Shown here: piece by piece, positions 1-64,000 of the stretch | Position numbering within the stretch: the first letter of the stretch is position 1 | Layout of the letters: each line of letters starts with the position of its first letter | Source: Roseivirga sp. E12 | Lineage (GTDB): Bacteria; Bacteroidota; Bacteroidia; Cytophagales; Cyclobacteriaceae | Direction of reading: 5' to 3' | Length of the DNA: 64,000 bases | NCBI RefSeq assembly: GCF_017592825.1 | Contig: NZ_JAGFMD010000001.1 | Location: forward strand, 372,001-436,000 | Position numbers and translations under genes: made by a program | Notes under the pieces: generated by a model | What the model was told of the DNA's origin: nothing | Databases searched by the model: none | What the model saw: only the letters and a program-made list of their open reading frames with translations

Positions 1-1
1 A

Positions 2-94
2 TTTGGTGCGTTTGTGGGGTTTGTGGTTGGTGTTGTTATCAAGCTAATAGCCTCCGGATGGATGGCATGGATTTTCTTTGGAAATATCTTCTAG
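2..94 (+). CDS. C-terminal fragment of a small membrane protein (possibly DUF456)
   Basis: An open frame enters from the left edge and stops with TAG at 92-94, leaving 30 residues. They are strongly hydrophobic and glycine/valine-rich (AFVGFVVGVVIKLIASG), ending in GNIF. This looks like the last membrane segment of a small integral membrane protein. The pattern G-x-x-G-x-x-x-G-x-x-x-K-L resembles the C-terminal helix of DUF456 proteins, but that is from memory and the fragment is too short to be sure. The 171 bases after it, up to the next gene, show no clear terminator. Confidence 0.45.
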   Translation, partial: FGAFVGFVVGVVIKLIASGWMAWIFFGNIF

Positions 95-265
95 TCGTTT
101 TTTAAGGTCCAATTCATTTATTGGATTGAATAACTACAATAGGAGAAAGCATGTTGTGTAACAGAGCTTTTATTGCCTTATAGATTACCTAAAACATCAT
201 TTCTTACGTTTTGCGAATAACGTTTTTTTGAACAATTTATATATGATTCTATAAGTGAGTTCTGC

Positions 266-1933
266 ATGTCCGTAAAACCCAATACTAAGTATACTAAAAG
301 CGGCCGGATCAATATTGCCTATCAAGTTTTTGGCTCTGGCCCAATAGACCTAGTGTATATACCAGGATGGGTGTCGAATATTGATTGGATGTGGGCTTGT
401 CCAGAGTTAGTTAATTTCTTACAAGAGCTGGGGAAGATCTGCCGAGTTGTTCTTTTTGATAAACGAGGGACTGGCCTTTCCGACAGAGTGGTTGAATTGT
501 CTACTCTAGAAGAAAGAATGGATGACATACGTGCAGTTATGGACGACATCGGTTCTGAGAAAGCCGTTCTATTCGGTCATTCAGAAGGAGGGTGTGTATC
601 AGCTTTATTTGCAGCGACTTACCCTAATCGAGTGATCTCCTTGATATCGTTCGGCATTTTTGCAAAACGCAGGTTTGCTCCAGAATACCCTTGGGCACCT
701 ACTGATGAAGAGCGCCAAGCTGTTTATGATATGATCGAAAATAGCTGGGGTAGTGGTAAAATGAACCTAGAATCTCTAGCGCCCACCAAAGCCAATGATG
801 ACATCTTTATGGACTGGTTGGCTAACTATTTTCGTTCAGGAGCTAGCCCTAGTGCCGCAATGGTGTTGACCAAAATGAATACTGAGGTTGATATCATTAA
901 TATCTTAGGCTCTATTAAGGTCCCCACTTTAATCATGCAGCGAAAGCATGATATCGATGTTAAGATAGAGGAAGGTCGATTTATTGCTGATCGTATCAAG
1001 GGTGCCAAATTCGTTGAATTGGAGGGGAGTGATCATTTATTTTGGGTAGGTGATACCTCTTCGGTATTGGATGAAATGAAGGCATTTATTACTAACGTTA
1101 AGTCAGAAGCAGTTTATGAAGAACGACTCTTTACCTTGTTGGCAGCTAAGATCATACCTTCTACGAGAGCCAGTACGAACCCCCAAGAAAGCATCAGAAG
1201 CCTTGTTATCCAGTACAGGGGACAAATTGTACAGTATAACCGAGAAACGTTCACGGCTATTTTTGAAGGACCTAGTAAAGCAGCGCACTGTGGCCTAGAC
1301 CTGATTGAGACCTTGCATCGTTTAAATTATCAGCTTTCTATTGGAATTCACATTAAAGAGAGCCCATCTGATGAGGTTCATTTCATCAATGATCAGACGC
1401 AATCACTGATTGATGCTATTTTAAGACCCAGTGAGCCGAACCAGATTTTAGTAACGAAACCTGTTAAATTTCTGTTGTCGGGAGCAGGACTCAACCTATT
1501 GGAGCATAAGACTATTACAGAGCCTACTACTGGAGATCTGCTTTCGTTATTCAAAGTAACAGATCACTTCGAAGCAGAGCGTGAGACCTTCGATAGCAAT
1601 CAGCGTACACCCCTCAAGAATGATTCATTTCTCGAAAACGTCTTGCAAGTGATAGAAAAGAACTTAAGCGATGAGTTCTTTGGCGTAGAAATGCTTTGCA
1701 GAGAAATTGGCGTAAGCGAACGTCAAGTGCAAAGAAAACTTAAAGCCATTACCAACAAATCACCAAATCAATTGATCTCATCAGTTCGATTGCACCGGGC
1801 AAAAGAACTACTTTTTGCTAATACCCTAAATGTCTCTGAAATAGCATTCAGATCAGGATTCTCTAACCCCTCTTATTTCTCCAAAATCTTCAAAAGGGAG
1901 TTTGGAACAAGCCCTTCGGAGTTGCTGAGATAG
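266..1933 (+). CDS. Alpha/beta hydrolase - degenerate adenylate cyclase - AraC HTH fusion regulator
   Basis: A 555-residue cytoplasmic protein with no signal peptide. Residues 1-275 are an alpha/beta hydrolase with an intact-looking triad: GHSEGG nucleophile Ser106, Asp229 or Asp231, and His257 (GSDH). Residues about 285-435 align by eye with the class III nucleotide cyclase domain that follows such hydrolases in actinobacterial proteins (GQIVQYNRETFTAIFEGPSKA, then LSGAGLNLLEH). The metal-binding GDG is replaced by NRE, so this part is probably inactive and may act as a sensor or dimer module. Residues about 450-555 are an AraC-type double HTH (VSERQVQRKLKAITNKSPNQ, then SEIAFRSGFSNPSYFSKIFK). 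It is probably a transcription regulator sensing a hydrolase-pocket ligand. The target is unknown; the operon starting at 2126 is the nearest candidate. Confidence 0.85.
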   Translation: MSVKPNTKYTKSGRINIAYQVFGSGPIDLVYIPGWVSNIDWMWACPELVNFLQELGKICRVVLFDKRGTGLSDRVVELSTLEERMDDIRAVMDDIGSEKAVLFGHSEGGCVSALFAATYPNRVISLISFGIFAKRRFAPEYPWAPTDEERQAVYDMIENSWGSGKMNLESLAPTKANDDIFMDWLANYFRSGASPSAAMVLTKMNTEVDIINILGSIKVPTLIMQRKHDIDVKIEEGRFIADRIKGAKFVELEGSDHLFWVGDTSSVLDEMKAFITNVKSEAVYEERLFTLLAAKIIPSTRASTNPQESIRSLVIQYRGQIVQYNRETFTAIFEGPSKAAHCGLDLIETLHRLNYQLSIGIHIKESPSDEVHFINDQTQSLIDAILRPSEPNQILVTKPVKFLLSGAGLNLLEHKTITEPTTGDLLSLFKVTDHFEAERETFDSNQRTPLKNDSFLENVLQVIEKNLSDEFFGVEMLCREIGVSERQVQRKLKAITNKSPNQLISSVRLHRAKELLFANTLNVSEIAFRSGFSNPSYFSKIFKREFGTSPSELLR

Positions 1934-2125
1934 AAGTTTTCTGCCAAATGGTTGTCGGATATGTTCATGTATTCACCGGATTAGTGCTAGTCGCGTGTCT
2001 CAACTGAGCATAATTTTGTGTTCAAATAACACAAATAGATACTCATTGAAGGTTGTTGAATAATACACGCAGCCTTTTTAAACTGAGATCTGTAAAGGCT
2101 AATGACCAATAAAAACTCTCTATTA

Positions 2126-2926
2126 ATGAAACAGATCAAATCAATTCTGATTTTGTCCTTGATAATTTTTTCGACTTGGGCGTGTACATCAGAAAAAGAA
2201 CCACTTCCAGACACAACGGATTGTACGAATGTCCTAACCATAGAGGCGACTAGCGAAGTAGCTTCTAATTGCGGTCAAAGTGATGGAGGATTTACAGTTG
2301 CAGCAACCGGAGGTTCTGGTAATTATACGTATCAAATAGCTTCTGCAGGAAGCCAGACCTCACCAGTTTTTGAAAATCTAGCCGCAGGGGTATATACTGT
2401 TGTTGCGACAGATAGCGACTTAGGTTGTACAGCAGAAATACAGCTACAGGTAAGAAACCAAGATGGTGTCAATGCAACTGTGGCTACCACTGAGAGCGAT
2501 TGTAATGTCCCAGGGGGAACGATACAGCTTACTGCTACTGATGGTGTTCAGCCTTACGAGTATAAGTTAGATGATGGTACTTTCCAGGCCTCTGATAACT
2601 TCACTGGAATTGCTCCGGGCTCCTATATGGTAACCGTAAGAGACGCTAATGGATGTGAGGTTGAGCTACAAGCTCAGGTAGGCTCTACAGTGGTTTTTGC
2701 ATCAATCAGATCCTTAGTACAGACAAATTGTGCGGTCTCAGGATGCCATAATGGTAGTATTTCGCCTGACTTCAGAAATGACGCTACCATTATTGGAAGA
2801 GCTTCTAGAATTCAGTCAAGAACAAGCTCTAGAACAATGCCTCCGTCATCAAGCGGTAGATCACTATCCAATGAAGAGATTGCCAACATTGTATGCTGGG
2901 TCAACGATGGAGCACCAGGAAACTAA
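2126..2926 (+). CDS. SprB-repeat lipoprotein with C-terminal cytochrome c domain
   Basis: 266 residues from the ATG at 2126. An in-frame ATG at 2102 would add eight residues ahead of the signal sequence. The N-terminus MKQIKSILILSLIIFSTWAC is a lipoprotein signal ending in a lipobox Cys. Two SprB-type repeats follow, each about 70 residues, with ATGGSGNYTYQI and ATDGVQPYEYKL cores and GxYxVxxxD endings. The last 75 residues contain CAVSGCH, a CX4CH haem-attachment variant, and TMPPS, whose Met is the likely distal haem ligand. The protein should sit on the outer membrane or cell surface as an electron-carrying lipoprotein. First gene of a tight run with the OB-fold, YceI and DUF5777 genes (gaps of 6 to 18 bases). 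Confidence 0.82.
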   Translation: MKQIKSILILSLIIFSTWACTSEKEPLPDTTDCTNVLTIEATSEVASNCGQSDGGFTVAATGGSGNYTYQIASAGSQTSPVFENLAAGVYTVVATDSDLGCTAEIQLQVRNQDGVNATVATTESDCNVPGGTIQLTATDGVQPYEYKLDDGTFQASDNFTGIAPGSYMVTVRDANGCEVELQAQVGSTVVFASIRSLVQTNCAVSGCHNGSISPDFRNDATIIGRASRIQSRTSSRTMPPSSSGRSLSNEEIANIVCWVNDGAPGN

Positions 2927-2932
2927 GAAATC

Positions 2933-3358
2933 ATGAAAAAGAAGAAACTTTTAATCGCAGCGGCAATCATCGGTGCTATCGCAGCATACTTTGTTTGGGC
3001 CAATTTTTTAAAGACAGCACCTTCCATGAGGAAGTTGGATGTTGACTATCAGGTGGAAGCAGTAGCCTTCTATAATGAGTTTGACAGCAACGAAGCCACC
3101 GCTAATACTAAGTACTTAAACAAAATTGTTCAAGTGACTGGAGAGGTAGACAATGTCGAGGTAATGGAAGGCAGTAAACCGGTGATTAGTCTAAAGACGG
3201 AAGGCTTTGGAGTAATCAAGTGTACTCTGGAGTCTGACATAGATGAAGACGAGTTGTCCAAAATAAACGCAAACTCAACAGTAACAATAAAAGCGGAGTG
3301 CATTGGCATGTTGCTGGATGTACTGCTTAACCGCTCTATAATCATAGAAACGAACTAG
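2933..3358 (+). CDS. Membrane-anchored OB-fold protein (tRNA_anti-like)
   Basis: 141 residues. An N-terminal hydrophobic segment (residues 6-25, LLIAAAIIGAIAAYFVWANF) is probably an uncleaved anchor. The rest matches the tRNA_anti-like OB-fold pattern: KYLNKIVQVTGEVDNVEV, a beta strand of the type VISLKTEGFGVIKCTL, then a closing VTIKAECIGMLLDVLLN. Proteins of this type are common in Bacteroidota envelope operons; despite the family name there is no evidence of nucleic-acid binding for this exported version. It starts 6 bases after the cytochrome lipoprotein gene, so co-translation is likely. Function unknown. Confidence 0.75.
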   Translation: MKKKKLLIAAAIIGAIAAYFVWANFLKTAPSMRKLDVDYQVEAVAFYNEFDSNEATANTKYLNKIVQVTGEVDNVEVMEGSKPVISLKTEGFGVIKCTLESDIDEDELSKINANSTVTIKAECIGMLLDVLLNRSIIIETN

Positions 3359-3376
3359 TAATTGAAATCTAAGACA

Positions 3377-3934
3377 ATGAAAACTATAAAAACACTTTTT
3401 ACACTGGCTTTACTACTGACCACATTGGTGGTACAGGGGCAAGACAGATACCTAACTAGAACAGGTCATATCAAATTTTTCTCACATGCTCCACTCGAAG
3501 ATATTGAAGCGCATAACAATAAAGTGCTGAGTATTGTGGACTTGGCAAAAGGTCAAGTGGCAGTGGATATGTTAATTAAAGCCTTTGAGTTCGAAAAGAA
3601 GCTAATGCAAGAGCACTTCAACGAGAACTACATGGAGTCTGATAAACATCCGAAGTCTACTTTCAAAGGTACTTTTGAAGTTCCTCAAGAACTGAAGGCC
3701 ATGATTGATGGAACTTATGTGGTGGACGTTAAGGGTGATCTCTCGGTACACGGAGTTACTAAACCTTTAAATACCAAAGCTACCTTGAAAGTTTCAGGAG
3801 GGAAGTTGTCTGGTGATCTTGTCTTTAAGGTTAAAGTAAAAGATCATGAAATCAAGATTCCTAAGGTGGTGGTAAGAAACATCGCTGATGAGGTAGAGGT
3901 AACGGCCACTTTTGAATTTGAACCTTATAAGTAA
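3377..3934 (+). CDS. YceI-family periplasmic lipid-binding-like protein
   Basis: 185 residues from the ATG at 3377. A TTG start at 3362 is possible, but the signal peptide MKTIKTLFTLALLLTTLVVQGQ begins at the ATG. The mature part has YceI features: early RTGHIKFFSHAPLEDIEAHN, EHFNENYMESDKHPKSTFKG, and the strongly typical GDLSVHGVTKPLNTKATLKV. YceI proteins are lipocalin-like beta-barrels that bind isoprenoid or other amphiphilic molecules in the periplasm. Third gene of the cytochrome / OB-fold / YceI / DUF5777 run, a pairing that suggests redox or quinone-like ligand handling at the envelope (inference). Confidence 0.88.
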   Translation: MKTIKTLFTLALLLTTLVVQGQDRYLTRTGHIKFFSHAPLEDIEAHNNKVLSIVDLAKGQVAVDMLIKAFEFEKKLMQEHFNENYMESDKHPKSTFKGTFEVPQELKAMIDGTYVVDVKGDLSVHGVTKPLNTKATLKVSGGKLSGDLVFKVKVKDHEIKIPKVVVRNIADEVEVTATFEFEPYK

Positions 3935-3940
3935 ACTCGT

Positions 3941-4801
3941 ATGAAAAGAATAAGCATATTTTTAACACTATTATGTTTAGCCAGTTTGAGCCTTAGGGCG
4001 CAGAATGATTTGTTGGATTTGTTGAATGAAGAGCAAGGGGAGGAGACCAACTTTGCCACAGCTACCTTCAAAGGTCAACGACTGATTAACGGTCATACGG
4101 TGGTAACCAGAAAGACGGCAGAACTTGAATTCCTTATTTCGCATAGGTTTGGAAGAATAAACAGTGGAATTAAAGAGTTCTTTGGCCTCGATGCGGCTAA
4201 TGTTCGATTCTCATTGGAATATGGGCTGACTGATAATATAACTGCTGGAATTGGTAGAAACTCACTTGAAAAGGTTTATGACGGGTTCATAAAGTATAAC
4301 CTCATGAAGCAATCTACTGGTAAAGTGAATAGCCCCTTTACCATAACGGGATTAAGTAGTATCGCTATTAGAACAGCCGATAATTTCGACTTTGCGGATG
4401 ATGACTTCGCGTCTAAAGTCTCTTACACACAACAGATTCTCATCGCAAGAAAATTGAACGATAAGTTTTCCGTTCAATTATCACCAACTTTTGTACATAG
4501 GAACAAGGTTTTAGAGAATCAGGAGAATGATATTATAGCGCTGGGCTTTGGAGGAAGAATGAAGTTGTCTTCACGGATTGCTTTAAATGCAGAGTACTTC
4601 TACAGACTCACGGACGAGTTGAATAGCAATTTCAAGGATGCGCTAGGAGTAGGGATTGAGATAGAGACCGGAGGGCACGTATTCCATATTAACTTTACAA
4701 ATGCCCGATCAATGGCAGAAAGGGCGTTTATTACAGAGACGAATGGAGATTTCTTTAACGGGGATATTCATTTTGGATTCAATATTTCGAGAGTATTTTG
4801 A
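3941..4801 (+). CDS. DUF5777 family outer-membrane beta-barrel protein
   Basis: 286 residues with a signal peptide (MKRISIFLTLLCLASLSLRAQ). The mature protein matches the DUF5777 pattern: TATFKGQRLINGHTV near the start, HRFGRINSGIKEFFGLDAANVRF, alternating strands such as YGLTDNITAGIGRN, and an aromatic C-terminal end NISRVF typical of outer-membrane barrels. It is probably an outer-membrane protein and the last gene of the four-gene operon beginning at 2126. These proteins repeatedly occur next to YceI and c-type cytochrome genes in Bacteroidota, but no transport substrate is known. Confidence 0.8.
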   Translation: MKRISIFLTLLCLASLSLRAQNDLLDLLNEEQGEETNFATATFKGQRLINGHTVVTRKTAELEFLISHRFGRINSGIKEFFGLDAANVRFSLEYGLTDNITAGIGRNSLEKVYDGFIKYNLMKQSTGKVNSPFTITGLSSIAIRTADNFDFADDDFASKVSYTQQILIARKLNDKFSVQLSPTFVHRNKVLENQENDIIALGFGGRMKLSSRIALNAEYFYRLTDELNSNFKDALGVGIEIETGGHVFHINFTNARSMAERAFITETNGDFFNGDIHFGFNISRVF

Positions 4802-4888
4802 TACATGAAATAATAAATAATTATAGATATGTAAATATGAATAAATAATAAATATAAAATATTAACATATTAAATAATATTCATGTAT
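4801..4888. repeat. Extremely AT-rich spacer bounded by a 9-bp inverted repeat
   Basis: ATACATGAA at 4801-4809 and its exact reverse complement TTCATGTAT at 4880-4888 enclose about 70 bases that are nearly all A and T. It separates the DUF5777 operon from the transporter operon. It could be a promoter or regulator-binding region; no clear rho-independent terminator is visible. Confidence 0.4.
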
Positions 4889-4914
4889 AATACGATTTCA
4901 GATTAGACTGTTTT

Positions 4915-4967
4915 AGGCGTTGTGTTTTGACTAAATTAGATCATATGATCAGTCAAGCTCAACGCCT
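4915..4967 (+). promoter_or_regulatory. Nested stem-loop immediately upstream of the transporter start
   Basis: AGGCGTTG (4915-4922) is the exact reverse complement of CAACGCCT (4960-4967). Inside it TTGACT (4927-4932) pairs with AGTCAA (4951-4956), and the loop holds a perfect 12-bp palindrome GATCATATGATC (4939-4950). The outer arm ends 5 bases before the TTG start at 4973. An 11-codon ORF (ATG 4945 to TAA 4978-4980) overlaps that start. It could be an attenuator, an operator or a translation-controlling leader. Confidence 0.5.
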
Positions 4968-4972
4968 TCTCT

Positions 4973-6283
4973 TTGAATAATACGCCCCGTTTTACTTCTA
5001 AATTAGCAGCCATTCTCACTATGGTGGGTGTATCCGTTGGCCTTGGCAACGTTTGGCGTTTTCCATATATGATGGGTCAAAATGGCGGAAGCGCCTTCTT
5101 ATTTATCTATCTGATATTCACGCTTCTGTTTGCTGTACCGGCTTTGGTCAGTGAGTTAGCTTTGGGTAGAGAAACAAGGAAAGGCCCGTTAGGAACATTC
5201 TCAGGCATCTTTGGTGGCCGAATAGGGAAGTGGATTGGTTACTTGCTCTTACTGACTGTTCTTGTCGCAGATTCTTACTATCTAGTGGTCATTGGTAATG
5301 TCGCATTCAGCACCTACTTCTCCGTTGCTGAAGGCTTCTCTCCAGAGACTAACGTCTTTTATCAAGAGCAACTTGGCAATGGAGTCCTTCAGCTAGCAAT
5401 TACCTTCGTAATTCTCCTCCTGAGTTTGATCGTCATCCGTTTAGGTTTGAAACGGGGCATCGAACGTGTCAGTAAAGTGCTGGTACCTTTCTTTCTGGTT
5501 GTAATTGTTTACCTGACTTTTCAAACACTCAATTTAGATGGGGTAGGAGAAAAACTTCGCGTTTTTATGATGCCTGATATTTCGGCTATTACCATAGATG
5601 TAGTCTTTGCAGGTCTGGGACAAACCTTTTTTTCCTTGGGTTTGGGAGGAACCTTTCTGCTCTTATATGGTAGCTATATGAAAAAGGATCAAGACATTGT
5701 GAGCGTAGCCATCTCTACAGGAATAGGAGACATGGGAGCGGCTATTCTTGCCTCTTTGTTTATTATACCGGCTATCCTGGTTTTTAATCTAGATATGACA
5801 TCTGGGCCTAGTCTACTCTTCAACACCCTTCCCGAGTTGTTTAGTCAAATGCCTATGGGTAGATGGTCAGGCAGTCTCTTCTTGCTAGCATTGACAGGCA
5901 TCGCCTTCCTGTCGAATATTGCTGCATTAGAAGTATTCGCCAATGCCTTACGGGAACAACGTAAAGTTAAAATGTCCAAAAACCAAATCATTTGGTTACT
6001 GGGTATCATTGAAGCTGTACTAATCATACCGAGCGCACTCAACCCCGCATTAATTGGGCATCTGGACCTAATCTTTGGTTCAGGAATGCAAACTTTCGGT
6101 AGTGTGATTTCTATTATTGGCCTAGCCTGGTTTGTGAAAAGAAGAAAGGCTCTTTTACAGGTCTTTGGTGAGAAATCAGAGGGAAAAATACCCTCCATCT
6201 ACTTCTTGTTGATCAAATGGGTAATTCCTGCCATATTGTTATTTATACTAGTTAGTTACATCTATTCATCCATATTCTCATGA
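4973..6283 (+). CDS. Neurotransmitter:sodium symporter family transporter
   Basis: 436 residues, about eleven or twelve membrane helices. Helix 1 carries the NSS signature GVSVGLGNVWRFPYMMGQNGG, which forms the Na+ and substrate sites. Helix 6 has FAGLGQTFFSLGLGGTFLLL followed by YGSYM, as in bacterial LeuT/MhsT-like proteins. It should import an amino acid or related amine with sodium across the inner membrane. The start is TTG at 4973: upstream the frame closes at TGA 4946-4948, and the next Met (residue 17) lies inside helix 1. The stop overlaps the next start by 4 bases (ATGA), so it is translationally coupled to the 2-oxoglutarate oxygenase gene. Length is short but normal for bacterial members. 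Confidence 0.9.
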   Translation: MNNTPRFTSKLAAILTMVGVSVGLGNVWRFPYMMGQNGGSAFLFIYLIFTLLFAVPALVSELALGRETRKGPLGTFSGIFGGRIGKWIGYLLLLTVLVADSYYLVVIGNVAFSTYFSVAEGFSPETNVFYQEQLGNGVLQLAITFVILLLSLIVIRLGLKRGIERVSKVLVPFFLVVIVYLTFQTLNLDGVGEKLRVFMMPDISAITIDVVFAGLGQTFFSLGLGGTFLLLYGSYMKKDQDIVSVAISTGIGDMGAAILASLFIIPAILVFNLDMTSGPSLLFNTLPELFSQMPMGRWSGSLFLLALTGIAFLSNIAALEVFANALREQRKVKMSKNQIIWLLGIIEAVLIIPSALNPALIGHLDLIFGSGMQTFGSVISIIGLAWFVKRRKALLQVFGEKSEGKIPSIYFLLIKWVIPAILLFILVSYIYSSIFS

Positions 6284-7362
6284 GTAAACCTTCAAAAGAG
6301 CACGGAATTGAAGCCGTCAATCAAGAGTTCAAAAAGTACGAGCAAGTAGAAAAAGATCAGACCTATAACTTGGCAGAAAATGAATCTGAGGACCAGTTTG
6401 ACAATGATTATGTGATTGAAACCTGTGACTTGACTGAGTTTTTTGAAGGTGGTGAAGCAGGAAAAAAGGCTTTTGCTGAAAAACTAGGTAGAGCAATGGA
6501 GGGGATAGGCTTTGTGGTTCTAACTGGGCACGGAGTTGATACAAGTCTGTATGATGAAGCTGAAGAAAAGACCAGAGAAATATTTGAAGACCTTAGCCTG
6601 GAAGAACGCATGCCGTTTGAGGCTCAGAGACATGGTTCGGTAAACCAAGGCTACTTTCCAATTAAGGAAACAACGATTATCCATCCAGACCTTGTAGAAG
6701 GGTGGGTTTTTTGCAGGCGTGCCTTTGATATTCCAGGTAATAGGAATCCAAATTATAAAGTGTCTGACTTTTGGCCTAAGCCGAGTTACGAACCATTCTT
6801 TAGGTCGCTTTGCTTGGAGCATGAAAGACTGATTTTGCCGATCATGCAGAGTATTTTGAGCTATTTGGGCTGCGATCCGCACGCTTATGACGAGAAACTT
6901 ACAAACACCAATTTTGGCTTTAGACTCAACTACTATCCGCCTGTAACTCATGAAGATGATGCTTCAGGTGCGGGAAGAATGTTGGGGCATGAAGATGTCG
7001 ATTTATTCACGATCCTTCCTTCCTCAGCAGTTGAAGGCCTACAGGTGTTGAATCGTAAGAACATGAAGTGGATCCGTCTGAATCCGCCTAAAGGAAGTAT
7101 AATTCTTAATACGGGTGATTATATGCAAAGAATCACGAATGACAGATTGCCTTCGACAACGCATCGTGTATCTAAACCAACTTCCAAGGGATTATATCAA
7201 AAACCACGAATTAGTGTGCCTATGGCTGTTTACGTGTGGGAGGAAGAGGTACTGGAAGTTCTTCCCTGCTGCGGAACACCCAAATATGAACCTATAAAAG
7301 CCGAAACTTTCCATACCCGAATTACAAGCAAGTATTACGGTGATGACTACTCTGATGATTAG
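6280..7362 (+). CDS. 2-oxoglutarate/Fe(II)-dependent dioxygenase (isopenicillin N synthase-like)
   Basis: 360 residues, cytoplasmic. A DIOX_N-type region (about 45-160: IETCDLTEFFEGGEAGKKAF, GIGFVVLTGHGVD) precedes the 2OG-FeII_Oxy jelly roll (about 205-320). Iron ligands are visible as HEDVD (His-x-Asp) in LGHEDVDLFTIL and the distal His in STTHRVSKPT, whose Arg-x-Ser would bind 2-oxoglutarate. NYYPP is the usual family motif. It probably hydroxylates or oxidises a small molecule. Translational overlap with the upstream symporter suggests the imported amino acid or amine is its substrate (inference). The first 40 residues are charged and have no family counterpart I recognise. Confidence 0.85.
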   Translation: MSKPSKEHGIEAVNQEFKKYEQVEKDQTYNLAENESEDQFDNDYVIETCDLTEFFEGGEAGKKAFAEKLGRAMEGIGFVVLTGHGVDTSLYDEAEEKTREIFEDLSLEERMPFEAQRHGSVNQGYFPIKETTIIHPDLVEGWVFCRRAFDIPGNRNPNYKVSDFWPKPSYEPFFRSLCLEHERLILPIMQSILSYLGCDPHAYDEKLTNTNFGFRLNYYPPVTHEDDASGAGRMLGHEDVDLFTILPSSAVEGLQVLNRKNMKWIRLNPPKGSIILNTGDYMQRITNDRLPSTTHRVSKPTSKGLYQKPRISVPMAVYVWEEEVLEVLPCCGTPKYEPIKAETFHTRITSKYYGDDYSDD

Positions 7363-7379
7363 TTAGAAGCACATAAAAA

Positions 7380-7404
7380 AGCCCATACTCATGGAGTACG
7401 GGCT
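7380..7404. terminator. Bidirectional hairpin terminator
   Basis: AGCCCATACTC (7380-7390) pairs with GAGTACGGGCT (7394-7404), with one mismatch and a 3-base loop. On the minus strand the stem is followed by a run of T (the A run at 7375-7380), so it best serves the M14 peptidase gene; it also lies just after the oxygenase stop. Confidence 0.75.
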
Positions 7405-7424
7405 TATCAATCTATTGTAAATGC

Positions 7425-9344
7425 TTATTTGTCTTCCTTTGGGTTACCAATGACTACTTCTTGCTCAATATATCCACCTCGGGTAGATAAAATCTTCAGC
7501 TTGGCTTTGGCCCCGTCTATTTTGTTCAATTTGATCTCGAATGTAGCCACTTGCGTTTGTCCAGGTAGCGTGCGGTCCATGTATTGTGTTTTATCGAAAA
7601 GGGTAGGTGTTAGCACTTGCACTTGCGCATCTTTTCCGCCTTTGGTCAGGTCACTAGCAAACTGTAGTTGTACCCTGTCCTCTCTCACAATCTTCACCAG
7701 CTGAGCTTGTCTTAAGGCTGTGGGTAACTGACCTGTATTCGTAAAACTCACCTTAACAGTATATGTGTTTCGATTCTTCTTCTGAACATCTACACCATCA
7801 AGTGTAATCTGTGGAAGCTCTAAAGCCATGGCCAGGTTGAAGAGTGCTTGTTTCTTAGCCCAATTCTCCAATTGCCAAGGAGGGCCGTTCTGACTGAAGA
7901 ACTTAGGGTGAAATCCGCCTATTTCAACCTCGCCTAATGTAGGGTGAGTAAATGGTTCCCATTCTCTAAACCCTCTTCCTTCATTCTCCTCATCATCCCA
8001 CCGTAGACCATCATAGTTGTCATAAATGCCATCGTTGTCGTAATCCTTCATGGCACCATTATTCCACAATTCATCACCATACCAAATAGCACCGTAGTAG
8101 AAGTAACCGAAGTCCGGACCATGTCCAAATAGTGGGCTTGGCTTCAATGGATCGCCTGTTGTGCGATTTACTTTGTATCGTGTGGCATAAGTTTCATAGA
8201 CATCACCAGCCCAAGGATAGCCTGTGATACTTAAGCCGATACTGTCATATTTCTCATACAAGTCTAAATCTTCAGGGTACATTCTGTCTGTACTCTTAGA
8301 AGTTGATGGTGGGCGCAAATGCATGGGAACTCTTGTGTCCATCGAGTTTGCTACGGAGATATTAGGGTGAGTCAGCATCCATAGAACAATAGATCGAGAC
8401 TCGGGCTCAGAGGTAGGGTAGGCGCCCGCACCATATTGGGTATAGCCTCTGCCGGTTTCATCGAGTCCTGTATCAGGTCTCCAGTTTTCAGGATAGTTTC
8501 GGTGTAAATCAAGTCCGCCTATACCATCTTCATTAAATCGACCGTCACCATCATTGTCTATTCCTTCAGAATAGACAAAGTAATTTCCACCCTCTTGAAC
8601 ACGTTTCATCAAACGTCCTTTTGGGTCACGAGGATCGATGATATGTGTTCCTTTTTCTCCTTCCTTAGCCTTTCTACGGATCTGATACATAATGCCATCT
8701 CCATCAAGATCTTCCTCATCATCTTCGTCCAATAGGCCATCGCGGTCATTGTCATGAGGTCTAACTGTGCTTCGGTTACGCTGGGCTGTGTGCAAATAGA
8801 GGTTACTACCATCAGGGTTATTCTGGGGTCGTAAATAAATAGCCTTGGTATCGATCAGGTCGGTAATGGCCTTGTCCTTTCCATAGTTGGTCAATAGATG
8901 TTGCGTTAACCAAAGAATAGATTCACTTGCAGTAATTTCTCCACTATGACGCCCCCCTTCAAAGTAAGCGGCAGGCTTGTCAGTGTCTTTACCGGTTTTC
9001 TTATTTGTGAGAGTCATCTGTAGGATGGGACGACCTTCGTAACTGGTAGCTACCTGATACAAGTCCACAATATCTGGGTATTGCTCTGCCCATTTTTTGT
9101 ACCAATGGTACATGACATCTACCGTGTGATACTTGTCAAAATTAAGGGTCGCACCAGGAGTGTATTCCACTTCAGCATGCTGAAATTGATTGAAAAAGCT
9201 AACACCATGGCGTTCACCACCGACAGTGTAGTAGGTAGTGTCTTTATCTGATTCTGGCCAACTATGTGGATTGAGTTGTCGTACTTCTTGCGCAAAAGTC
9301 ACTGATACAAAAAGCATCAATGAAAGAGTGATAAGCTTTTTCAT
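7425..9344 (-). CDS. Secreted M14-family zinc carboxypeptidase with DxDGDG inserts
   Basis: 639 residues with signal peptide (MKKLITLSLMLFVSVTFAQ). The catalytic domain begins near residue 70. Zinc ligands His133 and Glu136 lie in GGRHSGEITAS, followed by NPDG and by LDLHRNYPENW. Three acidic inserts (around 198-218, 262-275 and near 440: DNDRDG, DLDGDG, DNDGDG, DYDNDG) look like calcium-binding loops of the thrombospondin type 3 kind. The third zinc-ligand position, usually His in an HTY-type motif before LRP, appears as Asp in SMDTRVPMHLRPPS. The segment LGEVEIGG should carry the catalytic Glu. Probably cleaves peptides outside the cell. Monocistronic, with its own terminator. Confidence 0.87.
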   Translation of the reverse strand: MKKLITLSLMLFVSVTFAQEVRQLNPHSWPESDKDTTYYTVGGERHGVSFFNQFQHAEVEYTPGATLNFDKYHTVDVMYHWYKKWAEQYPDIVDLYQVATSYEGRPILQMTLTNKKTGKDTDKPAAYFEGGRHSGEITASESILWLTQHLLTNYGKDKAITDLIDTKAIYLRPQNNPDGSNLYLHTAQRNRSTVRPHDNDRDGLLDEDDEEDLDGDGIMYQIRRKAKEGEKGTHIIDPRDPKGRLMKRVQEGGNYFVYSEGIDNDGDGRFNEDGIGGLDLHRNYPENWRPDTGLDETGRGYTQYGAGAYPTSEPESRSIVLWMLTHPNISVANSMDTRVPMHLRPPSTSKSTDRMYPEDLDLYEKYDSIGLSITGYPWAGDVYETYATRYKVNRTTGDPLKPSPLFGHGPDFGYFYYGAIWYGDELWNNGAMKDYDNDGIYDNYDGLRWDDEENEGRGFREWEPFTHPTLGEVEIGGFHPKFFSQNGPPWQLENWAKKQALFNLAMALELPQITLDGVDVQKKNRNTYTVKVSFTNTGQLPTALRQAQLVKIVREDRVQLQFASDLTKGGKDAQVQVLTPTLFDKTQYMDRTLPGQTQVATFEIKLNKIDGAKAKLKILSTRGGYIEQEVVIGNPKEDK

Positions 9345-9422
9345 GGTTTAAGGTTGAATGAAGTGGAAGATAGAAAAAAGTCACCAATGTGCTTTCTGTT
9401 TTTGCACCAACGGGAAGTAGTA

Positions 9423-9495
9423 GGTCCTAAATAGATAATTTTTTGATTGGCCAGAATTAGTAATTTTTATTTTTGAATCTTATTAGATTAGGACC
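9423..9495. repeat. 8-bp perfect inverted repeat framing a promoter region
   Basis: GGTCCTAA (9423-9430) and TTAGGACC (9488-9495) are exact reverse complements separated by 57 bases. The right arm ends 3 bases before the ATG of the gluzincin gene. The enclosed DNA is AT-rich and holds the promoter-like boxes listed separately. A regulator site or long stem is possible. Confidence 0.45.
9447..9475 (+). promoter_or_regulatory. Candidate Bacteroidota sigma-ABfr promoter
   Basis: TTG at 9447-9449 and TATTTTTG at 9468-9475 fit the Bacteroidota primary promoter pattern TTG-N17/18-TAnnTTTG, here with an 18-base spacer. Transcription would begin near 9482, leaving a very short leader before the ATG at 9499. 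Confidence 0.4.
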
Positions 9496-9498
9496 TTG

Positions 9499-10299
9499 AT
9501 GATTGACTGTAAAACTCTAAACGAAGGCCATATTGTATCGAAAGTGCTTTTAGTCTTTGTATTATCTGCGTTGGGCCATTTCACTTTTGGTCAACAACTG
9601 GAAATAGCACTTTACAAGACGAAACTGAATAATGAAGAACGAACTCATATAAGTGAGAGTTTGAGGTTTCAAATTGATTTTTATAACGAGCTATTCGGTG
9701 ACTCAATATCAGGTAATATAAAGGCTAGATTTTTTGGGCGGCAGTCGGATTTTGTTGGCTATTCAAAAGACAATGTCGGGATTAACAACGCTCATAGTCT
9801 CGCTGGATATTTTAATCCTAGAACCGATGAATTGGTTGTTTTTAAAGAAAATGGTTCTGATCGCTTTTTGAGTGTCTATTCCCATGAATTGAGTCATGCT
9901 CTATTGAGTAAAAAAGTAGCCAGGCCTCCAGTATGGTTGAATGAAGGGTTGGCCGAATTTTTTGGTGCAATCATTTTTACGAGTGATGGTACTTCAGGGA
10001 GGATTAGCCCTTTTAGAGTGAGAGATGCATATGGTGTAATTAAGTCCAAAAGTAACCTGAAGAAATTCTTCGATAAATCTTATGAGGATTGGGAAAAGAG
10101 TAGGAGAAATGAATACGACATTGCATGGTCAATTATCAACTTCCTGTATTTTAAAGATGTTGACATGTTCGTCTCAATTATCAACTGGGTTGCTAAGGAG
10201 GCAGACTCAATAAGGGTTTTAGAAAAAGAATATCCTGGGGGATACGATCAGTTCCATAATGACATTAAAAATTATTACAGAAAGTTATTAAACCGCTAA
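9499..10299 (+). CDS. Exported gluzincin-type metallopeptidase (peptidase MA-like)
   Basis: 266 residues from ATG 9499 (TTG at 9496 is the only other start nearby). The N-terminus has an unusually long polar n-region, then the hydrophobic core SKVLLVFVLSALGHFTFGQQ, so the protein is probably exported. The active site is clear: YSHELSHALL gives HExxH, and WLNEGLAEFFG gives the third zinc ligand Glu of gluzincins. Overall it resembles DUF1570 or peptidase MA-like proteins. Substrate unknown. It is divergent from the M14 gene and convergent with the oxidoreductase gene. Confidence 0.78.
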   Translation: MIDCKTLNEGHIVSKVLLVFVLSALGHFTFGQQLEIALYKTKLNNEERTHISESLRFQIDFYNELFGDSISGNIKARFFGRQSDFVGYSKDNVGINNAHSLAGYFNPRTDELVVFKENGSDRFLSVYSHELSHALLSKKVARPPVWLNEGLAEFFGAIIFTSDGTSGRISPFRVRDAYGVIKSKSNLKKFFDKSYEDWEKSRRNEYDIAWSIINFLYFKDVDMFVSIINWVAKEADSIRVLEKEYPGGYDQFHNDIKNYYRKLLNR

Positions 10300-10389
10300 T
10301 TGTCCTATCACTGTTGACAAATGAGAAGATCATTTGAAGGTCTTTTTATTCAATAAAAATTCGCTTAATCACAGTGGATGATTTCAAAT

Positions 10390-11820
10390 TTACCAACCAG
10401 TACGATACTCTCTTTTAACGTACTTATTGGCTTCATCAAAGTTGGTTACCTTCATATTCGCGGCATCCCAGTGCAAGCGCTTTCTACCATGGTATTTTGT
10501 GCCCCCCCAGAAGCCTTGATTTTTCGCTTTTGGATCTACTTCAAAATAGGCTTTCAAGGCAAGGTTTCCGATAAGCAGACTTTCCGTAAATGGACCTGCA
10601 TAGTCGAAGGAGGAACTTGTATAGGCATTTCCATACCCTGCAATACATGCATTCACCCATTGCAGATAGTGCCCTTCTGGAACTCTCGCGACAGTCTCTT
10701 TGACTGAGACTTGCTCATTTAGTGACAACGGCAGCAACCTTGGGTTTGCGCCATAACAATCGGCCAGAAGTTTTCCTTTAGTACCGATAAAGAGCACACC
10801 ACCATCCCAATTTCCAAAGGCTTCATCATCGCCTAACTCTTCAGGTCTTTCTGGCATGAGACCACCATCCATCCACGAGACTTTAATAGTGCCATTGCCA
10901 TCTGTTCTTGGATACCTTAGGTGAATCTTACTGGCAGTAGGGAAACTCTTAGGATAACTTTTTGTCTCAAAATTGGCTTTGAATGCGTCTGCCACGCTGC
11001 ATTCTACACGATCAGGGTATAGTATTGGCAGAATTCTGTAGACTGGGTCCATAATATGGCAAGCCATATCTCCTAATGCGCCTGTCCCGAAGTCTGACCA
11101 ACCTCTCCAGTCGAAGGGTAAATAAGCATCGTTATAATCTCGCTTTTCGGCAGTTCCTAACCATAAATCCCAATCCAATTCCTTTGGAGTAGGGTCTTTA
11201 ACGGTAGGGGTTTCAAGGGCCATTGGCCAAATGGCTCGGTTTGTCCAACACTGTACGCTTTGGACTTCGCCAATCAATCCGGCATCATAATATTCTTTCA
11301 TCTTCCGAACTCCATCTCCTGAAGCTCCTTGATTACCCATTTGGGTGACCACTTTATATTTTTCAGCCGCCTCCGTCAACTGTCTTGCCTCGGCAATATC
11401 GTGTGTAAGAGGCTTTTGAACATAAACATGCTTTCCACGTTCCATCGCATTCATGGCTTGAATAGCGTGCATGTGGTCTGGTGTAGATATGGTAACCGCA
11501 TCGAGCCCAGTTTCTTTATCCAGCATTTCACGGTAATCCTTGTAATATTTGGCATCCTTGTGATCCCTTCTGGCACGGACGGACTGCCTGTCATCAACAT
11601 CGCATATGGAGACGATTTTCACACTTGCACTCTTGGCACATTCGGCCAAGTCAGAATAGCCCTTACCTCCAGCTCCGATCCCACCTAGGTACAGGGTGTC
11701 GGAAGGAGCAGTAAAACCCTTGCCTAGTACATGACGGGGTACTATTGAGAATGCAGCTCCGGCAAAGCCGAGGTTTTTGAGGAATTTTCTTCGAGAGGCG
11801 TTGTTAGATGTCGAACTCAT
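10390..11820 (-). CDS. Tat-exported Gfo/Idh/MocA family oxidoreductase
   Basis: 476 residues. The N-terminus NNASRRKFLKNLGFAGAAFS is a twin-arginine signal, so the folded cofactor-bearing enzyme goes to the periplasm. The Rossmann part has GIGAGGKGYSDL and ISICDVDD-like nucleotide-binding elements, followed by EKPL-like VQKPLTHDIAEARQL and the Gfo/Idh core. Exported members of this family in Bacteroidota act in carbohydrate catabolism, using tightly bound NAD(P). It starts 53 bases after the esterase stop and may belong to the same transcript as the DUF885 and esterase genes. The substrate cannot be told from the sequence. Confidence 0.88.
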   Translation of the reverse strand: MSSTSNNASRRKFLKNLGFAGAAFSIVPRHVLGKGFTAPSDTLYLGGIGAGGKGYSDLAECAKSASVKIVSICDVDDRQSVRARRDHKDAKYYKDYREMLDKETGLDAVTISTPDHMHAIQAMNAMERGKHVYVQKPLTHDIAEARQLTEAAEKYKVVTQMGNQGASGDGVRKMKEYYDAGLIGEVQSVQCWTNRAIWPMALETPTVKDPTPKELDWDLWLGTAEKRDYNDAYLPFDWRGWSDFGTGALGDMACHIMDPVYRILPILYPDRVECSVADAFKANFETKSYPKSFPTASKIHLRYPRTDGNGTIKVSWMDGGLMPERPEELGDDEAFGNWDGGVLFIGTKGKLLADCYGANPRLLPLSLNEQVSVKETVARVPEGHYLQWVNACIAGYGNAYTSSSFDYAGPFTESLLIGNLALKAYFEVDPKAKNQGFWGGTKYHGRKRLHWDAANMKVTNFDEANKYVKREYRTGW

Positions 11821-11873
11821 GTTTAATAAGGTTGAGCTTTAATTTAACAATTCACCTGATAACCACCATGTGA

Positions 11874-12767
11874 TTACTTGAGTTTTGAGAGCGATTTTCC
11901 ATTAATGAACTCGATAATGGCTCGTTGGTATTTGTTTGGGACGGTACTTGACAAATGCTGATAGAATTCCTTGTGATTGAACTCATGCGCATGCAATACT
12001 TCAAAGTCAATTCCAGACATCTTTTTCATCGCTTCCTCTAGTATTCTGGTATACTGATAGCTTTGACTTTCTGAAATCAATAGCATTGGTGTTTTGAGAT
12101 TTTTGAGGTGTGTGGTGGGAGAAGCTTCGTAAAGTTCTTCTCGTGTATCACCAAATACACCTTTGACATGGTTCTCGGCTAAGTCGATACCATTAAACTT
12201 TAAATGTGTATCGTAATAGGCCGGTATGTCATATGCTCCGGCAATGGGAATTACTCCTTTGATATTATCAAGACCTAGTCCCTCAACTTCTAAGTATTTT
12301 GGATCGGTGGCCAATAAGGCAGATAGATGTCCTCCTGATGAGTAACCAGAAACAAAGATTCGATTCTTATCAAAATTGTACTTTCCTGCATTGTCATATA
12401 CCCACTTGAATGCACTTGCAACATCCTTTATATGTTCTGGGTGCCTGATTCCTGTATTGAACTTTGGATCTGCCCAAATGGCCGGACTTAAACGGTAGTT
12501 GATTACTGCAACTGAAATACCCTGATTGGACAATAGCTTTGCCAAAGATGCCTCATCCTTCTTGTCACCAAAGGCCCAAGCACCGCCATGAATCCAAAGT
12601 AGGATAGGCGCGTCCTTCTCAGCGGATAAATACAAATCAAGCATTTGCTTTTCTGCATCTAATGACTCTTCAGAGTAATAGGACAGGTCTTTCACCACTT
12701 TCGCTTCTTGAGCTTCTATATGAGCCAGTGAAAGAAATATTAAGGTTATGACGAAGTACTTTTTCAT
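11874..12767 (-). CDS. Exported alpha/beta hydrolase (esterase, BD-FAE/lipase-like)
   Basis: 297 residues with signal peptide (MKKYFVITLIFLSLAHIEAQ). It shows the HGGAW oxyanion-hole motif (LLWIHGGAWAFGDK) and the nucleophile GYSSGGHLSAL. The catalytic His is probably in HEFNHKEFY near residue 265. This is the pattern of the carboxylesterase/BD-FAE and hormone-sensitive-lipase group. Its start overlaps the DUF885 stop by 4 bases, so the two are translationally coupled. Likely removes acyl groups from an extracellular or periplasmic substrate. Confidence 0.85.
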   Translation of the reverse strand: MKKYFVITLIFLSLAHIEAQEAKVVKDLSYYSEESLDAEKQMLDLYLSAEKDAPILLWIHGGAWAFGDKKDEASLAKLLSNQGISVAVINYRLSPAIWADPKFNTGIRHPEHIKDVASAFKWVYDNAGKYNFDKNRIFVSGYSSGGHLSALLATDPKYLEVEGLGLDNIKGVIPIAGAYDIPAYYDTHLKFNGIDLAENHVKGVFGDTREELYEASPTTHLKNLKTPMLLISESQSYQYTRILEEAMKKMSGIDFEVLHAHEFNHKEFYQHLSSTVPNKYQRAIIEFINGKSLSKLK

Positions 12768-14038
12768 ATGATATCCTTCATTAAGATAGAAATTAAATGA
12801 ACCGGAATTGGTCCTTTGGACAGAAGGTGGGTGTGAAACTTCAAATAATCGAAGTTGCTGAGCTGGCTTGCTCTGACTAAATCAAGTGCCCTCCTTATTT
12901 CAACATCTCCCAGCTTATAGGTAAGCACTTGAGCTGGCCATCTCTTCATTCTATTGATCTCTCTAAGCGCTATGTCATCTTGATCTTTAATATGTTCTTT
13001 CCAAAAGGAAAGCGCCTTGTCATCGGACCAGCCATGGTAATTTAAGCCTACATCCATTACTACTCGAGCTGAGCGTATCAGGTCCCAATTCCATTTACTG
13101 AGCTCTTCATAGGGTGTTTCATATAGTCCGAGTTCCCAGCCTAAGTTTTCAGTATAAGCGGCCCAACCTTCCACAAAGCCCATAGAAGAGGACAGTGCTA
13201 CATGCTCGGGGATATCCAGTTGCTGGTGATAGTTTCTTTGGTAATGATGCCCTGGAATACCTTCATGGATAAGCAGGAAGTCGATATCTGAGAGGTTGAA
13301 AGGTTTGTCAAAAAGGTTGTAGTAGAAGGTGTTGTTAGAATAGTAAGCGGGTGTTTGCGCCAAAGCTCTGTTCCTTCCTTTTGATACACTTAACGAAGGC
13401 ATCCTTGAGAATCTTGGAAGTAGCTTGTCAAACTGATTTTCAACCTTTTGGAGTCTCCTTGCGATCAGTTTTTCTATGGCTGATTCATTGTTGGTGAAAT
13501 TTGATTTGGGTGCAGCTTGTTTCAGGTTCAGGGCGCTGATTTCAGCCTTGACTCGGTCTACTTCAGTCAAACCCAGATTATAGATTTGCTCTATAGTTAG
13601 GGTTGTGCCTGTCCATTTTTTAATCAGATATTCGTACCATTCATAACCATGACTGTAGTCAAATACCTTATCCTGATTTCTAAGCTCAATCCCTTTAGTC
13701 AGTTCAATTAGCCTGATTTTTTCAAGCTGAACGGATACTTCAAAGTTCAGAAACCTATAATCAAACAGTTGTGTCTGCGATAAACTGGTAGTGTCAATTG
13801 ACTTTAATCCCTTGTCAATACTTTGAAAACGAGTCTTTTGCTCTTCAATGTCTGAAATATTGAAAAGAGAATTGATGTATGCTTTGTAGTCAATTTGTAA
13901 TCCTTCCTGTCTCTGGTTTCTGATAACACTTTTGTAGTCAGAAAGCAGGTCATCTATCATGTTCGCATTCTGAGCGAAGGAATGGATTGGTGAAATGACA
14001 AGACTTAATAGCAGGGTTAGAGCGAACCGCTTAATCAT
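12764..14038 (-). CDS. DUF885 family exported metallopeptidase-like protein
   Basis: 424 residues with signal peptide (MIKRFALTLLLSLVISPIHSFAQ). It has the family hallmark HEGIPGHHYQ (HExxxHH zinc motif) about residue 262, followed by FVEGWAAYTENLG, whose Glu would be a further ligand. The C-terminal part QVLTYKLGDVEIRRALDLVR is also typical of DUF885. These are probable zinc-dependent peptidases. At 424 residues it is shorter than the usual 550-600, with the N-terminal helical region reduced. First gene of an operon with the esterase. Confidence 0.83.
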   Translation of the reverse strand: MIKRFALTLLLSLVISPIHSFAQNANMIDDLLSDYKSVIRNQRQEGLQIDYKAYINSLFNISDIEEQKTRFQSIDKGLKSIDTTSLSQTQLFDYRFLNFEVSVQLEKIRLIELTKGIELRNQDKVFDYSHGYEWYEYLIKKWTGTTLTIEQIYNLGLTEVDRVKAEISALNLKQAAPKSNFTNNESAIEKLIARRLQKVENQFDKLLPRFSRMPSLSVSKGRNRALAQTPAYYSNNTFYYNLFDKPFNLSDIDFLLIHEGIPGHHYQRNYHQQLDIPEHVALSSSMGFVEGWAAYTENLGWELGLYETPYEELSKWNWDLIRSARVVMDVGLNYHGWSDDKALSFWKEHIKDQDDIALREINRMKRWPAQVLTYKLGDVEIRRALDLVRASQLSNFDYLKFHTHLLSKGPIPVHLISILMKDII

Positions 14039-14099
14039 GCACTATTAAACTTCTTTTTATCTGAAAAGGATATGCTAAGCTTGCGAATACAAGGAAATA

Positions 14100-14131
14100 A
14101 AAAAGGGCTGAACGTTAATTCAACCCTTTTT
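14100..14131 (-). terminator. Rho-independent terminator of the M61 peptidase gene
   Basis: AAAAAGGGCTGAA (14100-14112) pairs with TTCAACCCTTTTT (14119-14131) around a 6-base loop, with one C/A mismatch. Read on the minus strand it follows the M61 stop by 16 bases and ends in a T run; it may also terminate read-through on the plus strand. Confidence 0.75.
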
Positions 14132-14147
14132 GATGATTCTCTATTGC

Positions 14148-16061
14148 TTAGTTAGCTGCAATTTCTAACCAATATCTTCTAAGCTTCAACTGCTCAGGCG
14201 AAGCGCCTAGATTAAAAGCGAGTGAAAGCGGAGTAGGAACATCTACTTGTTGGTTAGGCGCACTCAAAACAATTTCCTTCTTCTCCCCATCAATGTCTCT
14301 TATGACTGTGAACGTGAATGTTTCTAGCTGAGGGATTTTTGAAAATTGATCGGTAATGAAGGTGTTGATTTCTGGCCCCAAAGGTGGAAACTCTTCGCCA
14401 TTCATTTTAATAAGGATATCTCCGTTTTGCAATTTCAATGCCCGGCCCATGTCGTCCATAGCCTGATCGTTCCCAATAGAAAGGTAAGGCTTGCCATCAT
14501 GCTGAATTACCCTAATATTGGACTGATTCAGAACAATGCTGTACTGCTTAGTAGTACCATCAAGCACGACATCCACACCTACCTGATCAAATACTTCTTT
14601 GTAATCAAGAGGAGTATTGCCTGCTACATATGTATTTAGAAACTCTCCAATTTCAGGGTAGGTGAGGCCAACAATTTCATCAAAAAGTTGCTCATCCTTA
14701 AACGACACATCTTTACCATATTTCTTAGAAAGGTCAGCCATCATGTTCTGCACACCATAGGCACCATCAGAAAGCTTCCTAAGCTTAATGTCTAAAGCAG
14801 CACCCAAAAGGGCTCCCTTTTGGTAAACATTATAGTATTGATCGGCATATTGGTCTAGGGCACCAAGACTCAAATCGGTAAAAGCTAGAGTGTCTTTAAA
14901 CTGTCCGGCAATCACCATTTTTTGACTTAGCATCCCTAAGTATTCCTGAGGAGATACAAGGCCATATTTCACTTGAACACTACCCGCAAAGTACTCGGTC
15001 ATTCCTTCATACATCCACAAATGCCTAGACATTTTTGGATCATTGAAGTCAAAGCTTCCAATTTCTTCCGAGTGGATATTTAATGGTGTTACAATGTGAA
15101 AGAACTCATGTGCCGCAAAGTCTCTTAACTGTTGGTTCATCGGCCCGATAGTGCTTTCAGGCATAAAGTAAAATGAGCTATAAGAATGCTCTAGTGCACC
15201 AAATGATTGAACTGGCTGATCGGTAAAGTAGAAGATGAATGCATATTTATCTACGGGTAGTTCACCGCCTAGAAACTTGCTCTGCGCATCCAGTACCTCG
15301 CTAATGCTCTCCGCTATTTCCTTGGCCGTTACTTTATTGTTGGGTGAATAACTGGCTACTAGCACTTCTGTGTTAGCCACTCTCACAATGGCCGTATCAA
15401 CCTTGCTATACATCAAAGGTGAGTCTACCAAACGATCGTAGTCCTCAACATTGAATCTGTCTACGAACTTGTCTTCATCACTACTATTATTCTCTTTGCT
15501 AAGGGAAATTGTAGCCATAGAGCCCACAATATCTGCCTTGAGACCAGTTGCACCATAGAAATCCTTTTCTCTGATGAAATTGAGCTCAAAAGGCTCTTTT
15601 TTCATACCCTCGAAATAGCCAAAGAATCCACTTGGGTTGACAATAATATTCTTATCTGCCTCAATATTAGTACCTGCAGGCTGAAAAATACTTGGGCCTT
15701 CTTTTTGGGTATCATAAGTGTCTTCAACCCAGTATGTGATCTTTCTGAGTTTCTTGGCATTCTTAATTTTCCATGAGTTGTCGTCTAGGCGCTCGACTGA
15801 TATTTCACGCCCTTTCTTATCATATGCCTTGAGTTCCGAAATCATTCTTCCGTAATCCGCAATGGCATAAGTACCAGGAATGATCTTGGGAAGATAGAAG
15901 GTGATTTCCTTTTGCTTGATTTTAGGAGTCGACAGCTCTACATAGACCTTGTCATCTACGATCTTCGTAAGGTCAACAGTGTATTTATATGGATTTGCCG
16001 CCCATAGTGAAGCCGATAGGAACATGGCGACCAAGAGCGTAATCAGTTTTGATTTATTCAT
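14148..16061 (-). CDS. M61-family exported aminopeptidase with PDZ domain
   Basis: 637 residues from the ATG at 16061, where the signal peptide MNKSKLITLLVAMFLSASLWA begins (an ATG at 16094 would add 11 residues). An N-terminal beta domain (about 20-170) precedes the gluzincin domain: HEFFHIVTPLNIHSEEIG (HExxH at about 318-322) and MYEGMTEYFAG with the third zinc ligand. The last 150 residues form a PDZ-like domain (MGRALKLQNGDILIKMNGEE). This is the glycyl aminopeptidase (M61) arrangement. It should act in the periplasm or outside. Monocistronic, followed by a strong hairpin. Confidence 0.88.
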   Translation of the reverse strand: MNKSKLITLLVAMFLSASLWAANPYKYTVDLTKIVDDKVYVELSTPKIKQKEITFYLPKIIPGTYAIADYGRMISELKAYDKKGREISVERLDDNSWKIKNAKKLRKITYWVEDTYDTQKEGPSIFQPAGTNIEADKNIIVNPSGFFGYFEGMKKEPFELNFIREKDFYGATGLKADIVGSMATISLSKENNSSDEDKFVDRFNVEDYDRLVDSPLMYSKVDTAIVRVANTEVLVASYSPNNKVTAKEIAESISEVLDAQSKFLGGELPVDKYAFIFYFTDQPVQSFGALEHSYSSFYFMPESTIGPMNQQLRDFAAHEFFHIVTPLNIHSEEIGSFDFNDPKMSRHLWMYEGMTEYFAGSVQVKYGLVSPQEYLGMLSQKMVIAGQFKDTLAFTDLSLGALDQYADQYYNVYQKGALLGAALDIKLRKLSDGAYGVQNMMADLSKKYGKDVSFKDEQLFDEIVGLTYPEIGEFLNTYVAGNTPLDYKEVFDQVGVDVVLDGTTKQYSIVLNQSNIRVIQHDGKPYLSIGNDQAMDDMGRALKLQNGDILIKMNGEEFPPLGPEINTFITDQFSKIPQLETFTFTVIRDIDGEKKEIVLSAPNQQVDVPTPLSLAFNLGASPEQLKLRRYWLEIAAN

Positions 16062-16254
16062 GAGATTATTCTTAAATCTTGTTTTGAGTGGCATTCAGCA
16101 CTTTTTATTTAAACCTGTTCAATTCTGAGGCCAAACTTAACATATTCTACTATTCAGACATATGGGATTAGCTGAAAAGACCTGTTACTCTTTGCTAATC
16201 ACGCCTTTTAATTCCCTGCATTACCCAATGTTTTATGAGTCAACCTACTGATGA

Positions 16255-16285
16255 GTGACAGCAGAAGTGTCACATAAACATGTGA
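16255..16285. promoter_or_regulatory. Overlapping inverted repeats, possible operator
   Basis: In the 324-bp divergent spacer between the M61 and propeller genes, GTGACA (16255-16260) faces TGTCAC (16268-16273), and TCACAT (16270-16275) faces ATGTGA (16280-16285) across AAAC. Both are perfect and they overlap by four bases. It resembles an operator, but I see no matching promoter boxes. The rest of 16062-16385 shows nothing notable. Confidence 0.4.
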
Positions 16286-16385
16286 TTTTATCCTTTAATT
16301 CTACCCACAGGCTTATTAAACACACTAGCAATTTATGTAAGTGGTTTCCTAATTCAGTATCTGCGTTCTTAGGAAAAAGATTATC

Positions 16386-17651
16386 ATGAATACCAAGTTA
16401 GTTTACCTTTCACTCGTTGTAGTCTTTGTTTTTACCTCATGCGAATCCTCTGATGGTAATGATGAAGTACCTGTGATATTCGCTCCTAATGCTATTGAGC
16501 ATTTCGATATAAACAACAGAGACAATGCCTCTGACATTCGACTGTTCTTTAATTTTTCTCAGTCTATTCAGCATGTAAAAGAATTTAGGGTGTTGTTGGT
16601 ACCAGAGGTGGAACAATCTAATGTAGGAGTCACTAGCTTTTTCATTGCAGATGACAGAGTTCAAATAGTTACCGCTAAGCAGGGTGACGTAAAATTGACA
16701 CTTGATCCTTTATTGAAGGATATAAATGGTGATAATATCAGAAACGCAATAAGCTACAGTATTGCTGTGGCAGCTATACACAAATCCAGTGAGGAAGACA
16801 GCAAGTTTTCCATTGCCAATCAGTCACTGACTTTGACAACAACAGAGCTTAGAGACCTCTACATAAGCAATAGCAGAGGAAATTCAGTTGTGGTCATTGA
16901 TGAAGTGACGGGTGAGCTCATCGGGGATTTTGTATCACCCGCAATTGGTGGATTGGGAAATACACAGGAGATGATCATTAATGATGCTGGTGATTTCTTA
17001 GTCACTGGCCTTAATAATACAGCTTTGAAATTATACGATGGTGCAACAGGAGCCTTTATCAGAGATTTTACCAATGGCTATGTTCTTGGGGCGCCAACAA
17101 AAACCTCCATAGGTCCTGATAATCTCATATATGTGAGCCAATGGACTAATGATATTAACAATGTCGCCCGCTTCAATTATGAGACCGGTGCTTTTGTTGA
17201 TGAGTTTGTGACGGGAGTAGACAGGGCAATGGGCCATGCTTGGGACAGTAATGGAAATTATTACCTAGCGCTATTTGGCACTCCATCTATTGTTAAATAT
17301 GATAGCCAGGGAAATGAACTGGCAAAAATTGGAGAAGGCCTTTTACAGGGTCCCGTTAACGTCTGGGTGGATGAAAGTCGCAATGGGCTTTTTGTGGTTG
17401 ACTGGTCAGTGGGGCAGGTCAAAGAGTTTGATTTAGCAACTGGCAATTTTAAAAGTAACCTTGTTACAGGAATGCAAAGAGTGGAAGGCTTTCTTTTCGG
17501 TAGAGACAATGCACTTTATCTCTGCGATTGGCAAAATAATTCTGTGAATGAGTACGATTTGACATCTGGAGCATCAAGACGAATAATGCAATTCGATGTG
17601 CTCAATAATCCGAACGGTGTTATCTACGGTCCGAACATAGATCCGAACTAG
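16386..17651 (+). CDS. Beta-propeller lipoprotein (NHL/SMP-30-like)
   Basis: 421 residues. The lipoprotein signal is MNTKLVYLSLVVVFVFTSC. Residues about 30-150 look like an Ig-like or Big_5-type domain (NASDIRLFFNFSQSIQ). From about 155 to the end come repeated blades with the pattern LYISNSRGNSVVVIDEVTGE, NLIYVSQWTNDINNVARF, GLFVVDWSVGQVKEFD, ALYLCDWQNNSVNEYD, which is an NHL/SMP-30-like six-bladed propeller. Probably surface-exposed and used for binding. It converges with the histidine kinase gene with only 3 bases between the stops, so there is no room for a separate terminator. Confidence 0.8.
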   Translation: MNTKLVYLSLVVVFVFTSCESSDGNDEVPVIFAPNAIEHFDINNRDNASDIRLFFNFSQSIQHVKEFRVLLVPEVEQSNVGVTSFFIADDRVQIVTAKQGDVKLTLDPLLKDINGDNIRNAISYSIAVAAIHKSSEEDSKFSIANQSLTLTTTELRDLYISNSRGNSVVVIDEVTGELIGDFVSPAIGGLGNTQEMIINDAGDFLVTGLNNTALKLYDGATGAFIRDFTNGYVLGAPTKTSIGPDNLIYVSQWTNDINNVARFNYETGAFVDEFVTGVDRAMGHAWDSNGNYYLALFGTPSIVKYDSQGNELAKIGEGLLQGPVNVWVDESRNGLFVVDWSVGQVKEFDLATGNFKSNLVTGMQRVEGFLFGRDNALYLCDWQNNSVNEYDLTSGASRRIMQFDVLNNPNGVIYGPNIDPN

Positions 17652-17654
17652 GCC

Positions 17655-18989
17655 CTAAAATTTAAGAAAGAATGTAGTTCCCCGATTGTTTGAAGATCTA
17701 ACTTCTAGGCTTCCTTTGTGTAAGCGCATGATTTGACGGGAGAGGGAAAGGCCAATACCCGAACCCGAGACTTTTGTGGTATAGAAGGGTACGAATATGT
17801 TTTCTGCAATTTCATCTGGTATACCGGGACCATTATCAGAAATCATGATGGTCGTTTCTTCAGAATCACTTTGGGCCTCTATTCTAATGACAGGGTTTTT
17901 GACTTGCTGAAGAGCTTCTATCGCATTTTTGAACAAGTTGATCAAAACTTGATCTATCAGATCAGAATCAATATTGATTTCTAATCCTTCTTGAAGGTTT
18001 ACCTCCAAGCGTATGGCATGCTGATCGATATCCGCTTTGAATAGATTGGTAAGTCGCCCTATCAAGCTCTCAACCTTCACAGATTGAATATCTGGCTTCG
18101 GAACTTTGGTTAGTTGATCATAAGTCTTCACAAAGTTTGCTAAGCCTTTGCTTCTCGACTCAATGGTTTCGAGTCCACCGACTAAATCTTCTATGCCTTC
18201 ATCGTCTAATTTCGACAAGTCAGGGTTACCAGATTCATCTTTGATCATTTGCAGAATCACATCTGAGAGCGTGGAAATGGGGATAACCGAATTCTTAATT
18301 TCGTGAGTCAGTACTCTGATAAGCTTCTGCCATGATTCGATTTCATTGGCCTCTAATTCACTCTTAATGTCTTGAAAGGAAATTAGCTTAAAGGCTTCAC
18401 CTTGAAGTTTAAATTCTGTGGCTTGAATGGAGAGGTTCATCAATTTGCCGTTCAGACTTAGTTTTACCAATTCCCGCTCCCCGTTAGTAATATTCTTAAT
18501 AGTGTCTAAGAGCTCTCCGGAGATGTGTTCCAAAGATCGAATGGTAGTGATTAAACTTTTGTTAAATAAATCTTGAGCCGCATGATTGACGAGCTGAACA
18601 CGCATTTGATCATCAAAGCAGACTAAAGCCACGCGAACGTGCTCAACAATGGTTTGGAGATAGAGTAGGTTAGAGGCCTTTTCATTTCGGAGGGTCTTTA
18701 GCACTTGGTTGATCTCATGAAAAGCATAATTAAGGTCTTGCTCATTTTTGTGGTGATAGGTATTACTGAAGTCCTGTTGTTTAATGGCGAGCAAAAAGTT
18801 CGCTAATTCACGCCTGGACCGCTCTACATACCGAATTAGGTTGACTAACGTGATGATGAGTCCGAGGATTAACCAAAAAGAGACAAGCCAAAAGTGTGTT
18901 TGCGTAATAACGTAGACGGCCCCATAGCCGAACAGAATGATAAGGGAGATTCTAATGATTACATTCCAGCGGAAGTATTTATACTCCAT
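17655..18989 (-). CDS. NtrB-like membrane sensor histidine kinase
   Basis: 444 residues. Two membrane helices (about 10-28 and 34-53) with almost no periplasmic loop, a PAS-like domain (about 105-205), then HisKA with the H-box LTHEIKNSVIPIS (His near 229). The HATPase has N-box NLFKNAIEAL, DNGPGIP and SGSGIGLSLSRQIM. It should phosphorylate the sigma-54 activator encoded two genes upstream (19524-20897). Its start overlaps the stop of the small exported protein gene by one base (TAATG), so all three form one operon. With so small an external loop it probably senses the membrane itself or needs a partner such as the small exported protein (inference). Confidence 0.9.
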   Translation of the reverse strand: MEYKYFRWNVIIRISLIILFGYGAVYVITQTHFWLVSFWLILGLIITLVNLIRYVERSRRELANFLLAIKQQDFSNTYHHKNEQDLNYAFHEINQVLKTLRNEKASNLLYLQTIVEHVRVALVCFDDQMRVQLVNHAAQDLFNKSLITTIRSLEHISGELLDTIKNITNGERELVKLSLNGKLMNLSIQATEFKLQGEAFKLISFQDIKSELEANEIESWQKLIRVLTHEIKNSVIPISTLSDVILQMIKDESGNPDLSKLDDEGIEDLVGGLETIESRSKGLANFVKTYDQLTKVPKPDIQSVKVESLIGRLTNLFKADIDQHAIRLEVNLQEGLEINIDSDLIDQVLINLFKNAIEALQQVKNPVIRIEAQSDSEETTIMISDNGPGIPDEIAENIFVPFYTTKVSGSGIGLSLSRQIMRLHKGSLEVRSSNNRGTTFFLKF

Positions 18990-19462
18990 TAATCATCAGC
19001 ATTTTTATTGACATAAAAGACAAGAAGGCGAAACTGGGTGTCTATCATTTTTTGACAACCCCATCGCAGCCCATAATTAATATTCATCATGAATTGATCT
19101 GGGGTGGTATAAATAGATGTGGCTGCTTTATAGCCCATCAACTCAGTTTCTAAGCTAATATCATCATTTGAGCCAAAAACATATGCTTCTTTTTGATCTC
19201 TCACATCAAAGAACATATAGCAGTCAGTCTTAGCCAATAAGTACATTCGCACAGTAGTATTTCCTTCCACGCGTAGATAACTGGTCGTTTTATTATTGAC
19301 CCCTTTCAAGGTATAGTCAAACGTACCAAAATGAACCCAGTCAGTGGTTTCATCTTTCATTTGGCTTTCACGAATTAAGTTGGCTACGTCATCGATGGAT
19401 TCTTGACCCAAGAGGGGTTGAATCCACAGCATGAGGATAAGGAAGGCAGTGAGGCTTTTCAT
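18989..19462 (-). CDS. Small exported protein between response regulator and kinase genes
   Basis: 157 residues with signal peptide (MKSLTAFLILMLWIQPLLGQ). The mature 137 residues are a mix of charged and aromatic residues (TDWVHFGTFDYTLKGVNNKT, KTDCYMFFDVRDQKEAYVFG) with no motif I recognise and three scattered cysteines or fewer. It is encoded between the sigma-54 activator (61 bases upstream) and the kinase (1-base overlap). That position suggests a periplasmic accessory that presents the signal to the kinase, but this is inference only. Confidence 0.72.
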   Translation of the reverse strand: MKSLTAFLILMLWIQPLLGQESIDDVANLIRESQMKDETTDWVHFGTFDYTLKGVNNKTTSYLRVEGNTTVRMYLLAKTDCYMFFDVRDQKEAYVFGSNDDISLETELMGYKAATSIYTTPDQFMMNINYGLRWGCQKMIDTQFRLLVFYVNKNADD

Positions 19463-19523
19463 CCAGGTTGAGAGATTGAGTTAGTTAAGACTAATCTAGC
19501 AAATAGTTTCATAAAATCTTAGA

Positions 19524-20897
19524 CTACAATCCGTATTTAGACATCTTGCGATAAAGGGTGCTTCTGCCAAGTCCCAGAGCCTGAGCGGCTTTAGTGAGGT
19601 TACCTTCAGCGTTTCTTACAGCATTTTGAATGGCTTGTTTTTCCATCTCTTCAATATTGTAATTATCACTGGCAATCACATTCTGAGTTGGTCTCTCGAT
19701 GAGTAGAAAATCTTCTGGTGCCAAAAGGTGCGAATTGGCCATAATCACTGCACGTTCTATGGCATGTTGTAGTTCACGAACATTGCCCGGCCAAGAATAG
19801 CGCCTTAGTTTATTCAATGTGGTCTCGTTGAGGCGCATCTTGTCTTTGCGATACTTCTTGCCATACATTTTCAAAAAGTGCTGAGCAATAGGTTCAATAT
19901 CTTCTGTTCGCTCTCTTAATGGAGGAAGCTTAATTTCTACAGTATTGATTCGATACAAAAGATCTTGCCTAAACTCATTCTCTACGATCATATCATACAG
20001 CGGCATATTGGTAGCACAGATAAGACGGGTATCCAGAGGTGTTATCTTATTCGACCCAACACGAGAAACCTGCTTGAATTGAATTGCCGTTAATAGTTTG
20101 GCCTGCATAGACAAGGATAAGTTGCCTATTTCATCCAAGAAAAGAGTACCATCATTTGCCATTTCAAACCTTCCTGGTCTATCTTCTTTGGCATCGGTAA
20201 AGGCACCTTTAGCATGACCGAATAACTCCGATTCGAAAAGTGATTCGGAAATGGCTCCTAAGTCTACTTTAATAAAATTCTCGTCAACGCGTGGTGATCT
20301 ATTGTGAATAGCTCTGGCAATGAGTTCTTTGCCTGTACCATTTTCACCTAGTATCAAAACGTTGGCATCTGTAACGGCTACCTTATCGATGGCATCAAAG
20401 ACGGGTTTCATAGTAGGACTGATGCTGATGATATCGTCAAACTCGCGTTGCTGATCTCTTACGACAATCTTTTGACTCGTCTTTAATTCCTTAACCTCTT
20501 TCTTTGTCTGGCTAAGCGTAAAAATGGATTGAACAGTCGCGAGTAATTTTTCTTTCTGCCATGGCTTAACCAAAAAGTCAACAGCGCCTTCTTTCATGGC
20601 CTCCACAGCAATGTCTACCTCGCCATAAGCTGTGTTCATCAAAACGTGGGCATCAGGATCTTTTTGTAGAATTCTCTTAAGTAGCTTGATTCCTTCTTTT
20701 CCGCTGGTTAGTCCGTAGGAGAAGTTCATGTCAAGTACAATCACATCGTACTTGTGCTGATTTAGTAGAAAGTCAAGCTTTAGTGGGTCCTTCTCGGTAA
20801 TTACAGTTTCAAAATGCTGTTTGAGGATCATTTTAGCTGTATAGAGTACACCCTGATCATCATCGAGAACGAGAATTTTAGCATCAGCTTTAGACAT
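19524..20897 (-). CDS. NtrC-family sigma-54-dependent response regulator
   Basis: 457 residues. A receiver domain (1-125) has the phospho-acceptor in VIVLDMNFS and the Lys of LVKPWQ. The AAA+ domain (about 160-390) has Walker A GENGTGKE, a sigma-54 contact loop written GAFTDA instead of GAFTGA, Walker B GTLFLDEIGNL, and WPGNVRELQ. A Fis-type HTH (LTKAAQALGLGRSTLYRKM) ends the protein. It should bind paired enhancer sites and open sigma-54 promoters after phosphorylation by the adjacent kinase. It is divergent from the permease array; the 174-bp spacer contains two dyad sites, so it may control both the array and itself. Confidence 0.93.
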   Translation of the reverse strand: MSKADAKILVLDDDQGVLYTAKMILKQHFETVITEKDPLKLDFLLNQHKYDVIVLDMNFSYGLTSGKEGIKLLKRILQKDPDAHVLMNTAYGEVDIAVEAMKEGAVDFLVKPWQKEKLLATVQSIFTLSQTKKEVKELKTSQKIVVRDQQREFDDIISISPTMKPVFDAIDKVAVTDANVLILGENGTGKELIARAIHNRSPRVDENFIKVDLGAISESLFESELFGHAKGAFTDAKEDRPGRFEMANDGTLFLDEIGNLSLSMQAKLLTAIQFKQVSRVGSNKITPLDTRLICATNMPLYDMIVENEFRQDLLYRINTVEIKLPPLRERTEDIEPIAQHFLKMYGKKYRKDKMRLNETTLNKLRRYSWPGNVRELQHAIERAVIMANSHLLAPEDFLLIERPTQNVIASDNYNIEEMEKQAIQNAVRNAEGNLTKAAQALGLGRSTLYRKMSKYGL

Positions 20898-20939
20898 TTC
20901 AGTAATTCAATTGCCAAATTATCCCTTAAGGTATTTATT

Positions 20940-20977
20940 GTGTCAAACTGATACAAGTGCTCGTGTCAATTTGATAC
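20940..20977. promoter_or_regulatory. Paired 15-bp dyads, probable enhancer sites of the sigma-54 activator
   Basis: Two copies of GTGTCA-N3-TGATAC lie at 20940-20954 and 20963-20977, centres 23 bp apart (about two helical turns). The same motif recurs as a pair at 35825-35860 ahead of the last permease. They sit 43-80 bp from the activator's start and 95-132 bp upstream of the first permease, the usual place for NtrC-type enhancer sites. Confidence 0.7.
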
Positions 20978-21071
20978 GAAATTCTTGATAAATGCTTTAA
21001 AATAATCTATAAGTGGTTGATATATAGGGCTGTAGCATAATTGGTATAGTATTGGACTTAGTCCATGCGAT

Positions 21072-23495
21072 ATGCTTAGACATTTGTTCACTTTAAGTAT
21101 CCGTACCGCTTTCAAGCACAAGTGGCTTTCTTTCGTCAACTTACTTGGACTTGGTCTAGGCCTGGCGGCCTTTGTGAGCATCTTTTACTATGTCGAATAT
21201 GAGAACAGCTTCGACAAGTTTCATACAAAGAGCGATCGACTATATAGGGTCGTTATGTCGCGTTATATCAATGACGATTTGGTGAGCATTCGACCTGATA
21301 ACTATCCAGCGTTAACGTCTGTATTGGAAAACAATATTGCTGGTATTGAGTCGGTTGAACCTCTTATGTATAGTTCTAGAGGGGGCACGCTCATAAAGTT
21401 CAATAACGACAATGAGCTGCTAAGAGATGACTTAAAAGTTCTGAACGCATCTGCCGGTTTCTTTAACCTGTTTGATTTGGAGTTAATTGAGGGAGATTAT
21501 CTCAGGCTCGATGAACCGTTCACTGGTTTGATTTCGGATGAACTGGCAGCGTCCATATTTGGAGATGTAAACCCAGTAGGCAAGTCGTGGATTGAAGATG
21601 ATGGACATGAGTACCTTATTCTTGGTGTCTATAGAAAATGGGACCACAATTCTCACTTAGACTTTGATCTGATCAAATCATTTGAAAGCATAGGTGCCAG
21701 ACATCGGTCAACGGATCATCATGATTCATGGGATTGGGGGAGAATGAAAACATATGTGCTATTGGAGGAAGGAGTAGCTAAGACTCTCATTGATGATCAA
21801 ATAAAAGGAATCATTGATGGATTTAAACCCAAACGAGCAGGATTACACTTGAGAGAAGAACTGTTCCTTCAGTCGATAGAGGATATACATTTAAAGTCTG
21901 ATTTCGAAGAAGGTAATTTCTTAGGCAGATATACAACTCAAGTCTATGGGCTCTTAATGGTAGGTTTCATCATAGTGATGCTTGCCTGGATCAATTTCGT
22001 AAACTTTTCCGTTGCCGGAACTCTAGAAAGAGTTAAAACTGTCGGTATTCAGAAGACTTTTGGAGCGAATAATAAATACCTGTTTTACAGACAGTTTTTT
22101 GATGCTTTAATTGTAAATGGACTAGCGCTGCTTTGTGCCTTATGTGTTTGGCAGTTGGTTCAGCCCGCTATAAACACCATTTCCGGTATTCCTTCAAGCC
22201 ATCAACCAGACAGTCACTTTTACCTCACGATTATCCTTATAGTCGCAATAGGCTCAGGCATCAGTGTTTTGGGTCCATTAGGCATTCTAAAAAGAACCAA
22301 AGTAGTTGAAGCTTTGAAAGGGTCAACCTCTGTTAGTCTCACTGGAATCGGTTCACTGAGGAAGGGGATGGTCACTTTTCAATGGGTAGTATCAATCTGC
22401 CTGATCTTGGCGGTTTATACAATCTGGTCACAATCAAATTACATTCATGGAATAGATAGAGGCATTAAAACTTCTGGAATATATGTGGTACAAGAACCAA
22501 GGGATTTTGACTACGATTTATTTGCTTCTAACCCAAGCCTAATTAAGAGCAAATGGCTGGCAATTCCCGGGGTCAAAGCTGTGGCCTCTTCATATGCTAT
22601 ACCGGGTAGCAGGCCATCGGCCTATGAGATTAGGGAATTTGACGCACCTTTATCGGCTAACATTCCTGTTTACGAACATCAGGTCGATGATGCCTTTTTG
22701 CCTTTGTATGGTAATAAACTTGTAGCGGGGCGCAATTTTTCAGAGCAGATTAGTTCTGATGATCACGCTGCTGTTCTTAACCTGTCAGCCGTTAAGGCCT
22801 TATTTGGTAGTGTAGATACCAATGAAGTATTGGGCAAAAGAATCACCAGTCCAGAGAATGAGTATATCCGTACTGTGGTAGGTGTGGTTGAAGACTACTA
22901 TCAGCTCTCACCAGCCGAATCTCAAATCCCTATCAGCTTTGTTCTTGATAGTGAGAGTCGGGGTTATTATTCCATTGCCTTTGAGGGGCAAAACATAACT
23001 CAGCTCATGTCTTCTGTTAAAAGTCAGTTTCAGGAAGTCTTTCCAGGAAATATCTTCCATTCTTTCTTTTTGGATGACTTCTATAATCAACAGTTTGTAA
23101 AAGAAAAGCAAGCAACACAGCTCTTGGGTGGCTTTTCTGTAATTGCCATTGTTCTTAGTCTAATGGGAATATGTGCGTTAACCGTCCTCGACCTTATTAA
23201 ACAAATGAAGGCTTTGAGTATAAGAAAAGTATTGGGAGCCAATCTTAAGTCGCTGTACATAGAAGTTGCAAAAGGGAACATCAAGAGGTTTCTCCTTGCG
23301 GCAATTATAGCCTTCCCTCTGAGTTATGTCTTCCTTGGTAAGTGGCTTTCAAAATTTGCCAATAGAATAGATTTGTCTCTTTTCAAGCTTTCCATTCCTA
23401 TAGTCATTACTGTCGCTGTACTGATAGCTGTATTGTGGGTAGTATCATATAAATCATTGATTGAAAATCCTGTTGACCACCTAAAAGAAGAATAA
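21072..23495 (+). CDS. Orphan FtsX/MacB-type permease, array member 1
   Basis: 807 residues with the duplicated layout of this array: membrane helix (about 20-40), large periplasmic MacB_PCD-like domain, a three-helix FtsX core (about 290-410), a fifth helix near 435, a second periplasmic domain, and a second FtsX core ending in NPVDHLKEE. The first cytoplasmic signature is diverged (KTVGIQKTFGAN), while the second is canonical (KALSIRKVLGAN). No ATP-binding domain is present. As an ABC-type mechanotransmission or export permease it would need an ATPase encoded elsewhere. First gene after the paired dyad sites; 5 bases separate it from member 2. Confidence 0.9.
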   Translation: MLRHLFTLSIRTAFKHKWLSFVNLLGLGLGLAAFVSIFYYVEYENSFDKFHTKSDRLYRVVMSRYINDDLVSIRPDNYPALTSVLENNIAGIESVEPLMYSSRGGTLIKFNNDNELLRDDLKVLNASAGFFNLFDLELIEGDYLRLDEPFTGLISDELAASIFGDVNPVGKSWIEDDGHEYLILGVYRKWDHNSHLDFDLIKSFESIGARHRSTDHHDSWDWGRMKTYVLLEEGVAKTLIDDQIKGIIDGFKPKRAGLHLREELFLQSIEDIHLKSDFEEGNFLGRYTTQVYGLLMVGFIIVMLAWINFVNFSVAGTLERVKTVGIQKTFGANNKYLFYRQFFDALIVNGLALLCALCVWQLVQPAINTISGIPSSHQPDSHFYLTIILIVAIGSGISVLGPLGILKRTKVVEALKGSTSVSLTGIGSLRKGMVTFQWVVSICLILAVYTIWSQSNYIHGIDRGIKTSGIYVVQEPRDFDYDLFASNPSLIKSKWLAIPGVKAVASSYAIPGSRPSAYEIREFDAPLSANIPVYEHQVDDAFLPLYGNKLVAGRNFSEQISSDDHAAVLNLSAVKALFGSVDTNEVLGKRITSPENEYIRTVVGVVEDYYQLSPAESQIPISFVLDSESRGYYSIAFEGQNITQLMSSVKSQFQEVFPGNIFHSFFLDDFYNQQFVKEKQATQLLGGFSVIAIVLSLMGICALTVLDLIKQMKALSIRKVLGANLKSLYIEVAKGNIKRFLLAAIIAFPLSYVFLGKWLSKFANRIDLSLFKLSIPIVITVAVLIAVLWVVSYKSLIENPVDHLKEE

Positions 23496-23500
23496 AGATT

Positions 23501-25909
23501 ATGTTTAGAAACTATTTCAGGACTGCTTTTCGAATTCACGTAAAGAACAAACTTTACTCATTTATCAACTTCATTGGACTGTCTATTGCATTAATGTTAT
23601 GCTTTCTGGTCTATTTATTTGTTCAAGACGAATTCAGCTATGATAACTTTCATAAAAATGGGGATAACCTCTTTTTGTTTCACTCTGTATCATACAAAGT
23701 TGATAATCCGAAGCTAGAAGCAGGTTTTTGGGACACTGAACCTTTGGCCGGAATTCAAAGGGAGTCTACCACCAACTTGCCATTCCTTAAGCTCATAGAG
23801 AGTAGTATACCAGAAATTGAGAGCATCACTCGGATTGAATATCAAAGCCTTACGACCATAAGAGATGGGGAAGAGTCAGGAGAAATGGTGCACTATGTTG
23901 ATCGCAATTTCTTTGATAATTTTTCATACCCGTTTTTGAAAGGCGATTCGGAAGTCGCTTTAGAAACGATCAGCGATGTTGTTATCACTAAGGAGTTTGC
24001 CATTAAGCATTTTGGTTCCATTGAAGTGTTAGGTCAAGACCTGATAGTGCTTGGTGATCCAAACAAGATTTACAAAGTGAAGGGGGTTATAGAATTGCCG
24101 CATAACACAATGCTGGATTTGAATATTATAGCCCCAGTTGAAAATTCTTATTATTATAAAAATCATCAAGACGATTGGAATTACTATGCCATCTCGGCAT
24201 TCTTCAAGCTGAAGGACAATGCACATGTAGATGACATAAACTCAAAAATTAGAAATATATTCTTAGACCAAAAAGATGAGCGGTATTTATCCCTGTCACG
24301 CCAAAACCTCAAACTTGCAGAAGATAATCCGATCATTGAGTTCGACTTAAAGAACGTTTCCGAGGTTTATTTAGATCCGACCTTAAGTTATAATAAGAGC
24401 TCATCTCCGCTATACTCTTACATACTCATTGCAATCTCTTTGGTCATCTTGATCATTGCTAGTATTAATTACTTGTCCATAAGTATAGCTTCTTCAGCAG
24501 GTAGAAGAGTAGAAATTGCTATCAGAAAGGTAGTGGGGGCTAATATTCCACAGCTGAAAATTCAGTTTTATTTGGAAGCACTCACACTCACACTACTGGC
24601 GGTGATAGGTGGTTTTACCCTGATGCAGACTTTTCTTCCAACCTTCAACGAAATGGCTGGCAAGTCATTACTGCCTACGATCGAAGAAAACATTTTACTT
24701 CTGACTTATGGACTCTTCTTTGGCCTGTTTATATCCTTTGTGGCAGGAGGATATCCAGCTCAAATTCTTGCCAGGTTTAAGGTTTTGTCAGGCTTAAAAG
24801 GTCAATCTACAAGTCGCGTGAGTCCGGGACTTATTAAGGGCATGATGATCTTTCAGTTTACACTCTGTCTGGTATTTATTTCCTTCAGTATTGTCATGCA
24901 GAAGCAATTCAAGTATATCAATGATAAGGACTTAGGCTTTGACAAGGAACAAATGGCTATAGTTGGAGGTCTTTGGGGGCAGGCAGAACTGGTGAAGCAG
25001 GAACTCTCTAAATATGCTTCAGTCAAAGAAGCAGGAACCAGTAGTGGCATTTTCACTGGGGGTGGCAGTTTTGGCACTATGGTAGTAGATGGGATTGAAC
25101 ATAGAATTAGACGTGTTCGCGTAGGTGAGGAGTTTATGAGGACGCTTGATATTACCTTTATTGACAAAGAAGGATTTCCTGCGCCTGAACGCCATGAGTT
25201 GGAAGAGGGTAAGGACTACGTTAATGAAACTTATTTCAATCTAATTGTAAGTGACTCTGCTAGGTTTAGACTCTATAAAGATCGAATAGCGGGAGTTGTT
25301 AAGGACTTTCATTTTGAATCGCTACAGACAGCTATATACCCAATCTCTTTCCGATTGGCTAAGCCTGAAGTGCTTTCCACTCTTTTTGTGAAACTAGAAG
25401 CTGGAATGACATCAGAAGGAGTCGAAAGCATCAAAGAAGCATACGAAAATATCACAGGTGAACCATTAAAGGAAGTAAGGTTTATGGATGCCTATTTGGC
25501 TTCACGATACAAGGATAGCCAACGTTGGCAACGGATTATTGACGCTTCTACAACCCTTGGAATTCTAATTGCCAGCATAGGTTTATTTGGTATGACGGGA
25601 ATAAACCTTGCTAATCGTATGAAAGAAATCAGTATCAGGAAGGTCCTAGGTGCAGATTTCAATCAAATTGCTTTGTTACTAAACCGACAGACACTGTTGC
25701 TAATTCTTGTGGCCGCTTTGATTTCGGTACCCATCTCTTATCAATTGACTACTCAGTGGCTCGAGGCATTTGCTTACCATGTGAACGTGTCAATAGAGAT
25801 ATTCATTTTCTCGGTATTAGTCTTATTCGGAATCTCATTACTCACGGTTTTATTTCATTCCATTAAATCGGTTAAAACAAATCCAGCAGAAATTTTACGC
25901 AGCGAATAA
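23501..25909 (+). CDS. Orphan FtsX/MacB-type permease, array member 2
   Basis: 802 residues with the same eight-helix, two-FtsX layout. Family signatures are VEIAIRKVVGANI in the first half and KEISIRKVLGADF in the second; it ends in TNPAEILRSE. The second periplasmic domain looks shorter than in the others, around the GIFTGGGSFGTMVVDG stretch, and retains the VKDFHFESLQ motif shared by the array. It starts 5 bases after member 1 and ends 8 bases before member 3, so it lies in a continuous transcript. Confidence 0.9.
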   Translation: MFRNYFRTAFRIHVKNKLYSFINFIGLSIALMLCFLVYLFVQDEFSYDNFHKNGDNLFLFHSVSYKVDNPKLEAGFWDTEPLAGIQRESTTNLPFLKLIESSIPEIESITRIEYQSLTTIRDGEESGEMVHYVDRNFFDNFSYPFLKGDSEVALETISDVVITKEFAIKHFGSIEVLGQDLIVLGDPNKIYKVKGVIELPHNTMLDLNIIAPVENSYYYKNHQDDWNYYAISAFFKLKDNAHVDDINSKIRNIFLDQKDERYLSLSRQNLKLAEDNPIIEFDLKNVSEVYLDPTLSYNKSSSPLYSYILIAISLVILIIASINYLSISIASSAGRRVEIAIRKVVGANIPQLKIQFYLEALTLTLLAVIGGFTLMQTFLPTFNEMAGKSLLPTIEENILLLTYGLFFGLFISFVAGGYPAQILARFKVLSGLKGQSTSRVSPGLIKGMMIFQFTLCLVFISFSIVMQKQFKYINDKDLGFDKEQMAIVGGLWGQAELVKQELSKYASVKEAGTSSGIFTGGGSFGTMVVDGIEHRIRRVRVGEEFMRTLDITFIDKEGFPAPERHELEEGKDYVNETYFNLIVSDSARFRLYKDRIAGVVKDFHFESLQTAIYPISFRLAKPEVLSTLFVKLEAGMTSEGVESIKEAYENITGEPLKEVRFMDAYLASRYKDSQRWQRIIDASTTLGILIASIGLFGMTGINLANRMKEISIRKVLGADFNQIALLLNRQTLLLILVAALISVPISYQLTTQWLEAFAYHVNVSIEIFIFSVLVLFGISLLTVLFHSIKSVKTNPAEILRSE

Positions 25910-25917
25910 TCATAGCC

Positions 25918-28320
25918 ATGCTCAAAAACTATTTCAATACCACAGTCAGATCGATAGGAAAGAATAAGCATTTTTCTTTCATCAACACAATAGGCTTGGC
26001 CATTGGGATGGCCGCTGTATTGGTAATTTTCCAATACGTGACATTCGAGTATAGTTTTGATAGATTTCACGAGAATAAGGATCAAATATATCGTTTGAAC
26101 CTAGGTCGACTTGATACTGGTGTGCCATCTAGTGCTACAAGTGCTGGAGTAATGGGGCCTATTTTGAAGGATAATTATGCTGGGATTAAATCTTTTGTCC
26201 GGTTAAGACAATTTCCTTCCTTGGTCGCTCATGAAGATAAAAGCATTTATGAGGAACACTTCTATTTTACGGACTCATCATTCTTTGAGGTTTTCTCTTT
26301 CAGGCTTTTAGAAGGTGATAAGCAGAATGTGCTACAAGAACCTAATACCATCGTCTTAACGGAGTCTTCTGCGCTTAGACTTTTTGGCAAGACAAGTGAA
26401 TTGATTGGTGAGTTGATCGAGGTTGATAACAGAATGTCATATAAGATCGATGGAGTAGTGGAAGATCCTCCTAAGAACTCTCATTTTAGCTTTTCTCATT
26501 TAGCATCCATTGCCTCCGTTGCTAATCACTACAATACACCCCTACGTACCTACCAATTCAATGAATGGTATGCTCATTATGTGCATACCTATTTTCAATT
26601 AGAGGAGAATGTAGATGTTGAGGCTCTGGGAGAATTGATCACTGATGCATCCAAAAAGCATTCAAACCCTGAGTACTATGAACTATATGGCACCAATATG
26701 GGGCTTTACTTACAAAGCTTGTCGGACATTCACCTGAACCCAATGTTCGGAGAACTAGGAGTTTCAGGTGATATAGACAACCTCTATATTCTGGCAAGTG
26801 CCGGAATCATAATTTTGCTCCTAGCCATGATCAATTACATCAATTTATCGACAGCACAGTCTATGAAGAGAGGTAAAGAGATGGCTTTAAGAAAGACATT
26901 AGGTGCCTCTAGAAATCAGCTAATCATGCAGTTCTTAATCCATTCCGTATTGCTTAGTCTTCTGTCTTTTGTTCTTGCTATTACGCTCTTGCAAACTCTA
27001 CAAGGATCATTGGTTCAGTTGCTAGGTTTGCCTGAGGAAGCTTTCTCTCTCTTTTATCAGAACTACTTGTTGGAAAGCATACTGTTGGTCTTGTCTATAG
27101 GATTACTCTCAGGGATTTATCCTGCGATTCGACTTTCATCTTCACAGCCAGCACACTTGTTTAGAGAGCAATCCTCTGGCAAACAAAAGTTTGTATTTAG
27201 GAAAGTTGTCATTTTTCTTCAATTCTCAATTTCAATAGCGCTGATATCCAGTACGATCATCGTTTTTTCTCAGGTTCAGTTCATGCAGCAACAGGAGTTG
27301 GGGCTTGATACCGAGCAAATACTACTATTACCTACATATGGCAATGATAATATTCATGATTCATATGATGTGTTTAGGCAGAGTTTAGAGGAGTTTTCAG
27401 ATGTCCAATCTTCAACCCTTGCCGAACTGTCCCCGGGGGAAAGCATTTTTGGGATAATCTCAAAGTTTGAGGGAATGGAGGGTAGTAAGTCTTTCGCGAC
27501 CATTGGTGTAGACTATGACTATCTAAAAACCTATGATATTGAGTTGATTGCAGGCAGAGATTTCTCGAGAGAAATTGTTACTGATACTGAAGAACGAGTA
27601 ATCATTAATAAAACCCTATGTGAAGAGCTGGGTTGGTCGGCTACAGAGGCTATCGGCAAAACCTTTGACTTTGGGGGAGATGGGACAACTCCTGGTTTCG
27701 TAATAGGAGTGGTTGACGACTTTCATTTTAATTCCTTAAAACAATCTATTCGACCAATTGCCATGGTCATTGCTCCAAATTTCTATCAGAAAATTGCCAT
27801 CAAGTTCAATTCGACAGACTTCTCCAGAACGATAGAAAACATTAGAGCTTCCTGGAACCAGGTTTATCCTCAATGGCCATTTGATTACAGCTTTGTAGAT
27901 GTAGAGTTTGATAATCAGTACAGCTCAGACCAAAGGTTTGGTAACCTGTTTCTCCTTTTCACCTTCTTAGGACTATTCATCGGAGCATTGGGAGTTTATG
28001 GTTTGGTTCAACTCATAACAGAATATAGAAGACGCGAATTAAGCATCAGGAAAGTACTTGGTGCCGAATTATGGAGGTTAGTCAGCTTACTTTCAAATGA
28101 GTATGTGAGTTTAATGGGATTGGCCTTTTTACTCAGTGCGCCATTGGTCTACTTTTTTATGAGCGAGTGGTTGACGGATTTTGCCTTTAAAGTTCAGATA
28201 AGCTGGTGGATGATCGGGTTGTCATTATTGGCCATAGCTTTTATCTGCTTCTGCACCATAGGATTGAAGATTTACCAAACAGCTAAATCTAACCCTGTAG
28301 ATCACCTTAGATATGAATAA
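25918..28320 (+). CDS. Orphan FtsX/MacB-type permease, array member 3
   Basis: 800 residues. The N-terminus MLKNYFNTTVRSIGKNK is almost the same as that of the 26-codon remnant at 28363. Signatures are KEMALRKTLGAS and RELSIRKVLGAE, with VVDDFHFNSLKQS in the second periplasmic domain and the terminal NPVDHLRYE. Eight predicted membrane helices, no ATPase domain. The 155 bp downstream contain the remnant gene before member 4. Confidence 0.9.
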   Translation: MLKNYFNTTVRSIGKNKHFSFINTIGLAIGMAAVLVIFQYVTFEYSFDRFHENKDQIYRLNLGRLDTGVPSSATSAGVMGPILKDNYAGIKSFVRLRQFPSLVAHEDKSIYEEHFYFTDSSFFEVFSFRLLEGDKQNVLQEPNTIVLTESSALRLFGKTSELIGELIEVDNRMSYKIDGVVEDPPKNSHFSFSHLASIASVANHYNTPLRTYQFNEWYAHYVHTYFQLEENVDVEALGELITDASKKHSNPEYYELYGTNMGLYLQSLSDIHLNPMFGELGVSGDIDNLYILASAGIIILLLAMINYINLSTAQSMKRGKEMALRKTLGASRNQLIMQFLIHSVLLSLLSFVLAITLLQTLQGSLVQLLGLPEEAFSLFYQNYLLESILLVLSIGLLSGIYPAIRLSSSQPAHLFREQSSGKQKFVFRKVVIFLQFSISIALISSTIIVFSQVQFMQQQELGLDTEQILLLPTYGNDNIHDSYDVFRQSLEEFSDVQSSTLAELSPGESIFGIISKFEGMEGSKSFATIGVDYDYLKTYDIELIAGRDFSREIVTDTEERVIINKTLCEELGWSATEAIGKTFDFGGDGTTPGFVIGVVDDFHFNSLKQSIRPIAMVIAPNFYQKIAIKFNSTDFSRTIENIRASWNQVYPQWPFDYSFVDVEFDNQYSSDQRFGNLFLLFTFLGLFIGALGVYGLVQLITEYRRRELSIRKVLGAELWRLVSLLSNEYVSLMGLAFLLSAPLVYFFMSEWLTDFAFKVQISWWMIGLSLLAIAFICFCTIGLKIYQTAKSNPVDHLRYE

Positions 28321-28362
28321 TAATCAACGGAACATTAAAAAGGACAGAAGAAATTAGGAACA

Positions 28363-28443
28363 ATGCTCAAGAACTATTTTAAAACAACACTACGGTCAAT
28401 CATCATCAAGAATCCTTCAGATGTATTAAGAATAGAAAATTAA
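28363..28443 (+). pseudogene. Remnant of an eighth permease: start and end of the gene joined in frame
   Basis: A 26-codon ORF runs from ATG 28363 to TAA 28441-28443. Residues 1-12 are MLKNYFKTTLRS, matching the first residues of member 3 (MLKNYFNTTVRS, 10 of 12). Residues 16-25 are KNPSDVLRIE, matching the conserved last residues of every permease here (NPVDHLRYE, NPADSLRYE, NPAEILRSE). Everything between, about 770 codons, is missing. The join falls in a run ATCATCATC, which suggests deletion by slippage between short repeats. The start, frame and stop are all intact, so a 26-residue peptide could still be made. Confidence 0.85.
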
Positions 28444-28475
28444 AAGGTCATCAAAAACTCTAAAAACAACTAAAC

Positions 28476-30923
28476 ATGTATAAAAACTATATAAAAACTA
28501 CTCTCAGATCGCTCAAGAAAAACAGACTGTTTTCTCTGATTAATATTTTCGGCCTTGCTGCTGGTATTGCAGCCTCGGTATTCATACTTCAGTACGCATT
28601 TTTCGAACTTAACTTCGACCGGTTTCATAAGAATTCTTCTAACGTCTATCGCGTAATGAACGAACGATTTGAAGGCGAGCGTTTGATTCAGAGGGGTCAG
28701 ATTACTTACTCAGCGGTAGGCAAGCAAATGTTTGAAGATTACCCTGAAGTAGTCGACTATTTCACGCTCAGCACTTTCGGTCAAAATGTAATTGAGCATA
28801 ATCAGAATCCAGTAAAAATACCTTTTAGCATCTTGGTAGAGCCTAGCTTCTTCGAGATGTTTTCATTTAATGTGATTGCAGGCAATCCCAAAGAAGTGTT
28901 CGATCAGAAGCGTAAAATGGTAGTCTCTGAAGACGTAGCAAAACGTCTATTTCAATCAGATGAAGGCAATTGGGATAAGTATATAGGAGAGATCATTAGA
29001 ATGGGTTCCAGCAGGATGGAATACGAATTAGTGGGTATTCTGGAAGATGCACCTCCTAACTCCAGCCTTCAATATGAAGTCATCTTATCGAGAGCTACTA
29101 CTTTCGATTTTTCTCCACAGGCTGAGTTTGGCTGGCTTGGATCAGATTACTTCCATTATGTGCAACTAGATGAGCGTGCTGACCCAGCGTCTTTGGTTCA
29201 AAAGTTTGAAGACTTCAGTAACAAGTATTTCAAAGGGAATCAGGTTACGGGGACTTACGAGAAGTTTCACCTGCAGCCCTTGGAGGATGTATATCTATAT
29301 TCAGACTATGAGTATGAGAACCATCAGACTTCAGATGGTAGCATGGTTTGGATTCTAATTCTGATTGCCGCTTTTATCTTGATAATGGCCTGGATTAACT
29401 ATATCAATCTTACCACTTCTAAGTCATTGCAACGTGCCAAAGAGGTAGGGGTAAGAAAGGTAGTGGGGGCAACCAAAAAACAGTTGGTTATCCAGTTCTT
29501 AATGGAGTCCCTCACGCTGAATTTTCTTGCTTTCATTTTGGCAATAACTCTGGTTCAAGTTTTTCAAAATTCCTTCAATTTGCTTGTAGAGAGAGAATTA
29601 GGCCTTATTGATTTTTTGTCTTCACAGCTTTATGGTACTCCGGTATTCCTTTGGTTGTTTGGTACGCTGCTTCTAGGATCTTTTCTTTCAGGTGTTTATC
29701 CAGCTTTTATTCTTGCTGCTTTTAATCCTTCACAATCTCTCAAGGGTCAGTTTGCTAAAAGCTCCAAAGGCCAGCTTTTAAGAAAGACACTCGTAGTATT
29801 TCAGTTTGCCCTTTCAATTGCATTAATAGCCGGGACAGTTCTGGTGTATCAACAAACGACTTTCATGCGAAATCAAGACTTAGGTGTGAACATGGAACGC
29901 GTCTTGACAGTAGAGGGCCCTGCGTTAACTAATATGGATACCACGTTTGTCGAAAGAATTCAACAGTTCTCGAACAAGCTTGAACAAAATTCACGAATTG
30001 AAAAAGTAGGTACTTCAGCGTCTGTTTTAGGTAGTCGTTTGCCGCGGACCTTTAATGTGAGAACTAGCCCTGAAGGTGAGGGAACTATGCTAAATAGAAT
30101 CAATGCAAACTTTGGTTTTCTGGATGTATACAAGATTGAAATCATAGCTGGTCGAAATTTTATACCAAGTGATCATCACAGAGAATTCAGCCTTATCAAA
30201 GGAGTGATTTTGAATGAAAAGGCATCTCAACTGTTAGGCTTTGAGAGTGCTCAGGACGCTGTTAATAAGAAACTGACCTTCTTTGGTCGCGACTGGGAAA
30301 TAATAGGAGTAACTGCTGATTTCCATCATCGCTCGTTAAAGTCTTCTATTGAACCATTAATGGTTTCTCCATTTTATAATGGGGGTGATGACACCTACCA
30401 CATCCGTATTGATGATTCGAACCTTCCAGAGACTATCGAATACATCTCACAAACATTTGATGAGTTTTTCCCTAATGACATCTTTGAATATAACTTCATG
30501 GATGCTCGGTTCGATAATCAGTACAAGGCAGATCAGCAGTTTGGTAAAATCTTCAACATTTTCTCTTTGCTGGCCATTGCAATTGCTTGTTTGGGCCTAT
30601 TCGGTCTAGCGGGTTATACGGCAATCCAGAAGACCAAGGAAATAGGTATTAGGAAGGTGTTAGGTGCATCGATAACCAATATTTTGCATATGCTGTCAAA
30701 AGAGTTCTTCCTACTTATCCTTCTGGCAAGTGTCATTGGCTTACCATTGATATTCTTAGGTGCTCGACTTTGGTTGGCAGGTTATGAGTATCAAACGGAC
30801 ATTGGTACAGCGTTCTTCTTGTTGCCAGTAATGGTTGTACTGTTTGTGGCAGCAACGATCATTTTTGGGCAGAGTATGAAAACCGCGCAGTCCAACCCAG
30901 TAAAATCACTCAGACAAGATTAA
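28476..30923 (+). CDS. Orphan FtsX/MacB-type permease, array member 4
   Basis: 815 residues. The first FtsX core has AWINYINLTTSKSLQRAKEV, then GVRKVVGATKKQL; the second has KEIGIRKVLGAS; the end is NPVKSLRQD. Its first half resembles members 5 and 7 (shared INLTTSK/INLSTSK/INLSTAR and QFLMES stretches) more than members 1-3, suggesting a later duplication. It follows the remnant ORF by 32 bases and precedes member 5 by 17. Eight helices and two periplasmic domains; no ATP-binding domain. Confidence 0.9.
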   Translation: MYKNYIKTTLRSLKKNRLFSLINIFGLAAGIAASVFILQYAFFELNFDRFHKNSSNVYRVMNERFEGERLIQRGQITYSAVGKQMFEDYPEVVDYFTLSTFGQNVIEHNQNPVKIPFSILVEPSFFEMFSFNVIAGNPKEVFDQKRKMVVSEDVAKRLFQSDEGNWDKYIGEIIRMGSSRMEYELVGILEDAPPNSSLQYEVILSRATTFDFSPQAEFGWLGSDYFHYVQLDERADPASLVQKFEDFSNKYFKGNQVTGTYEKFHLQPLEDVYLYSDYEYENHQTSDGSMVWILILIAAFILIMAWINYINLTTSKSLQRAKEVGVRKVVGATKKQLVIQFLMESLTLNFLAFILAITLVQVFQNSFNLLVERELGLIDFLSSQLYGTPVFLWLFGTLLLGSFLSGVYPAFILAAFNPSQSLKGQFAKSSKGQLLRKTLVVFQFALSIALIAGTVLVYQQTTFMRNQDLGVNMERVLTVEGPALTNMDTTFVERIQQFSNKLEQNSRIEKVGTSASVLGSRLPRTFNVRTSPEGEGTMLNRINANFGFLDVYKIEIIAGRNFIPSDHHREFSLIKGVILNEKASQLLGFESAQDAVNKKLTFFGRDWEIIGVTADFHHRSLKSSIEPLMVSPFYNGGDDTYHIRIDDSNLPETIEYISQTFDEFFPNDIFEYNFMDARFDNQYKADQQFGKIFNIFSLLAIAIACLGLFGLAGYTAIQKTKEIGIRKVLGASITNILHMLSKEFFLLILLASVIGLPLIFLGARLWLAGYEYQTDIGTAFFLLPVMVVLFVAATIIFGQSMKTAQSNPVKSLRQD

Positions 30924-30940
30924 ACTTAAAACTCAAAATC

Positions 30941-33358
30941 ATGGTCATCTCGAACATTCGTTTCGCTTTTAGGCAACTCAATAAAAACAAAGTGTTTACC
31001 ATCGTCAATGTGGTGGGGCTGGCGCTTTCAATGGTTGCTTGCCTCTTGATCTTTAAGTATGTCAGTTTTGAAAAAAGCTATGATGCCTATCATGAAGAAG
31101 CTGAAGATATCTATAGGATATACCGAATAGCCGATGGTGAAGATCCAGACGATGGTGTGGCTTCAATCTTTCCTGGTATAACACCATTGCTTAAGAGAGA
31201 AATCCCCGAATTTGAGTATGTAACTAGGGTTATTGGTTCCGATAAAATGTTTCAATCCTTCGCTTTTACACATTTTTCGAGTGAGGGGAAAGCCAATACC
31301 TTCAACATGCCAAAGGCATTTTTTGCCGATCATGATGCACTTGACATTTTCAAACTCAACTGGCTTGAAGGACAGAATTCGCGTTCCTTACAAAATCCTA
31401 ACGAGCTGGTCATTTCACAGTCTTTCGCAAAGCGATTCTTTGGGGATGCAGAAGCAGTAGGTCAGGTATTAAGGTTCAAGAACATGGAAGTCGATTACCT
31501 GGTGACAGGTGTATTTGAGAATGTTCCCGAAAACAGTCACTTTAAATTCAATGTCCTGTGCTCATTCAGTTCACTTCCAGAAGAGTGGGAGCTAGATACG
31601 TCATTTGGTTGGGGTAACTTCTATACCTATGCCAAGCTGGTAGACAATTCGGACTTGGTTTCTTTAGAACCGAAAATGAATGATTTAATCAGTCAGCACG
31701 GAGAGACGTGGTATAAGGAAGAGGGCATTTATTTTAAATTTCAAAACATACCGGATATTCATTTAACGTCACATCACAGTTACGAATTAGAGGCCAACGG
31801 GAATAAATCTACTGTGCTGTTTCTTTCCATTATCGGAGTTTTCATTATGGTGATTGCCTGGGTCAACTACATTAATTTGAGCACATCAAAGTTGGTAGAA
31901 AGAGCAAAGGAGGTAGGCATTCGGAAGGTAATGGGCGGCTATCGCAGACAGTTGATTGGTCAGTTTTTGTCTGAGTCTTTGTTGGTCAATCTATTTGCAC
32001 TGGTTTTGGCGTTGACAGCCCTTCAGCTTAGCCGAAACTTTTTCGAATCATTGATCGGAATCGAAGTCAACTATTTTTCAGGTAACGATCTCAACGTGAC
32101 TTTAGGATTTGCTGTGCTGTTCTGCCTTGGCTCTTTGCTTTTCGGTTTATATCCGGCTGTCTTGTTCTCAGGTCAGAAAATAAGTAGTGTTTTAAAGGGA
32201 AAGTCGAAGGTGAGCAAGTCTGGGCTTCAATTGAGAAGAGGCTTAACTGTCTTCCAATATGTGATTGCTGTAGTACTCATTCTGGGTACAGTAGTGGTTA
32301 AGTCTCAGTTAGAATTTATTCAAAAAGAGTCCCTAGGAATGAATATTGACAGGACTTTGATTGTGAAAAAACCATTTGTCGAACAAGAGAATAGGTCTTC
32401 TAGTAAATCAACCTTTATCAATAAGGTGAGACAGATGAGCGATATCAGCGCTATAAGTGCCTCCTCAGAAATTCCAGGTTATGAAATTTCTAGAATGAGA
32501 TGGGTTGCCTTAGGACCTGATGCTGATGATAAATCTCTTTATGCCAAAGATCTGGCGATAGATGATTCTTTTGTCGATTTATATCAAATTGAAGTGCTGT
32601 ACGGACGGAATTTTTCAACAGATTTTGCTGATTCAACTTCAGTAATTTTGAGTCTTTCGGCTGCAGAACATCTGTTGGGATCAGAGGACTTAGAGAAATG
32701 GATTAACCAAACCATCTATTATGAAACGGCTCCTTATCGCTTGGTAGGAATAGTCGATGACATTAGTCAAGAATCGCTAAAGGCAAATGCAAAGCCTCAT
32801 ATATATACGTATCGCGATCGTGATAAATTTTACTCGATTAAGGTCGATGCTTCTGATGTTGGCGCTACAATTGAACGAGTACAAAGTGCATTTAATATGA
32901 GTTTTGCTTCTAGCCATTTCGACTATTTCTTTTTGGATGCTTATTTTGATAGACAGTACAAGGCAGATCGCCTATTTGGACAGATCTTTAGTTTTTTCTC
33001 ATTATTAGCGATTGTTATTACCTCCCTAGGCTTATTCGGACTATCTCTTTATAACATCGGTCAGCGATCTCGAGAGGTTAGTATTAGAAAGGTACTTGGT
33101 GCTTCTGTCAATAGTATATTCTATTTATTGACCAAGGAATACATACTATTGATGCTATTAGCATCGATAATCGCTATGCCAATTGGGTACTACTTCGTAG
33201 ATCAATGGCTCAATGCCTTTGCCAGTAGAACGACATTATCGTGGACGCTTTTCCTACTTCCCGTCCTAATTGTTTCTGTACTAACTCTTCTGACGGTTTT
33301 GTATCAGGTAATAAAGACTGTGTTTGCCAACCCTGCCGATTCACTTCGGTACGAATAG
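30941..33358 (+). CDS. Orphan FtsX/MacB-type permease, array member 5
   Basis: 805 residues. Signatures are KEVGIRKVMGGYRRQ in the first core, where the usual GA is GG, and REVSIRKVLGAS in the second. The end is NPADSLRYE. The layout is the array standard: N-terminal helix, MacB_PCD-like domain, FtsX core, helix, second periplasmic domain, FtsX core. It starts 17 bases after member 4. The 44-bp gap to member 6 has no visible promoter or terminator, so transcription probably continues. Confidence 0.9.
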   Translation: MVISNIRFAFRQLNKNKVFTIVNVVGLALSMVACLLIFKYVSFEKSYDAYHEEAEDIYRIYRIADGEDPDDGVASIFPGITPLLKREIPEFEYVTRVIGSDKMFQSFAFTHFSSEGKANTFNMPKAFFADHDALDIFKLNWLEGQNSRSLQNPNELVISQSFAKRFFGDAEAVGQVLRFKNMEVDYLVTGVFENVPENSHFKFNVLCSFSSLPEEWELDTSFGWGNFYTYAKLVDNSDLVSLEPKMNDLISQHGETWYKEEGIYFKFQNIPDIHLTSHHSYELEANGNKSTVLFLSIIGVFIMVIAWVNYINLSTSKLVERAKEVGIRKVMGGYRRQLIGQFLSESLLVNLFALVLALTALQLSRNFFESLIGIEVNYFSGNDLNVTLGFAVLFCLGSLLFGLYPAVLFSGQKISSVLKGKSKVSKSGLQLRRGLTVFQYVIAVVLILGTVVVKSQLEFIQKESLGMNIDRTLIVKKPFVEQENRSSSKSTFINKVRQMSDISAISASSEIPGYEISRMRWVALGPDADDKSLYAKDLAIDDSFVDLYQIEVLYGRNFSTDFADSTSVILSLSAAEHLLGSEDLEKWINQTIYYETAPYRLVGIVDDISQESLKANAKPHIYTYRDRDKFYSIKVDASDVGATIERVQSAFNMSFASSHFDYFFLDAYFDRQYKADRLFGQIFSFFSLLAIVITSLGLFGLSLYNIGQRSREVSIRKVLGASVNSIFYLLTKEYILLMLLASIIAMPIGYYFVDQWLNAFASRTTLSWTLFLLPVLIVSVLTLLTVLYQVIKTVFANPADSLRYE

Positions 33359-33402
33359 TCACAAATTTATTTATAGCAAGTCTCTAAGCTAATAGCACTC
33401 TC

Positions 33403-35817
33403 ATGATCAAGAATTACTTTTCTATAGTTCTCAGAAGTCTCAAGAAGAAGAAAGTCTTTGCTTTTATTAATATCTGTGGCTTAGCGATTGGTATTTGTGC
33501 CTTCCTGCTGATTTTAGATTTTATTTCGTTCGAAAATAGCTTCGATAATTTTCATCAGAAGGGCGATAGAATTTATCGTGTTCAATATGAAAAGATCAGT
33601 GCCGATCGTCATGACAAAAGTGCTGGTTTGGCGGCAGGTGGTGGTCCAGCATTAATGGAAGCCTACCCGGAGGTTGAGACTTTCAGTAAAATATGGGGTA
33701 CAAACCATATGGTTAACCTCATAAAAGTCAATGATGAACCCTTTGAGTCAGAGAAACTCTTTTATGCAGATAGTAGTTTCTTTGAGTTATTTGACTTTGA
33801 CTTTCTGGCAGGCAATAGAATGACTGTTCTTGATGAGGTTAACTCAATTGTCATCACCGAAAGTGCTGCTGAGAGGTTTTTTGGTAGAAAAGATGTGTTA
33901 AATGAGGCAGTCTATCTTCAGAATGGGATGACCAACGTAGTGGTCAAGGTAACCGGTATTTTGAAAGACTTACCTGCAAATACGCATTTCGATTTTGAAG
34001 TATTAGTGTCCTTCGAGTCACTGGTAAATGCAACGGAGACGGCTGCCAATTCTTTCGGATGGAATGCCTTTCCAACCTATCTTTTGCTGAAGGAAGGAGT
34101 GGACCCTTCAATACTAGAAGCTAAGTTTCCTGATTTTATCGAAACGCACTATCAAAATGCAATTGGTCAAGGCATTCAACCTCTTTATAAGCTTAGATCA
34201 CTAGAAGACATTTACCTGCATTCAAATGTACGGTTCGAGGTTGGCCCAACTGGCAGTTATCAGGTACTTCAGATTCTGACAGGAATTTCTGTCTTCATCA
34301 TCATCCTTGCTTACTTTAATTACATCAACATTACCACTGCTCAGGCCTTAGATAGAGCTAAAGAAGTAGGAGTGAGAAAGGCAGCAGGCGCGAATAAAGC
34401 ACAGTTATTCACACAGTTTATGGTGGAGTCGTTCTTCTTTAATTTTTTAAGCATGGCAGCAGGGTTCACCCTGATGCAAGTCTCCAAGCCTTTATTCACA
34501 GAGGTCATAGGGAAGGAATTTCCCATTGGTCTCACATTCAGTACTGCTCAATTTTTAGCACTCATAATCATTCTTGTAATGGGCACCTTGTTCTCTGGGC
34601 TTTACCCAGCTTGGATTCTGTCTAAACTTAAGACCTCTGAAGTGTTACGAGGAAAGACAAATGTACGGGGAAGGTCAGGGTTTTTAAGAAAGAGCTTAGT
34701 GGTGGTACAGTTTAGCATCTTATGTTTTCTTTTGGTAGGTAGTCTCGCTGTTAGAGAGCAAATTCAATATATGCTCAATGCGGATTTGGGCTTCGACCCA
34801 AATCAAGTTTTGGTAATCAAAGGTCCAGCTGCCGGTGGAAACACCAATTTGGACACCAAGCTACAGAGCTTCATGGCAAGGCTAGAGTCAACTCCTCAGG
34901 TTATTGAAGCTTCTCATTCGACTGTTGTTCCTGGAAAAGAAATCTCCTGGATTAATAACGATGTAAGGAGGGAAGGGGCATCAGAAAGCGAGTCTGCTTC
35001 TATCCATTTTATCGGAGTAAGTGATAACTATCTCAATACACTGGACTTAAAACTACTAGCAGGTAGAAATTTTGATAAAGAAATCTTGAGTGACACAGGT
35101 AGCATTCTGTTGAGCAATTCAGCCTTAAAAGCGCTTGGGTTCACTTCACCTGAGCAAGCCATTGATCAGAAAGTAATGACCTTCGGAGAAAGACGTGTTA
35201 TTGGTGTAGTCGATGATTATATGCAAGAATCGTTTAAGAAGGGCTATAATGCTACAGCTTACCTGTTGGCACCTTGGGCCAATAATTATTTCAGTCTAAA
35301 GATTTCTGCAGGCAATGCACAGGGTGTAACAGAGTCTTTGGAGAAAATTTACCGAGAACATTTTGCCGGTAATCCATTCGAATATTTCTTCCTAGATGAG
35401 TTCTTTCAAAGACAGTTCGAGGAAGACAGGACATTTGCTAAAACCTTCAACCTATTTACGCTTTTGGGCATTTGGATCTCCTGCCTGGGGCTTATCGGTC
35501 TCACGCTTCATGCTGTATCACTGAGAAGAAAGGAGATAGGTATTAGAAAGGTATTAGGTGCAAAACTTCTAAATGTTGTTGTTCTAGTCTCAGGCAAGCT
35601 TATTTACCCTATTGTCATTGCAGTAGTACTGAGTATCCCAGTCACCTATTATTTGGTAAACCAATGGCTACAGAATTACACTTTTGCTACTAACTTGGGA
35701 CCTACGGTGTTTATTCTTCCGGTTTTAGCGATAGTTCTGCTTACCTTAATAACTACTTCAATACTTTCGATCAGAACGGGGCTCAAAAACCCTGTAGATT
35801 CGCTACGGTATGAGTGA
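33403..35817 (+). CDS. Orphan FtsX/MacB-type permease, array member 6
   Basis: 804 residues. Signatures are KEVGVRKAAGANKAQL and KEIGIRKVLGAK; the end is NPVDSLRYE. The second periplasmic domain has GVVDDYMQESFKKG in place of the DFHxxSL pattern of its relatives. Eight membrane helices, no ATPase domain. It is followed by a 143-bp gap that contains the second pair of dyad sites and a sigma-54 promoter, so member 7 can be expressed separately. Confidence 0.9.
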   Translation: MIKNYFSIVLRSLKKKKVFAFINICGLAIGICAFLLILDFISFENSFDNFHQKGDRIYRVQYEKISADRHDKSAGLAAGGGPALMEAYPEVETFSKIWGTNHMVNLIKVNDEPFESEKLFYADSSFFELFDFDFLAGNRMTVLDEVNSIVITESAAERFFGRKDVLNEAVYLQNGMTNVVVKVTGILKDLPANTHFDFEVLVSFESLVNATETAANSFGWNAFPTYLLLKEGVDPSILEAKFPDFIETHYQNAIGQGIQPLYKLRSLEDIYLHSNVRFEVGPTGSYQVLQILTGISVFIIILAYFNYINITTAQALDRAKEVGVRKAAGANKAQLFTQFMVESFFFNFLSMAAGFTLMQVSKPLFTEVIGKEFPIGLTFSTAQFLALIIILVMGTLFSGLYPAWILSKLKTSEVLRGKTNVRGRSGFLRKSLVVVQFSILCFLLVGSLAVREQIQYMLNADLGFDPNQVLVIKGPAAGGNTNLDTKLQSFMARLESTPQVIEASHSTVVPGKEISWINNDVRREGASESESASIHFIGVSDNYLNTLDLKLLAGRNFDKEILSDTGSILLSNSALKALGFTSPEQAIDQKVMTFGERRVIGVVDDYMQESFKKGYNATAYLLAPWANNYFSLKISAGNAQGVTESLEKIYREHFAGNPFEYFFLDEFFQRQFEEDRTFAKTFNLFTLLGIWISCLGLIGLTLHAVSLRRKEIGIRKVLGAKLLNVVVLVSGKLIYPIVIAVVLSIPVTYYLVNQWLQNYTFATNLGPTVFILPVLAIVLLTLITTSILSIRTGLKNPVDSLRYE

Positions 35818-35824
35818 TTGATTC

Positions 35825-35860
35825 GTGTCATCATGAAACAAAAGTGTGTCATCATGATAC
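35825..35860. promoter_or_regulatory. Second pair of 15-bp dyads, probable enhancer sites
   Basis: GTGTCA-TCA-TGAAAC at 35825-35839 (one mismatch) and GTGTCA-TCA-TGATAC at 35846-35860 (exact) repeat the motif found at 20940-20977. Centres are 21 bp apart, two helical turns. They lie about 55-90 bp upstream of the -24/-12 promoter at 35915, right for a sigma-54 activator. Confidence 0.75.
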
Positions 35861-35914
35861 GCTTTTTTTAATCCATTATATCTTAAGTGTTTGAAAATGA
35901 GTGTTATAGTGTTT

Positions 35915-35930
35915 TGGTACAGGCATTGCA
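35915..35930 (+). promoter_or_regulatory. Sigma-54 (-24/-12) promoter for permease 7
   Basis: TGGTACAGGCATTGCA matches TGGCACRNNNNTTGCW at all but one position (T for C), with GG at 35916-35917 and GC at 35928-35929 separated by exactly 10 bases. Transcription would start near 35941. That excludes the upstream TTG at 35937 as the start of permease 7 and supports ATG 35961. Confidence 0.82.
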
Positions 35931-35960
35931 ACTTGTTTGTCAGATAAAACTCAAAATATC

Positions 35961-38417
35961 ATGTTTAGAAATCATCTTTTTGTCGCATTAAGAAACTTTC
36001 AAAAGAGAAAGTCTTTCACATTCATCAACATATTAGGCTTAACTGTTGGCATGACAGTCTGCTTGCTCATTTTAACATATGCTCGCTATGAAATGAGTTA
36101 TGATAAGTTTCATGATCGCGCGGATGACATCTATAGAATCACTGTAGATATCTATAATGGCGAGGACTTTCAGGTAGCTGATGCACAGTGCTATCCAGCA
36201 GCGGGTAAGCTGGCAAAAGAAGAATTCTCAGAAATTGAAGATTATGCGATGGCAAGGCATTTTGGTCGAATGCTCTTGAAGAATGGCGATAAAGCTTTTA
36301 ATGAGGATAGGTTGTACTGGGCAAACCCAGCATGGCTAAAGATATTTGATTGGCAGATGGTTCTGGGTGATCCCGAAACAGCTCTGGAAGATCCAGATGT
36401 ATTGGTAATTACTGAAAGCACGGCTAAGAAGTACTTTGGTGATGAGGATCCCATTGGAAAGATTCTAACCGTAGTTCCAGGTGGTGCTGAGGTGCCCATG
36501 ATCGTGAAGGGAGTAATAAAGGATGTCCCTGAAAATGCTCACCTTAAGTTTGACGTACTTGGTTCTTACGCGAGTGCTGTGAAGTACATGGGTAGCAGCT
36601 ATGACAATTTTGGTGGAAACAATGAGTTCATGTATGTATTGGCTAATAAGCCCCTAGATAACGATTTTCAAAAACGTTTTAATACGTCATATTACTCTAA
36701 AACAGGCCCTTTTGCCGATAGAGGTGATAGTTTAGTCATTCAACCACTAACTGAAATACATCTTAATTCAGATAAGACTTACGAAGCAGATGTAAATGGT
36801 AGCCAGTCCATAGTCAATATTCTTTTGGTGGTAGCCGGGTTTGTACTGTTGATCGCTTGGGTTAACTATATAAACCTTTCCACGGCTAGAGCTATGGAGC
36901 GAGGTAAAGAGGTAGGTGTAAGAAAGGTACTCGGCTCGAATAAGCAATCATTGGTATTCCAGTTCTTGATGGAATCTGTAATGCTGAATTTTCTTGCGCT
37001 GATACTTACAATCACTTGTATTCAAGGTGTGCTACCGTTCTTCAACAACCTAGCAGGCGTTTCACTTTCATTCAATGTTTTCAGCGAACCTGATTTACTG
37101 ATGCAAGTGGTCGGAATCTTCTTTGTTGGGTCTATAGCCTCTGGTATCTACCCTGCCTTAGTATTGTCAAATTATCGTCCGCTTGCCGTACTTACAGGCA
37201 GGTTAAAGGATTCTAAAGGTGGTTTGATCCTGCGTAAGGGATTGGTAGTATTTCAGTTCATGATCACTATGCTGCTGTTAGTTGGTACAATCACTATATA
37301 CAAGCAGGTGAATCACATGAGGTCTCAATCTTTAGGAGTTGATATTGATCAAACCATAGTCATTAAGTCACCAATCCTTGTAGATGAAGATGAGCAGCAA
37401 GTTTCTAAGCGAAATACATTTAAAGCAGAAATTAAAAAAATAGCTCAAGTATCCGCTGTTACCTATTCTGAAACAGTTTTCGGTCAAGGAACTATCGATA
37501 TGAATACAACCACCGGTATGAAGACTATCGAAGGCGAAGTAGGTGACGGAGTCAACTGGTCATTTTATAGAGTAGACGAAGACTTCGTACCAACCTTTGG
37601 GTTCGAAATTCTGGCTGGAAGAACGTTTGACAGTAACTTGGAACAGTTAGTGCCTGAAAGAGAAGCATTATATGAAGGCGTAATGATTAATGAGACTGGT
37701 AGAAAAGTCTTTGGTTTTGAATCAAATGAAGCAGCTGTAGGCTCAAAAATCAATCGTTTCGGAATAGTGTCTACTATTGTGGGTGTGTTTGCTGATTACA
37801 ATCACCACTCCCTAAAGACAAAGGTTGATCCAACAATGTTTTGGTTCGATAAGGATGCTAATGCATCGAACTATGTATCTATTAGAGTCAATGGAGGACA
37901 AAACCCAGGAGAGAGTTATAAGACTATCTTAAGTGATATTCAGTCTGCTTATCGAGAGGTGTATCCTGCAAGCGACTTTGACTACTTCTTCTTAGATGAA
38001 AACTTTGAAAAGCAGTACAAAGCGGATAGGCAATTTGGAACTGTATTTACAACTTTTGCAGGCATCACAATTTTTGTAGCGGTACTAGGTTTGTTCGGTT
38101 TGGTGCTTTATGAGGTGCAACAGCGAATCAAAGAAATTGGTATCAGAAAAGTGCTAGGAGCAAGTGTATCAACGATTATTCAATTACTCTCTTCTAGCTT
38201 TTTGAAACTCATTACGATTGCAATAGTCCTTGCTTTGCCGATCGCTTATTTTGGAATGAATGAATGGCTATCGGGTTACGCTTATCGAATAGACCTCTCA
38301 GTATTACTATTTATTATTCCGGCCGTAACACTCTTGGGAGTTGCTTTGATCACGGTGGCTACGCAAGCAGTCAAAGCAGCTAACGAAAACCCAGTGAAGT
38401 CATTGAGGTACGAATAG
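35961..38417 (+). CDS. Orphan FtsX/MacB-type permease, array member 7
   Basis: 818 residues from the ATG at 35961, chosen because the predicted sigma-54 start site is near 35941 and because MFRNHLFVALRNFQKRK matches the N-termini of the other members. Signatures are KEVGVRKVLGSNKQSL and KEIGIRKVLGAS; the end is NPVKSLRYE. It has the array's eight-helix, two-domain layout and no ATP-binding domain. It is the only member with a clear promoter of its own, just downstream of paired dyads. A strong bidirectional terminator follows 24 bases after the stop. Confidence 0.92.
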   Translation: MFRNHLFVALRNFQKRKSFTFINILGLTVGMTVCLLILTYARYEMSYDKFHDRADDIYRITVDIYNGEDFQVADAQCYPAAGKLAKEEFSEIEDYAMARHFGRMLLKNGDKAFNEDRLYWANPAWLKIFDWQMVLGDPETALEDPDVLVITESTAKKYFGDEDPIGKILTVVPGGAEVPMIVKGVIKDVPENAHLKFDVLGSYASAVKYMGSSYDNFGGNNEFMYVLANKPLDNDFQKRFNTSYYSKTGPFADRGDSLVIQPLTEIHLNSDKTYEADVNGSQSIVNILLVVAGFVLLIAWVNYINLSTARAMERGKEVGVRKVLGSNKQSLVFQFLMESVMLNFLALILTITCIQGVLPFFNNLAGVSLSFNVFSEPDLLMQVVGIFFVGSIASGIYPALVLSNYRPLAVLTGRLKDSKGGLILRKGLVVFQFMITMLLLVGTITIYKQVNHMRSQSLGVDIDQTIVIKSPILVDEDEQQVSKRNTFKAEIKKIAQVSAVTYSETVFGQGTIDMNTTTGMKTIEGEVGDGVNWSFYRVDEDFVPTFGFEILAGRTFDSNLEQLVPEREALYEGVMINETGRKVFGFESNEAAVGSKINRFGIVSTIVGVFADYNHHSLKTKVDPTMFWFDKDANASNYVSIRVNGGQNPGESYKTILSDIQSAYREVYPASDFDYFFLDENFEKQYKADRQFGTVFTTFAGITIFVAVLGLFGLVLYEVQQRIKEIGIRKVLGASVSTIIQLLSSSFLKLITIAIVLALPIAYFGMNEWLSGYAYRIDLSVLLFIIPAVTLLGVALITVATQAVKAANENPVKSLRYE

Positions 38418-38441
38418 TGTCTATTAGACATATATCCATAA

Positions 38442-38473
38442 AAAAAAGCCCCGATTACAGTCGGGGCTTTTTT
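38442..38473. terminator. Bidirectional terminator closing the permease array
   Basis: AAAAAAGCCCCGA (38442-38454) and TCGGGGCTTTTTT (38461-38473) form a perfect 13-bp stem around TTACAG. T runs on both strands let it end both the permease array and the convergent Spy-like gene. Confidence 0.92.
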
Positions 38474-38501
38474 ACAACCAAAAACATACTAAGCAAAACG
38501 G

Positions 38502-38897
38502 TTAGTTTCCACCACCGCGCCTACCGCCTCTTTGAGCGGCTATTTCCTTTTTATATTCCTCATATGAAGCCCATTGCTTTTCATTGAATATGGCCTTCAG
38601 TTTCTTGTCATTCTCTTCTTGGAACTTGGTGATTACATCACGCATTCCAGCTCGGTCACCACTGGCTCTCATTTCCTGAAGCTTCTCATTTCGAGCTTTG
38701 CCTGTAGCTAAAAGTACATCATATGTCTTTTTGTACTGATCGTCTGAAAGACCGAATTTCTCTTGGAAGGTCTCTGCTTGCGTCTTAGCAGCTTCTTCTG
38801 GACTCATTCTTTGTCCTCTTTGACCGCCACCTCTTTGTGCCTGAGCAGCCATGCCGATAAACAAAAGCATACTCATCAATAAAAATGTTTTTCTCAT
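38502..38897 (-). CDS. Small periplasmic Spy/CpxP-like protein
   Basis: 131 residues with signal peptide (MRKTFLLMSMLLFIGMAAQAQ). The mature protein begins and ends in Arg/Gly-rich tails (RGGGQRGQRMS; AQRGGRRGGGN) around a helical core: FQEKFGLSDDQYKKTYDVL and LKAIFNEKQWASYEEYKKE. This LxLxxxQ and F-N-x-x-Q-W-x-x-Y pattern is that of LTXXQ/Spy-like proteins, periplasmic helical proteins tied to envelope stress or metal binding. Role here unknown. It converges on the permease array and shares its terminator. Confidence 0.78.
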   Translation of the reverse strand: MRKTFLLMSMLLFIGMAAQAQRGGGQRGQRMSPEEAAKTQAETFQEKFGLSDDQYKKTYDVLLATGKARNEKLQEMRASGDRAGMRDVITKFQEENDKKLKAIFNEKQWASYEEYKKEIAAQRGGRRGGGN

Positions 38898-38975
38898 GAT
38901 CTTAGATTTGTTAATTCTAAGACAATCAACAGCACAAAAAGTTTAATTGATATTTAAGGAGGGAAGGAAGTGGGC

Positions 38976-40178
38976 TTAGGAGATCTCTCCAGAACCCACT
39001 AATTCATTGCCATCATACCAAGCCACAAACTGCCCTGGCGCAATGCCTTTTTGGTGATCATCAAATATGACATAAAGACCATTCTCTTCTAGAAAAAGCT
39101 CAGCTGCTTCTAGTGGTTGACGATACCTGATTCGGGCATCAAATCTTTTCGACTGACCAACTTCCAACTGAAGATCTTCTCTTACCCAATGAATGTTCTC
39201 ATTGGGGACAAAAAGCCCTTTTCTTAAAAGTCCAGGATGATTATCGCCTTGACCTGTATAGATCACATTGTGCTCAGTATCCTTTTCTATAACAAAAAGA
39301 GGCTCAGGTGTGCCACCCACAGCTAGTCCTTTTCTTTGACCGATAGTGAAGTAGTGTGCTCCATTATGCTCTCCAACTAGCTTTCCGTCATCAGGGCTAT
39401 AGCTATACGGAGTTGTCAACGACACTAGCGACTCATGTTTAGCATTAGTATCGATGCTAACCTGAGGATTGTAAGTTTTGAAATTACTGGCACCCGGTTC
39501 AAGCTCTCGGATTTCCCCAGTCTTTGGAGCAAGCTGTTGTTGAAGAAAATCGGGGAGTCTTACTTTTCCAATGAAGCATAGTCCTTGAGAATCTTTCTTC
39601 TCTGCTGTAACAAGGTCTAGTGATTTGGCAATTTCTCTTACCTCAGACTTTTGCATATGACCAATAGGGAAGAGGGCCTTTGCAAGCTGTTCCTGATTAA
39701 GCTGACATAAGAAGTAGCTTTGATCCTTATTCTGATCGGCACCGGCTAATAATCTATGAACTTCTTTACCGTCTTTTGTGATCGTTTCCTTTTGAACATA
39801 ATGTCCTGTAGCAACAAAGTCAGCTTTTAGCTTCATGGCAGCCTTCAGGAAGATGTCAAACTTCACCTCCCTATTGCAAAGAATATCTGGATTAGGCGTT
39901 CGTCCTTTCTCATATTCATCAAACATATAGTCTACAATACGTTCCTTGTACTGCTCACTTAGATCAATAACATGAAATGGGATTCCCAGCTTCTCAGCCA
40001 CTGCCAAAGCGTCATTACTGTCTTCTACCCAAGGACATTCCTCGGAAATAATAACGGAGTCATCCACCCAATTGCGCATAAACATCGCAATCACTTCATA
40101 CCCTTGCTCTACTAACAAGTGTGCAGTGACACTTGAATCAACCCCACCAGAAAGTCCTACTACTACTCTTTTACCCAT
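38976..40178 (-). CDS. mnmA: tRNA-uridine 2-sulfurtransferase MnmA
   Basis: 400 residues, cytoplasmic. It makes the 2-thio group of uridine 34 in tRNAs for Lys, Glu and Gln, using ATP and relayed sulfur. The PP-loop is [18 protein letters not shown] at the N-terminus. The catalytic cysteines are in [11 protein letters not shown] and QGLCFIGKV, with FLCQL-type and GHYV motifs between; the C-terminal beta-barrel ends in [19 protein letters not shown]. Length is about 30 residues above the common 360-370, with an insert near 230-270. It appears to be a single-gene unit with its own terminator at 38442 absent on this side; a possible leader hairpin lies upstream at 40240. Confidence 0.95.
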
Positions 40179-40239
40179 GATTTTCTCCGATTACGAAGCT
40201 TAACAATGATTCTGTAAAAATAGTTGAATTGTGCATAAA

Positions 40240-40267
40240 AAAAGGCCCCGACAAGTCGGGGCCTTTT
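40240..40267 (-). terminator. Terminator of the amidohydrolase operon
   Basis: AAAAGGCCCCGA (40240-40251) pairs with TCGGGGCCTTTT (40256-40267). On the minus strand it lies 21 bases past the stop of the last amidohydrolase gene and runs into a T tract. It separates that operon from mnmA. Confidence 0.88.
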
Positions 40268-40288
40268 CTAAGGTTGAGGTTGAGTTGG

Positions 40289-41635
40289 TTATCTCTTCTT
40301 AATGTCGATGGCTTTTTTGTCCTTGTCGACACTAGGAGTTCTATTTAGGAATTCGTCATAAAGTCTAATTTGACGTGAAGTCATTGGTACTTTATAACCA
40401 TCAATAAATAGGTCAGTGATTTTTGTTGCTGTTTCGAATGGATCACCAGTGGCCACGAAAATGTTAGCTTTCTTACCCACTTCGATGGATCCAACCTGGT
40501 CACCAATACCGAGAATTTCCGCAGCATTGATTGTGATAGCTTTTAACGCTTCCTCACGGCCCATTCCATAGGCAGCTGCAAAACCAGCATGGTAAGGAAG
40601 GTTTCTTACGTTTTCAGAATCCATTGTTCTTAAAGCAACTTTAACACCTGCTTTTGACATAATACCTGGATTAGCATAAGCTGCATCATAAGCATCTGAC
40701 TGACGCGTAGGAATGGCCTGCACAGGTCCGGTTATCACTGGAAGTCCTGACTCAGCAATCTGATCGGCAACTCTCCAGCCTTCAGCAACACCCGTAAGGA
40801 TTACTTGCTTATAGCCTCTTTCTTTTACCCACTCAATTGTAGCAACAATGTCCTTAGCGGCATTAGCTTCAATGAAAAGCATCATCTCACCTTTTACTAC
40901 AGGCACAAGCGCCTCGATCTCAGGGTATGATCTAACTTCATCAGAGTTTTCCAACTTAGCATATAGCTCAGCCTTGTCCCATGCAGCATTGACGGTTTTC
41001 AAGGCTCTTTCTTGTCTCTTCTTAGCCTCTTCAGGAGAAAGTCTTCTGAATCTTCTTCCACCACCGGTAGAAGGGAAGTTCATGACAATTCCTTTAGATC
41101 CTGCAAACATTTGATCAGGTGTATACCCAAAAAGGTTTATAGTAGCAGCTGTACCAGAAAGTACTCCGCCTCTTGGCATTGTCCAAACAGTAGTAACACC
41201 ACTCACTCTTGTTACAGGGATAGCTGTAGAGTTAGGATTCACTGCCGTCAAGGCCTGCATTTGAGGTGTTAAGGTACCGAATTCTCTAAAGTCATTGGCT
41301 TCAGAAATACTTCCAATCTCAGCAAGGCCTAATGTAGTGCCACCATCAATCATTCCAGGGTAAATCTCTTTGCCCTGGTAATCAAAAACTTCAGCATCGG
41401 CTGGAATACTTACATTGGCGCCAACGGCTTCAATAATGCCATTGTTAATGATGATGGTGCCATTTTCGATAATACCGTTGGTGACGGTATAAATCTTGGC
41501 ATTGGTCAAAGCAAACTTGCCTGAACGCGCTTTCATGACTTGATCATCCTCCTGTGCAAATGACATAAGAGGAATGATGGCAAGCATTAGTAGTGCTGCG
41601 AATAATGTTCTTATATTTTTCATTTCTCTTATCAT
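40289..41635 (-). CDS. Exported amidohydrolase-fold protein lacking metal ligands
   Basis: 448 residues with signal peptide (MKNIRTLFAALLMLAIIPLMSFAQ, after MIRE). The ATG at 41635 overlaps the previous stop (ATGA), supporting it as the start. The flanking beta-sandwich and TIM-barrel framework of imidazolonepropionase-like amidohydrolases are clear (ALTNAKIYTVTNGIIENGTI; GSIEVGKKANIFVATGDPF). The HxH metal motif of strand 1 is replaced by GMIDGGTTLG, and the two later His positions are IEANAAKD and LTGVAEGW. It is probably not a metal hydrolase itself and may partner the intact enzyme encoded just upstream. Confidence 0.82.
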   Translation of the reverse strand: MIREMKNIRTLFAALLMLAIIPLMSFAQEDDQVMKARSGKFALTNAKIYTVTNGIIENGTIIINNGIIEAVGANVSIPADAEVFDYQGKEIYPGMIDGGTTLGLAEIGSISEANDFREFGTLTPQMQALTAVNPNSTAIPVTRVSGVTTVWTMPRGGVLSGTAATINLFGYTPDQMFAGSKGIVMNFPSTGGGRRFRRLSPEEAKKRQERALKTVNAAWDKAELYAKLENSDEVRSYPEIEALVPVVKGEMMLFIEANAAKDIVATIEWVKERGYKQVILTGVAEGWRVADQIAESGLPVITGPVQAIPTRQSDAYDAAYANPGIMSKAGVKVALRTMDSENVRNLPYHAGFAAAYGMGREEALKAITINAAEILGIGDQVGSIEVGKKANIFVATGDPFETATKITDLFIDGYKVPMTSRQIRLYDEFLNRTPSVDKDKKAIDIKKR

Positions 41636-42999
41636 TTTTTGTTAGAGAATAATTCTTCAAGTGATAGCACATTTGCACCTTCTAGGCATCTGTGATCATC
41701 ATGTCTGTCATAGATCATAACTTCTTCTATCGAAGACTCAGGGTTGATATAAAGTCTTACATCACCTTTGTCAATTGATTTGTCGAAGTATTTAACACCG
41801 TCAACAAATGTCATTAAAGGAACGGCATAAACTGATAGTGGATGACCGTCAAAGATTGCGATGTCTGCATCTTTTCCAACCTCAATAGAACCAACTCTAT
41901 TATCAATACCCAATTGCTTAGCAGGGTTCAGTGTGATTAGGGCTAGGGCTTGATCATCAGACAGGTTTCCATATTTCTGCGTTTTAGCCGCTTCGTGGAA
42001 AAGGTGTCTGATTAACTCGCCAGAATCTGAATTGATAGAAGTTGTTACACCATTTTCAGTTAAAATAGCTGCATTGTAAGCAGTCGAGTAGTACACTTCT
42101 AATTTGTATGCCCACCAATCTGCGAAGACAGAAGCGCTTGCTCCAAAAGCAGCTAGTTCTGGTGCTACCTTGTAAGCTTCGTTGGCATGTTGGAATGTCA
42201 ATTTCGGGATGCCGAAATCGCTGAACACCTTCATTAACATATAAATCTCATCAGCTCTGTATGAGTGACAGTGTACTAATACATCACCATTCATAATATC
42301 AACAAGCGTCTGCATTCTTAGGTCATACTCAGGAGCAACTTTTCTAGCTGATTTGTCAGCATTGTAAGCGTCCCACTTTTTACGGTAGGCAACAGCTTGA
42401 GTAAACGAGTTGCGAAGCATGTTCTCAACTCCCATACGACTTTGAGGCTGAATTCCTCTAGAACGACCACCACGTGTTGGGTTTTCACCAAGAGCAAACT
42501 TGATTGTTCTTGGAGCACCTTCAAACCTAAGGTCATCAGGGTTAGTAGTGCCGTACCTAAGTTTCATTGTCTCATTCTGACCACCAATTACGTTGGCAGA
42601 GCCATGCATTAAGTGGATGCTGGTAACACCACCGGCCAAAGCACGGTAGATAGATACGTCAAGTGGATTGACAACATCTTCCATGCTTACTTCAGCAGTC
42701 ACTTGACTTGTACCTTCATTAATTGCACTACCCGCTATATGGGAATGAGCATCTATAATACCCGGCATCACAAACTTGCCAGTAGCATCAACGCTCTCAA
42801 CACCACGAGGAGCACGAAGTCCTTTACCGATTCTCGAGATTTTACCGTCTCTTATCAGTACGTCAGTATTCTCAAGTGTACCATTGGTCACTGTCAATAC
42901 AGTTCCATTCTTAATTAATAAATCTCCCTTTTGGACTTGTGCCAATGCCATCGTGCTAAAGAAGGCGAGGAGAAGGGTTAGTATATTTTTCATTTTCAT
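41632..42999 (-). CDS. Exported amidohydrolase (imidazolonepropionase-like), metal site intact
   Basis: 455 residues with signal peptide (MKMKNILTLLLAFFSTMALAQ). Metal ligands are all visible: HSH in GIIDAHSHIAGS, His in VLVHCHSYRADEI, His in TFQHANEAYK and Asp in SINSDSGE. It should hydrolyse a cyclic amide, peptide-like or related bond in the periplasm. It is the middle gene of three related ones: 22 bases after the 568-residue protein and overlapping the 448-residue protein by 4. The two neighbours have lost these ligands, so this is the likely active subunit. Confidence 0.87.
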   Translation of the reverse strand: MKMKNILTLLLAFFSTMALAQVQKGDLLIKNGTVLTVTNGTLENTDVLIRDGKISRIGKGLRAPRGVESVDATGKFVMPGIIDAHSHIAGSAINEGTSQVTAEVSMEDVVNPLDVSIYRALAGGVTSIHLMHGSANVIGGQNETMKLRYGTTNPDDLRFEGAPRTIKFALGENPTRGGRSRGIQPQSRMGVENMLRNSFTQAVAYRKKWDAYNADKSARKVAPEYDLRMQTLVDIMNGDVLVHCHSYRADEIYMLMKVFSDFGIPKLTFQHANEAYKVAPELAAFGASASVFADWWAYKLEVYYSTAYNAAILTENGVTTSINSDSGELIRHLFHEAAKTQKYGNLSDDQALALITLNPAKQLGIDNRVGSIEVGKDADIAIFDGHPLSVYAVPLMTFVDGVKYFDKSIDKGDVRLYINPESSIEEVMIYDRHDDHRCLEGANVLSLEELFSNKK

Positions 43000-43021
43000 G
43001 ATTTGTGTCTTTTTGAGTCGA

Positions 43022-44728
43022 TTACTTACCGTCTTTTGTAGCAGTAAATCCTAATTCAAAGCTCTGACCGCCTACAGAAACAGATGCCTGAGCGTCAAAT
43101 TCAGTACCAGAGATGCTACCTTCAACTACAACAGTTACAGATTGGCCGCCAGCATCGATGTCAAAATCGAATGTTAGTTCACCATCTCTAAAATTGATGT
43201 TGTTCATGTCGTTGTCCGGTGTTCCATCATTACTTGTAAGTACGCCTGTGTATTTACCGTCTTCTTTCTTAATGATCATTTTTCCTCCTTGAGGTTCCCC
43301 TGGAGTAACTAGCTCATAAATCCAAGTACCAACAAGTGCGTCACCACCAGCAGCGGCAGGAGCCTCCTCTTCGGTTGCACTGTCATCTTTCTTAGCCTTC
43401 TTTTCTTTGACATCATAAACATGCTTAGTGCCGTCTACAAACATCATTTTTATTTGAGAGTCCTTTGTGAAGTAAGGAGCAGTAGAAACCATTAGGTTAG
43501 CCATCTTTCCACTTTCAACAGAACCAGTCACTTGATCAATACCAAGCATTGAAGCCGGATTGGTAGTCAGTGCTGCCAATGCATCATCTGCGCTTAGACC
43601 ATTTTCGATCAGGGTCATAACGTTCTTCTTGATTTTACTAGCACTAGCGCCTCTAGCAGAGAAGCCGAACTTAACACCAGCGGCTTGAAGGGCAGCAGCC
43701 TGGCCAACATGTGTCTTATAGAATTCCATTCTTCTTGCTTCTAGTGACTTCACCTCGTCAGACTTGTCATCAGACTTTGAATCTTTTGGTTCGTCCGGAA
43801 GGTCGAGAGATAGGAAAATTGGCGTACCGCTGGCTTTTAGCTCGTCTACCAAATCCCATGCTTGCTTAACACCAGAAAGCATTAGGTTGAAACCCAAGTC
43901 ATTCTGAAGTCGCATTGCTCGTCTTACATCAAGCATACTGCTTACGTCAAACATTACAGGCTTGCTTTTTCCTATTACAGGGTGGAAAGCCAAGCTCACT
44001 CTATCATTAACGGGTCTTGGTAGACCAGCAGGGTTTTGGGCATATAGTTCTGTGTGGTTCTTGTGGTTTTCCGCATTGCGGTAAAGGTTTCTCCACTTAG
44101 CCATGATACCTAGGATGTTTCCAGGGTATGCCCCAGGAGCACCTACCCATTGCGCGTAAAGCGCAACATCCTTTGCCATAACAATCTCATCCATATGAGT
44201 CGCTTCATTAAGAACAATTAATGAACCAGAACCTGGTAGCATTCTTCCGTAAGGCACACTGTGAGAAATGGCAAAACCAACTTTTCTCATATTAGTAATG
44301 CTGCTGCTCTTGATGTCGATTTGGCTCAGTACACTGTTTTCAGGTGTGATACCCGCATAATCATTAGGAGGGTCCGGTGTAAAAAGGTTCTGAGGTCTTG
44401 GTAAGTTATCAGGTCTTTTAGCACCTGTGTTGGACATGCCATCAATAAAGGCAGGGTATACATATAATCCAGAAGCATCGATTACCTCTGCATCATCCGG
44501 TATGGAAACATTGGTTCCAACACCTATTATTAATCCGTTTTTAACTACCACGGTGGCACCTTTCATTTCACTACCCGGTTTTGTGATGACCGTAGCATTG
44601 GTAATTGCATAAGTAGTAGTTACCGCAGATGTTCCCGTAGGATCACTCTGAGCAAATAAACTTGTCTGCAATACTGTGAATGAAAGCAGCAACACTAAGT
44701 GTAGGCGTAACATTCGAAGCGATTTCAT
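43022..44728 (-). CDS. Exported amidohydrolase-fold protein with C-terminal lipocalin-like domain, metal ligands lost
   Basis: 568 residues from ATG 44728; a TTG at 44737 lies three codons upstream. Signal peptide MKSLRMLRLHLVLLLSFTVL. Residues about 30-450 follow the amidohydrolase framework (ATVVVKNGLIIGVGTNVSIP; GSVESGKMANLMVSTAPY), but the HxH position reads FIDGMSNTG and no later His or Asp ligands are seen. An acidic, Ala-rich linker (ATEEEAPAAAGGD) joins a domain of about 100 residues (VGTWIYELVTPGEPQGGKM, GKYTGVLTSNDG) that looks like a small beta-barrel. First gene of the three-gene operon. Likely a non-catalytic partner or binding protein. Confidence 0.82.
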   Translation of the reverse strand: MKSLRMLRLHLVLLLSFTVLQTSLFAQSDPTGTSAVTTTYAITNATVITKPGSEMKGATVVVKNGLIIGVGTNVSIPDDAEVIDASGLYVYPAFIDGMSNTGAKRPDNLPRPQNLFTPDPPNDYAGITPENSVLSQIDIKSSSITNMRKVGFAISHSVPYGRMLPGSGSLIVLNEATHMDEIVMAKDVALYAQWVGAPGAYPGNILGIMAKWRNLYRNAENHKNHTELYAQNPAGLPRPVNDRVSLAFHPVIGKSKPVMFDVSSMLDVRRAMRLQNDLGFNLMLSGVKQAWDLVDELKASGTPIFLSLDLPDEPKDSKSDDKSDEVKSLEARRMEFYKTHVGQAAALQAAGVKFGFSARGASASKIKKNVMTLIENGLSADDALAALTTNPASMLGIDQVTGSVESGKMANLMVSTAPYFTKDSQIKMMFVDGTKHVYDVKEKKAKKDDSATEEEAPAAAGGDALVGTWIYELVTPGEPQGGKMIIKKEDGKYTGVLTSNDGTPDNDMNNINFRDGELTFDFDIDAGGQSVTVVVEGSISGTEFDAQASVSVGGQSFELGFTATKDGK

Positions 44729-44960
44729 ATTTAGCAATTTAGTTATGATTTGTTCAAGGGGATAATATACTCCAAAGGTGCTGTCATTTCAAAGTCAAAT
44801 ATGAGAGTGGTTCAATAATGATTTTGGGGGTAAACTGATTGTCTCGTCAGTGCACAAATATCAATTCAAAGGCAACACTTATCAATTGATGAGAAGCTTT
44901 GAGGATGGTATTGTTTCAAAGCCCTAAATTGGGACAGCAACCACTAAACTAAGCTTGACA

Positions 44961-46898
44961 ATGACTCCAATTAAGATGAGGGCTGGACTCATAATTGGTA
45001 TCCTGCTATCTATAAGTCAGATTTCTTTTGCTCAAAATGATGAAGAGAAAGCCCTGACCGGTGTTTTAGATTCACTTTATCGTGTCATATTCACTTTTAA
45101 TTATACCGATGAATCTACCTATGAACCACGTTTTTCTCAGTTCGCGAACACCATCGATTCAGTATTGAAAATTAGCTCTGAAAAGCAATATAAGCCTGTT
45201 TATTACAAAGCAGTCAATGTCAGGTTTATCCATCTTAAGTATCAGGATGAAGTAGTCAAGTCAAGAGACTTGTTGGACGAAACGATAGACTATGCATTGG
45301 ATAATGGGGATTCCCTTTATTATGCTCAGTTCACTTATTTTATTGGTAACCTCTTCTCTAGACAAGATAAAGATGATTCTGCATTAGTATATTATGAGAA
45401 AGCGCTGGATATTTCGAGGCAGATCGGTAGGCGCCAAGTTGAGGCGGCATCCGTAAATGCCATTGCCGTTACTTATGCTGGTTTGGACAGGGATGACCTG
45501 GCTGTTAAATACTATTACAAATCGCTCGTCATAGCCGAAGACTTAAAAGATTCATCCCAGATTGCCACAGCAGTTGGCAACCTAGCCACAGCTTATAGCA
45601 GAATGGAAGTAGGAGATTCATCTCTTTATTACGCCAAAAGAGCTTACGACCTGGCATTGGTGACCAATGAGATAGCTGTTAAATGGCATGCTTTGAATTC
45701 ATTGACCATTGGCTCTTACTTGAAGAGAGACTATCGTGGAGCTCTAAGATATGCCAATCAACTGAGAGATGAAGTCACGCCTATAGAAGAATACGGTTTC
45801 TTGATCACTTCTCATTTGTACAGGAGTAAGACCCTGGCGGCTCAAAACCGATTAAATGAAGCATATAGTTATGCAGAAAAGAGTTTAGAGCTTGCGCGGG
45901 AATTTGAAGTAACAAGAAATGAGATGAATGCTTTGAATTGGTTAGTCGAGCTGGCCAGCGACAGGCGAGATTACAAGAACGCTTTGAGCTATGAACAAGA
46001 AAGAAGTGTGCTTCAGGATAGTTTAAATCAAGTCAAGGCCAATCAAAGGATAGAGCAGCTTTCTGCCAAGTATGAGAATCAGGAGAAGGAAGATAAAATA
46101 GCTGCGCTAAACCTTTTGCAAAAAGAAAGTAAAGCGCGTGAGCGGACTCAATTGTGGTTTTTTGGTACGCTGACACTGCTTTTGATCGTTTCCTTTCTAT
46201 ACTTCTACAAACTATTTAAAAGCAGAATTGAAGTAGAGCAACTGGCCAAGCAAAAGGCTAAAAATGACCTGCTCAGGTCTCAATTGAACCCACATTTTCT
46301 ATTCAATGCCCTCTCATCAATACAATTGTTTTTGATCGACAAAGGACAAGGATCCAATGCCTTGAATTACTTATCAAAGTTTGCCAAGTTGATGAGGCGA
46401 ATCCTCGAAAATAGTAGGAGAGACTTAGTTTCGCTAGATGCCGAAGTATCGACTCTAAGACACTATCTAGATTTGCAAAAGATTCGTTTTGACAATCGCT
46501 TTGACTATAGAATGGAAATAGATACTGCCGATGATATATCTGAGATATTGATTCCTCCCATGTTTGCACAGCCATTTATCGAGAATTCATTGGAACATGG
46601 AATTGCCGAAATGGAGAATGGGCTCATCTTGGTAAGTTTTAAGCAGGAAGATGATGTTTTGAGGTTCAAGGTAGAAGATAATGGCGTTGGACTTTCAAAA
46701 GCCACTTCGCTCAAAAAAGCCGGTTTAGATGATGATCATGAGCCAATGGCCACTAAGATTACCGAGGATAGGATAGAGCTATTGAAAAAGCAGTTGAAGC
46801 GAAATATTTCCTTTATTGCCAAAGATAAGCTCAGTGATAACAAGGAGATAATCGGTACCGAGGTGATTTTTGAACTCCCAATTCAGTTTGTTCAATGA
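44961..46898 (+). CDS. LytS-type sensor histidine kinase with TPR sensor region
   Basis: 645 residues from ATG 44961 (TTG at 44955 possible). A signal peptide (MTPIKMRAGLIIGILLSISQ) leads to a periplasmic TPR region of about six repeats (ALVYYEKALDISRQIGRRQV, LAVKYYYKSLVIAEDLKDSS), a coiled coil, and one membrane helix (LWFFGTLTLLLIVSFLYFYK, about 395-415). The kinase part is the His_kinase type: LRSQLNPHFLFNALSSIQ, then IPPMFAQPFIENSLEHGI and VEDNGVGLS. It pairs with the LytTR regulator whose start overlaps its stop by 4 bases. The signal it senses is unknown. Confidence 0.9.
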   Translation: MTPIKMRAGLIIGILLSISQISFAQNDEEKALTGVLDSLYRVIFTFNYTDESTYEPRFSQFANTIDSVLKISSEKQYKPVYYKAVNVRFIHLKYQDEVVKSRDLLDETIDYALDNGDSLYYAQFTYFIGNLFSRQDKDDSALVYYEKALDISRQIGRRQVEAASVNAIAVTYAGLDRDDLAVKYYYKSLVIAEDLKDSSQIATAVGNLATAYSRMEVGDSSLYYAKRAYDLALVTNEIAVKWHALNSLTIGSYLKRDYRGALRYANQLRDEVTPIEEYGFLITSHLYRSKTLAAQNRLNEAYSYAEKSLELAREFEVTRNEMNALNWLVELASDRRDYKNALSYEQERSVLQDSLNQVKANQRIEQLSAKYENQEKEDKIAALNLLQKESKARERTQLWFFGTLTLLLIVSFLYFYKLFKSRIEVEQLAKQKAKNDLLRSQLNPHFLFNALSSIQLFLIDKGQGSNALNYLSKFAKLMRRILENSRRDLVSLDAEVSTLRHYLDLQKIRFDNRFDYRMEIDTADDISEILIPPMFAQPFIENSLEHGIAEMENGLILVSFKQEDDVLRFKVEDNGVGLSKATSLKKAGLDDDHEPMATKITEDRIELLKKQLKRNISFIAKDKLSDNKEIIGTEVIFELPIQFVQ

Positions 46899-47653
46899 AT
46901 GCAGTGATCATAGACAATGAGCCTAAAATCAGAGAAGCTTTAGTCAAGCTTCTGGAAATCTATTGCCCTTCGGTAAATGTCTTGGGTGAAGCCGATGGCT
47001 GTGTATCGGGTAAGCTCCTGATTGATCAGTTATCTCCGGAATTGATTTTTCTTGATGTAGAAATGGATGATGGCAGCGGTATAGATTTGATCAAATCAAA
47101 TCCACAGGTAGCTGGCCATGTAGTGTTTATTACAGCACATGACAAATACGCAATTGATGCATTTAAATGTAGTGCTTTAGATTTTCTACTTAAACCTATT
47201 GATCCAGAGGATCTTATAAAGTCAGTTGATAAGGTAAGGAATAATAAAAGCACGCTTGATTTGAAGACTCGAATTGAGGTTTTGGAAGGCCACCTGAGTA
47301 AGAGGATCGAGCAAAACAAGATCGTGCTAAGTGATTCAGAATGCATGCATTTGGTGGATGTAAATGAGATTCTCTGGTGTGCGGCCGAGGGAAGTTATAC
47401 CCGCTTTGTACTTATGGATAACGAAGAGATTCTTGTATCAAAGAACCTCAAATCATATGAAGAGTATATGAACCGTTCAAGCTTTATCCGCATTCACCAC
47501 TCATATCTAGTTAATGTCAATCATATCAAAAGGTTTGAGCGCAACGAAGGAGGGTATCTCATTATGGCCAATGGCGCTACCTTACCTGTTTCTGTGCGCA
47601 AAAAGGACAACCTCATGCAGGTTCTCAAAAAGTGGAACCAACAACACTTATAA
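46895..47653 (+). CDS. LytTR-family response regulator
   Basis: 252 residues. The receiver domain (1-120) has acidic pocket IDNEP, phospho-acceptor in LIFLDVEMDDGSG and Lys in FLLKPIDPEDL. A short coiled linker leads to the LytTR DNA-binding domain (about 150-250: WCAAEGSYTRFVLMDNEEIL, FIRIHHSYLVNVNHIKRFER, LPVSVRKKDNLM). It is the output partner of the overlapping LytS-type kinase. No LytTR direct-repeat site could be assigned with confidence nearby. Confidence 0.93.
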   Translation: MNAVIIDNEPKIREALVKLLEIYCPSVNVLGEADGCVSGKLLIDQLSPELIFLDVEMDDGSGIDLIKSNPQVAGHVVFITAHDKYAIDAFKCSALDFLLKPIDPEDLIKSVDKVRNNKSTLDLKTRIEVLEGHLSKRIEQNKIVLSDSECMHLVDVNEILWCAAEGSYTRFVLMDNEEILVSKNLKSYEEYMNRSSFIRIHHSYLVNVNHIKRFERNEGGYLIMANGATLPVSVRKKDNLMQVLKKWNQQHL

Positions 47654-47984
47654 GATATAAGTGATCAGGTATTGATCCATATTCTATGAATGCCAATTGT
47701 CGGCCTTAGACTGCCATTTGATCCCACATATTAGCATTGAAAGCACGATGATCATGAGCTGATTGCTCTCAATTTGATTTCAGGTCTGTGCTTGGATATT
47801 GGGGTTTCGATTAATGCTTCGTTTAGGCGATTTTTAGCGAAGCGAAAGACAATCAGTCAAGTCAATTCTCAGGGCGTTTTTTAAGCAATTCTGCCCAAAA
47901 GTTTTGGTTGTGTCAGGCATGGGGTCAGTACGTGGTCCCATGCATTCTTTAATGTCAAATTGTAGTTGAAAGTTAGAATGAAAA
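47654..47984. other. Intergenic stretch with two imperfect stem-loops
   Basis: Between the LytTR gene and the next terminator lie 331 bases without a convincing ORF. GCATGGGG (47917-47924) pairs with TCCCATGC (47936-47943) with one G-U, followed by ATTCTTT; this could terminate the LytS/LytTR transcript. Around 47815-47845, GCTTCGT and GCGAAGC form another weak stem. Both strands look otherwise unremarkable. A small RNA is possible but unsupported. Confidence 0.35.
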
Positions 47985-48005
47985 AAGGGCCCGAACGGGG
48001 CCCTT
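47985..48005 (-). terminator. Terminator of the large metalloprotease gene
   Basis: AAGGGCCC (47985-47992) and GGGCCCTT (47998-48005) form a perfect 8-bp stem around GAACG. The A run at 47981-47986 gives a T tract on the minus strand, 34 bases past the stop at 48039. Confidence 0.85.
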
Positions 48006-48038
48006 CTTAATTTGGTTTTGTATGTGACTTCCGATTGC

Positions 48039-50522
48039 TTATTTAGGGTCTAAAATATCCGCAATCCTATCTTTTAAGTCTTCAAGGTGTACTCGGCTAG
48101 CCCTATCAGAATATCTTCCAATAGCACTATTTACCTCTCTTTGAAGCGTTTTAAGTTCTGATTTGACAACAGGACGAATATCGGACTGACTCATATCAAC
48201 TTGTCTGGCCTGAAACTGATTTACCTCGTTGGTCATCATAAACTCTAAACGCTCAACAAATGCACGCTGTAAGTTTCTTCTATACGTGTTGATGGCTGTG
48301 CCACTAGCCAATTCAGAGAAAAGTCCCTTTCTGGCATCTGCAAACATCTGATAGATGGTGTAAGTATTCCTTCCTTTGAAGGCTTCGGCTTCGATTAGAC
48401 GTTGTGCCCTTGTAGGATCGAGTAGTCTGTTTAAGAAAGATACTTGTGTCGCTCTGATACGGTTTACCGCGCCATGACTTTCCATTTTTCTTAATAATTC
48501 CTCATCTAACAACCAATCTGGTTTAGCGAAAGCATACTTGTTCATCCAGTTCATAGCGTCTACCTGAAGGCTTTCAGACACTACATTGTAGACAGTACCT
48601 TCTTGGTCGGTTGACTTAAAGTCTTCAGTGATTCCACCCACATTGGTAATGACATGACCTACAAAGCGTCTCCACTGTCCAATGATCTCGTTGTAGATTT
48701 CACGTGTATCGTCATAATTCTCACCATCAGTGGTGGTCCAGTCCAGAAGGTTAGGCACAACCTTCATTAGGTTCTCCATACCATAAGTACTCGCTAAAAC
48801 ACTATTATCGCCTAAGTCTTCAGTTTGTGATTCAGGGTTAGAACCATTGCTGCTTCCAAATCGGAACATACGGTCATCCGCTTTATCCAGGATCCACTGA
48901 TCTAAGGTTGCTTTTTCGGCTTCAGGTGTGTTGGCATTAGGAATTACTCTGTATCCCCAGTTGATAACATACTTGTCATATGGGCCGATTTTACGGATAA
49001 ATCTAGTAACACCATCACCAGGCTGAGCGATATAGTTTACGCGGGCATAATCCATAATAGTTGGTGCTACACCGTACTCCTGAGCAAACTCAGGATTTCT
49101 CAAAGATTCAACAGGGTAAGACGAACTAGCTTTCATATTATGAGGTAAGCCCAGTGCATGACCTATTTCATGCGCGATTACTGCTCTCATCATTTCACCA
49201 ATATCTTCCGCAGGAGTATCTAATGTTCTGGCTCTAGGGTTAGCAGCGCCAGTTTGAATCAAATACCAGTTTCGGTATGATCTCAAGTGGTTGTGGTACC
49301 AGATAATATCACTTTCTATGATTTCACCTGTTCTTGGATCGGCAGTACTTGGCCCAGTTGCATTTCTGGTCATGTTGGCGATATACCTTACCGTAGAGTA
49401 ACGAGTATCTTCCGGACTCCAATCAGGGTCTTCTTCTTTTGAAGGTGGGTCTTTGGCGATAATAGCATTTTTGAAACCAGCGGCCTCAAAAGTCACTTGC
49501 CAATCCTCAATACCCAATTTGAACCACTTTCTGAATTTTTCTGGAGTTGCTGGATCTAGATAGTATATGATAGGCTTTACTGGCTCAACCAATTCACCTC
49601 TGGCGTATGCAGCCGGATCTTTAGGTTCTAATCTCCATCGCTTTAAGAAACGAACTTGATCGCCTTTCAACTTGTCTGAGCTAAAATTAACGTTGCCCAT
49701 TGTAAACCAACCCACACGTTGATCGGCCAAACGAGGCATCATCGGGTTCTCAGGTAGCTTAATCATAGACTGGGCTACTTGCATTGTAATTAAACCAGTA
49801 TTCCCATTTGAAGGAGGTCTACCGGCATCATATGTCATTACCTGACGTACCTCAACGTTTTCAGGAAAACTCTTTACAGACTCAGTATAGCTCTTTTCAG
49901 CATCCAGTCTTCTTACCTGAAACTGTGATCTAAATCTAAAGTTCATTGCACTGATCGCTCGTGTATCGCCAGTGAAAAACTTGGTAACATCTACTAGATA
50001 AGCACTTGAATCTTCAGGCTGACCAGTGACTTTAAATGCTCCAATAATAGGAGCGAAGTTGTTGTTCATTACCGACTTGTAGATGGCATCGGTACTGTCC
50101 GCTACATTATTAAAGGATACTTTTTTAAGTAGTATTTTGCCTTCTCTGTGTTCCCAACGTACTACTTGCTCTATCATTTTAGAACCTGAACCCACAAAGC
50201 CACCACCGAAATTCTCAGGTGCAGATACAAGTCTGGTTACCCATAGCATGTCTTTTCCAAGCTCAGCTTTCGGGATTTCATACATGATTTTACCATCCTT
50301 CTGGTAAACTTTGAATAAGCCTTCATCTGAAGTCATTCCTTTTACAAAAGATTGGTAAGTCTTCTCCTTTTTTGGAGGAGTAGGTTTTTCGGCTACTTTT
50401 TCTGCTTCGGCCTGTTGGTTTCGTTTTTTTCTTTGGGCAAAACCATCATTAACGATTGCCGTCATAAACAAAGCCACCAAACTAAGGCTGATTGTTTTAA
50501 ACAATGTGTATTTCCTTTTCAT
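48039..50522 (-). CDS. Large secreted zinc metalloprotease (DUF5117/DUF4953 type)
   Basis: 827 residues from the ATG at 50522, where the signal peptide MKRKYTLFKTISLSLVALFM begins; an ATG at 50561 would add 13 residues. A basic, Gln/Lys/Pro-rich linker follows the signal. A DUF5117-like region (about 95-290) precedes the protease domain with the metzincin-like zinc site VIAHEIGHALGLPHNMKAS (HExxHxxGxxH, about residue 455). This is followed by the APTIMDYARVNY Met-turn. A long helical C-terminal part (about 650-827) closes the DUF4953 module. It is exported, and the family is abundant in Bacteroidota with unknown substrates. Single-gene unit with a strong terminator. Confidence 0.9.
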   Translation of the reverse strand: MKRKYTLFKTISLSLVALFMTAIVNDGFAQRKKRNQQAEAEKVAEKPTPPKKEKTYQSFVKGMTSDEGLFKVYQKDGKIMYEIPKAELGKDMLWVTRLVSAPENFGGGFVGSGSKMIEQVVRWEHREGKILLKKVSFNNVADSTDAIYKSVMNNNFAPIIGAFKVTGQPEDSSAYLVDVTKFFTGDTRAISAMNFRFRSQFQVRRLDAEKSYTESVKSFPENVEVRQVMTYDAGRPPSNGNTGLITMQVAQSMIKLPENPMMPRLADQRVGWFTMGNVNFSSDKLKGDQVRFLKRWRLEPKDPAAYARGELVEPVKPIIYYLDPATPEKFRKWFKLGIEDWQVTFEAAGFKNAIIAKDPPSKEEDPDWSPEDTRYSTVRYIANMTRNATGPSTADPRTGEIIESDIIWYHNHLRSYRNWYLIQTGAANPRARTLDTPAEDIGEMMRAVIAHEIGHALGLPHNMKASSSYPVESLRNPEFAQEYGVAPTIMDYARVNYIAQPGDGVTRFIRKIGPYDKYVINWGYRVIPNANTPEAEKATLDQWILDKADDRMFRFGSSNGSNPESQTEDLGDNSVLASTYGMENLMKVVPNLLDWTTTDGENYDDTREIYNEIIGQWRRFVGHVITNVGGITEDFKSTDQEGTVYNVVSESLQVDAMNWMNKYAFAKPDWLLDEELLRKMESHGAVNRIRATQVSFLNRLLDPTRAQRLIEAEAFKGRNTYTIYQMFADARKGLFSELASGTAINTYRRNLQRAFVERLEFMMTNEVNQFQARQVDMSQSDIRPVVKSELKTLQREVNSAIGRYSDRASRVHLEDLKDRIADILDPK

Positions 50523-50645
50523 AGGGTTGATTTTCATTTGTATGTAATGACGCATATTCATAGCAAAGCATGAAAAGTTATTCTCAAAGTGGGTAATTGA
50601 TTATGTTAGTGGTCAGATGAGCATAGAAATGACCAAAATTTTAGC

Positions 50646-51536
50646 ATGATTGACTGGCAGTTAGTAGGGGATGCATATAGAGGTTACGCCAATTACTTAT
50701 GGCAGGAGATCACGTTTCAGTATGATTATAAACCCATTTGGCAAAATTACTTTTGGGCACTGATTGGTATCTCATTGATATTTCTGGCTTGGGAATGGCT
50801 GAGGCCATGGCGAAAGGACCAGCCAAAGTTTAGAAAGGACTTCTGGTTGGACGCCTTCTATATGTTTTTCAATTTCTTTCTGTTCTCGCTGATCATCTTT
50901 AATGCGCTTTCCAATGTGGTGGTAGATGCTTTCAATGGCCTGCTGGCCGACTTTGGTATCAGCAATCTAGTAGCCATTGAAATTGGTTCATGGCCCGTGT
51001 TTGCCCAGCTATTTGCCTTATTTATCATTAGGGACTTCATTCAGTGGTGGACACACAGGCTGCTTCACGCAGTACCAGCACTATGGGAGTATCATAAGGT
51101 TCACCACTCAGTAGAGCAAATGGGCTTTGCAGCACATTTGAGGTATCACTGGATGGAAACTATAGTATATCGAACCATAGAGTACATTCCTCTTGCCATG
51201 ATCGGCTTCGGTATTGATGATTTCTTCTTTGTACACATGTTCACTCTGGCAGTAGGACATTGGAATCATGCCAATATTAAAGTCAACTTGGGCCCTTTGA
51301 AGTATATTTTTAATAACCCGAATATGCATATGTGGCATCATGCACATGATTTGCCAGAAGATCGGCAGCGTGGGGTCAACTTCGGCTTAACACTGAGCGT
51401 GTGGGATTATCTGTTTGGAACGGCCTATATTCCTTCAAGTGGTAAGTCGATTAAATTGGGCTTTCCTGGAGTGTCCAAATTCCCGAAAACATTCATCGGT
51501 CAGATTTTCCACGGTTTCAGCAAGAAAGACCAATGA
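50646..51536 (+). CDS. Sterol desaturase/fatty acid hydroxylase family membrane protein
   Basis: 296 residues with four or five membrane helices. The di-iron histidine clusters of the fatty acid hydroxylase superfamily are present: HRLLH (in WWTHRLLHAVP), HKVHH, the single His in VGHWNHAN, and HMWHH (in NPNMHMWHHAHD). It should hydroxylate or desaturate a lipid in the inner membrane using O2. The head group or chain it acts on cannot be told. It is followed 39 bases later by a small exported protein gene on the same strand. Confidence 0.9.
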   Translation: MIDWQLVGDAYRGYANYLWQEITFQYDYKPIWQNYFWALIGISLIFLAWEWLRPWRKDQPKFRKDFWLDAFYMFFNFFLFSLIIFNALSNVVVDAFNGLLADFGISNLVAIEIGSWPVFAQLFALFIIRDFIQWWTHRLLHAVPALWEYHKVHHSVEQMGFAAHLRYHWMETIVYRTIEYIPLAMIGFGIDDFFFVHMFTLAVGHWNHANIKVNLGPLKYIFNNPNMHMWHHAHDLPEDRQRGVNFGLTLSVWDYLFGTAYIPSSGKSIKLGFPGVSKFPKTFIGQIFHGFSKKDQ

Positions 51537-51575
51537 TCCAAATCTGCTTATCTTTAATTTCCAAAAACTAAGACC

Positions 51576-52091
51576 ATGAAAAGACTTTTTAGCCTAGCCG
51601 TTTGCCTTTTATTAACAGCACCCTTATATGCACAAGATGCTAAACCTGAGGATGTTAAATCTGCGGATGCGATTATTGCTGCTTTGTATGATGTGATTTC
51701 TGGCCCAGCAGGCGAAAAGAGAGATTGGGACCGTATGAAAAGCTTGTTCATTCCTGAAGGTAGATTAATGCCAACGGGTAAAGGGCCTGATGGTGTGGGG
51801 TATAGAACCTGGACTGTTCAGGAATATATAGATCAGGCGGGCGCAAACTTGGAGAAAATGGGCTTCTTCGAAGTGGAGATTAGTAGAAAATCAGAGGCCT
51901 ACGGCACCATCTCTCATGTTTTCAGTACCTATGAATCACGAAAAACTCTAGAAGATAAAGAGCCCTTTGCAAGAGGTATTAACAGTATTCAATTGCTAAA
52001 TGGAGGTGATCGTTGGTGGATCGTTAGCGTGTTTTGGATGGGAGAGACGCCCGAATACAAGTTGCCTAAGAAATACTTGAAGAAGAAATAG
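51576..52091 (+). CDS. Small exported SnoaL/NTF2-like protein
   Basis: 171 residues with signal peptide (MKRLFSLAVCLLLTAPLYAQ). The mature part looks like an NTF2-like cone: a first helix AIIAALYDVISGP, then DWDRMKSLFIPEGRLMPTG, a second helix TVQEYIDQAGANLEKMGF, and strands such as FARGINSIQLLNGGDRWWIV and SVFWMGETPE. This is the SnoaL-like pattern with no obvious catalytic residue. It ends in a basic tail (KKYLKKK). Possibly co-transcribed with the hydroxylase gene 39 bases upstream; function unknown. Confidence 0.75.
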   Translation: MKRLFSLAVCLLLTAPLYAQDAKPEDVKSADAIIAALYDVISGPAGEKRDWDRMKSLFIPEGRLMPTGKGPDGVGYRTWTVQEYIDQAGANLEKMGFFEVEISRKSEAYGTISHVFSTYESRKTLEDKEPFARGINSIQLLNGGDRWWIVSVFWMGETPEYKLPKKYLKKK

Positions 52092-52107
52092 CGCTAAGGA
52101 CTTCGAC

Positions 52108-52914
52108 TTAACTTCCTCTATTTTTAAAAGCTTCCAATAAGACTTGTTTATAGGAGGGCCCGACAGGCAAAGTATGCCCTTCTAATTCTATCTTACCTTT
52201 TGAGATACTAAGAATAGCATCCACTCTTACCAAATATGATCTATGAGCCTGTAAAAAACCTTGATTACTCAACACTTCTTTCCACCTTCTAAGGCTGTCT
52301 AACACGAGAATTTCACGATCCCTCGTTACAACTTTGACATAGTCTACCTCAGCTTTCAGAAAGAGTATTTCACTCGATTTTACCTTATAGGTAGTCTTGT
52401 CTGCATAAATGTAATGAACCTCATCAGGTGCCTGAATACCAGGTTTTGCCTCGAATATCGTTTGCTCGGCTTGTACCTGCTCATTAGATATGAGATCCAA
52501 TTGATGCTTTTGATTTAAGGATCGTTTGATCAAGTAAAGGGCAAGAAAAAATAGAATGAAGGCTGAATTTTTGACTACGTCCGATAAAAACTGTTTCCAT
52601 GAAAAAGGCTGAAAATTGCCACCATGAAATAGACTATCGGTGAATTCATATCCCAGAATGCTGCCCACAAATATTATAATAAGTGAGGGGAGCCATCTCC
52701 ATCTTTTCTCTGGTATAAGAGGTAGCCACCAGAAATAAAATGCATAGGACGGTATAACTATGAAAAGAATAGAATTGAGCTCATGCAAAAAGGTTTCAGG
52801 GTAACCACCCTCGCGTTCTATGAACTTGATGTAGGGAAACAGAAGTACTCCTCCCCATAAAACTAGGTGAAGAATATATTCACGCTTAATTGGACTGCTA
52901 TTCTTTGATGCCAT
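52108..52914 (-). CDS. Membrane-embedded LytTR transcription regulator
   Basis: 268 residues from ATG 52914 (TTG at 52926 also in frame). Four membrane helices occupy about residues 15-150 (YILHLVLWGGVLLFPYI, ILFIVIPSYAFYFWWLPLI, LPSLIIIFVGSILGYEF, SAFILFFLALYLI). The C-terminal 100 residues form a LytTR domain (IYADKTTYKVKSSEILFLKA, QGFLQAHRSYLVRVDAILSI, LPVGPSYKQVLLEAF). There is no receiver or kinase domain, so it probably couples a membrane signal directly to DNA binding. The lectin-like protein gene lies 22 bases upstream in the same direction and is a likely operon partner. Confidence 0.87.
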   Translation of the reverse strand: MASKNSSPIKREYILHLVLWGGVLLFPYIKFIEREGGYPETFLHELNSILFIVIPSYAFYFWWLPLIPEKRWRWLPSLIIIFVGSILGYEFTDSLFHGGNFQPFSWKQFLSDVVKNSAFILFFLALYLIKRSLNQKHQLDLISNEQVQAEQTIFEAKPGIQAPDEVHYIYADKTTYKVKSSEILFLKAEVDYVKVVTRDREILVLDSLRRWKEVLSNQGFLQAHRSYLVRVDAILSISKGKIELEGHTLPVGPSYKQVLLEAFKNRGS

Positions 52915-52936
52915 TAGCCCAACCAATTTATATCTT

Positions 52937-53635
52937 TTACCCGTGTGTCAGTACAAAATCTTTGTAAGCTGCTTTGGCAAAGATGACTTTGTCGCCAGTG
53001 GTACCGCTAATTCTAAGCATAATATGACCACCAGCAAGTGGTTCATGATCCTTCACTTCAAAGATTACCTTATCGTCAAGAGTGAATTTAATTGTGCTAT
53101 CTCCCTTTATGATTTCAACGTTGTACCAGCGTTGGGTTTCCATTACGTTCTCCTTTTGATCTAAACGAAACCCTTTTTCATATGGACTGATATTTTTAAA
53201 AAAGAAGGGCTTAATGCCGTGAGACCTGTTATTAAATGTGAGGTTGTAATGTTCTAATGTAGTTCTCCATGTCCACACTTCTCTCGGTGTAAGGTCATTT
53301 GAACTAGGTAGTGTTAAGGCCATGGACTCACCGGCATCGGAGGCTGAGAATAGCACAATCTGAACGGAAGACTCTGACATAGCCTTCACCTTATAATTAA
53401 TTGTTATTGCTCCATCATATGATTTAGGGCTGACTAAGAACAGACCATCTGAACCTGCGGTTTCCTCAAGGATCAATTCGCCATTGCTTACGCTTGCCTT
53501 ACCGATACCATAGGTCTGCCAGTTGGCTAGTTCTTGAACGCTAAAGGCTTCGCGAACAGGTGTTTTTGTCTGTTGATTTTGAGCATACCCAAAGTGAAAT
53601 AGGCTGAATAGAATAATACTGAATATTGGCATCAT
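52937..53635 (-). CDS. Exported concanavalin-like beta-sandwich protein
   Basis: 232 residues from ATG 53635 (TTG at 53647 is an alternative). Signal peptide MMPIFSIILFSLFHFGYAQ. The mature protein has the look of a jelly-roll carbohydrate-associated domain (DUF1961/DUF1080-like): NWQTYGIGKASVSNGELILE, GAITINYKVKAMSESSVQIV, RWYNVEIIKGDSTIKFTLDD and GGHIMLRISGTTGDKVIFAK. Such domains bind or process glycans, but no catalytic residues can be named. First gene of a pair with the membrane LytTR regulator. Confidence 0.7.
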   Translation of the reverse strand: MMPIFSIILFSLFHFGYAQNQQTKTPVREAFSVQELANWQTYGIGKASVSNGELILEETAGSDGLFLVSPKSYDGAITINYKVKAMSESSVQIVLFSASDAGESMALTLPSSNDLTPREVWTWRTTLEHYNLTFNNRSHGIKPFFFKNISPYEKGFRLDQKENVMETQRWYNVEIIKGDSTIKFTLDDKVIFEVKDHEPLAGGHIMLRISGTTGDKVIFAKAAYKDFVLTHG

Positions 53636-53741
53636 GTTTTTTTCCAAAAGATGATGGTGATATCAGAATCAGGCAAAAAAGTTCTGTGAACCCTCTTGTT
53701 TTTTCTGCGAAACGCGGTTGGAAAGGTTGCCTTAGGTGCTC

Positions 53742-54518
53742 TTACTTGTATATCTCATTGATAACCCCAGCCAAACGAACGCCAGCTTGAAGTACTCTTT
53801 GCTTCACTAAATCAAAGTTGTCATAGGAGTAGCGATAGCTTAATCTACCATTCTCAGGAACGGCATATACCTGATCTCGGTAAGACATTGACTCCATTGC
53901 CCAGTCTCTAACTGTAGCAGATTGCCATTCCTTTATTTGTGCTTTCGGTGCATGGTTGACCCAATTCGCAAACTCAGTATAGCTAAACTGTTTTCCGTCA
54001 ATCATACGGCTATCCCATACGCTATGTAGGTTGGTGTTCGTTCCAAACCATTGGACTTTCACATCATTGCCTCCGCGGTCTTCACCATTGCCAACATGCA
54101 GTGGCTGATGTATATCGCCCACCAAGTGAACTAAGAACTTTAAGTTCTTGGCTTCATCTTCAGCACTGAGGTTTCCTTCCTTCAACTCTTTTACAATCTT
54201 CTCAATAGCCCAAATGACATCGCCTCCCTCTTGAGTAGGGGCTGTCTCATAAGTCATACCATCAGGAATAGTGCAGTAATGCCAGGTGTTAGCATATCGG
54301 TAGCTGTTATCAGACCGAATTTCGTCCATCCATGTACTCACTTCAGCAAGTGTTTCGGTGCCTAGTACACGTTTTACATGCTTTGTTGCCTTTTTAGAAA
54401 GCATGCCATCGGCAATATGACCAATGGTTCTATGCCCAATTTGACCCCAGTAGACTGGAGCTGAAGCGGTGAGCGAAATCGCAGTAAGAAAAACGAGTGG
54501 TAAAAGAAGTCTTTTCAT
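53742..54518 (-). CDS. Secreted S1/P1-type nuclease
   Basis: 258 residues with signal peptide (MKRLLLPLVFLTAISLTASA). The zinc-binding residues of the S1/P1 family are in order: WGQIGHRTIGHIAD after the signal, where the mature Trp normally binds zinc through its N-terminus; TWHYCTIPD; HLVGDIHQPLHVGNGEDRGG; and LHSVWDSRMI. Three zinc ions cleave single-stranded DNA or RNA and remove 3'-phosphates. Mature processing would have to cut just before the Trp, here preceded by APVY, so the true cleavage point is uncertain. Probably serves nucleic-acid phosphate and nucleoside scavenging. Single gene. Confidence 0.92.
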   Translation of the reverse strand: MKRLLLPLVFLTAISLTASAPVYWGQIGHRTIGHIADGMLSKKATKHVKRVLGTETLAEVSTWMDEIRSDNSYRYANTWHYCTIPDGMTYETAPTQEGGDVIWAIEKIVKELKEGNLSAEDEAKNLKFLVHLVGDIHQPLHVGNGEDRGGNDVKVQWFGTNTNLHSVWDSRMIDGKQFSYTEFANWVNHAPKAQIKEWQSATVRDWAMESMSYRDQVYAVPENGRLSYRYSYDNFDLVKQRVLQAGVRLAGVINEIYK

Positions 54519-54683
54519 TGTCGAATAATTTCATTGCAAGCTTACGAAAAAGTAGGCGATCCTAAATTACCATTGGTTTAAATATTGATGAAGGATTCGA
54601 TTACGTGGCTTCAATAACCAGTCGTAAAAAGTGACTTAATATTCTCTTAGCGAATGACTATTTTGAGATTCAAATCCTCAATC

Positions 54684-56930
54684 ATGAAAAGATACATTCT
54701 ATCCTTCGTCATTCTATTTGCATTCACAACATTAGTTTTGGGGCAAAAAACGGCATTTACAGTCGAGGATGCCATCAATGTTAAATCACTAAATAGTCAA
54801 ACTCTAAGTAATGATGGACAATACCTAGCAGGTATTATCGCAGATGGTCGTGCCCGATTCGGTACGGACCACTTCCGCTTTAGAGATCCTAGTTACCTCA
54901 ATTTAAGAGCGGGAAAACTAATTGTCATCAATACAGATTCTGGTGCAGAGACAGTTGTTTTTGAGAATGCCAGAGTGAGCAATTTGTCATGGGATGACAA
55001 GGCTGAGAAGCTTGTGTTCTTTGAGCAAAAGGATGATAAGCTGGTTTTGGCCTACTACGATACTAAATCGAAGAAAGTACGGTACCCTAAGTTAAAAGAT
55101 GAGCGCATTTTGACTTCAAATACCGGAATTATCATCAGTGGAGATGGTAAGTCAGTAGTGCTTTCCGTAAGGGCAAATGGCTGGATGGAAAAGGCGATGG
55201 CTGAGTATAAAGAGGCCACCGAAGGACCCATTGTTGTTTATGATGGTAATGATGACTTTTTGAAATGGGATAAGATCAGTAATACATCGCGCGAGGCTGA
55301 AGTCGTGAGTGTCGACTTGAAATCTGGTAAGATGGTAGACCTATTGCCAGTAGGTAGTTATGGGGGATTAGGACTATCTGACAACGGTCAATACCTTGTG
55401 TATGGACAGACTTTCAGAACTAAAACATCCTACAAACGAAACGATGGTGTTGAATATCAAACGTCATTTATAGCCTTAGATAAGCCAAGCGAGGCGATCG
55501 ACATTTACGAACGAAATAAGAAAAGACGAGCTTACTCATTTGATGAGTCCGTTATGTCATTTGCTTGGGTGGACTCTGGCAATGTCTATTTGGACAAACT
55601 TGATGCTTTTGGTGAAAACGAGCCCATTAACCTAACCAAAGGCAAAGCTTTTGAAGATGAAGAGGAAAAGAAAGCGGTAAAGTTCTCGATTGCCAGATGG
55701 CATTCCAATGGCGAGAAAATGCTATTGACTTCCAAAGGTGGTTGGTGGACCATTAATATAGATGGCTCTGATCTAAAACAAGTTTATGAATTCCCTGAAG
55801 ATGAGGAAGAGAAGAAAGCATTGCCTAACCGAAGTGTGGTGAAATGGTCTGGAGATGGACAATATCTCTATGTTTCTTACTCAGAAAAGGAAGAATGGAA
55901 CAGAGGAATACAGCGCTATAATATTAATTCGGGACAGTTTGAAGACCTGATGACTAACAGCAATCTCTACTCAGGCTGGAGATTTGCGGATGGTGGTAAT
56001 AAAGTGGTGTATAGCAAATCTGATGGAGATAAGCCGAATGAGGTTTTTGCTAATACACTTGCCTTCAATGCTGAGAATCAGCTCACTGACCTTAACCCTT
56101 GGGTGGTTAATAAGAAGTGGACAAATACAGAATTGATCAGCTACCGCGATGCAGATGGAAAAGAACTTAAGGGCATCTTGTATTATCCTGTGGACTATGA
56201 GCCAGGCAAGAAATATCCTCTGGTACTCGAGGTTTATGAAACATTCTTTAACAATGGCTATCGTTCTTCTATGAACCTGATTGCTAATCAGGGTTACTTC
56301 GGGCTTAGACCTTCGGTGAACTTGGAGCAAGGTTATCCTGGTGAAGGTTGGCTCAAAGGTGCTACTTCAGCCATCAATATGTTGGTTGACAAGGGAATGG
56401 TAGATAATGACAAAGTGGGTATCCATGGTACCAGTTATGGTGGTTATGCTACCTCGTTGATAATCACGCAAACCGATCGCTTTGCCGCAGCTATCAATAT
56501 CTCAGGTAAGGTGAATATTATCAGTTTTTTGGGTGACAGTCCGAAGATCGGAACGAGAAACTATGCTGCTGCAGAAGTGGGGCAAGATAGGATAGGAGCC
56601 TCATTCTGGGACGCCCCAATCAAATACTTTAATACTTCAGCGGTGTTTTTTGCTGATCGTGTTAATACGCCTCACTTGCTTTTAAGTGGTGAAGGCGATT
56701 GGAATGTGCCCGGAACGAACTCACGTGAGATGTATTATGCCTTGAGACGTCTAGGAAAAGACGTGCAGTGGGTCAACTATATGCGTGGTGGTCATGGTGC
56801 AGGCTGGGCCAGTGTAGAAAGTGATTATTATGATCAATGGCAACGTATGTTTGACTTCTATGATAAGCACTTCTATCCGGAAAAAGACGAAGAGAAAACC
56901 GAAACAGTAGAGACTGATCAAGGGAATTGA
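54684..56930 (+). CDS. S9-family prolyl oligopeptidase-like exported serine peptidase
   Basis: 748 residues from ATG 54684, where the signal peptide MKRYILSFVILFAFTTLVLG begins (an ATG at 54654 adds ten residues). The N-terminal two thirds form a beta-propeller (SNDGQYLAGIIADGRA, LSDNGQYLVYGQTF, WSGDGQYLYVSYSE). The C-terminal hydrolase domain has the nucleophile in GIHGTSYGGYATSL, Asp in GEGDWNVP and His in RGGHGAGW. It resembles the acylaminoacyl/dipeptidyl-peptidase branch of S9. Probably releases dipeptides or small peptides in the periplasm. It ends 25 bases from the convergent VOC gene. Confidence 0.92.
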   Translation: MKRYILSFVILFAFTTLVLGQKTAFTVEDAINVKSLNSQTLSNDGQYLAGIIADGRARFGTDHFRFRDPSYLNLRAGKLIVINTDSGAETVVFENARVSNLSWDDKAEKLVFFEQKDDKLVLAYYDTKSKKVRYPKLKDERILTSNTGIIISGDGKSVVLSVRANGWMEKAMAEYKEATEGPIVVYDGNDDFLKWDKISNTSREAEVVSVDLKSGKMVDLLPVGSYGGLGLSDNGQYLVYGQTFRTKTSYKRNDGVEYQTSFIALDKPSEAIDIYERNKKRRAYSFDESVMSFAWVDSGNVYLDKLDAFGENEPINLTKGKAFEDEEEKKAVKFSIARWHSNGEKMLLTSKGGWWTINIDGSDLKQVYEFPEDEEEKKALPNRSVVKWSGDGQYLYVSYSEKEEWNRGIQRYNINSGQFEDLMTNSNLYSGWRFADGGNKVVYSKSDGDKPNEVFANTLAFNAENQLTDLNPWVVNKKWTNTELISYRDADGKELKGILYYPVDYEPGKKYPLVLEVYETFFNNGYRSSMNLIANQGYFGLRPSVNLEQGYPGEGWLKGATSAINMLVDKGMVDNDKVGIHGTSYGGYATSLIITQTDRFAAAINISGKVNIISFLGDSPKIGTRNYAAAEVGQDRIGASFWDAPIKYFNTSAVFFADRVNTPHLLLSGEGDWNVPGTNSREMYYALRRLGKDVQWVNYMRGGHGAGWASVESDYYDQWQRMFDFYDKHFYPEKDEEKTETVETDQGN

Positions 56931-56955
56931 GGTTTCCCGAGGTAGATGTTGCTAT

Positions 56956-57453
56956 TTAGTTGGGAGAATGTAGGCCCATTCTGTTCCCTTCAGAGTCAAT
57001 GAACAAAGCAAAAAAGCCACTCTCATCTGCATGAGGAGTCTTGGGCACGATAATCTCTCCGCCATTGTCAACGACCTTGTCGAGTATGCCTTGAAGGTTA
57101 TTACCACCATTGAGATATATGGTGATTCCTTTGGTTGAAGGCTCATATCCTTCACCTTGAATGATAACAGCTGTAACCACTTGATCTTCATAAGGTAGAA
57201 GACCCATCTGCATACCAGGTATGTCTATTTTTTCAATTCCTAGCCCTAAAATGGCTTCGTAAAACGCTATAGCTCGAGAGATATCAGTCGCAGGGATTTC
57301 AAAAATGGATACATAGCTATTCATAATTTGTGAATCTTGTTTTGTGATTGGATCAACTGCGGTTGCCTCTAAACTCGAGTTGCTTTTATTGCTGCAAGCA
57401 CAAACAAAAAATGTAAGAGCTATTATCGAGAGGGTTAATCTAGTTTTTCTCAT
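56956..57453 (-). CDS. VOC-superfamily lipoprotein
   Basis: 165 residues from ATG 57453. Lipoprotein signal MRKTRLTLSIIALTFFVCAC with Cys at the lipobox. Residues about 45-165 form a glyoxalase/bleomycin-resistance (VOC) fold: SIFEIPATDISRAIAFYEAI, GMQMGLLPYEDQVVTAVIIQ, and EIIVPKTPHADESGFFALFI followed by DSEGNRMGLHS. VOC proteins are normally cytoplasmic, so a lipoprotein form is unusual. Metal-binding residues cannot be assigned confidently. The AraC regulator gene lies 75 bases upstream on the same strand and may control it. Confidence 0.83.
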   Translation of the reverse strand: MRKTRLTLSIIALTFFVCACSNKSNSSLEATAVDPITKQDSQIMNSYVSIFEIPATDISRAIAFYEAILGLGIEKIDIPGMQMGLLPYEDQVVTAVIIQGEGYEPSTKGITIYLNGGNNLQGILDKVVDNGGEIIVPKTPHADESGFFALFIDSEGNRMGLHSPN

Positions 57454-57528
57454 GATTTGAAAGGAATTATGTAAAGACAAAAAAACGTGACTGGCGAGAA
57501 ACGAAATTGTAAAAATGCGACACTAGGT

Positions 57529-58341
57529 CTATTTGTAGAAAAGGCTGGAAAGCTCCATGTTTTCATTTCCTAAAAACTCTTTTGGGGTAATGCCTGTAAA
57601 TTCTTTAAAGTCTTTTATGAAATGTGTTTGATCGAAGTACTCACTTTCGTAGGCTATGCTGGTGAGATTTTTATCACTATTTAGAAGCAAATTTAGAGCT
57701 GTCTGCAACCTCAATACTCTGCCTAATTGCTTGGGGCTAATACCAATCTCTTTTTTAAAATACCTCTCAAGTTGCCTCCTTTTTGATAAGTCGCCATTCA
57801 TTATTTGAGTGATCGAAGCACTTCCATTTGTGGAAACAAGTGTATCAACGGTTGTTTTTACTATGTTTTGGATTGTGGTATTCTGATTTAGTTTCTTAAG
57901 AAGAAAGGCTTCAATAACCGCAATTCGTTCTGCAGTGCTAGAGGCCTGGATAATATTTTGTTCTAACTCTTTGGCATCAGATTCCCCGAAAAGGCTTTCT
58001 ATGGGTGTTTCAATATCTACTAGATCTTCCAGAGGAGTGCTTACAAAGTTTGCAAAACCATATGGGTAAAAACAGATTGCAAATGATTTCACATTACCCA
58101 AGGGCTCTATGAAATATGATTTCGTTCTTTGGCCCATGATCATGGATTGTGGGTGAACGATGTATTCGTCTTCAGTTATGTAGCGTTTGATTTTGTCTTC
58201 AAGGTTAAATGTCATTTCAATACACCCATCGGGAATGATTTTTTGCTTTTGATTATTGGGGTCATATGGAACTTCCAAAGTCCAATAGAATTTCACAAGA
58301 GCACTTAAATCTGGGTGAGGTTGAAATGTTTGATAATCCAT
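57529..58341 (-). CDS. AraC-family regulator with DUF6597-type sensor domain
   Basis: 270 residues from ATG 58341. The N-terminal domain (about 1-140) has the DUF6597 pattern: PHPDLSALVKFYWTLEVP, KIIPDGCIEMTFNLED and KSFAICFYPYGFANFVSTPL. The C-terminal part (about 170-260) is an AraC HTH: LSKRRQLERYFKKEIGISPK followed by YFDQTHFIKDFKEFTGITPK. It acts as a cytoplasmic transcription regulator with an unknown inducer. Nearest likely target is the VOC lipoprotein gene 75 bases downstream. Confidence 0.88.
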   Translation of the reverse strand: MDYQTFQPHPDLSALVKFYWTLEVPYDPNNQKQKIIPDGCIEMTFNLEDKIKRYITEDEYIVHPQSMIMGQRTKSYFIEPLGNVKSFAICFYPYGFANFVSTPLEDLVDIETPIESLFGESDAKELEQNIIQASSTAERIAVIEAFLLKKLNQNTTIQNIVKTTVDTLVSTNGSASITQIMNGDLSKRRQLERYFKKEIGISPKQLGRVLRLQTALNLLLNSDKNLTSIAYESEYFDQTHFIKDFKEFTGITPKEFLGNENMELSSLFYK

Positions 58342-58404
58342 CAAGTATTGATTTTCTAAGCATAAGATAGTAACCCAAAATTAGTAGTACAAAATAAATA
58401 AGAT

Positions 58405-58453
58405 CGTCACTCTGAGGTATTGGAGGAACGACAATCCGAAAGAGTCTCTTGAA
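58405..58453. repeat. Degenerate copy of the CGTCAT dispersed repeat
   Basis: Starts CGTCACTCTGAGG and continues through GGAACGACAATCCGAAAGAG. It is a weak relative of the two fuller copies at 58509-58607 and 59924-60016, lying just upstream of the first. Confidence 0.4.
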
Positions 58454-58508
58454 TAGATATAAAGATTGAATTGGATACTCTTTAGACCTTCCATTACATA
58501 CAAATAAA

Positions 58509-58607
58509 ACGTCATGCTGAACTTGCCTGTCTGTTGACAAAGGCAGGTTTCAGTATCTCAATTAGGTAGTCCCTGAAACACTCCGAAGGTTCGGAGCAGG
58601 GTGACGT
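58509..58607. repeat. Dispersed palindromic repeat, copy 1, overlapping the DUF4105 gene end
   Basis: Begins ACGTCATGCTGAAC at 58509 and ends with TGACGT (to 58607), so the ends are inverted. The first 50 bases differ from copy 2 at only three positions. Internally ATGCTGAA pairs with TTTCAGTAT to make a hairpin. The right half carries the stop and last 14 codons of the DUF4105 gene. Confidence 0.75.
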
Positions 58608-59707
58608 GTCGGTGGTGCTGTGCGTGCCTTATAATTAATCAAGCCCAAAATCAGCATTAACGGAATTACCGCGATATCAAACTGTTGAACACCTGAAAGC
58701 CAGATAATGACAGTTAGGATAAGGGTTGCAAAGAGCGTGTAGGCAAGCGCTTTGCTCTTCTTGTTTCGAATCAGTAATGGGATATAAAGCAGGTAAAGCG
58801 GGTTGCACCACAGGATGTCCAGGTTATTCCTGATTTCAGGATGACCTGAGAATATCCATAGCAAGCCAAGTAATAGCCCCACAATCCCAATAAGGCTACA
58901 AAGTGCAATTTGAACGGATTTCGGTCTCCAGAAAATCAAAATCAGGAAGAGTGCTGAGAATACTCGAAGTGGCGAGAAAATCTTCTGATAACTAGTACCT
59001 AGATCCTCCGGTGTAGGGTTTAGGTTTGACTCATTTTGAACGATATCATTCCCATTCAAGGTCATCTGATTCACTTCGCTTTTTAAGTAATCAGGCAGAA
59101 ACATACTTTGAAAGTCATCCGAATGCCTATCCATCATCGTTCCCATTAGCATATTTGCTCCTAATCGCATCCATGGAATATGATTAAGGTACGGGTTGAT
59201 TAATTCTCGATTTGACATTGACATTTCTTGACCGTAGTGTATCACATTTATGTTGACCAGCAAATCCCTTAGTTCCGTAGAGCAGTTTTTGTTCAAGAAT
59301 GAGTAATAGTAAAACCTGTTTCCTGGTAAATAGAGATAATTAAGTCGTCTTACTATCACGATTTCCTCTTCTTTAGTAAGGTCTAAGACCTGTTCAGAAA
59401 CCAGTCGGTTTTCTGAAGTGTAAATTTGAATGAAGCGTGGTGTCTGCTGGATGCCCAAGGAGTATTGAAGTTTCCCTTTTAGGAATTTGTAAGCAAAGTT
59501 GGGTGTATCAAAATCGAAGATGCCGAAGTTATAGACTTGATCGGTTCCTTTCTGTCGGTCGATCACACGCATTGATGAATGACCAAAAACTGAATATACT
59601 TCCCTGCCAGGAGAGCAGGTAAGGATACTTATGGTAAACCTGTCTTGAGAGAAGGCAAAAGTACTCGCTGATAGGAGTAGAAGTAGTAAAAAGGTTTTCG
59701 TTTTCAA
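58562..59707 (-). CDS. DUF4105 (Lnb-like) membrane protein
   Basis: 381 residues with signal peptide (MKTKTFLLLLLLSASTFAFS). Residues about 22-180 match the DUF4105 periplasmic domain: ILTCSPGREVYSVFGHSSMR, GIFDFDTPNFAYKFLKGKL, and the likely active-site region YYSFLNKNCSTELRDLL. The C-terminal half has four or five membrane helices (VFSALFLILIFWRP, IALCSLIGIVGLLLGLLWIF, LYIPLLI, LAYTLFATLILTVIIW). A related domain in lacto-N-biosidase proteins acts on glycans, but the function in Bacteroidota is unknown. The final residues RHPAPNLRSVSGTT are read from a dispersed repeat, so the original C-terminus was probably replaced. Confidence 0.85.
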   Translation of the reverse strand: MKTKTFLLLLLLSASTFAFSQDRFTISILTCSPGREVYSVFGHSSMRVIDRQKGTDQVYNFGIFDFDTPNFAYKFLKGKLQYSLGIQQTPRFIQIYTSENRLVSEQVLDLTKEEEIVIVRRLNYLYLPGNRFYYYSFLNKNCSTELRDLLVNINVIHYGQEMSMSNRELINPYLNHIPWMRLGANMLMGTMMDRHSDDFQSMFLPDYLKSEVNQMTLNGNDIVQNESNLNPTPEDLGTSYQKIFSPLRVFSALFLILIFWRPKSVQIALCSLIGIVGLLLGLLWIFSGHPEIRNNLDILWCNPLYLLYIPLLIRNKKSKALAYTLFATLILTVIIWLSGVQQFDIAVIPLMLILGLINYKARTAPPTRHPAPNLRSVSGTT

Positions 59708-59923
59708 TGGTTGAAAGCTGCTTTGGGCTTGAAATTAAGGAATCGTTTTATTCTCAGAAAGTCTAACGGATCGGATCGTTGAATTTATATGTCACCCTGA
59801 ACCTGTCTTTCGTCAAAAGGGCTCAGCATAACGTGCCTATTCGATTTGTTAGTAGTTCCGTCAGGACGTAGATTCTTCGCTCAGGCTCAGAAAGTCTAAA
59901 GAACAACTCATAATTAATTGATT
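59708..59923. repeat. Intergenic DNA with a degenerate dispersed-repeat copy
   Basis: Upstream of DUF4105 no ORF is supported. From about 59790 to 59895 the DNA resembles the CGTCAT repeat: ATGTCACCCTGAACCTGTC near 59790, then GGCTCAGCATAACG, and TTCTTCGCTCAGGCTCAG near 59872. It is too decayed to define ends. Confidence 0.45.
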
Positions 59924-60016
59924 ACGTCATGCTGAACTTGCCTGTCTGCCGACAAAGGCAGGTTTCAGCATCTAGATCAGGAGATTCCTTCGGTCGAAGC
60001 TCCCTCGGAATGACGT
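59924..60016. repeat. Dispersed palindromic repeat, copy 2
   Basis: Runs from ACGTCAT (59924-59930) to ATGACGT (60010-60016), exact inverted ends. Two internal hairpins are visible: ATGCTGAAC with TTTCAGCAT (one mismatch), and CTTCGGTCGAAG near 59989-60000. Copy 1 lies in the same orientation 1.4 kb away on the other side of DUF4105. Confidence 0.8.
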
Positions 60017-60040
60017 AAAGAAGGACAAACCACATGAGGA

Positions 60041-60077
60041 AATTCTCACCTTAGCAAGGGGAGATACAGAGGGGTTG
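60041..60077. repeat. 37-bp direct repeat flanking the sheath gene, copy A
   Basis: Begins AATTCTCACCTTAGCAAGGG and ends ACAGAGGGGTTG. It matches copy B at 61807-61843 at 35 of 37 positions, in the same orientation. The centre can form a short hairpin (weaker here than in copy B). Confidence 0.8.
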
Positions 60078-60111
60078 TTGTCTTCTCAAAAGGATTTAAG
60101 ACAGATTCTTG

Positions 60112-61689
60112 CTATGACTTTGCCATTTCCTGTCGGAATGTGAGTACAATAAACTCGGCAGGATGAACTATAGCCACCTTGACAGTCACGTTCATAAAAC
60201 CTTCTAAAATGTCTTCTGCGGTCATAGTACTACCCAATCCACATTCCACTGAGAAGGCATCTCCAGCGGTGGCACCTTGCAAGCCTCCCTCTTTCCAAAT
60301 GGAAGTCAGAAAACTACTGATCATGGCTTTTACCGATTCCCAAGTGTTTTTGTCATTCGGAGCAAAAACATAGGCCCGTGCTGCCAGTTTGCAACTTTGC
60401 TCAAGGAAGGTCACGGTTCTTCTGACTGGAATATATCGCCAATCCATACTGTTGCCATCGAGGGTTCTGGCCCCCCAAATGAGAATCCCTTGGCCATTGA
60501 AGAAGCGAATAGCATTGATTGACTTTCCTGAAACAGCATCTACATTTAAATCTTCTTGTTGTGAACTTGAAATTTTCAAAGGCAATGAAGCTGCACCTAC
60601 AATTGATGTATTAGCGGGAGCTTGCCAAGGCCCAACTTGGTTGTCGAGCGTTGTAATAACACCAGCCATGCCCGCACTAGGCGGTAGTAAATTGGCGTCT
60701 TGCAAGACCTGGTCCATAATGGTACTGTAAGTTGGGCTAGCCACGAGTAACGATTGATTGTATTGGCTTACCGTCAACGGTGAACCTGAAGGGTTTTCAA
60801 TATTTTGAATAATCGTATTGACAGTAGTATTTGGGGTGTCTTTTGGACTCAGTATAGCTTGAAGTTGCTTCAAGTCACCACCGAAAAAGTTGGTGTAGTC
60901 CAAGTCACTGTTTTGCATAATAGTAGTCCCAATGAATGGGTAATAAACAGCGCCAAATTTCAGCCCCTGTGCTCCAGTACTATTTCGAAAGGTTTGAATG
61001 TCTTCAGTCCATAAGATTGGGTCAGGGTTTCTTCCACCAATCACATCGAAAATAGAAATGGCGGTTTCCATTTCTTCACATTGCGATAGCATTGATTGCA
61101 TCAATGTTCCATTGTTTTCAACAGAGAGTAATGTCGCTTCTGGGCAGATGTACATGGTCGGCTCTTCTTCATTTTTTAAGATTTCGAGCCCATTTACTAG
61201 ATCGTTAAGTTGAACATTTGGGTTTATGATTTGATCGCCCAGTTCCATTGGTTTTTCTGCAGCTGGTCCATACTCTCCAACAGATATAACATAGGCGTCA
61301 CCACCTCCATTTTCATAGAACAAGCGAATGCTATTATATAAATAATAGATTGTGTTTGGATCAGGGACTACTGAGTAATACGTTGTGCCAATAAGTAGAT
61401 AGTCTCCCTTTTCTGGTTTGTCTTTCTGAGCTATCAAATAGTATTGGGGGCTGTATTGTTTGGCTGGGTCGGCTGGAGGCGCGGGGTCTGGAAGACAAAA
61501 TATCGCTCGAAAATCAGCAAAAGAAGTAATCTTGGTTGGGACATTGGTATGGGACTTTCCTTCATAAGAAGCTTGCGGTGTATAACCAATAAAAGCAGGG
61601 ACTGAAGTAGCTACTGGGACCACTGAGCTTGGGAAGGCGTTAATCTCATCGATGTATACGCCAGGACTCTTTATTGTTGATTCGTTCAT
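60112..61689 (-). CDS. Contractile tail sheath protein (phage / extracellular injection system type)
   Basis: 525 residues. The N-terminus KSPGVYIDEINAFPSSVVPV is the typical sheath start, followed by VPAFIGYT. The C-terminal domain (about 395-525) is also typical: IRFFNGQGILIWGARTLDGN, then WRYIPVRRTVTFLEQSCKLA, GDAFSVECGLGSTMTAEDIL and MNVTVKVAIVHPAEFIVLTF. This is the sheath type of Afp/PVC-like injection systems, whose rings contract to drive a tube. No tube, baseplate, spike, or ATPase gene accompanies it in the window, so it may be an orphan or an extra sheath for a cluster elsewhere. It is bracketed by 37-bp direct repeats. Confidence 0.92.
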   Translation of the reverse strand: MNESTIKSPGVYIDEINAFPSSVVPVATSVPAFIGYTPQASYEGKSHTNVPTKITSFADFRAIFCLPDPAPPADPAKQYSPQYYLIAQKDKPEKGDYLLIGTTYYSVVPDPNTIYYLYNSIRLFYENGGGDAYVISVGEYGPAAEKPMELGDQIINPNVQLNDLVNGLEILKNEEEPTMYICPEATLLSVENNGTLMQSMLSQCEEMETAISIFDVIGGRNPDPILWTEDIQTFRNSTGAQGLKFGAVYYPFIGTTIMQNSDLDYTNFFGGDLKQLQAILSPKDTPNTTVNTIIQNIENPSGSPLTVSQYNQSLLVASPTYSTIMDQVLQDANLLPPSAGMAGVITTLDNQVGPWQAPANTSIVGAASLPLKISSSQQEDLNVDAVSGKSINAIRFFNGQGILIWGARTLDGNSMDWRYIPVRRTVTFLEQSCKLAARAYVFAPNDKNTWESVKAMISSFLTSIWKEGGLQGATAGDAFSVECGLGSTMTAEDILEGFMNVTVKVAIVHPAEFIVLTFRQEMAKS

Positions 61690-61806
61690 AATAATAGTGT
61701 GTATTTCTATCTAAAAATAGTGAACTCTCGGTTGGGAAGGAAGTCGGCATATGATTAAGGCTGATGCGTAATTAGAAGCTTATGCGGGCTAATTAATATT
61801 TATTAG

Positions 61807-61843
61807 AATTCTCCCCTTATCAAGGGGAGATACAGAGGGGTTG
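61807..61843. repeat. 37-bp direct repeat flanking the sheath gene, copy B
   Basis: Begins AATTCTCCCCTTATCAAGGG and ends ACAGAGGGGTTG. CTCCCCTT (61811-61818) pairs perfectly with AAGGGGAG, so it can form an 8-bp hairpin. It lies 118 bases upstream of the sheath start. Confidence 0.8.
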
Positions 61844-61908
61844 ATTTAAGAACGCTACTTTAAACCTGACCACCAATCGATTGTTGGTTCATTACCAAAT
61901 GTCACAAC

Positions 61909-62955
61909 CTAGCCGATTTCAGGTGTGGATATCTTCTGATCTTGTGCCTTTGCACTATCTGTAAAACGCTCAATGGGATCTTTCCAAGTATGTAGGGCCA
62001 AAGGGAAACCTCCCCAGTGAACAGGAACTGAGATGTTAACTTTTGCATCAATGGACGATTGAACCGTTTCTTCCGGAAACATGTGAATGGGATGCCAGAG
62101 CTCATTGTACTGTCCGCATTCCATAAAACCCCAATCGAAAGGCCCTAAACGTTCACCCACTTCCTTGAAATGTTCATCGTAGCCACTGTCACCACTCCAA
62201 TAGATGTTGTGGTTGGCTGTTTTGAAAACCCAGCCTCCCCATAAGCACTTGGCACGATCGCTAATTCCACGACCTGAGAAGTGTCTACTCGGTGTGAAAG
62301 TAATGTCAATGCCTTCGAAGGTCTTACTGTCCCACCAATCAAATTCGGAAATGGTCTCAGCAGGAATACCCCAAGCTTCTAAGTGTCTGGAAACACCCAA
62401 GGCCACATACCAGGTATCTACTTTTGATTTGAGCTTCTTGATACTGGCATAGTCCAAGTGATCGTAATGATCATGCGTCATCAAAAGCATGTCAATAGGA
62501 GGTAATTGATCAATTATATCTAGCGTATTGTCACTGAATCGTTTTACTGCAAAAGGAGCGATGGGAGCTGCATTCGGACCAAGCATAGGATCTATCAATA
62601 GATTCTTTCCATTCAATTGAAGCAGTAGCACTGAGTGACCATACCAGATAAACTTGGGTTTGTCAGGATTTTGATTAAAGGCTTCCTGATCGAATGGAAT
62701 GATGGGAAGAGCATGCTCAGGACTTCTTAGTTTTCTGCCTGTAAACTGTTGTTTCAGTAACCCAGGTAGAGTTTTGAGGTTGATGTCCATCAGCGTTTCG
62801 GACTGATTCTCGAAGATCTTTCCATTCCACTGAGGAGATTCTGAATACCTTTTGACTAGGTCCTTGTTCACTTTAGCTCCAAACTGAGGGTTGAAGTTGA
62901 GGAAGGCCCAGACGATTAGGGCTAGGGCAACAATGATAGATAAGGCGATCAGCAT
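61909..62955 (-). CDS. UlaG/RomA-like metallo-beta-lactamase-fold hydrolase
   Basis: 348 residues from ATG 62955; an upstream ATG at 63021 would add 22 residues ahead of the membrane segment. The N-terminal anchor is LIALSIIVALALIVWAFLNF. The MBL core has the metal motif MTHDHYDHLDY (HxHxDH), FTPSRHFSGRG, SGDSGYDEHFKEVGERLG and the late His in ISVPVHWGGF. It is of the NAPE-PLD/UlaG-like group, which hydrolyse phosphodiester or lactone bonds. It is probably membrane-tethered and may face the periplasm. The BNR-type gene at 63049 lies upstream in the same direction, 93 bases away. Confidence 0.87.
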   Translation of the reverse strand: MLIALSIIVALALIVWAFLNFNPQFGAKVNKDLVKRYSESPQWNGKIFENQSETLMDINLKTLPGLLKQQFTGRKLRSPEHALPIIPFDQEAFNQNPDKPKFIWYGHSVLLLQLNGKNLLIDPMLGPNAAPIAPFAVKRFSDNTLDIIDQLPPIDMLLMTHDHYDHLDYASIKKLKSKVDTWYVALGVSRHLEAWGIPAETISEFDWWDSKTFEGIDITFTPSRHFSGRGISDRAKCLWGGWVFKTANHNIYWSGDSGYDEHFKEVGERLGPFDWGFMECGQYNELWHPIHMFPEETVQSSIDAKVNISVPVHWGGFPLALHTWKDPIERFTDSAKAQDQKISTPEIG

Positions 62956-63048
62956 AGGGTTTCGAAAGTAGAAACTAGAAATCAGCAAACCAGAATTCAG
63001 GTGCAATTGTTCACACCTCATTCTTATTTACTGATTTCTGATAACGAA

Positions 63049-64000
63049 CTACTTGTCCCCGCCAGTTTTCTCTATCTCGATGGTTCTGTTCTTACGTTGG
63101 AGGGCCTTATTGAACTTCTCAATGTCCTCTTTGATCAGCTTATCGAATTGTGCAATGGCATTTTCTAGCCTATCGCTAAGCACTTCTTTTACCTCGCCTT
63201 GCTGATTGGTAGGTTTAAAGTCGATGCCACTGCTGTTAATATCACTGGCCAAGGCACTCAAACGGCCATAGAGCTTAATAGGAGAGCGGAAGGCATCTTC
63301 ACGAGCTCCAGTTAAATGGATGTCATAGAGTTTGCTTGCTACTTCTTCTGCTACGGCTTTCAATCGAACGGCCTCGCGTTGCGTTCTTCTGTCGCTTACT
63401 TCTGCAATAATAGCATCAAGCTCTTTGCGCAGCACTTCAACCGCATTGATGTTCACCACGGCCAAGTTCATTGCATTTCTCAACTCAAGCGAGAAGGCCA
63501 CCTGTGCTTCAATATCAGCCTGTGTTCCTTCAGCTCTTGGATCTTTCAGCACAGTCAATGGCTTGCTCATTGACTCAGTCACATTACCTTCTTTGTCTTT
63601 AATGACCAAATGAGCCTCATAGCTACCAGGAGCAACTCTAGGGCCTAACTGACCCGCATTTAAGTCTAGGTCCCATTGTACTAATGGTCTCCATCCTTCG
63701 CCATTTAGCTGTACCCAAGGTCTGCCCGGAGGTGCCACGCGAAGCTTAGGTCGATAAGTCGATTCGTATCGAAGGTTCCATACCGTTCGGTTTACACCTT
63801 TGTTATTTCTGGCATTAACGGTACGGATCAATTCGCCATTCTTATCCTTAATTTCTATGCTAACGCTACCTTCCACTTTGTCAGGTAAGTAGTAGTTAAT
63901 GATCGCTCCATTTGCAGGGTTCTGACCAGAGTTATTACTCGGTCCATCTGTCTTGATACTTTCGCGATTATTGAACCTGTAGGTGTCTCGAATGTCCACC
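63049..64000 (-). CDS. C-terminal part of a BNR/sortilin-type exported protein (cut by window edge)
   Basis: 317 residues are visible; the frame is open to the right edge, and the GTG at 63999 is not a real start. The visible part begins in a linker (FNNRESIKTDGPSNNSGQNP), then an Ig-like domain (GAIINYYLPDKVEGSVSIEI, PRVAPGSYEAHLVIKDKEGN), then about 130 mostly helical residues (LELRNAMNLAVVNINAVEVL). This is the usual tail of large VPS10/sortilin or BNR-repeat proteins of Bacteroidota, whose N-terminal propeller would lie beyond 64000. That assignment is from the tail alone. Substrate unknown. Confidence 0.75.
   Translation of the reverse strand, partial: VDIRDTYRFNNRESIKTDGPSNNSGQNPANGAIINYYLPDKVEGSVSIEIKDKNGELIRTVNARNNKGVNRTVWNLRYESTYRPKLRVAPPGRPWVQLNGEGWRPLVQWDLDLNAGQLGPRVAPGSYEAHLVIKDKEGNVTESMSKPLTVLKDPRAEGTQADIEAQVAFSLELRNAMNLAVVNINAVEVLRKELDAIIAEVSDRRTQREAVRLKAVAEEVASKLYDIHLTGAREDAFRSPIKLYGRLSALASDINSSGIDFKPTNQQGEVKEVLSDRLENAIAQFDKLIKEDIEKFNKALQRKNRTIEIEKTGGDK

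Follow-up and report, generated by a model that had tools for sequence, protein, structure and literature searches.

Response regulators that activate sigma-54 promoters, such as NtrC, ZraR and AtoC, share a layout in which a receiver domain is followed by an AAA+ domain and a Fis-type helix-turn-helix (HTH). The activator described here, encoded in a 64,000-nucleotide stretch of the marine bacterium Roseivirga sp. E12 that we analysed (the window), has this same layout, and as in those systems paired dyads precede the predicted start by approximately 87-120 bp and a kinase gene adjoins. It differs from them in the sequence of the dyads, in their 21-23 bp spacing, and in having GAFTDA in place of GAFTGA. 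The enhancer core of Escherichia coli NorR, GTCA-N3-TGAC, resembles the dyads found here, a likeness of sequence that serves as a lead only. Multiple dyads act as an assembly scaffold for NorR (PMC2941729), which differs in having a GAF sensor, three sites and another target. Regulons of activators and their upstream activator sites have been reconstructed in Desulfovibrio vulgaris (PMC4641369) and Clostridiales (PMC6615313), and there, as here, each activator group has its own inverted repeat near the sigma-54 promoters of neighbouring operons, although the phyla, targets and motifs are others. Activator-specific dyads are the norm in other phyla, and motif similarity follows the DNA-binding domain (PMC6615313). 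For Bacteroidia, the portion of a 2025 genome-scale prediction on which we draw reports FtsX-like/COG0577 permeases as enriched under sigma-54 promoters; sigma-54 control of the permease family found here had thus already been predicted, and that portion names no activator or enhancer site for the permeases (PMC12316311). The type of switch that we propose is textbook; it is mapped anew at this locus and is conserved across the genus. New here are a dyad inside the regulator's own candidate promoter and, in two species, a dyad within a terminator-like hairpin.

Table 1. Coordinates of the regulator locus, permease genes and associated sites in the window
Feature	Position	Strand	Remarks
Membrane histidine kinase	17655-18989	-	HEIKN box visible in the sequence; predicted to partner the regulator
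157-aa protein	18989-19462	-	Between regulator and kinase genes; without Pfam or NCBIfam match
Sigma-54 activator, response regulator type	19524-20897	-	Predicted binder of the dyads; receiver, AAA+, Fis HTH; GAFTDA loop
Candidate housekeeping promoter of regulator gene	20926-20956	-	TTG at 20956-20954, 20-bp spacer, TACCTTAA at 20933-20926
Pair 1, dyad 1	20940-20954	+	GTGTCAAACTGATAC; exact; candidate upstream activator site, also within the regulator's own candidate promoter
Pair 1, dyad 2	20963-20977	+	GTGTCAATTTGATAC; exact; 23 bp from dyad 1
Candidate sigma-54 -24/-12 of permease 1	21042-21057	+	TGGTATAGTATTGGAC; weaker; register and distance kept in congeners
Permease 1	21072-23495	+	MacB_PCD x2, FtsX x2; resembles ADOP and DarB families
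Permease 2	23501-25909	+	Permease 1 family
Permease 3	25918-28320	+	Permease 1 family
Permease 4	28476-30923	+	Permease 1 family
Permease 5	30941-33358	+	Permease 1 family
Permease 6	33403-35817	+	Permease 1 family
Pair 2, dyad 1	35825-35839	+	GTGTCATCATGAAAC; one mismatch to GTGTCA-N3-TGATAC
12-pair hairpin and T run	35842-35870	+	Encloses pair 2 dyad 2; possible terminator of upstream operon; fold -12.0 kcal/mol
Pair 2, dyad 2	35846-35860	+	GTGTCATCATGATAC; exact; 21 bp from dyad 1
Sigma-54 -24/-12 promoter of permease 7	35915-35930	+	TGGTACAGGCATTGCA; perfect match
Permease 7	35961-38417	+	Monocistronic, behind pair 2

A sequence-only reading of this DNA had singled out two pairs of 15-bp dyads of the form GTGTCA-N3-TGATAC, placed them at the first and last of a row of permease genes, and proposed that they bind the activator encoded next door and define a local regulon. 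All four dyads are where that reading put them, with a single mismatch in one, and its within-pair spacings are borne out when measured start to start. Seven permeases stand in a row, with pair 1 preceding the first and pair 2 preceding the seventh, as had been said. The element is better described as the palindrome GTNTCA-N3-TGANAC. Within the window we found 10 matches to the motif at up to 2 mismatches, against a shuffle mean of 4.35, and 8 of these 10 are the four dyads read on both strands. An exact match to the 12-base motif turns up three times across the genome (4,701,246 bases, 35 contigs), every time in these pairs, where approximately 0.66 occurrences are expected from base composition. 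When dyads were searched for as pairs (20 fixed bases, at most 3 mismatches), the genome yielded pair 1 at 23 bp, pair 2 at 21 bp and only one further match, with 3 mismatches; the reversed pattern, used as a control, gave 0 matches. The genome-wide scan that the earlier reading had suggested therefore returns a distribution that is not random, with pairs confined to two permease promoters in this genome. Single dyads with one mismatch do occur elsewhere in it, and one of these, at C11:781380 near a paralogous regulator, was set aside as chance; it lies inside a permease coding match (C11:780748-781437).

Each pair is followed, in register, by a -24/-12 element and then by a permease gene, the gap being 65 bp for pair 1 and 55 bp for pair 2. 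The permease 7 element is the sole perfect match to TGGYACRNNNNTTGCW in the window and ends 31 bp ahead of the permease 7 ATG, while the -12 element of the permease 1 candidate reads GA, not GC. Orthologous loci preserve GG-N10-G in register, at a constant 63-66 bp past the 5' pair, and genus-wide the distances from pair to -24 cluster at 55-56 or 63-66 bp, one helical turn apart. Because orthologous loci share descent, they do not count as independent cases of conservation, and the p-values of the Fisher and Rayleigh tests overstate the significance. Sigma-54 itself is encoded elsewhere in the genome (rpoN; TIGR02395, 425.8 bits; G000:C4:2510-3931). What looked like another sigma-54 site, at approximately 55 bp on the regulator strand, proved to be the AKILV codons of the receiver domain and no promoter, and a scan for consensus promoters and terminators, which showed no excess over shuffles, was given no weight as evidence.

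Every one of the 15 same-genus orthologous regulator loci that we read (this one and 14 others) retains the 5' pair, with a spacing of 23 bp in 14 loci and 22 bp in one, while the surrounding intergenic region has diverged. The pair is also present in G012, where the regulator is split over contigs. In G015, the sole other near-complete genome that is without the pair, relatives of the regulator are only 59% identical. Outside the genus, the pair adjoins relatives of the regulator in G027, G029, G034, G054 and G075 at a spacing of 23-24 bp; a good -24/-12 element was looked for near the G027 pair and not found. G001, G002, G011 and G014 retain the second pair with its 21-bp spacing, ahead of a permease with a similar N-terminus, and in them the -24 follows at 55 or 65 bp. 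We also inspected other 21-bp pairs with at most 2 mismatches across the genus, and all but two of those inspected stand 55-66 bp ahead of a -24/-12 element and the start of an FtsX/MacB-type permease. Several of them (G007:C95, G008:C15, G010:C64 and G010:C6) are on contigs other than the regulator's, and the regulon is therefore not always local in the genus. The proposal of a local regulon holds in the genome studied here; in some congeners, matching sites also precede unlinked permease genes. Two weak 21-bp pairs, on G010:C161 and G008:C1, were without a permease nearby. These two (4988-5023 and 154110-154145, respectively) are a similar dyad pair common to two congeners.

The domains of the regulator are those of a sigma-54 activator: a receiver (PF00072, 64.7 bits, residues 8-122) in which D56, as read in the sequence, is the candidate phospho-Asp, an AAA+ sigma-54 interaction domain (PF00158, 216.8 bits, residues 157-322) and a C-terminal Fis-type HTH (PF02954, 49.3 bits, residues 415-455). 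Its GAFTGA loop is present as the variant GAFTDA (residues 231-236). This variant is listed as activation-competent in Desulfovibrio activators (PMC4641369). The best relatives of solved structure are NtrC-family and ZraR chains, and relatives 80-88% identical are found in named Roseivirga genomes. The protein scores below the NCBIfam cut-offs for AtoC (373.9 of 714 bits), ZraR (324.2 of 760) and NtrC (337.6 of 558.6), and reaches no NCBIfam equivalog cut-off.

Presence of the pair follows the recognition helix of the regulator. Where the helix reads GR(S/T)TLYRKM, the pair is upstream in 20 of 20 distinct loci (21 rows, with L052 and L135 being one locus), of which 15 trained the matrix and 5, outside the genus, are independent; where it reads TR(A/S)SLYRRL, the pair is upstream in 0 of 10. 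Among 45 upstream regions of paralogous regulators in the genus the best pair score was 11 bits, versus at least 32 bits at true loci, and the pair was looked for and absent at 5 paralogous regulator loci in the same genome, at least one of which has another dyad pair instead. The top paralogue scores come from regulators whose helix, GRTTLYRKL, is the most similar, and this group has a conserved pair of its own, TGTTYC-N5-GRAACA, at 23 bp. The co-variation of dyad and helix across species bears only indirectly on binding by the activator.

We consider it very probable that the dyad pairs are sites of the neighbouring two-component regulator, from which it would activate the permeases at sigma-54 promoters. 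The earlier proposal that the activator next door binds the dyads is supported by the confinement of the pairs, the -24/-12 elements downstream of both, the presence of rpoN, the domains of the activator and the tracking of its recognition helix. With high confidence, then, we read the pairs as enhancers of this activator, driving permeases 1-6 and permease 7 in a classical two-component sigma-54 switch. In such a switch the kinase would phosphorylate the activator, dimers of which would bind both dyads of a pair, on the same face of the DNA at a distance of two helical turns, and assemble into an AAA+ ring. Looping would bring the ring to the sigma-54 polymerase at the -24/-12 elements of permeases 1 and 7, and permeases 1-6, which we infer to form a single transcript, would be switched on together with permease 7.

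Many operators are inverted repeats of 15 bp, and at least six more activators related to this one are encoded in the genome. The dyads could instead belong to another regulator, be it one of the activator type or a dimeric repressor from some other family, with the neighbouring activator using other sites. We regard this as improbable, however, as the pair tracks the neighbouring activator's helix and neighbourhood, is absent at the loci of its paralogues, and stands at a fixed phase and distance from sigma-54 promoters. Still harder to credit is a pair that is chance or copied DNA, a nonfunctional promoter segment duplicated along with the permease genes: the permeases are tandem paralogues and the two pairs do resemble one another, but the spacings (23 versus 21 bp) and the flanks differ, and each pair is conserved separately across species.

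The second dyad of pair 2 calls for a separate weighing. Its 12-pair stem, with a loop of 3 and a T run, would suit an intrinsic terminator of the permease 1-6 operon, and the hairpin and T residues are also present in the closest congener, G001. It is nonetheless very unlikely that this dyad is primarily a terminator hairpin and not a protein site, since G002 and G014 retain the dyad pair and its spacing without the T run, and neither pair 1 nor the unlinked pairs have a terminator-like context. Both roles at once are conceivable, and under the enhancer reading this dyad possibly doubles as a terminator, in a secondary role, in the E12 genome and G001.

Dyad 1 of pair 1 occupies the spacer that separates the -33 box from the -7 box in the regulator's candidate promoter. 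In the regulator direction, 11 of the 15 loci have TTG-N20-TAnnTT at the corresponding position, one more has it with a 21-bp spacer, and TAnnTT itself is present in all 15. In flavobacteria, TAnnTTTG serves as the -7 box for the main sigma factor (PMC9723704). Since dyad 1 fills this spacer, activator bound there should repress its own gene, and from the position of the dyad such autorepression is likely.

These assignments provide one of many uncharacterised Bacteroidota sigma-54 activators with a predicted site, promoters and target genes, and the site definition is directly testable. The switch also offers a handle on the inducers of a large family of duplicated permeases in these bacteria. 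Paralogous activators of one genome, each beside FtsX/MacB-type permeases and with differing enhancers, form a natural set for following the divergence of helix and site. Four more activator-kinase pairs in the E12 genome (L079, L080, L081 and L082) are each divergent from clusters of approximately 800-aa permeases, and their conserved upstream elements differ from locus to locus. A generic palindrome search at paralogue loci gave a clear result only in the L082 group and in most of the L079 group. Other elements are suggestive only: in the L080 group a 23-bp direct repeat, TGTAT...AAACA, is a better description than a palindrome, about half of the L079 group has GTCCG-N4-CGGAC repeats at 20 bp, and the L081 group has a strong palindrome, TGCCCA-N4-TGGGCA, with a weak partner. 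At L078 (4958-8406, G000:C22), an operon of DarC-like adaptor, DarD-like ATPase and TolC without a permease faces a regulator paralogue, and the permease clusters that we looked at are without an ATPase gene. Roseivirga has at least six paralogous kinase-activator pairs; most of them face clusters of duplicated permeases without ATPases, at least some have an enhancer pair of their own, and the one at G000:C22 faces the permease-less operon. One could imagine that these modules make up a single exporter core that is loaded with signal-specific permeases, enhancer sequence separating the modules; we think this unlikely.

The seven permeases are approximately 800 aa each, lie on the strand opposite to the regulator, and all have duplicated MacB_PCD and FtsX domains. 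Permease 7 falls below curated cut-offs (ADOP, 274.4 of 622.3 bits; DarB, 101.2 of 700) and matches in domain architecture alone. The 155-bp gap ahead of permease 4 (28321-28475) has neither a dyad pair nor a -24/-12 element; it holds a decayed permease start, ATGCTCAAGAACTATTTTAAAACAACACTACGG, left over from a gene copy that has been lost between permeases 3 and 4. The genome as a whole has at least 150 MacB_PCD domain matches, and its duplicated FtsX/MacB-type permeases number roughly 100 in 4.7 Mb. Elsewhere in the window, at 40289-44737 on the (-) strand, three genes side by side are of the amidohydrolase family, to which they score weakly.

Follow-up and report, generated by a model that had tools for sequence, protein, structure and literature searches.

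The deletion of segments between very short repeats, free of RecA, is well known. According to PMC2884548, between 10 and 18% of small variable segments are flanked by repeats of at least 5 bp, frequently alongside deletions, and such repeats account for part of the variation in small segments; PMC5426353 reports that E. coli can lose the sequence between short direct repeats independently of RecA. The literature found on short-repeat deletion consists of such general papers, with none on the permease array considered here.

This array lies in a stretch of 64,000 nucleotides from Roseivirga sp. E12, referred to below, as a whole, as the window. Between its third and fourth members, the array contains a frame of 26 codons. 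Very probably, this is what an in-frame deletion has left of X, an eighth gene of the array that coded for a full-length MacB_PCD/FtsX permease. This reading is drawn from sequence comparison with relatives, in particular with the genome G006 of the same genus.

A short frame within the permease array

The seven intact permeases of the array, of about 800 residues each, and the features around the short frame are as follows.

21072-38417, plus strand: permease array, seven intact members and the short frame
25918-28320, plus strand: array member 3, permease with MacB_PCD and FtsX, 81% identical to its G006 ortholog
28321-28362, plus strand: spacer of 42 bases between member 3 and the short frame (40 bases in G006, not alignable)
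28363-28443, plus strand: short frame, in which codons 1-15 of the lost permease X are probably joined in frame to its last 12, counting the stop; 63 of 81 bases identical to the head and tail of G006 X
28408-28412, plus strand: putative deletion junction with the 5-base microhomology AAGAA, over which all breakpoints are equally good
28444-28475, plus strand: spacer of 32 bases between the short frame and member 4, equal in length to the spacer between X and member 4 of G006
28476-30923, plus strand: array member 4, permease with MacB_PCD and FtsX, 85% identical to its G006 ortholog

The short frame, flanked by members 3 and 4, is translated as MLKNYFKTTLRSIIIKNPSDVLRIEN*. A head-plus-tail profile of 25 positions was built with the short frame and its G006 counterpart left out, and was run against the six frames of the window. 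The short frame was the top match (41.4 bits, E = 1.1e-11), and whole permeases reached at most 35.6 bits, only as two separate pieces. Because of this rank and score, the short frame is considered real and not a product of chance; the presence of a permease-type head and tail in 28363-28443, far beyond chance, is confirmed. The frame given in a preliminary description of this DNA is therefore present, with start, frame and stop intact, its length being more precisely 26 residues plus the stop.

The ends of the short frame are more specific than that description had proposed. The head was said to match member 3, and it does so at 10 of 12 residues (MLKNYFNTTVRS), but not in particular, since member 4 (MYKNYIKTTLRS) also agrees at 10 of 12 and G006 X is identical at all 12. 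Similarly, the tail had been regarded as common to all members; it is of permease type, but KNPSDVLRIEN* is X-like, and the C-terminal EN is found, among the permeases listed, only in G006 X.

The surroundings of the array offer several observations of their own. It adjoins the genes of a sigma-54 activator (19524-20897) and of a histidine kinase (17655-18989). Paired palindromes GTGTCA-N3-TGATAC, one copy with GAAAC, lie at 20940-20977 and 35825-35860, upstream of members 1 and 7, and a sigma-54-like site, TGGTACAGGCATTGCA, precedes member 7 at 35915-35930; similar sites are present in G006 and in the genome G003. Given their position next to the array and the sites before members 1 and 7, the activator and kinase may control the array as two units, members 1 to 6 and member 7. 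Array content and order vary between species, as illustrated by member 6 (33403-35817), which has no counterpart in G006 and whose relative in G003 precedes member 5 rather than following it. Additionally, the 4.7 Mb of the window's own genome contain 115 matches to a duplicated FtsX/MacB permease of about 800 residues, which makes for a very large paralog family.

The probable parent gene in a relative and the proposed deletion junction

The 501 bases around the short frame were used as a DNA query against 19 genus genomes, the own genome included. G006 returned three colinear matching pieces: one for the final part of member 3, one for the head of the short frame, and one for its tail continuing through member 4. 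The head and tail pieces (query positions 164-213 and 209-501) overlap by 5 bases in the query and lie 2.3 kb apart in G006. The array of G006 at locus L029 reads members 1, 2, 3, X, 4, 5 and 7, with ortholog identities of 72% (member 1), 78% (member 2), 81% (member 3), 85% (members 4 and 5) and 89% (member 7). X, flanked there by the orthologs of members 3 and 4, is a full permease of 811 residues (L029:9686-12121, minus strand), with the N-terminus MLKNYFKTTLRSVIRKK and the C-terminus SKNPSEVLRTEN*. As the test of a deletion, the preliminary description had named the presence of an eighth, complete permease at the same locus in a close relative; G006 X is such a gene and supports the deletion reading.

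According to Pfam, X scores 99.7 bits for FtsX against a gathering cut-off of 25.5 and 88 bits for MacB_PCD against 27, and X, member 3 and member 4 each carry two MacB_PCD and two FtsX stretches. This duplicated build is shared with ADOP (TIGR03434), the closest NCBIfam model, but X reaches 235.6 bits against a curated cut-off of 622.3; X, member 3 and member 4 all fall well short of that cut-off and are thus not assigned to ADOP. The window permeases closest to X are about 30-32% identical to it. When 92 long ORFs (all ORFs above 600 residues in the fetched loci together with the window members, a few of them not permeases) were ranked as possible sources of the short frame, G006 X was the best source of head plus tail, and the best source of the tail by 5 bases.

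G006 X has AAGAA at both ends of the gap. With this gene as proxy for the deleted one, the junction falls at a short repeat, and the missing segment measures 2355 bases, or 785 codons; the middle is gone, as the preliminary description held, and its earlier size of about 770 codons is revised accordingly. Microhomology of at least 5 bases occurs at only 0.6% of the junctions near the ends of X. Since four-fold sites of the six ortholog pairs differ at about 65% at the distance of G006, the presence of the pentamer in the gene that was actually deleted is presumed from its proxy.

In the proposed course of events, X would have contained the pentamer AAGAA twice, directly behind codon 15 and again where the KNP tail begins, and an in-frame deletion of 2355 bases between the two copies would have removed 785 codons in the lineage of the window's genome, leaving the start, frame, stop and downstream spacer intact. 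The pentamer suggests slippage or another RecA-independent short-repeat event as the route. The in-frame outcome may reflect chance (one in three), or may have been favoured as harmless to the downstream members of the operon, and the remnant itself would presumably be without function.

Age, rival readings and direction of change

Compared codon by codon with X, the short frame has 13 identical, 9 synonymous and 4 nonsynonymous codons among 26, and the same terminal codons in the six intact ortholog pairs include 1 to 8 nonsynonymous ones. Because the changes at its ends are mostly synonymous, like those at the ends of intact orthologs, either the deletion would be late or the peptide would have been kept. 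A drift simulation assumed that the lineage had accumulated neutral changes at 0.5 or 0.8 per site. For a remnant drifting over the last fifth of that time, the probability that the frame stayed intact with no more than 4 nonsynonymous codons was 0.036 at the lower rate and 0.002 at the higher one; over the last tenth, the values were 0.18 and 0.07. The deletion, earlier called recent, would be so only in relative terms: if the remnant drifted neutrally at these rates, it would fall within roughly the final fifth of the time since the lineage separated from G006.

Preservation of the remnant would mean either a putative micropeptide with both permease ends, or a translated spacer that couples translation of member 3 to that of member 4, or keeps ribosomes or RNA polymerase going from the former into the latter. 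The intact start, frame and stop fit this reading, as does a share of nonsynonymous codons that does not exceed the share in the terminal codons of intact orthologs, but a recent deletion gives the same codon pattern, and the 42-base spacer upstream speaks against tight coupling. Furthermore, the frame is confined to the window's genome: across the 19 genus genomes, the next matches among those listed are heads of full-length permeases, and in the remaining 294 genomes of the family there is no match that passes E 1e-6. Because no second genome among those searched carries the frame, a kept micropeptide is very unlikely, and the retained micropeptide that the preliminary description had offered as an option finds no support of its own in the 19 genus and 295 family genomes searched. 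For the same reason, the sequence data fit a late deletion and a kept peptide alike, of which the late deletion would be the simpler reading.

An assembly error, in which an intact X of the organism had been collapsed, is extremely improbable. The genome is a draft of 35 contigs with many related permeases, which would invite such an error, but the repeat at the junction, with its 5 bases, is short for a collapse, and the body of X is found on no contig.

The direction of change was examined in a tree of 60 rows, containing permeases above 700 residues from 11 of 17 loci (10 genus relatives) and the seven window members. The tree did not include the loci of G010, G014 and G017, nor one locus of G007 and two of the own genome, and the array comparison was made without the relatives G005, G008, G009, G012 and G016. 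The X clade (SH-aLRT 100) unites one gene each from G006, G007, G013 and G015, four of the ten genus relatives in the tree, and each of these genes lies directly upstream of a member 4-type gene. Because the clade stands next to such genes in G007, G013 and G015 as well, X is a long-standing member of the array, from which the short form is derived. Read from this tree and gene order, X is ancestral and was very probably lost in the lineage of the window's genome. The reverse, an ancestral short frame from which X arose in G006 through insertion of a permease middle, has practically no chance of being right, being contradicted by the tree and by X orthologs with the same type of head and tail near member 4-type genes in three further, more distant genomes.

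No X ortholog was found elsewhere in the window's genome, where the best of 115 permease matches is 34% identical, against 72-89% for the G006 orthologs of the other members; with so low a best match, X has not moved to another place in the genome. A scan of genome contigs returned 10 loci with best-segment identities of 26 to 35%, none close enough to use.

Other remnants and known short-repeat deletions

Screens for further short frames of this kind, with a query that includes the present one, scored up to 150 candidates per genus genome and up to 29 per family genome. No second two-ended remnant was present among the matches listed for the 19 genus genomes, and none in the 295 family genomes. 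As a control, all 17 composites outside the query scored 34.5 to 61.5 bits with a profile built without the short frame. The notion that such remnants are frequent was rejected, as 138 of the 141 profile matches in the own genome lie in open frames of at least 788 residues. The remaining three are the short frame itself, a scar on contig C33 that consists of a tail only, and, at C11:233814, a weak match resembling a tail (E 0.62).

The tail-only remnant, KMNPVDSLRDE*, is located at C33:134522-134569 (L086:8523-8570), on the minus strand, with a tRNA-Leu on one side and what we take to be a fucosidase-like gene on the other. At the matching place, G003 has a full permease of 874 residues ending in SKMNPVNSLRDE*, nearly the same tail, and the tRNA-bearing flank past the tail is common to both. 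Because the C33 scar matches this intact permease, the own genome contains at least two scars of lost permeases, only one of them two-ended.

In G007, a 430-residue array member (L035:4899-6191, minus strand) has a permease head and tail and matches X at residues 1-333 and 639-810, as if one half had been lost in frame. A tendency of the family towards in-frame head-to-tail deletion, through in-phase KN (head) and KNP (tail) codons, was also considered, but is not claimed given only a slight excess: among 75 permeases, junctions with at least 5 bases of microhomology amount to 0.96% in frame versus 0.63% and 0.72% in the other phases.

The short frame very probably represents an ordinary gene loss of a known kind, by short-repeat deletion, late relative to the G006 split. 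As such, it documents in detail how genes turn over in a large permease family, since the sequence alone gives the parent gene, its position, the junction and the relative age, and it advises caution, as short frames with a head and a tail within paralog arrays can be scars rather than small genes. With deletions between short direct repeats, attributed to illegitimate recombination or replication slippage, it shares the loss of a segment between very short repeats with no recombinase in sight; it differs from them in that both repeats would belong to a single gene and share its reading frame, which leaves a clean frame of 26 codons.
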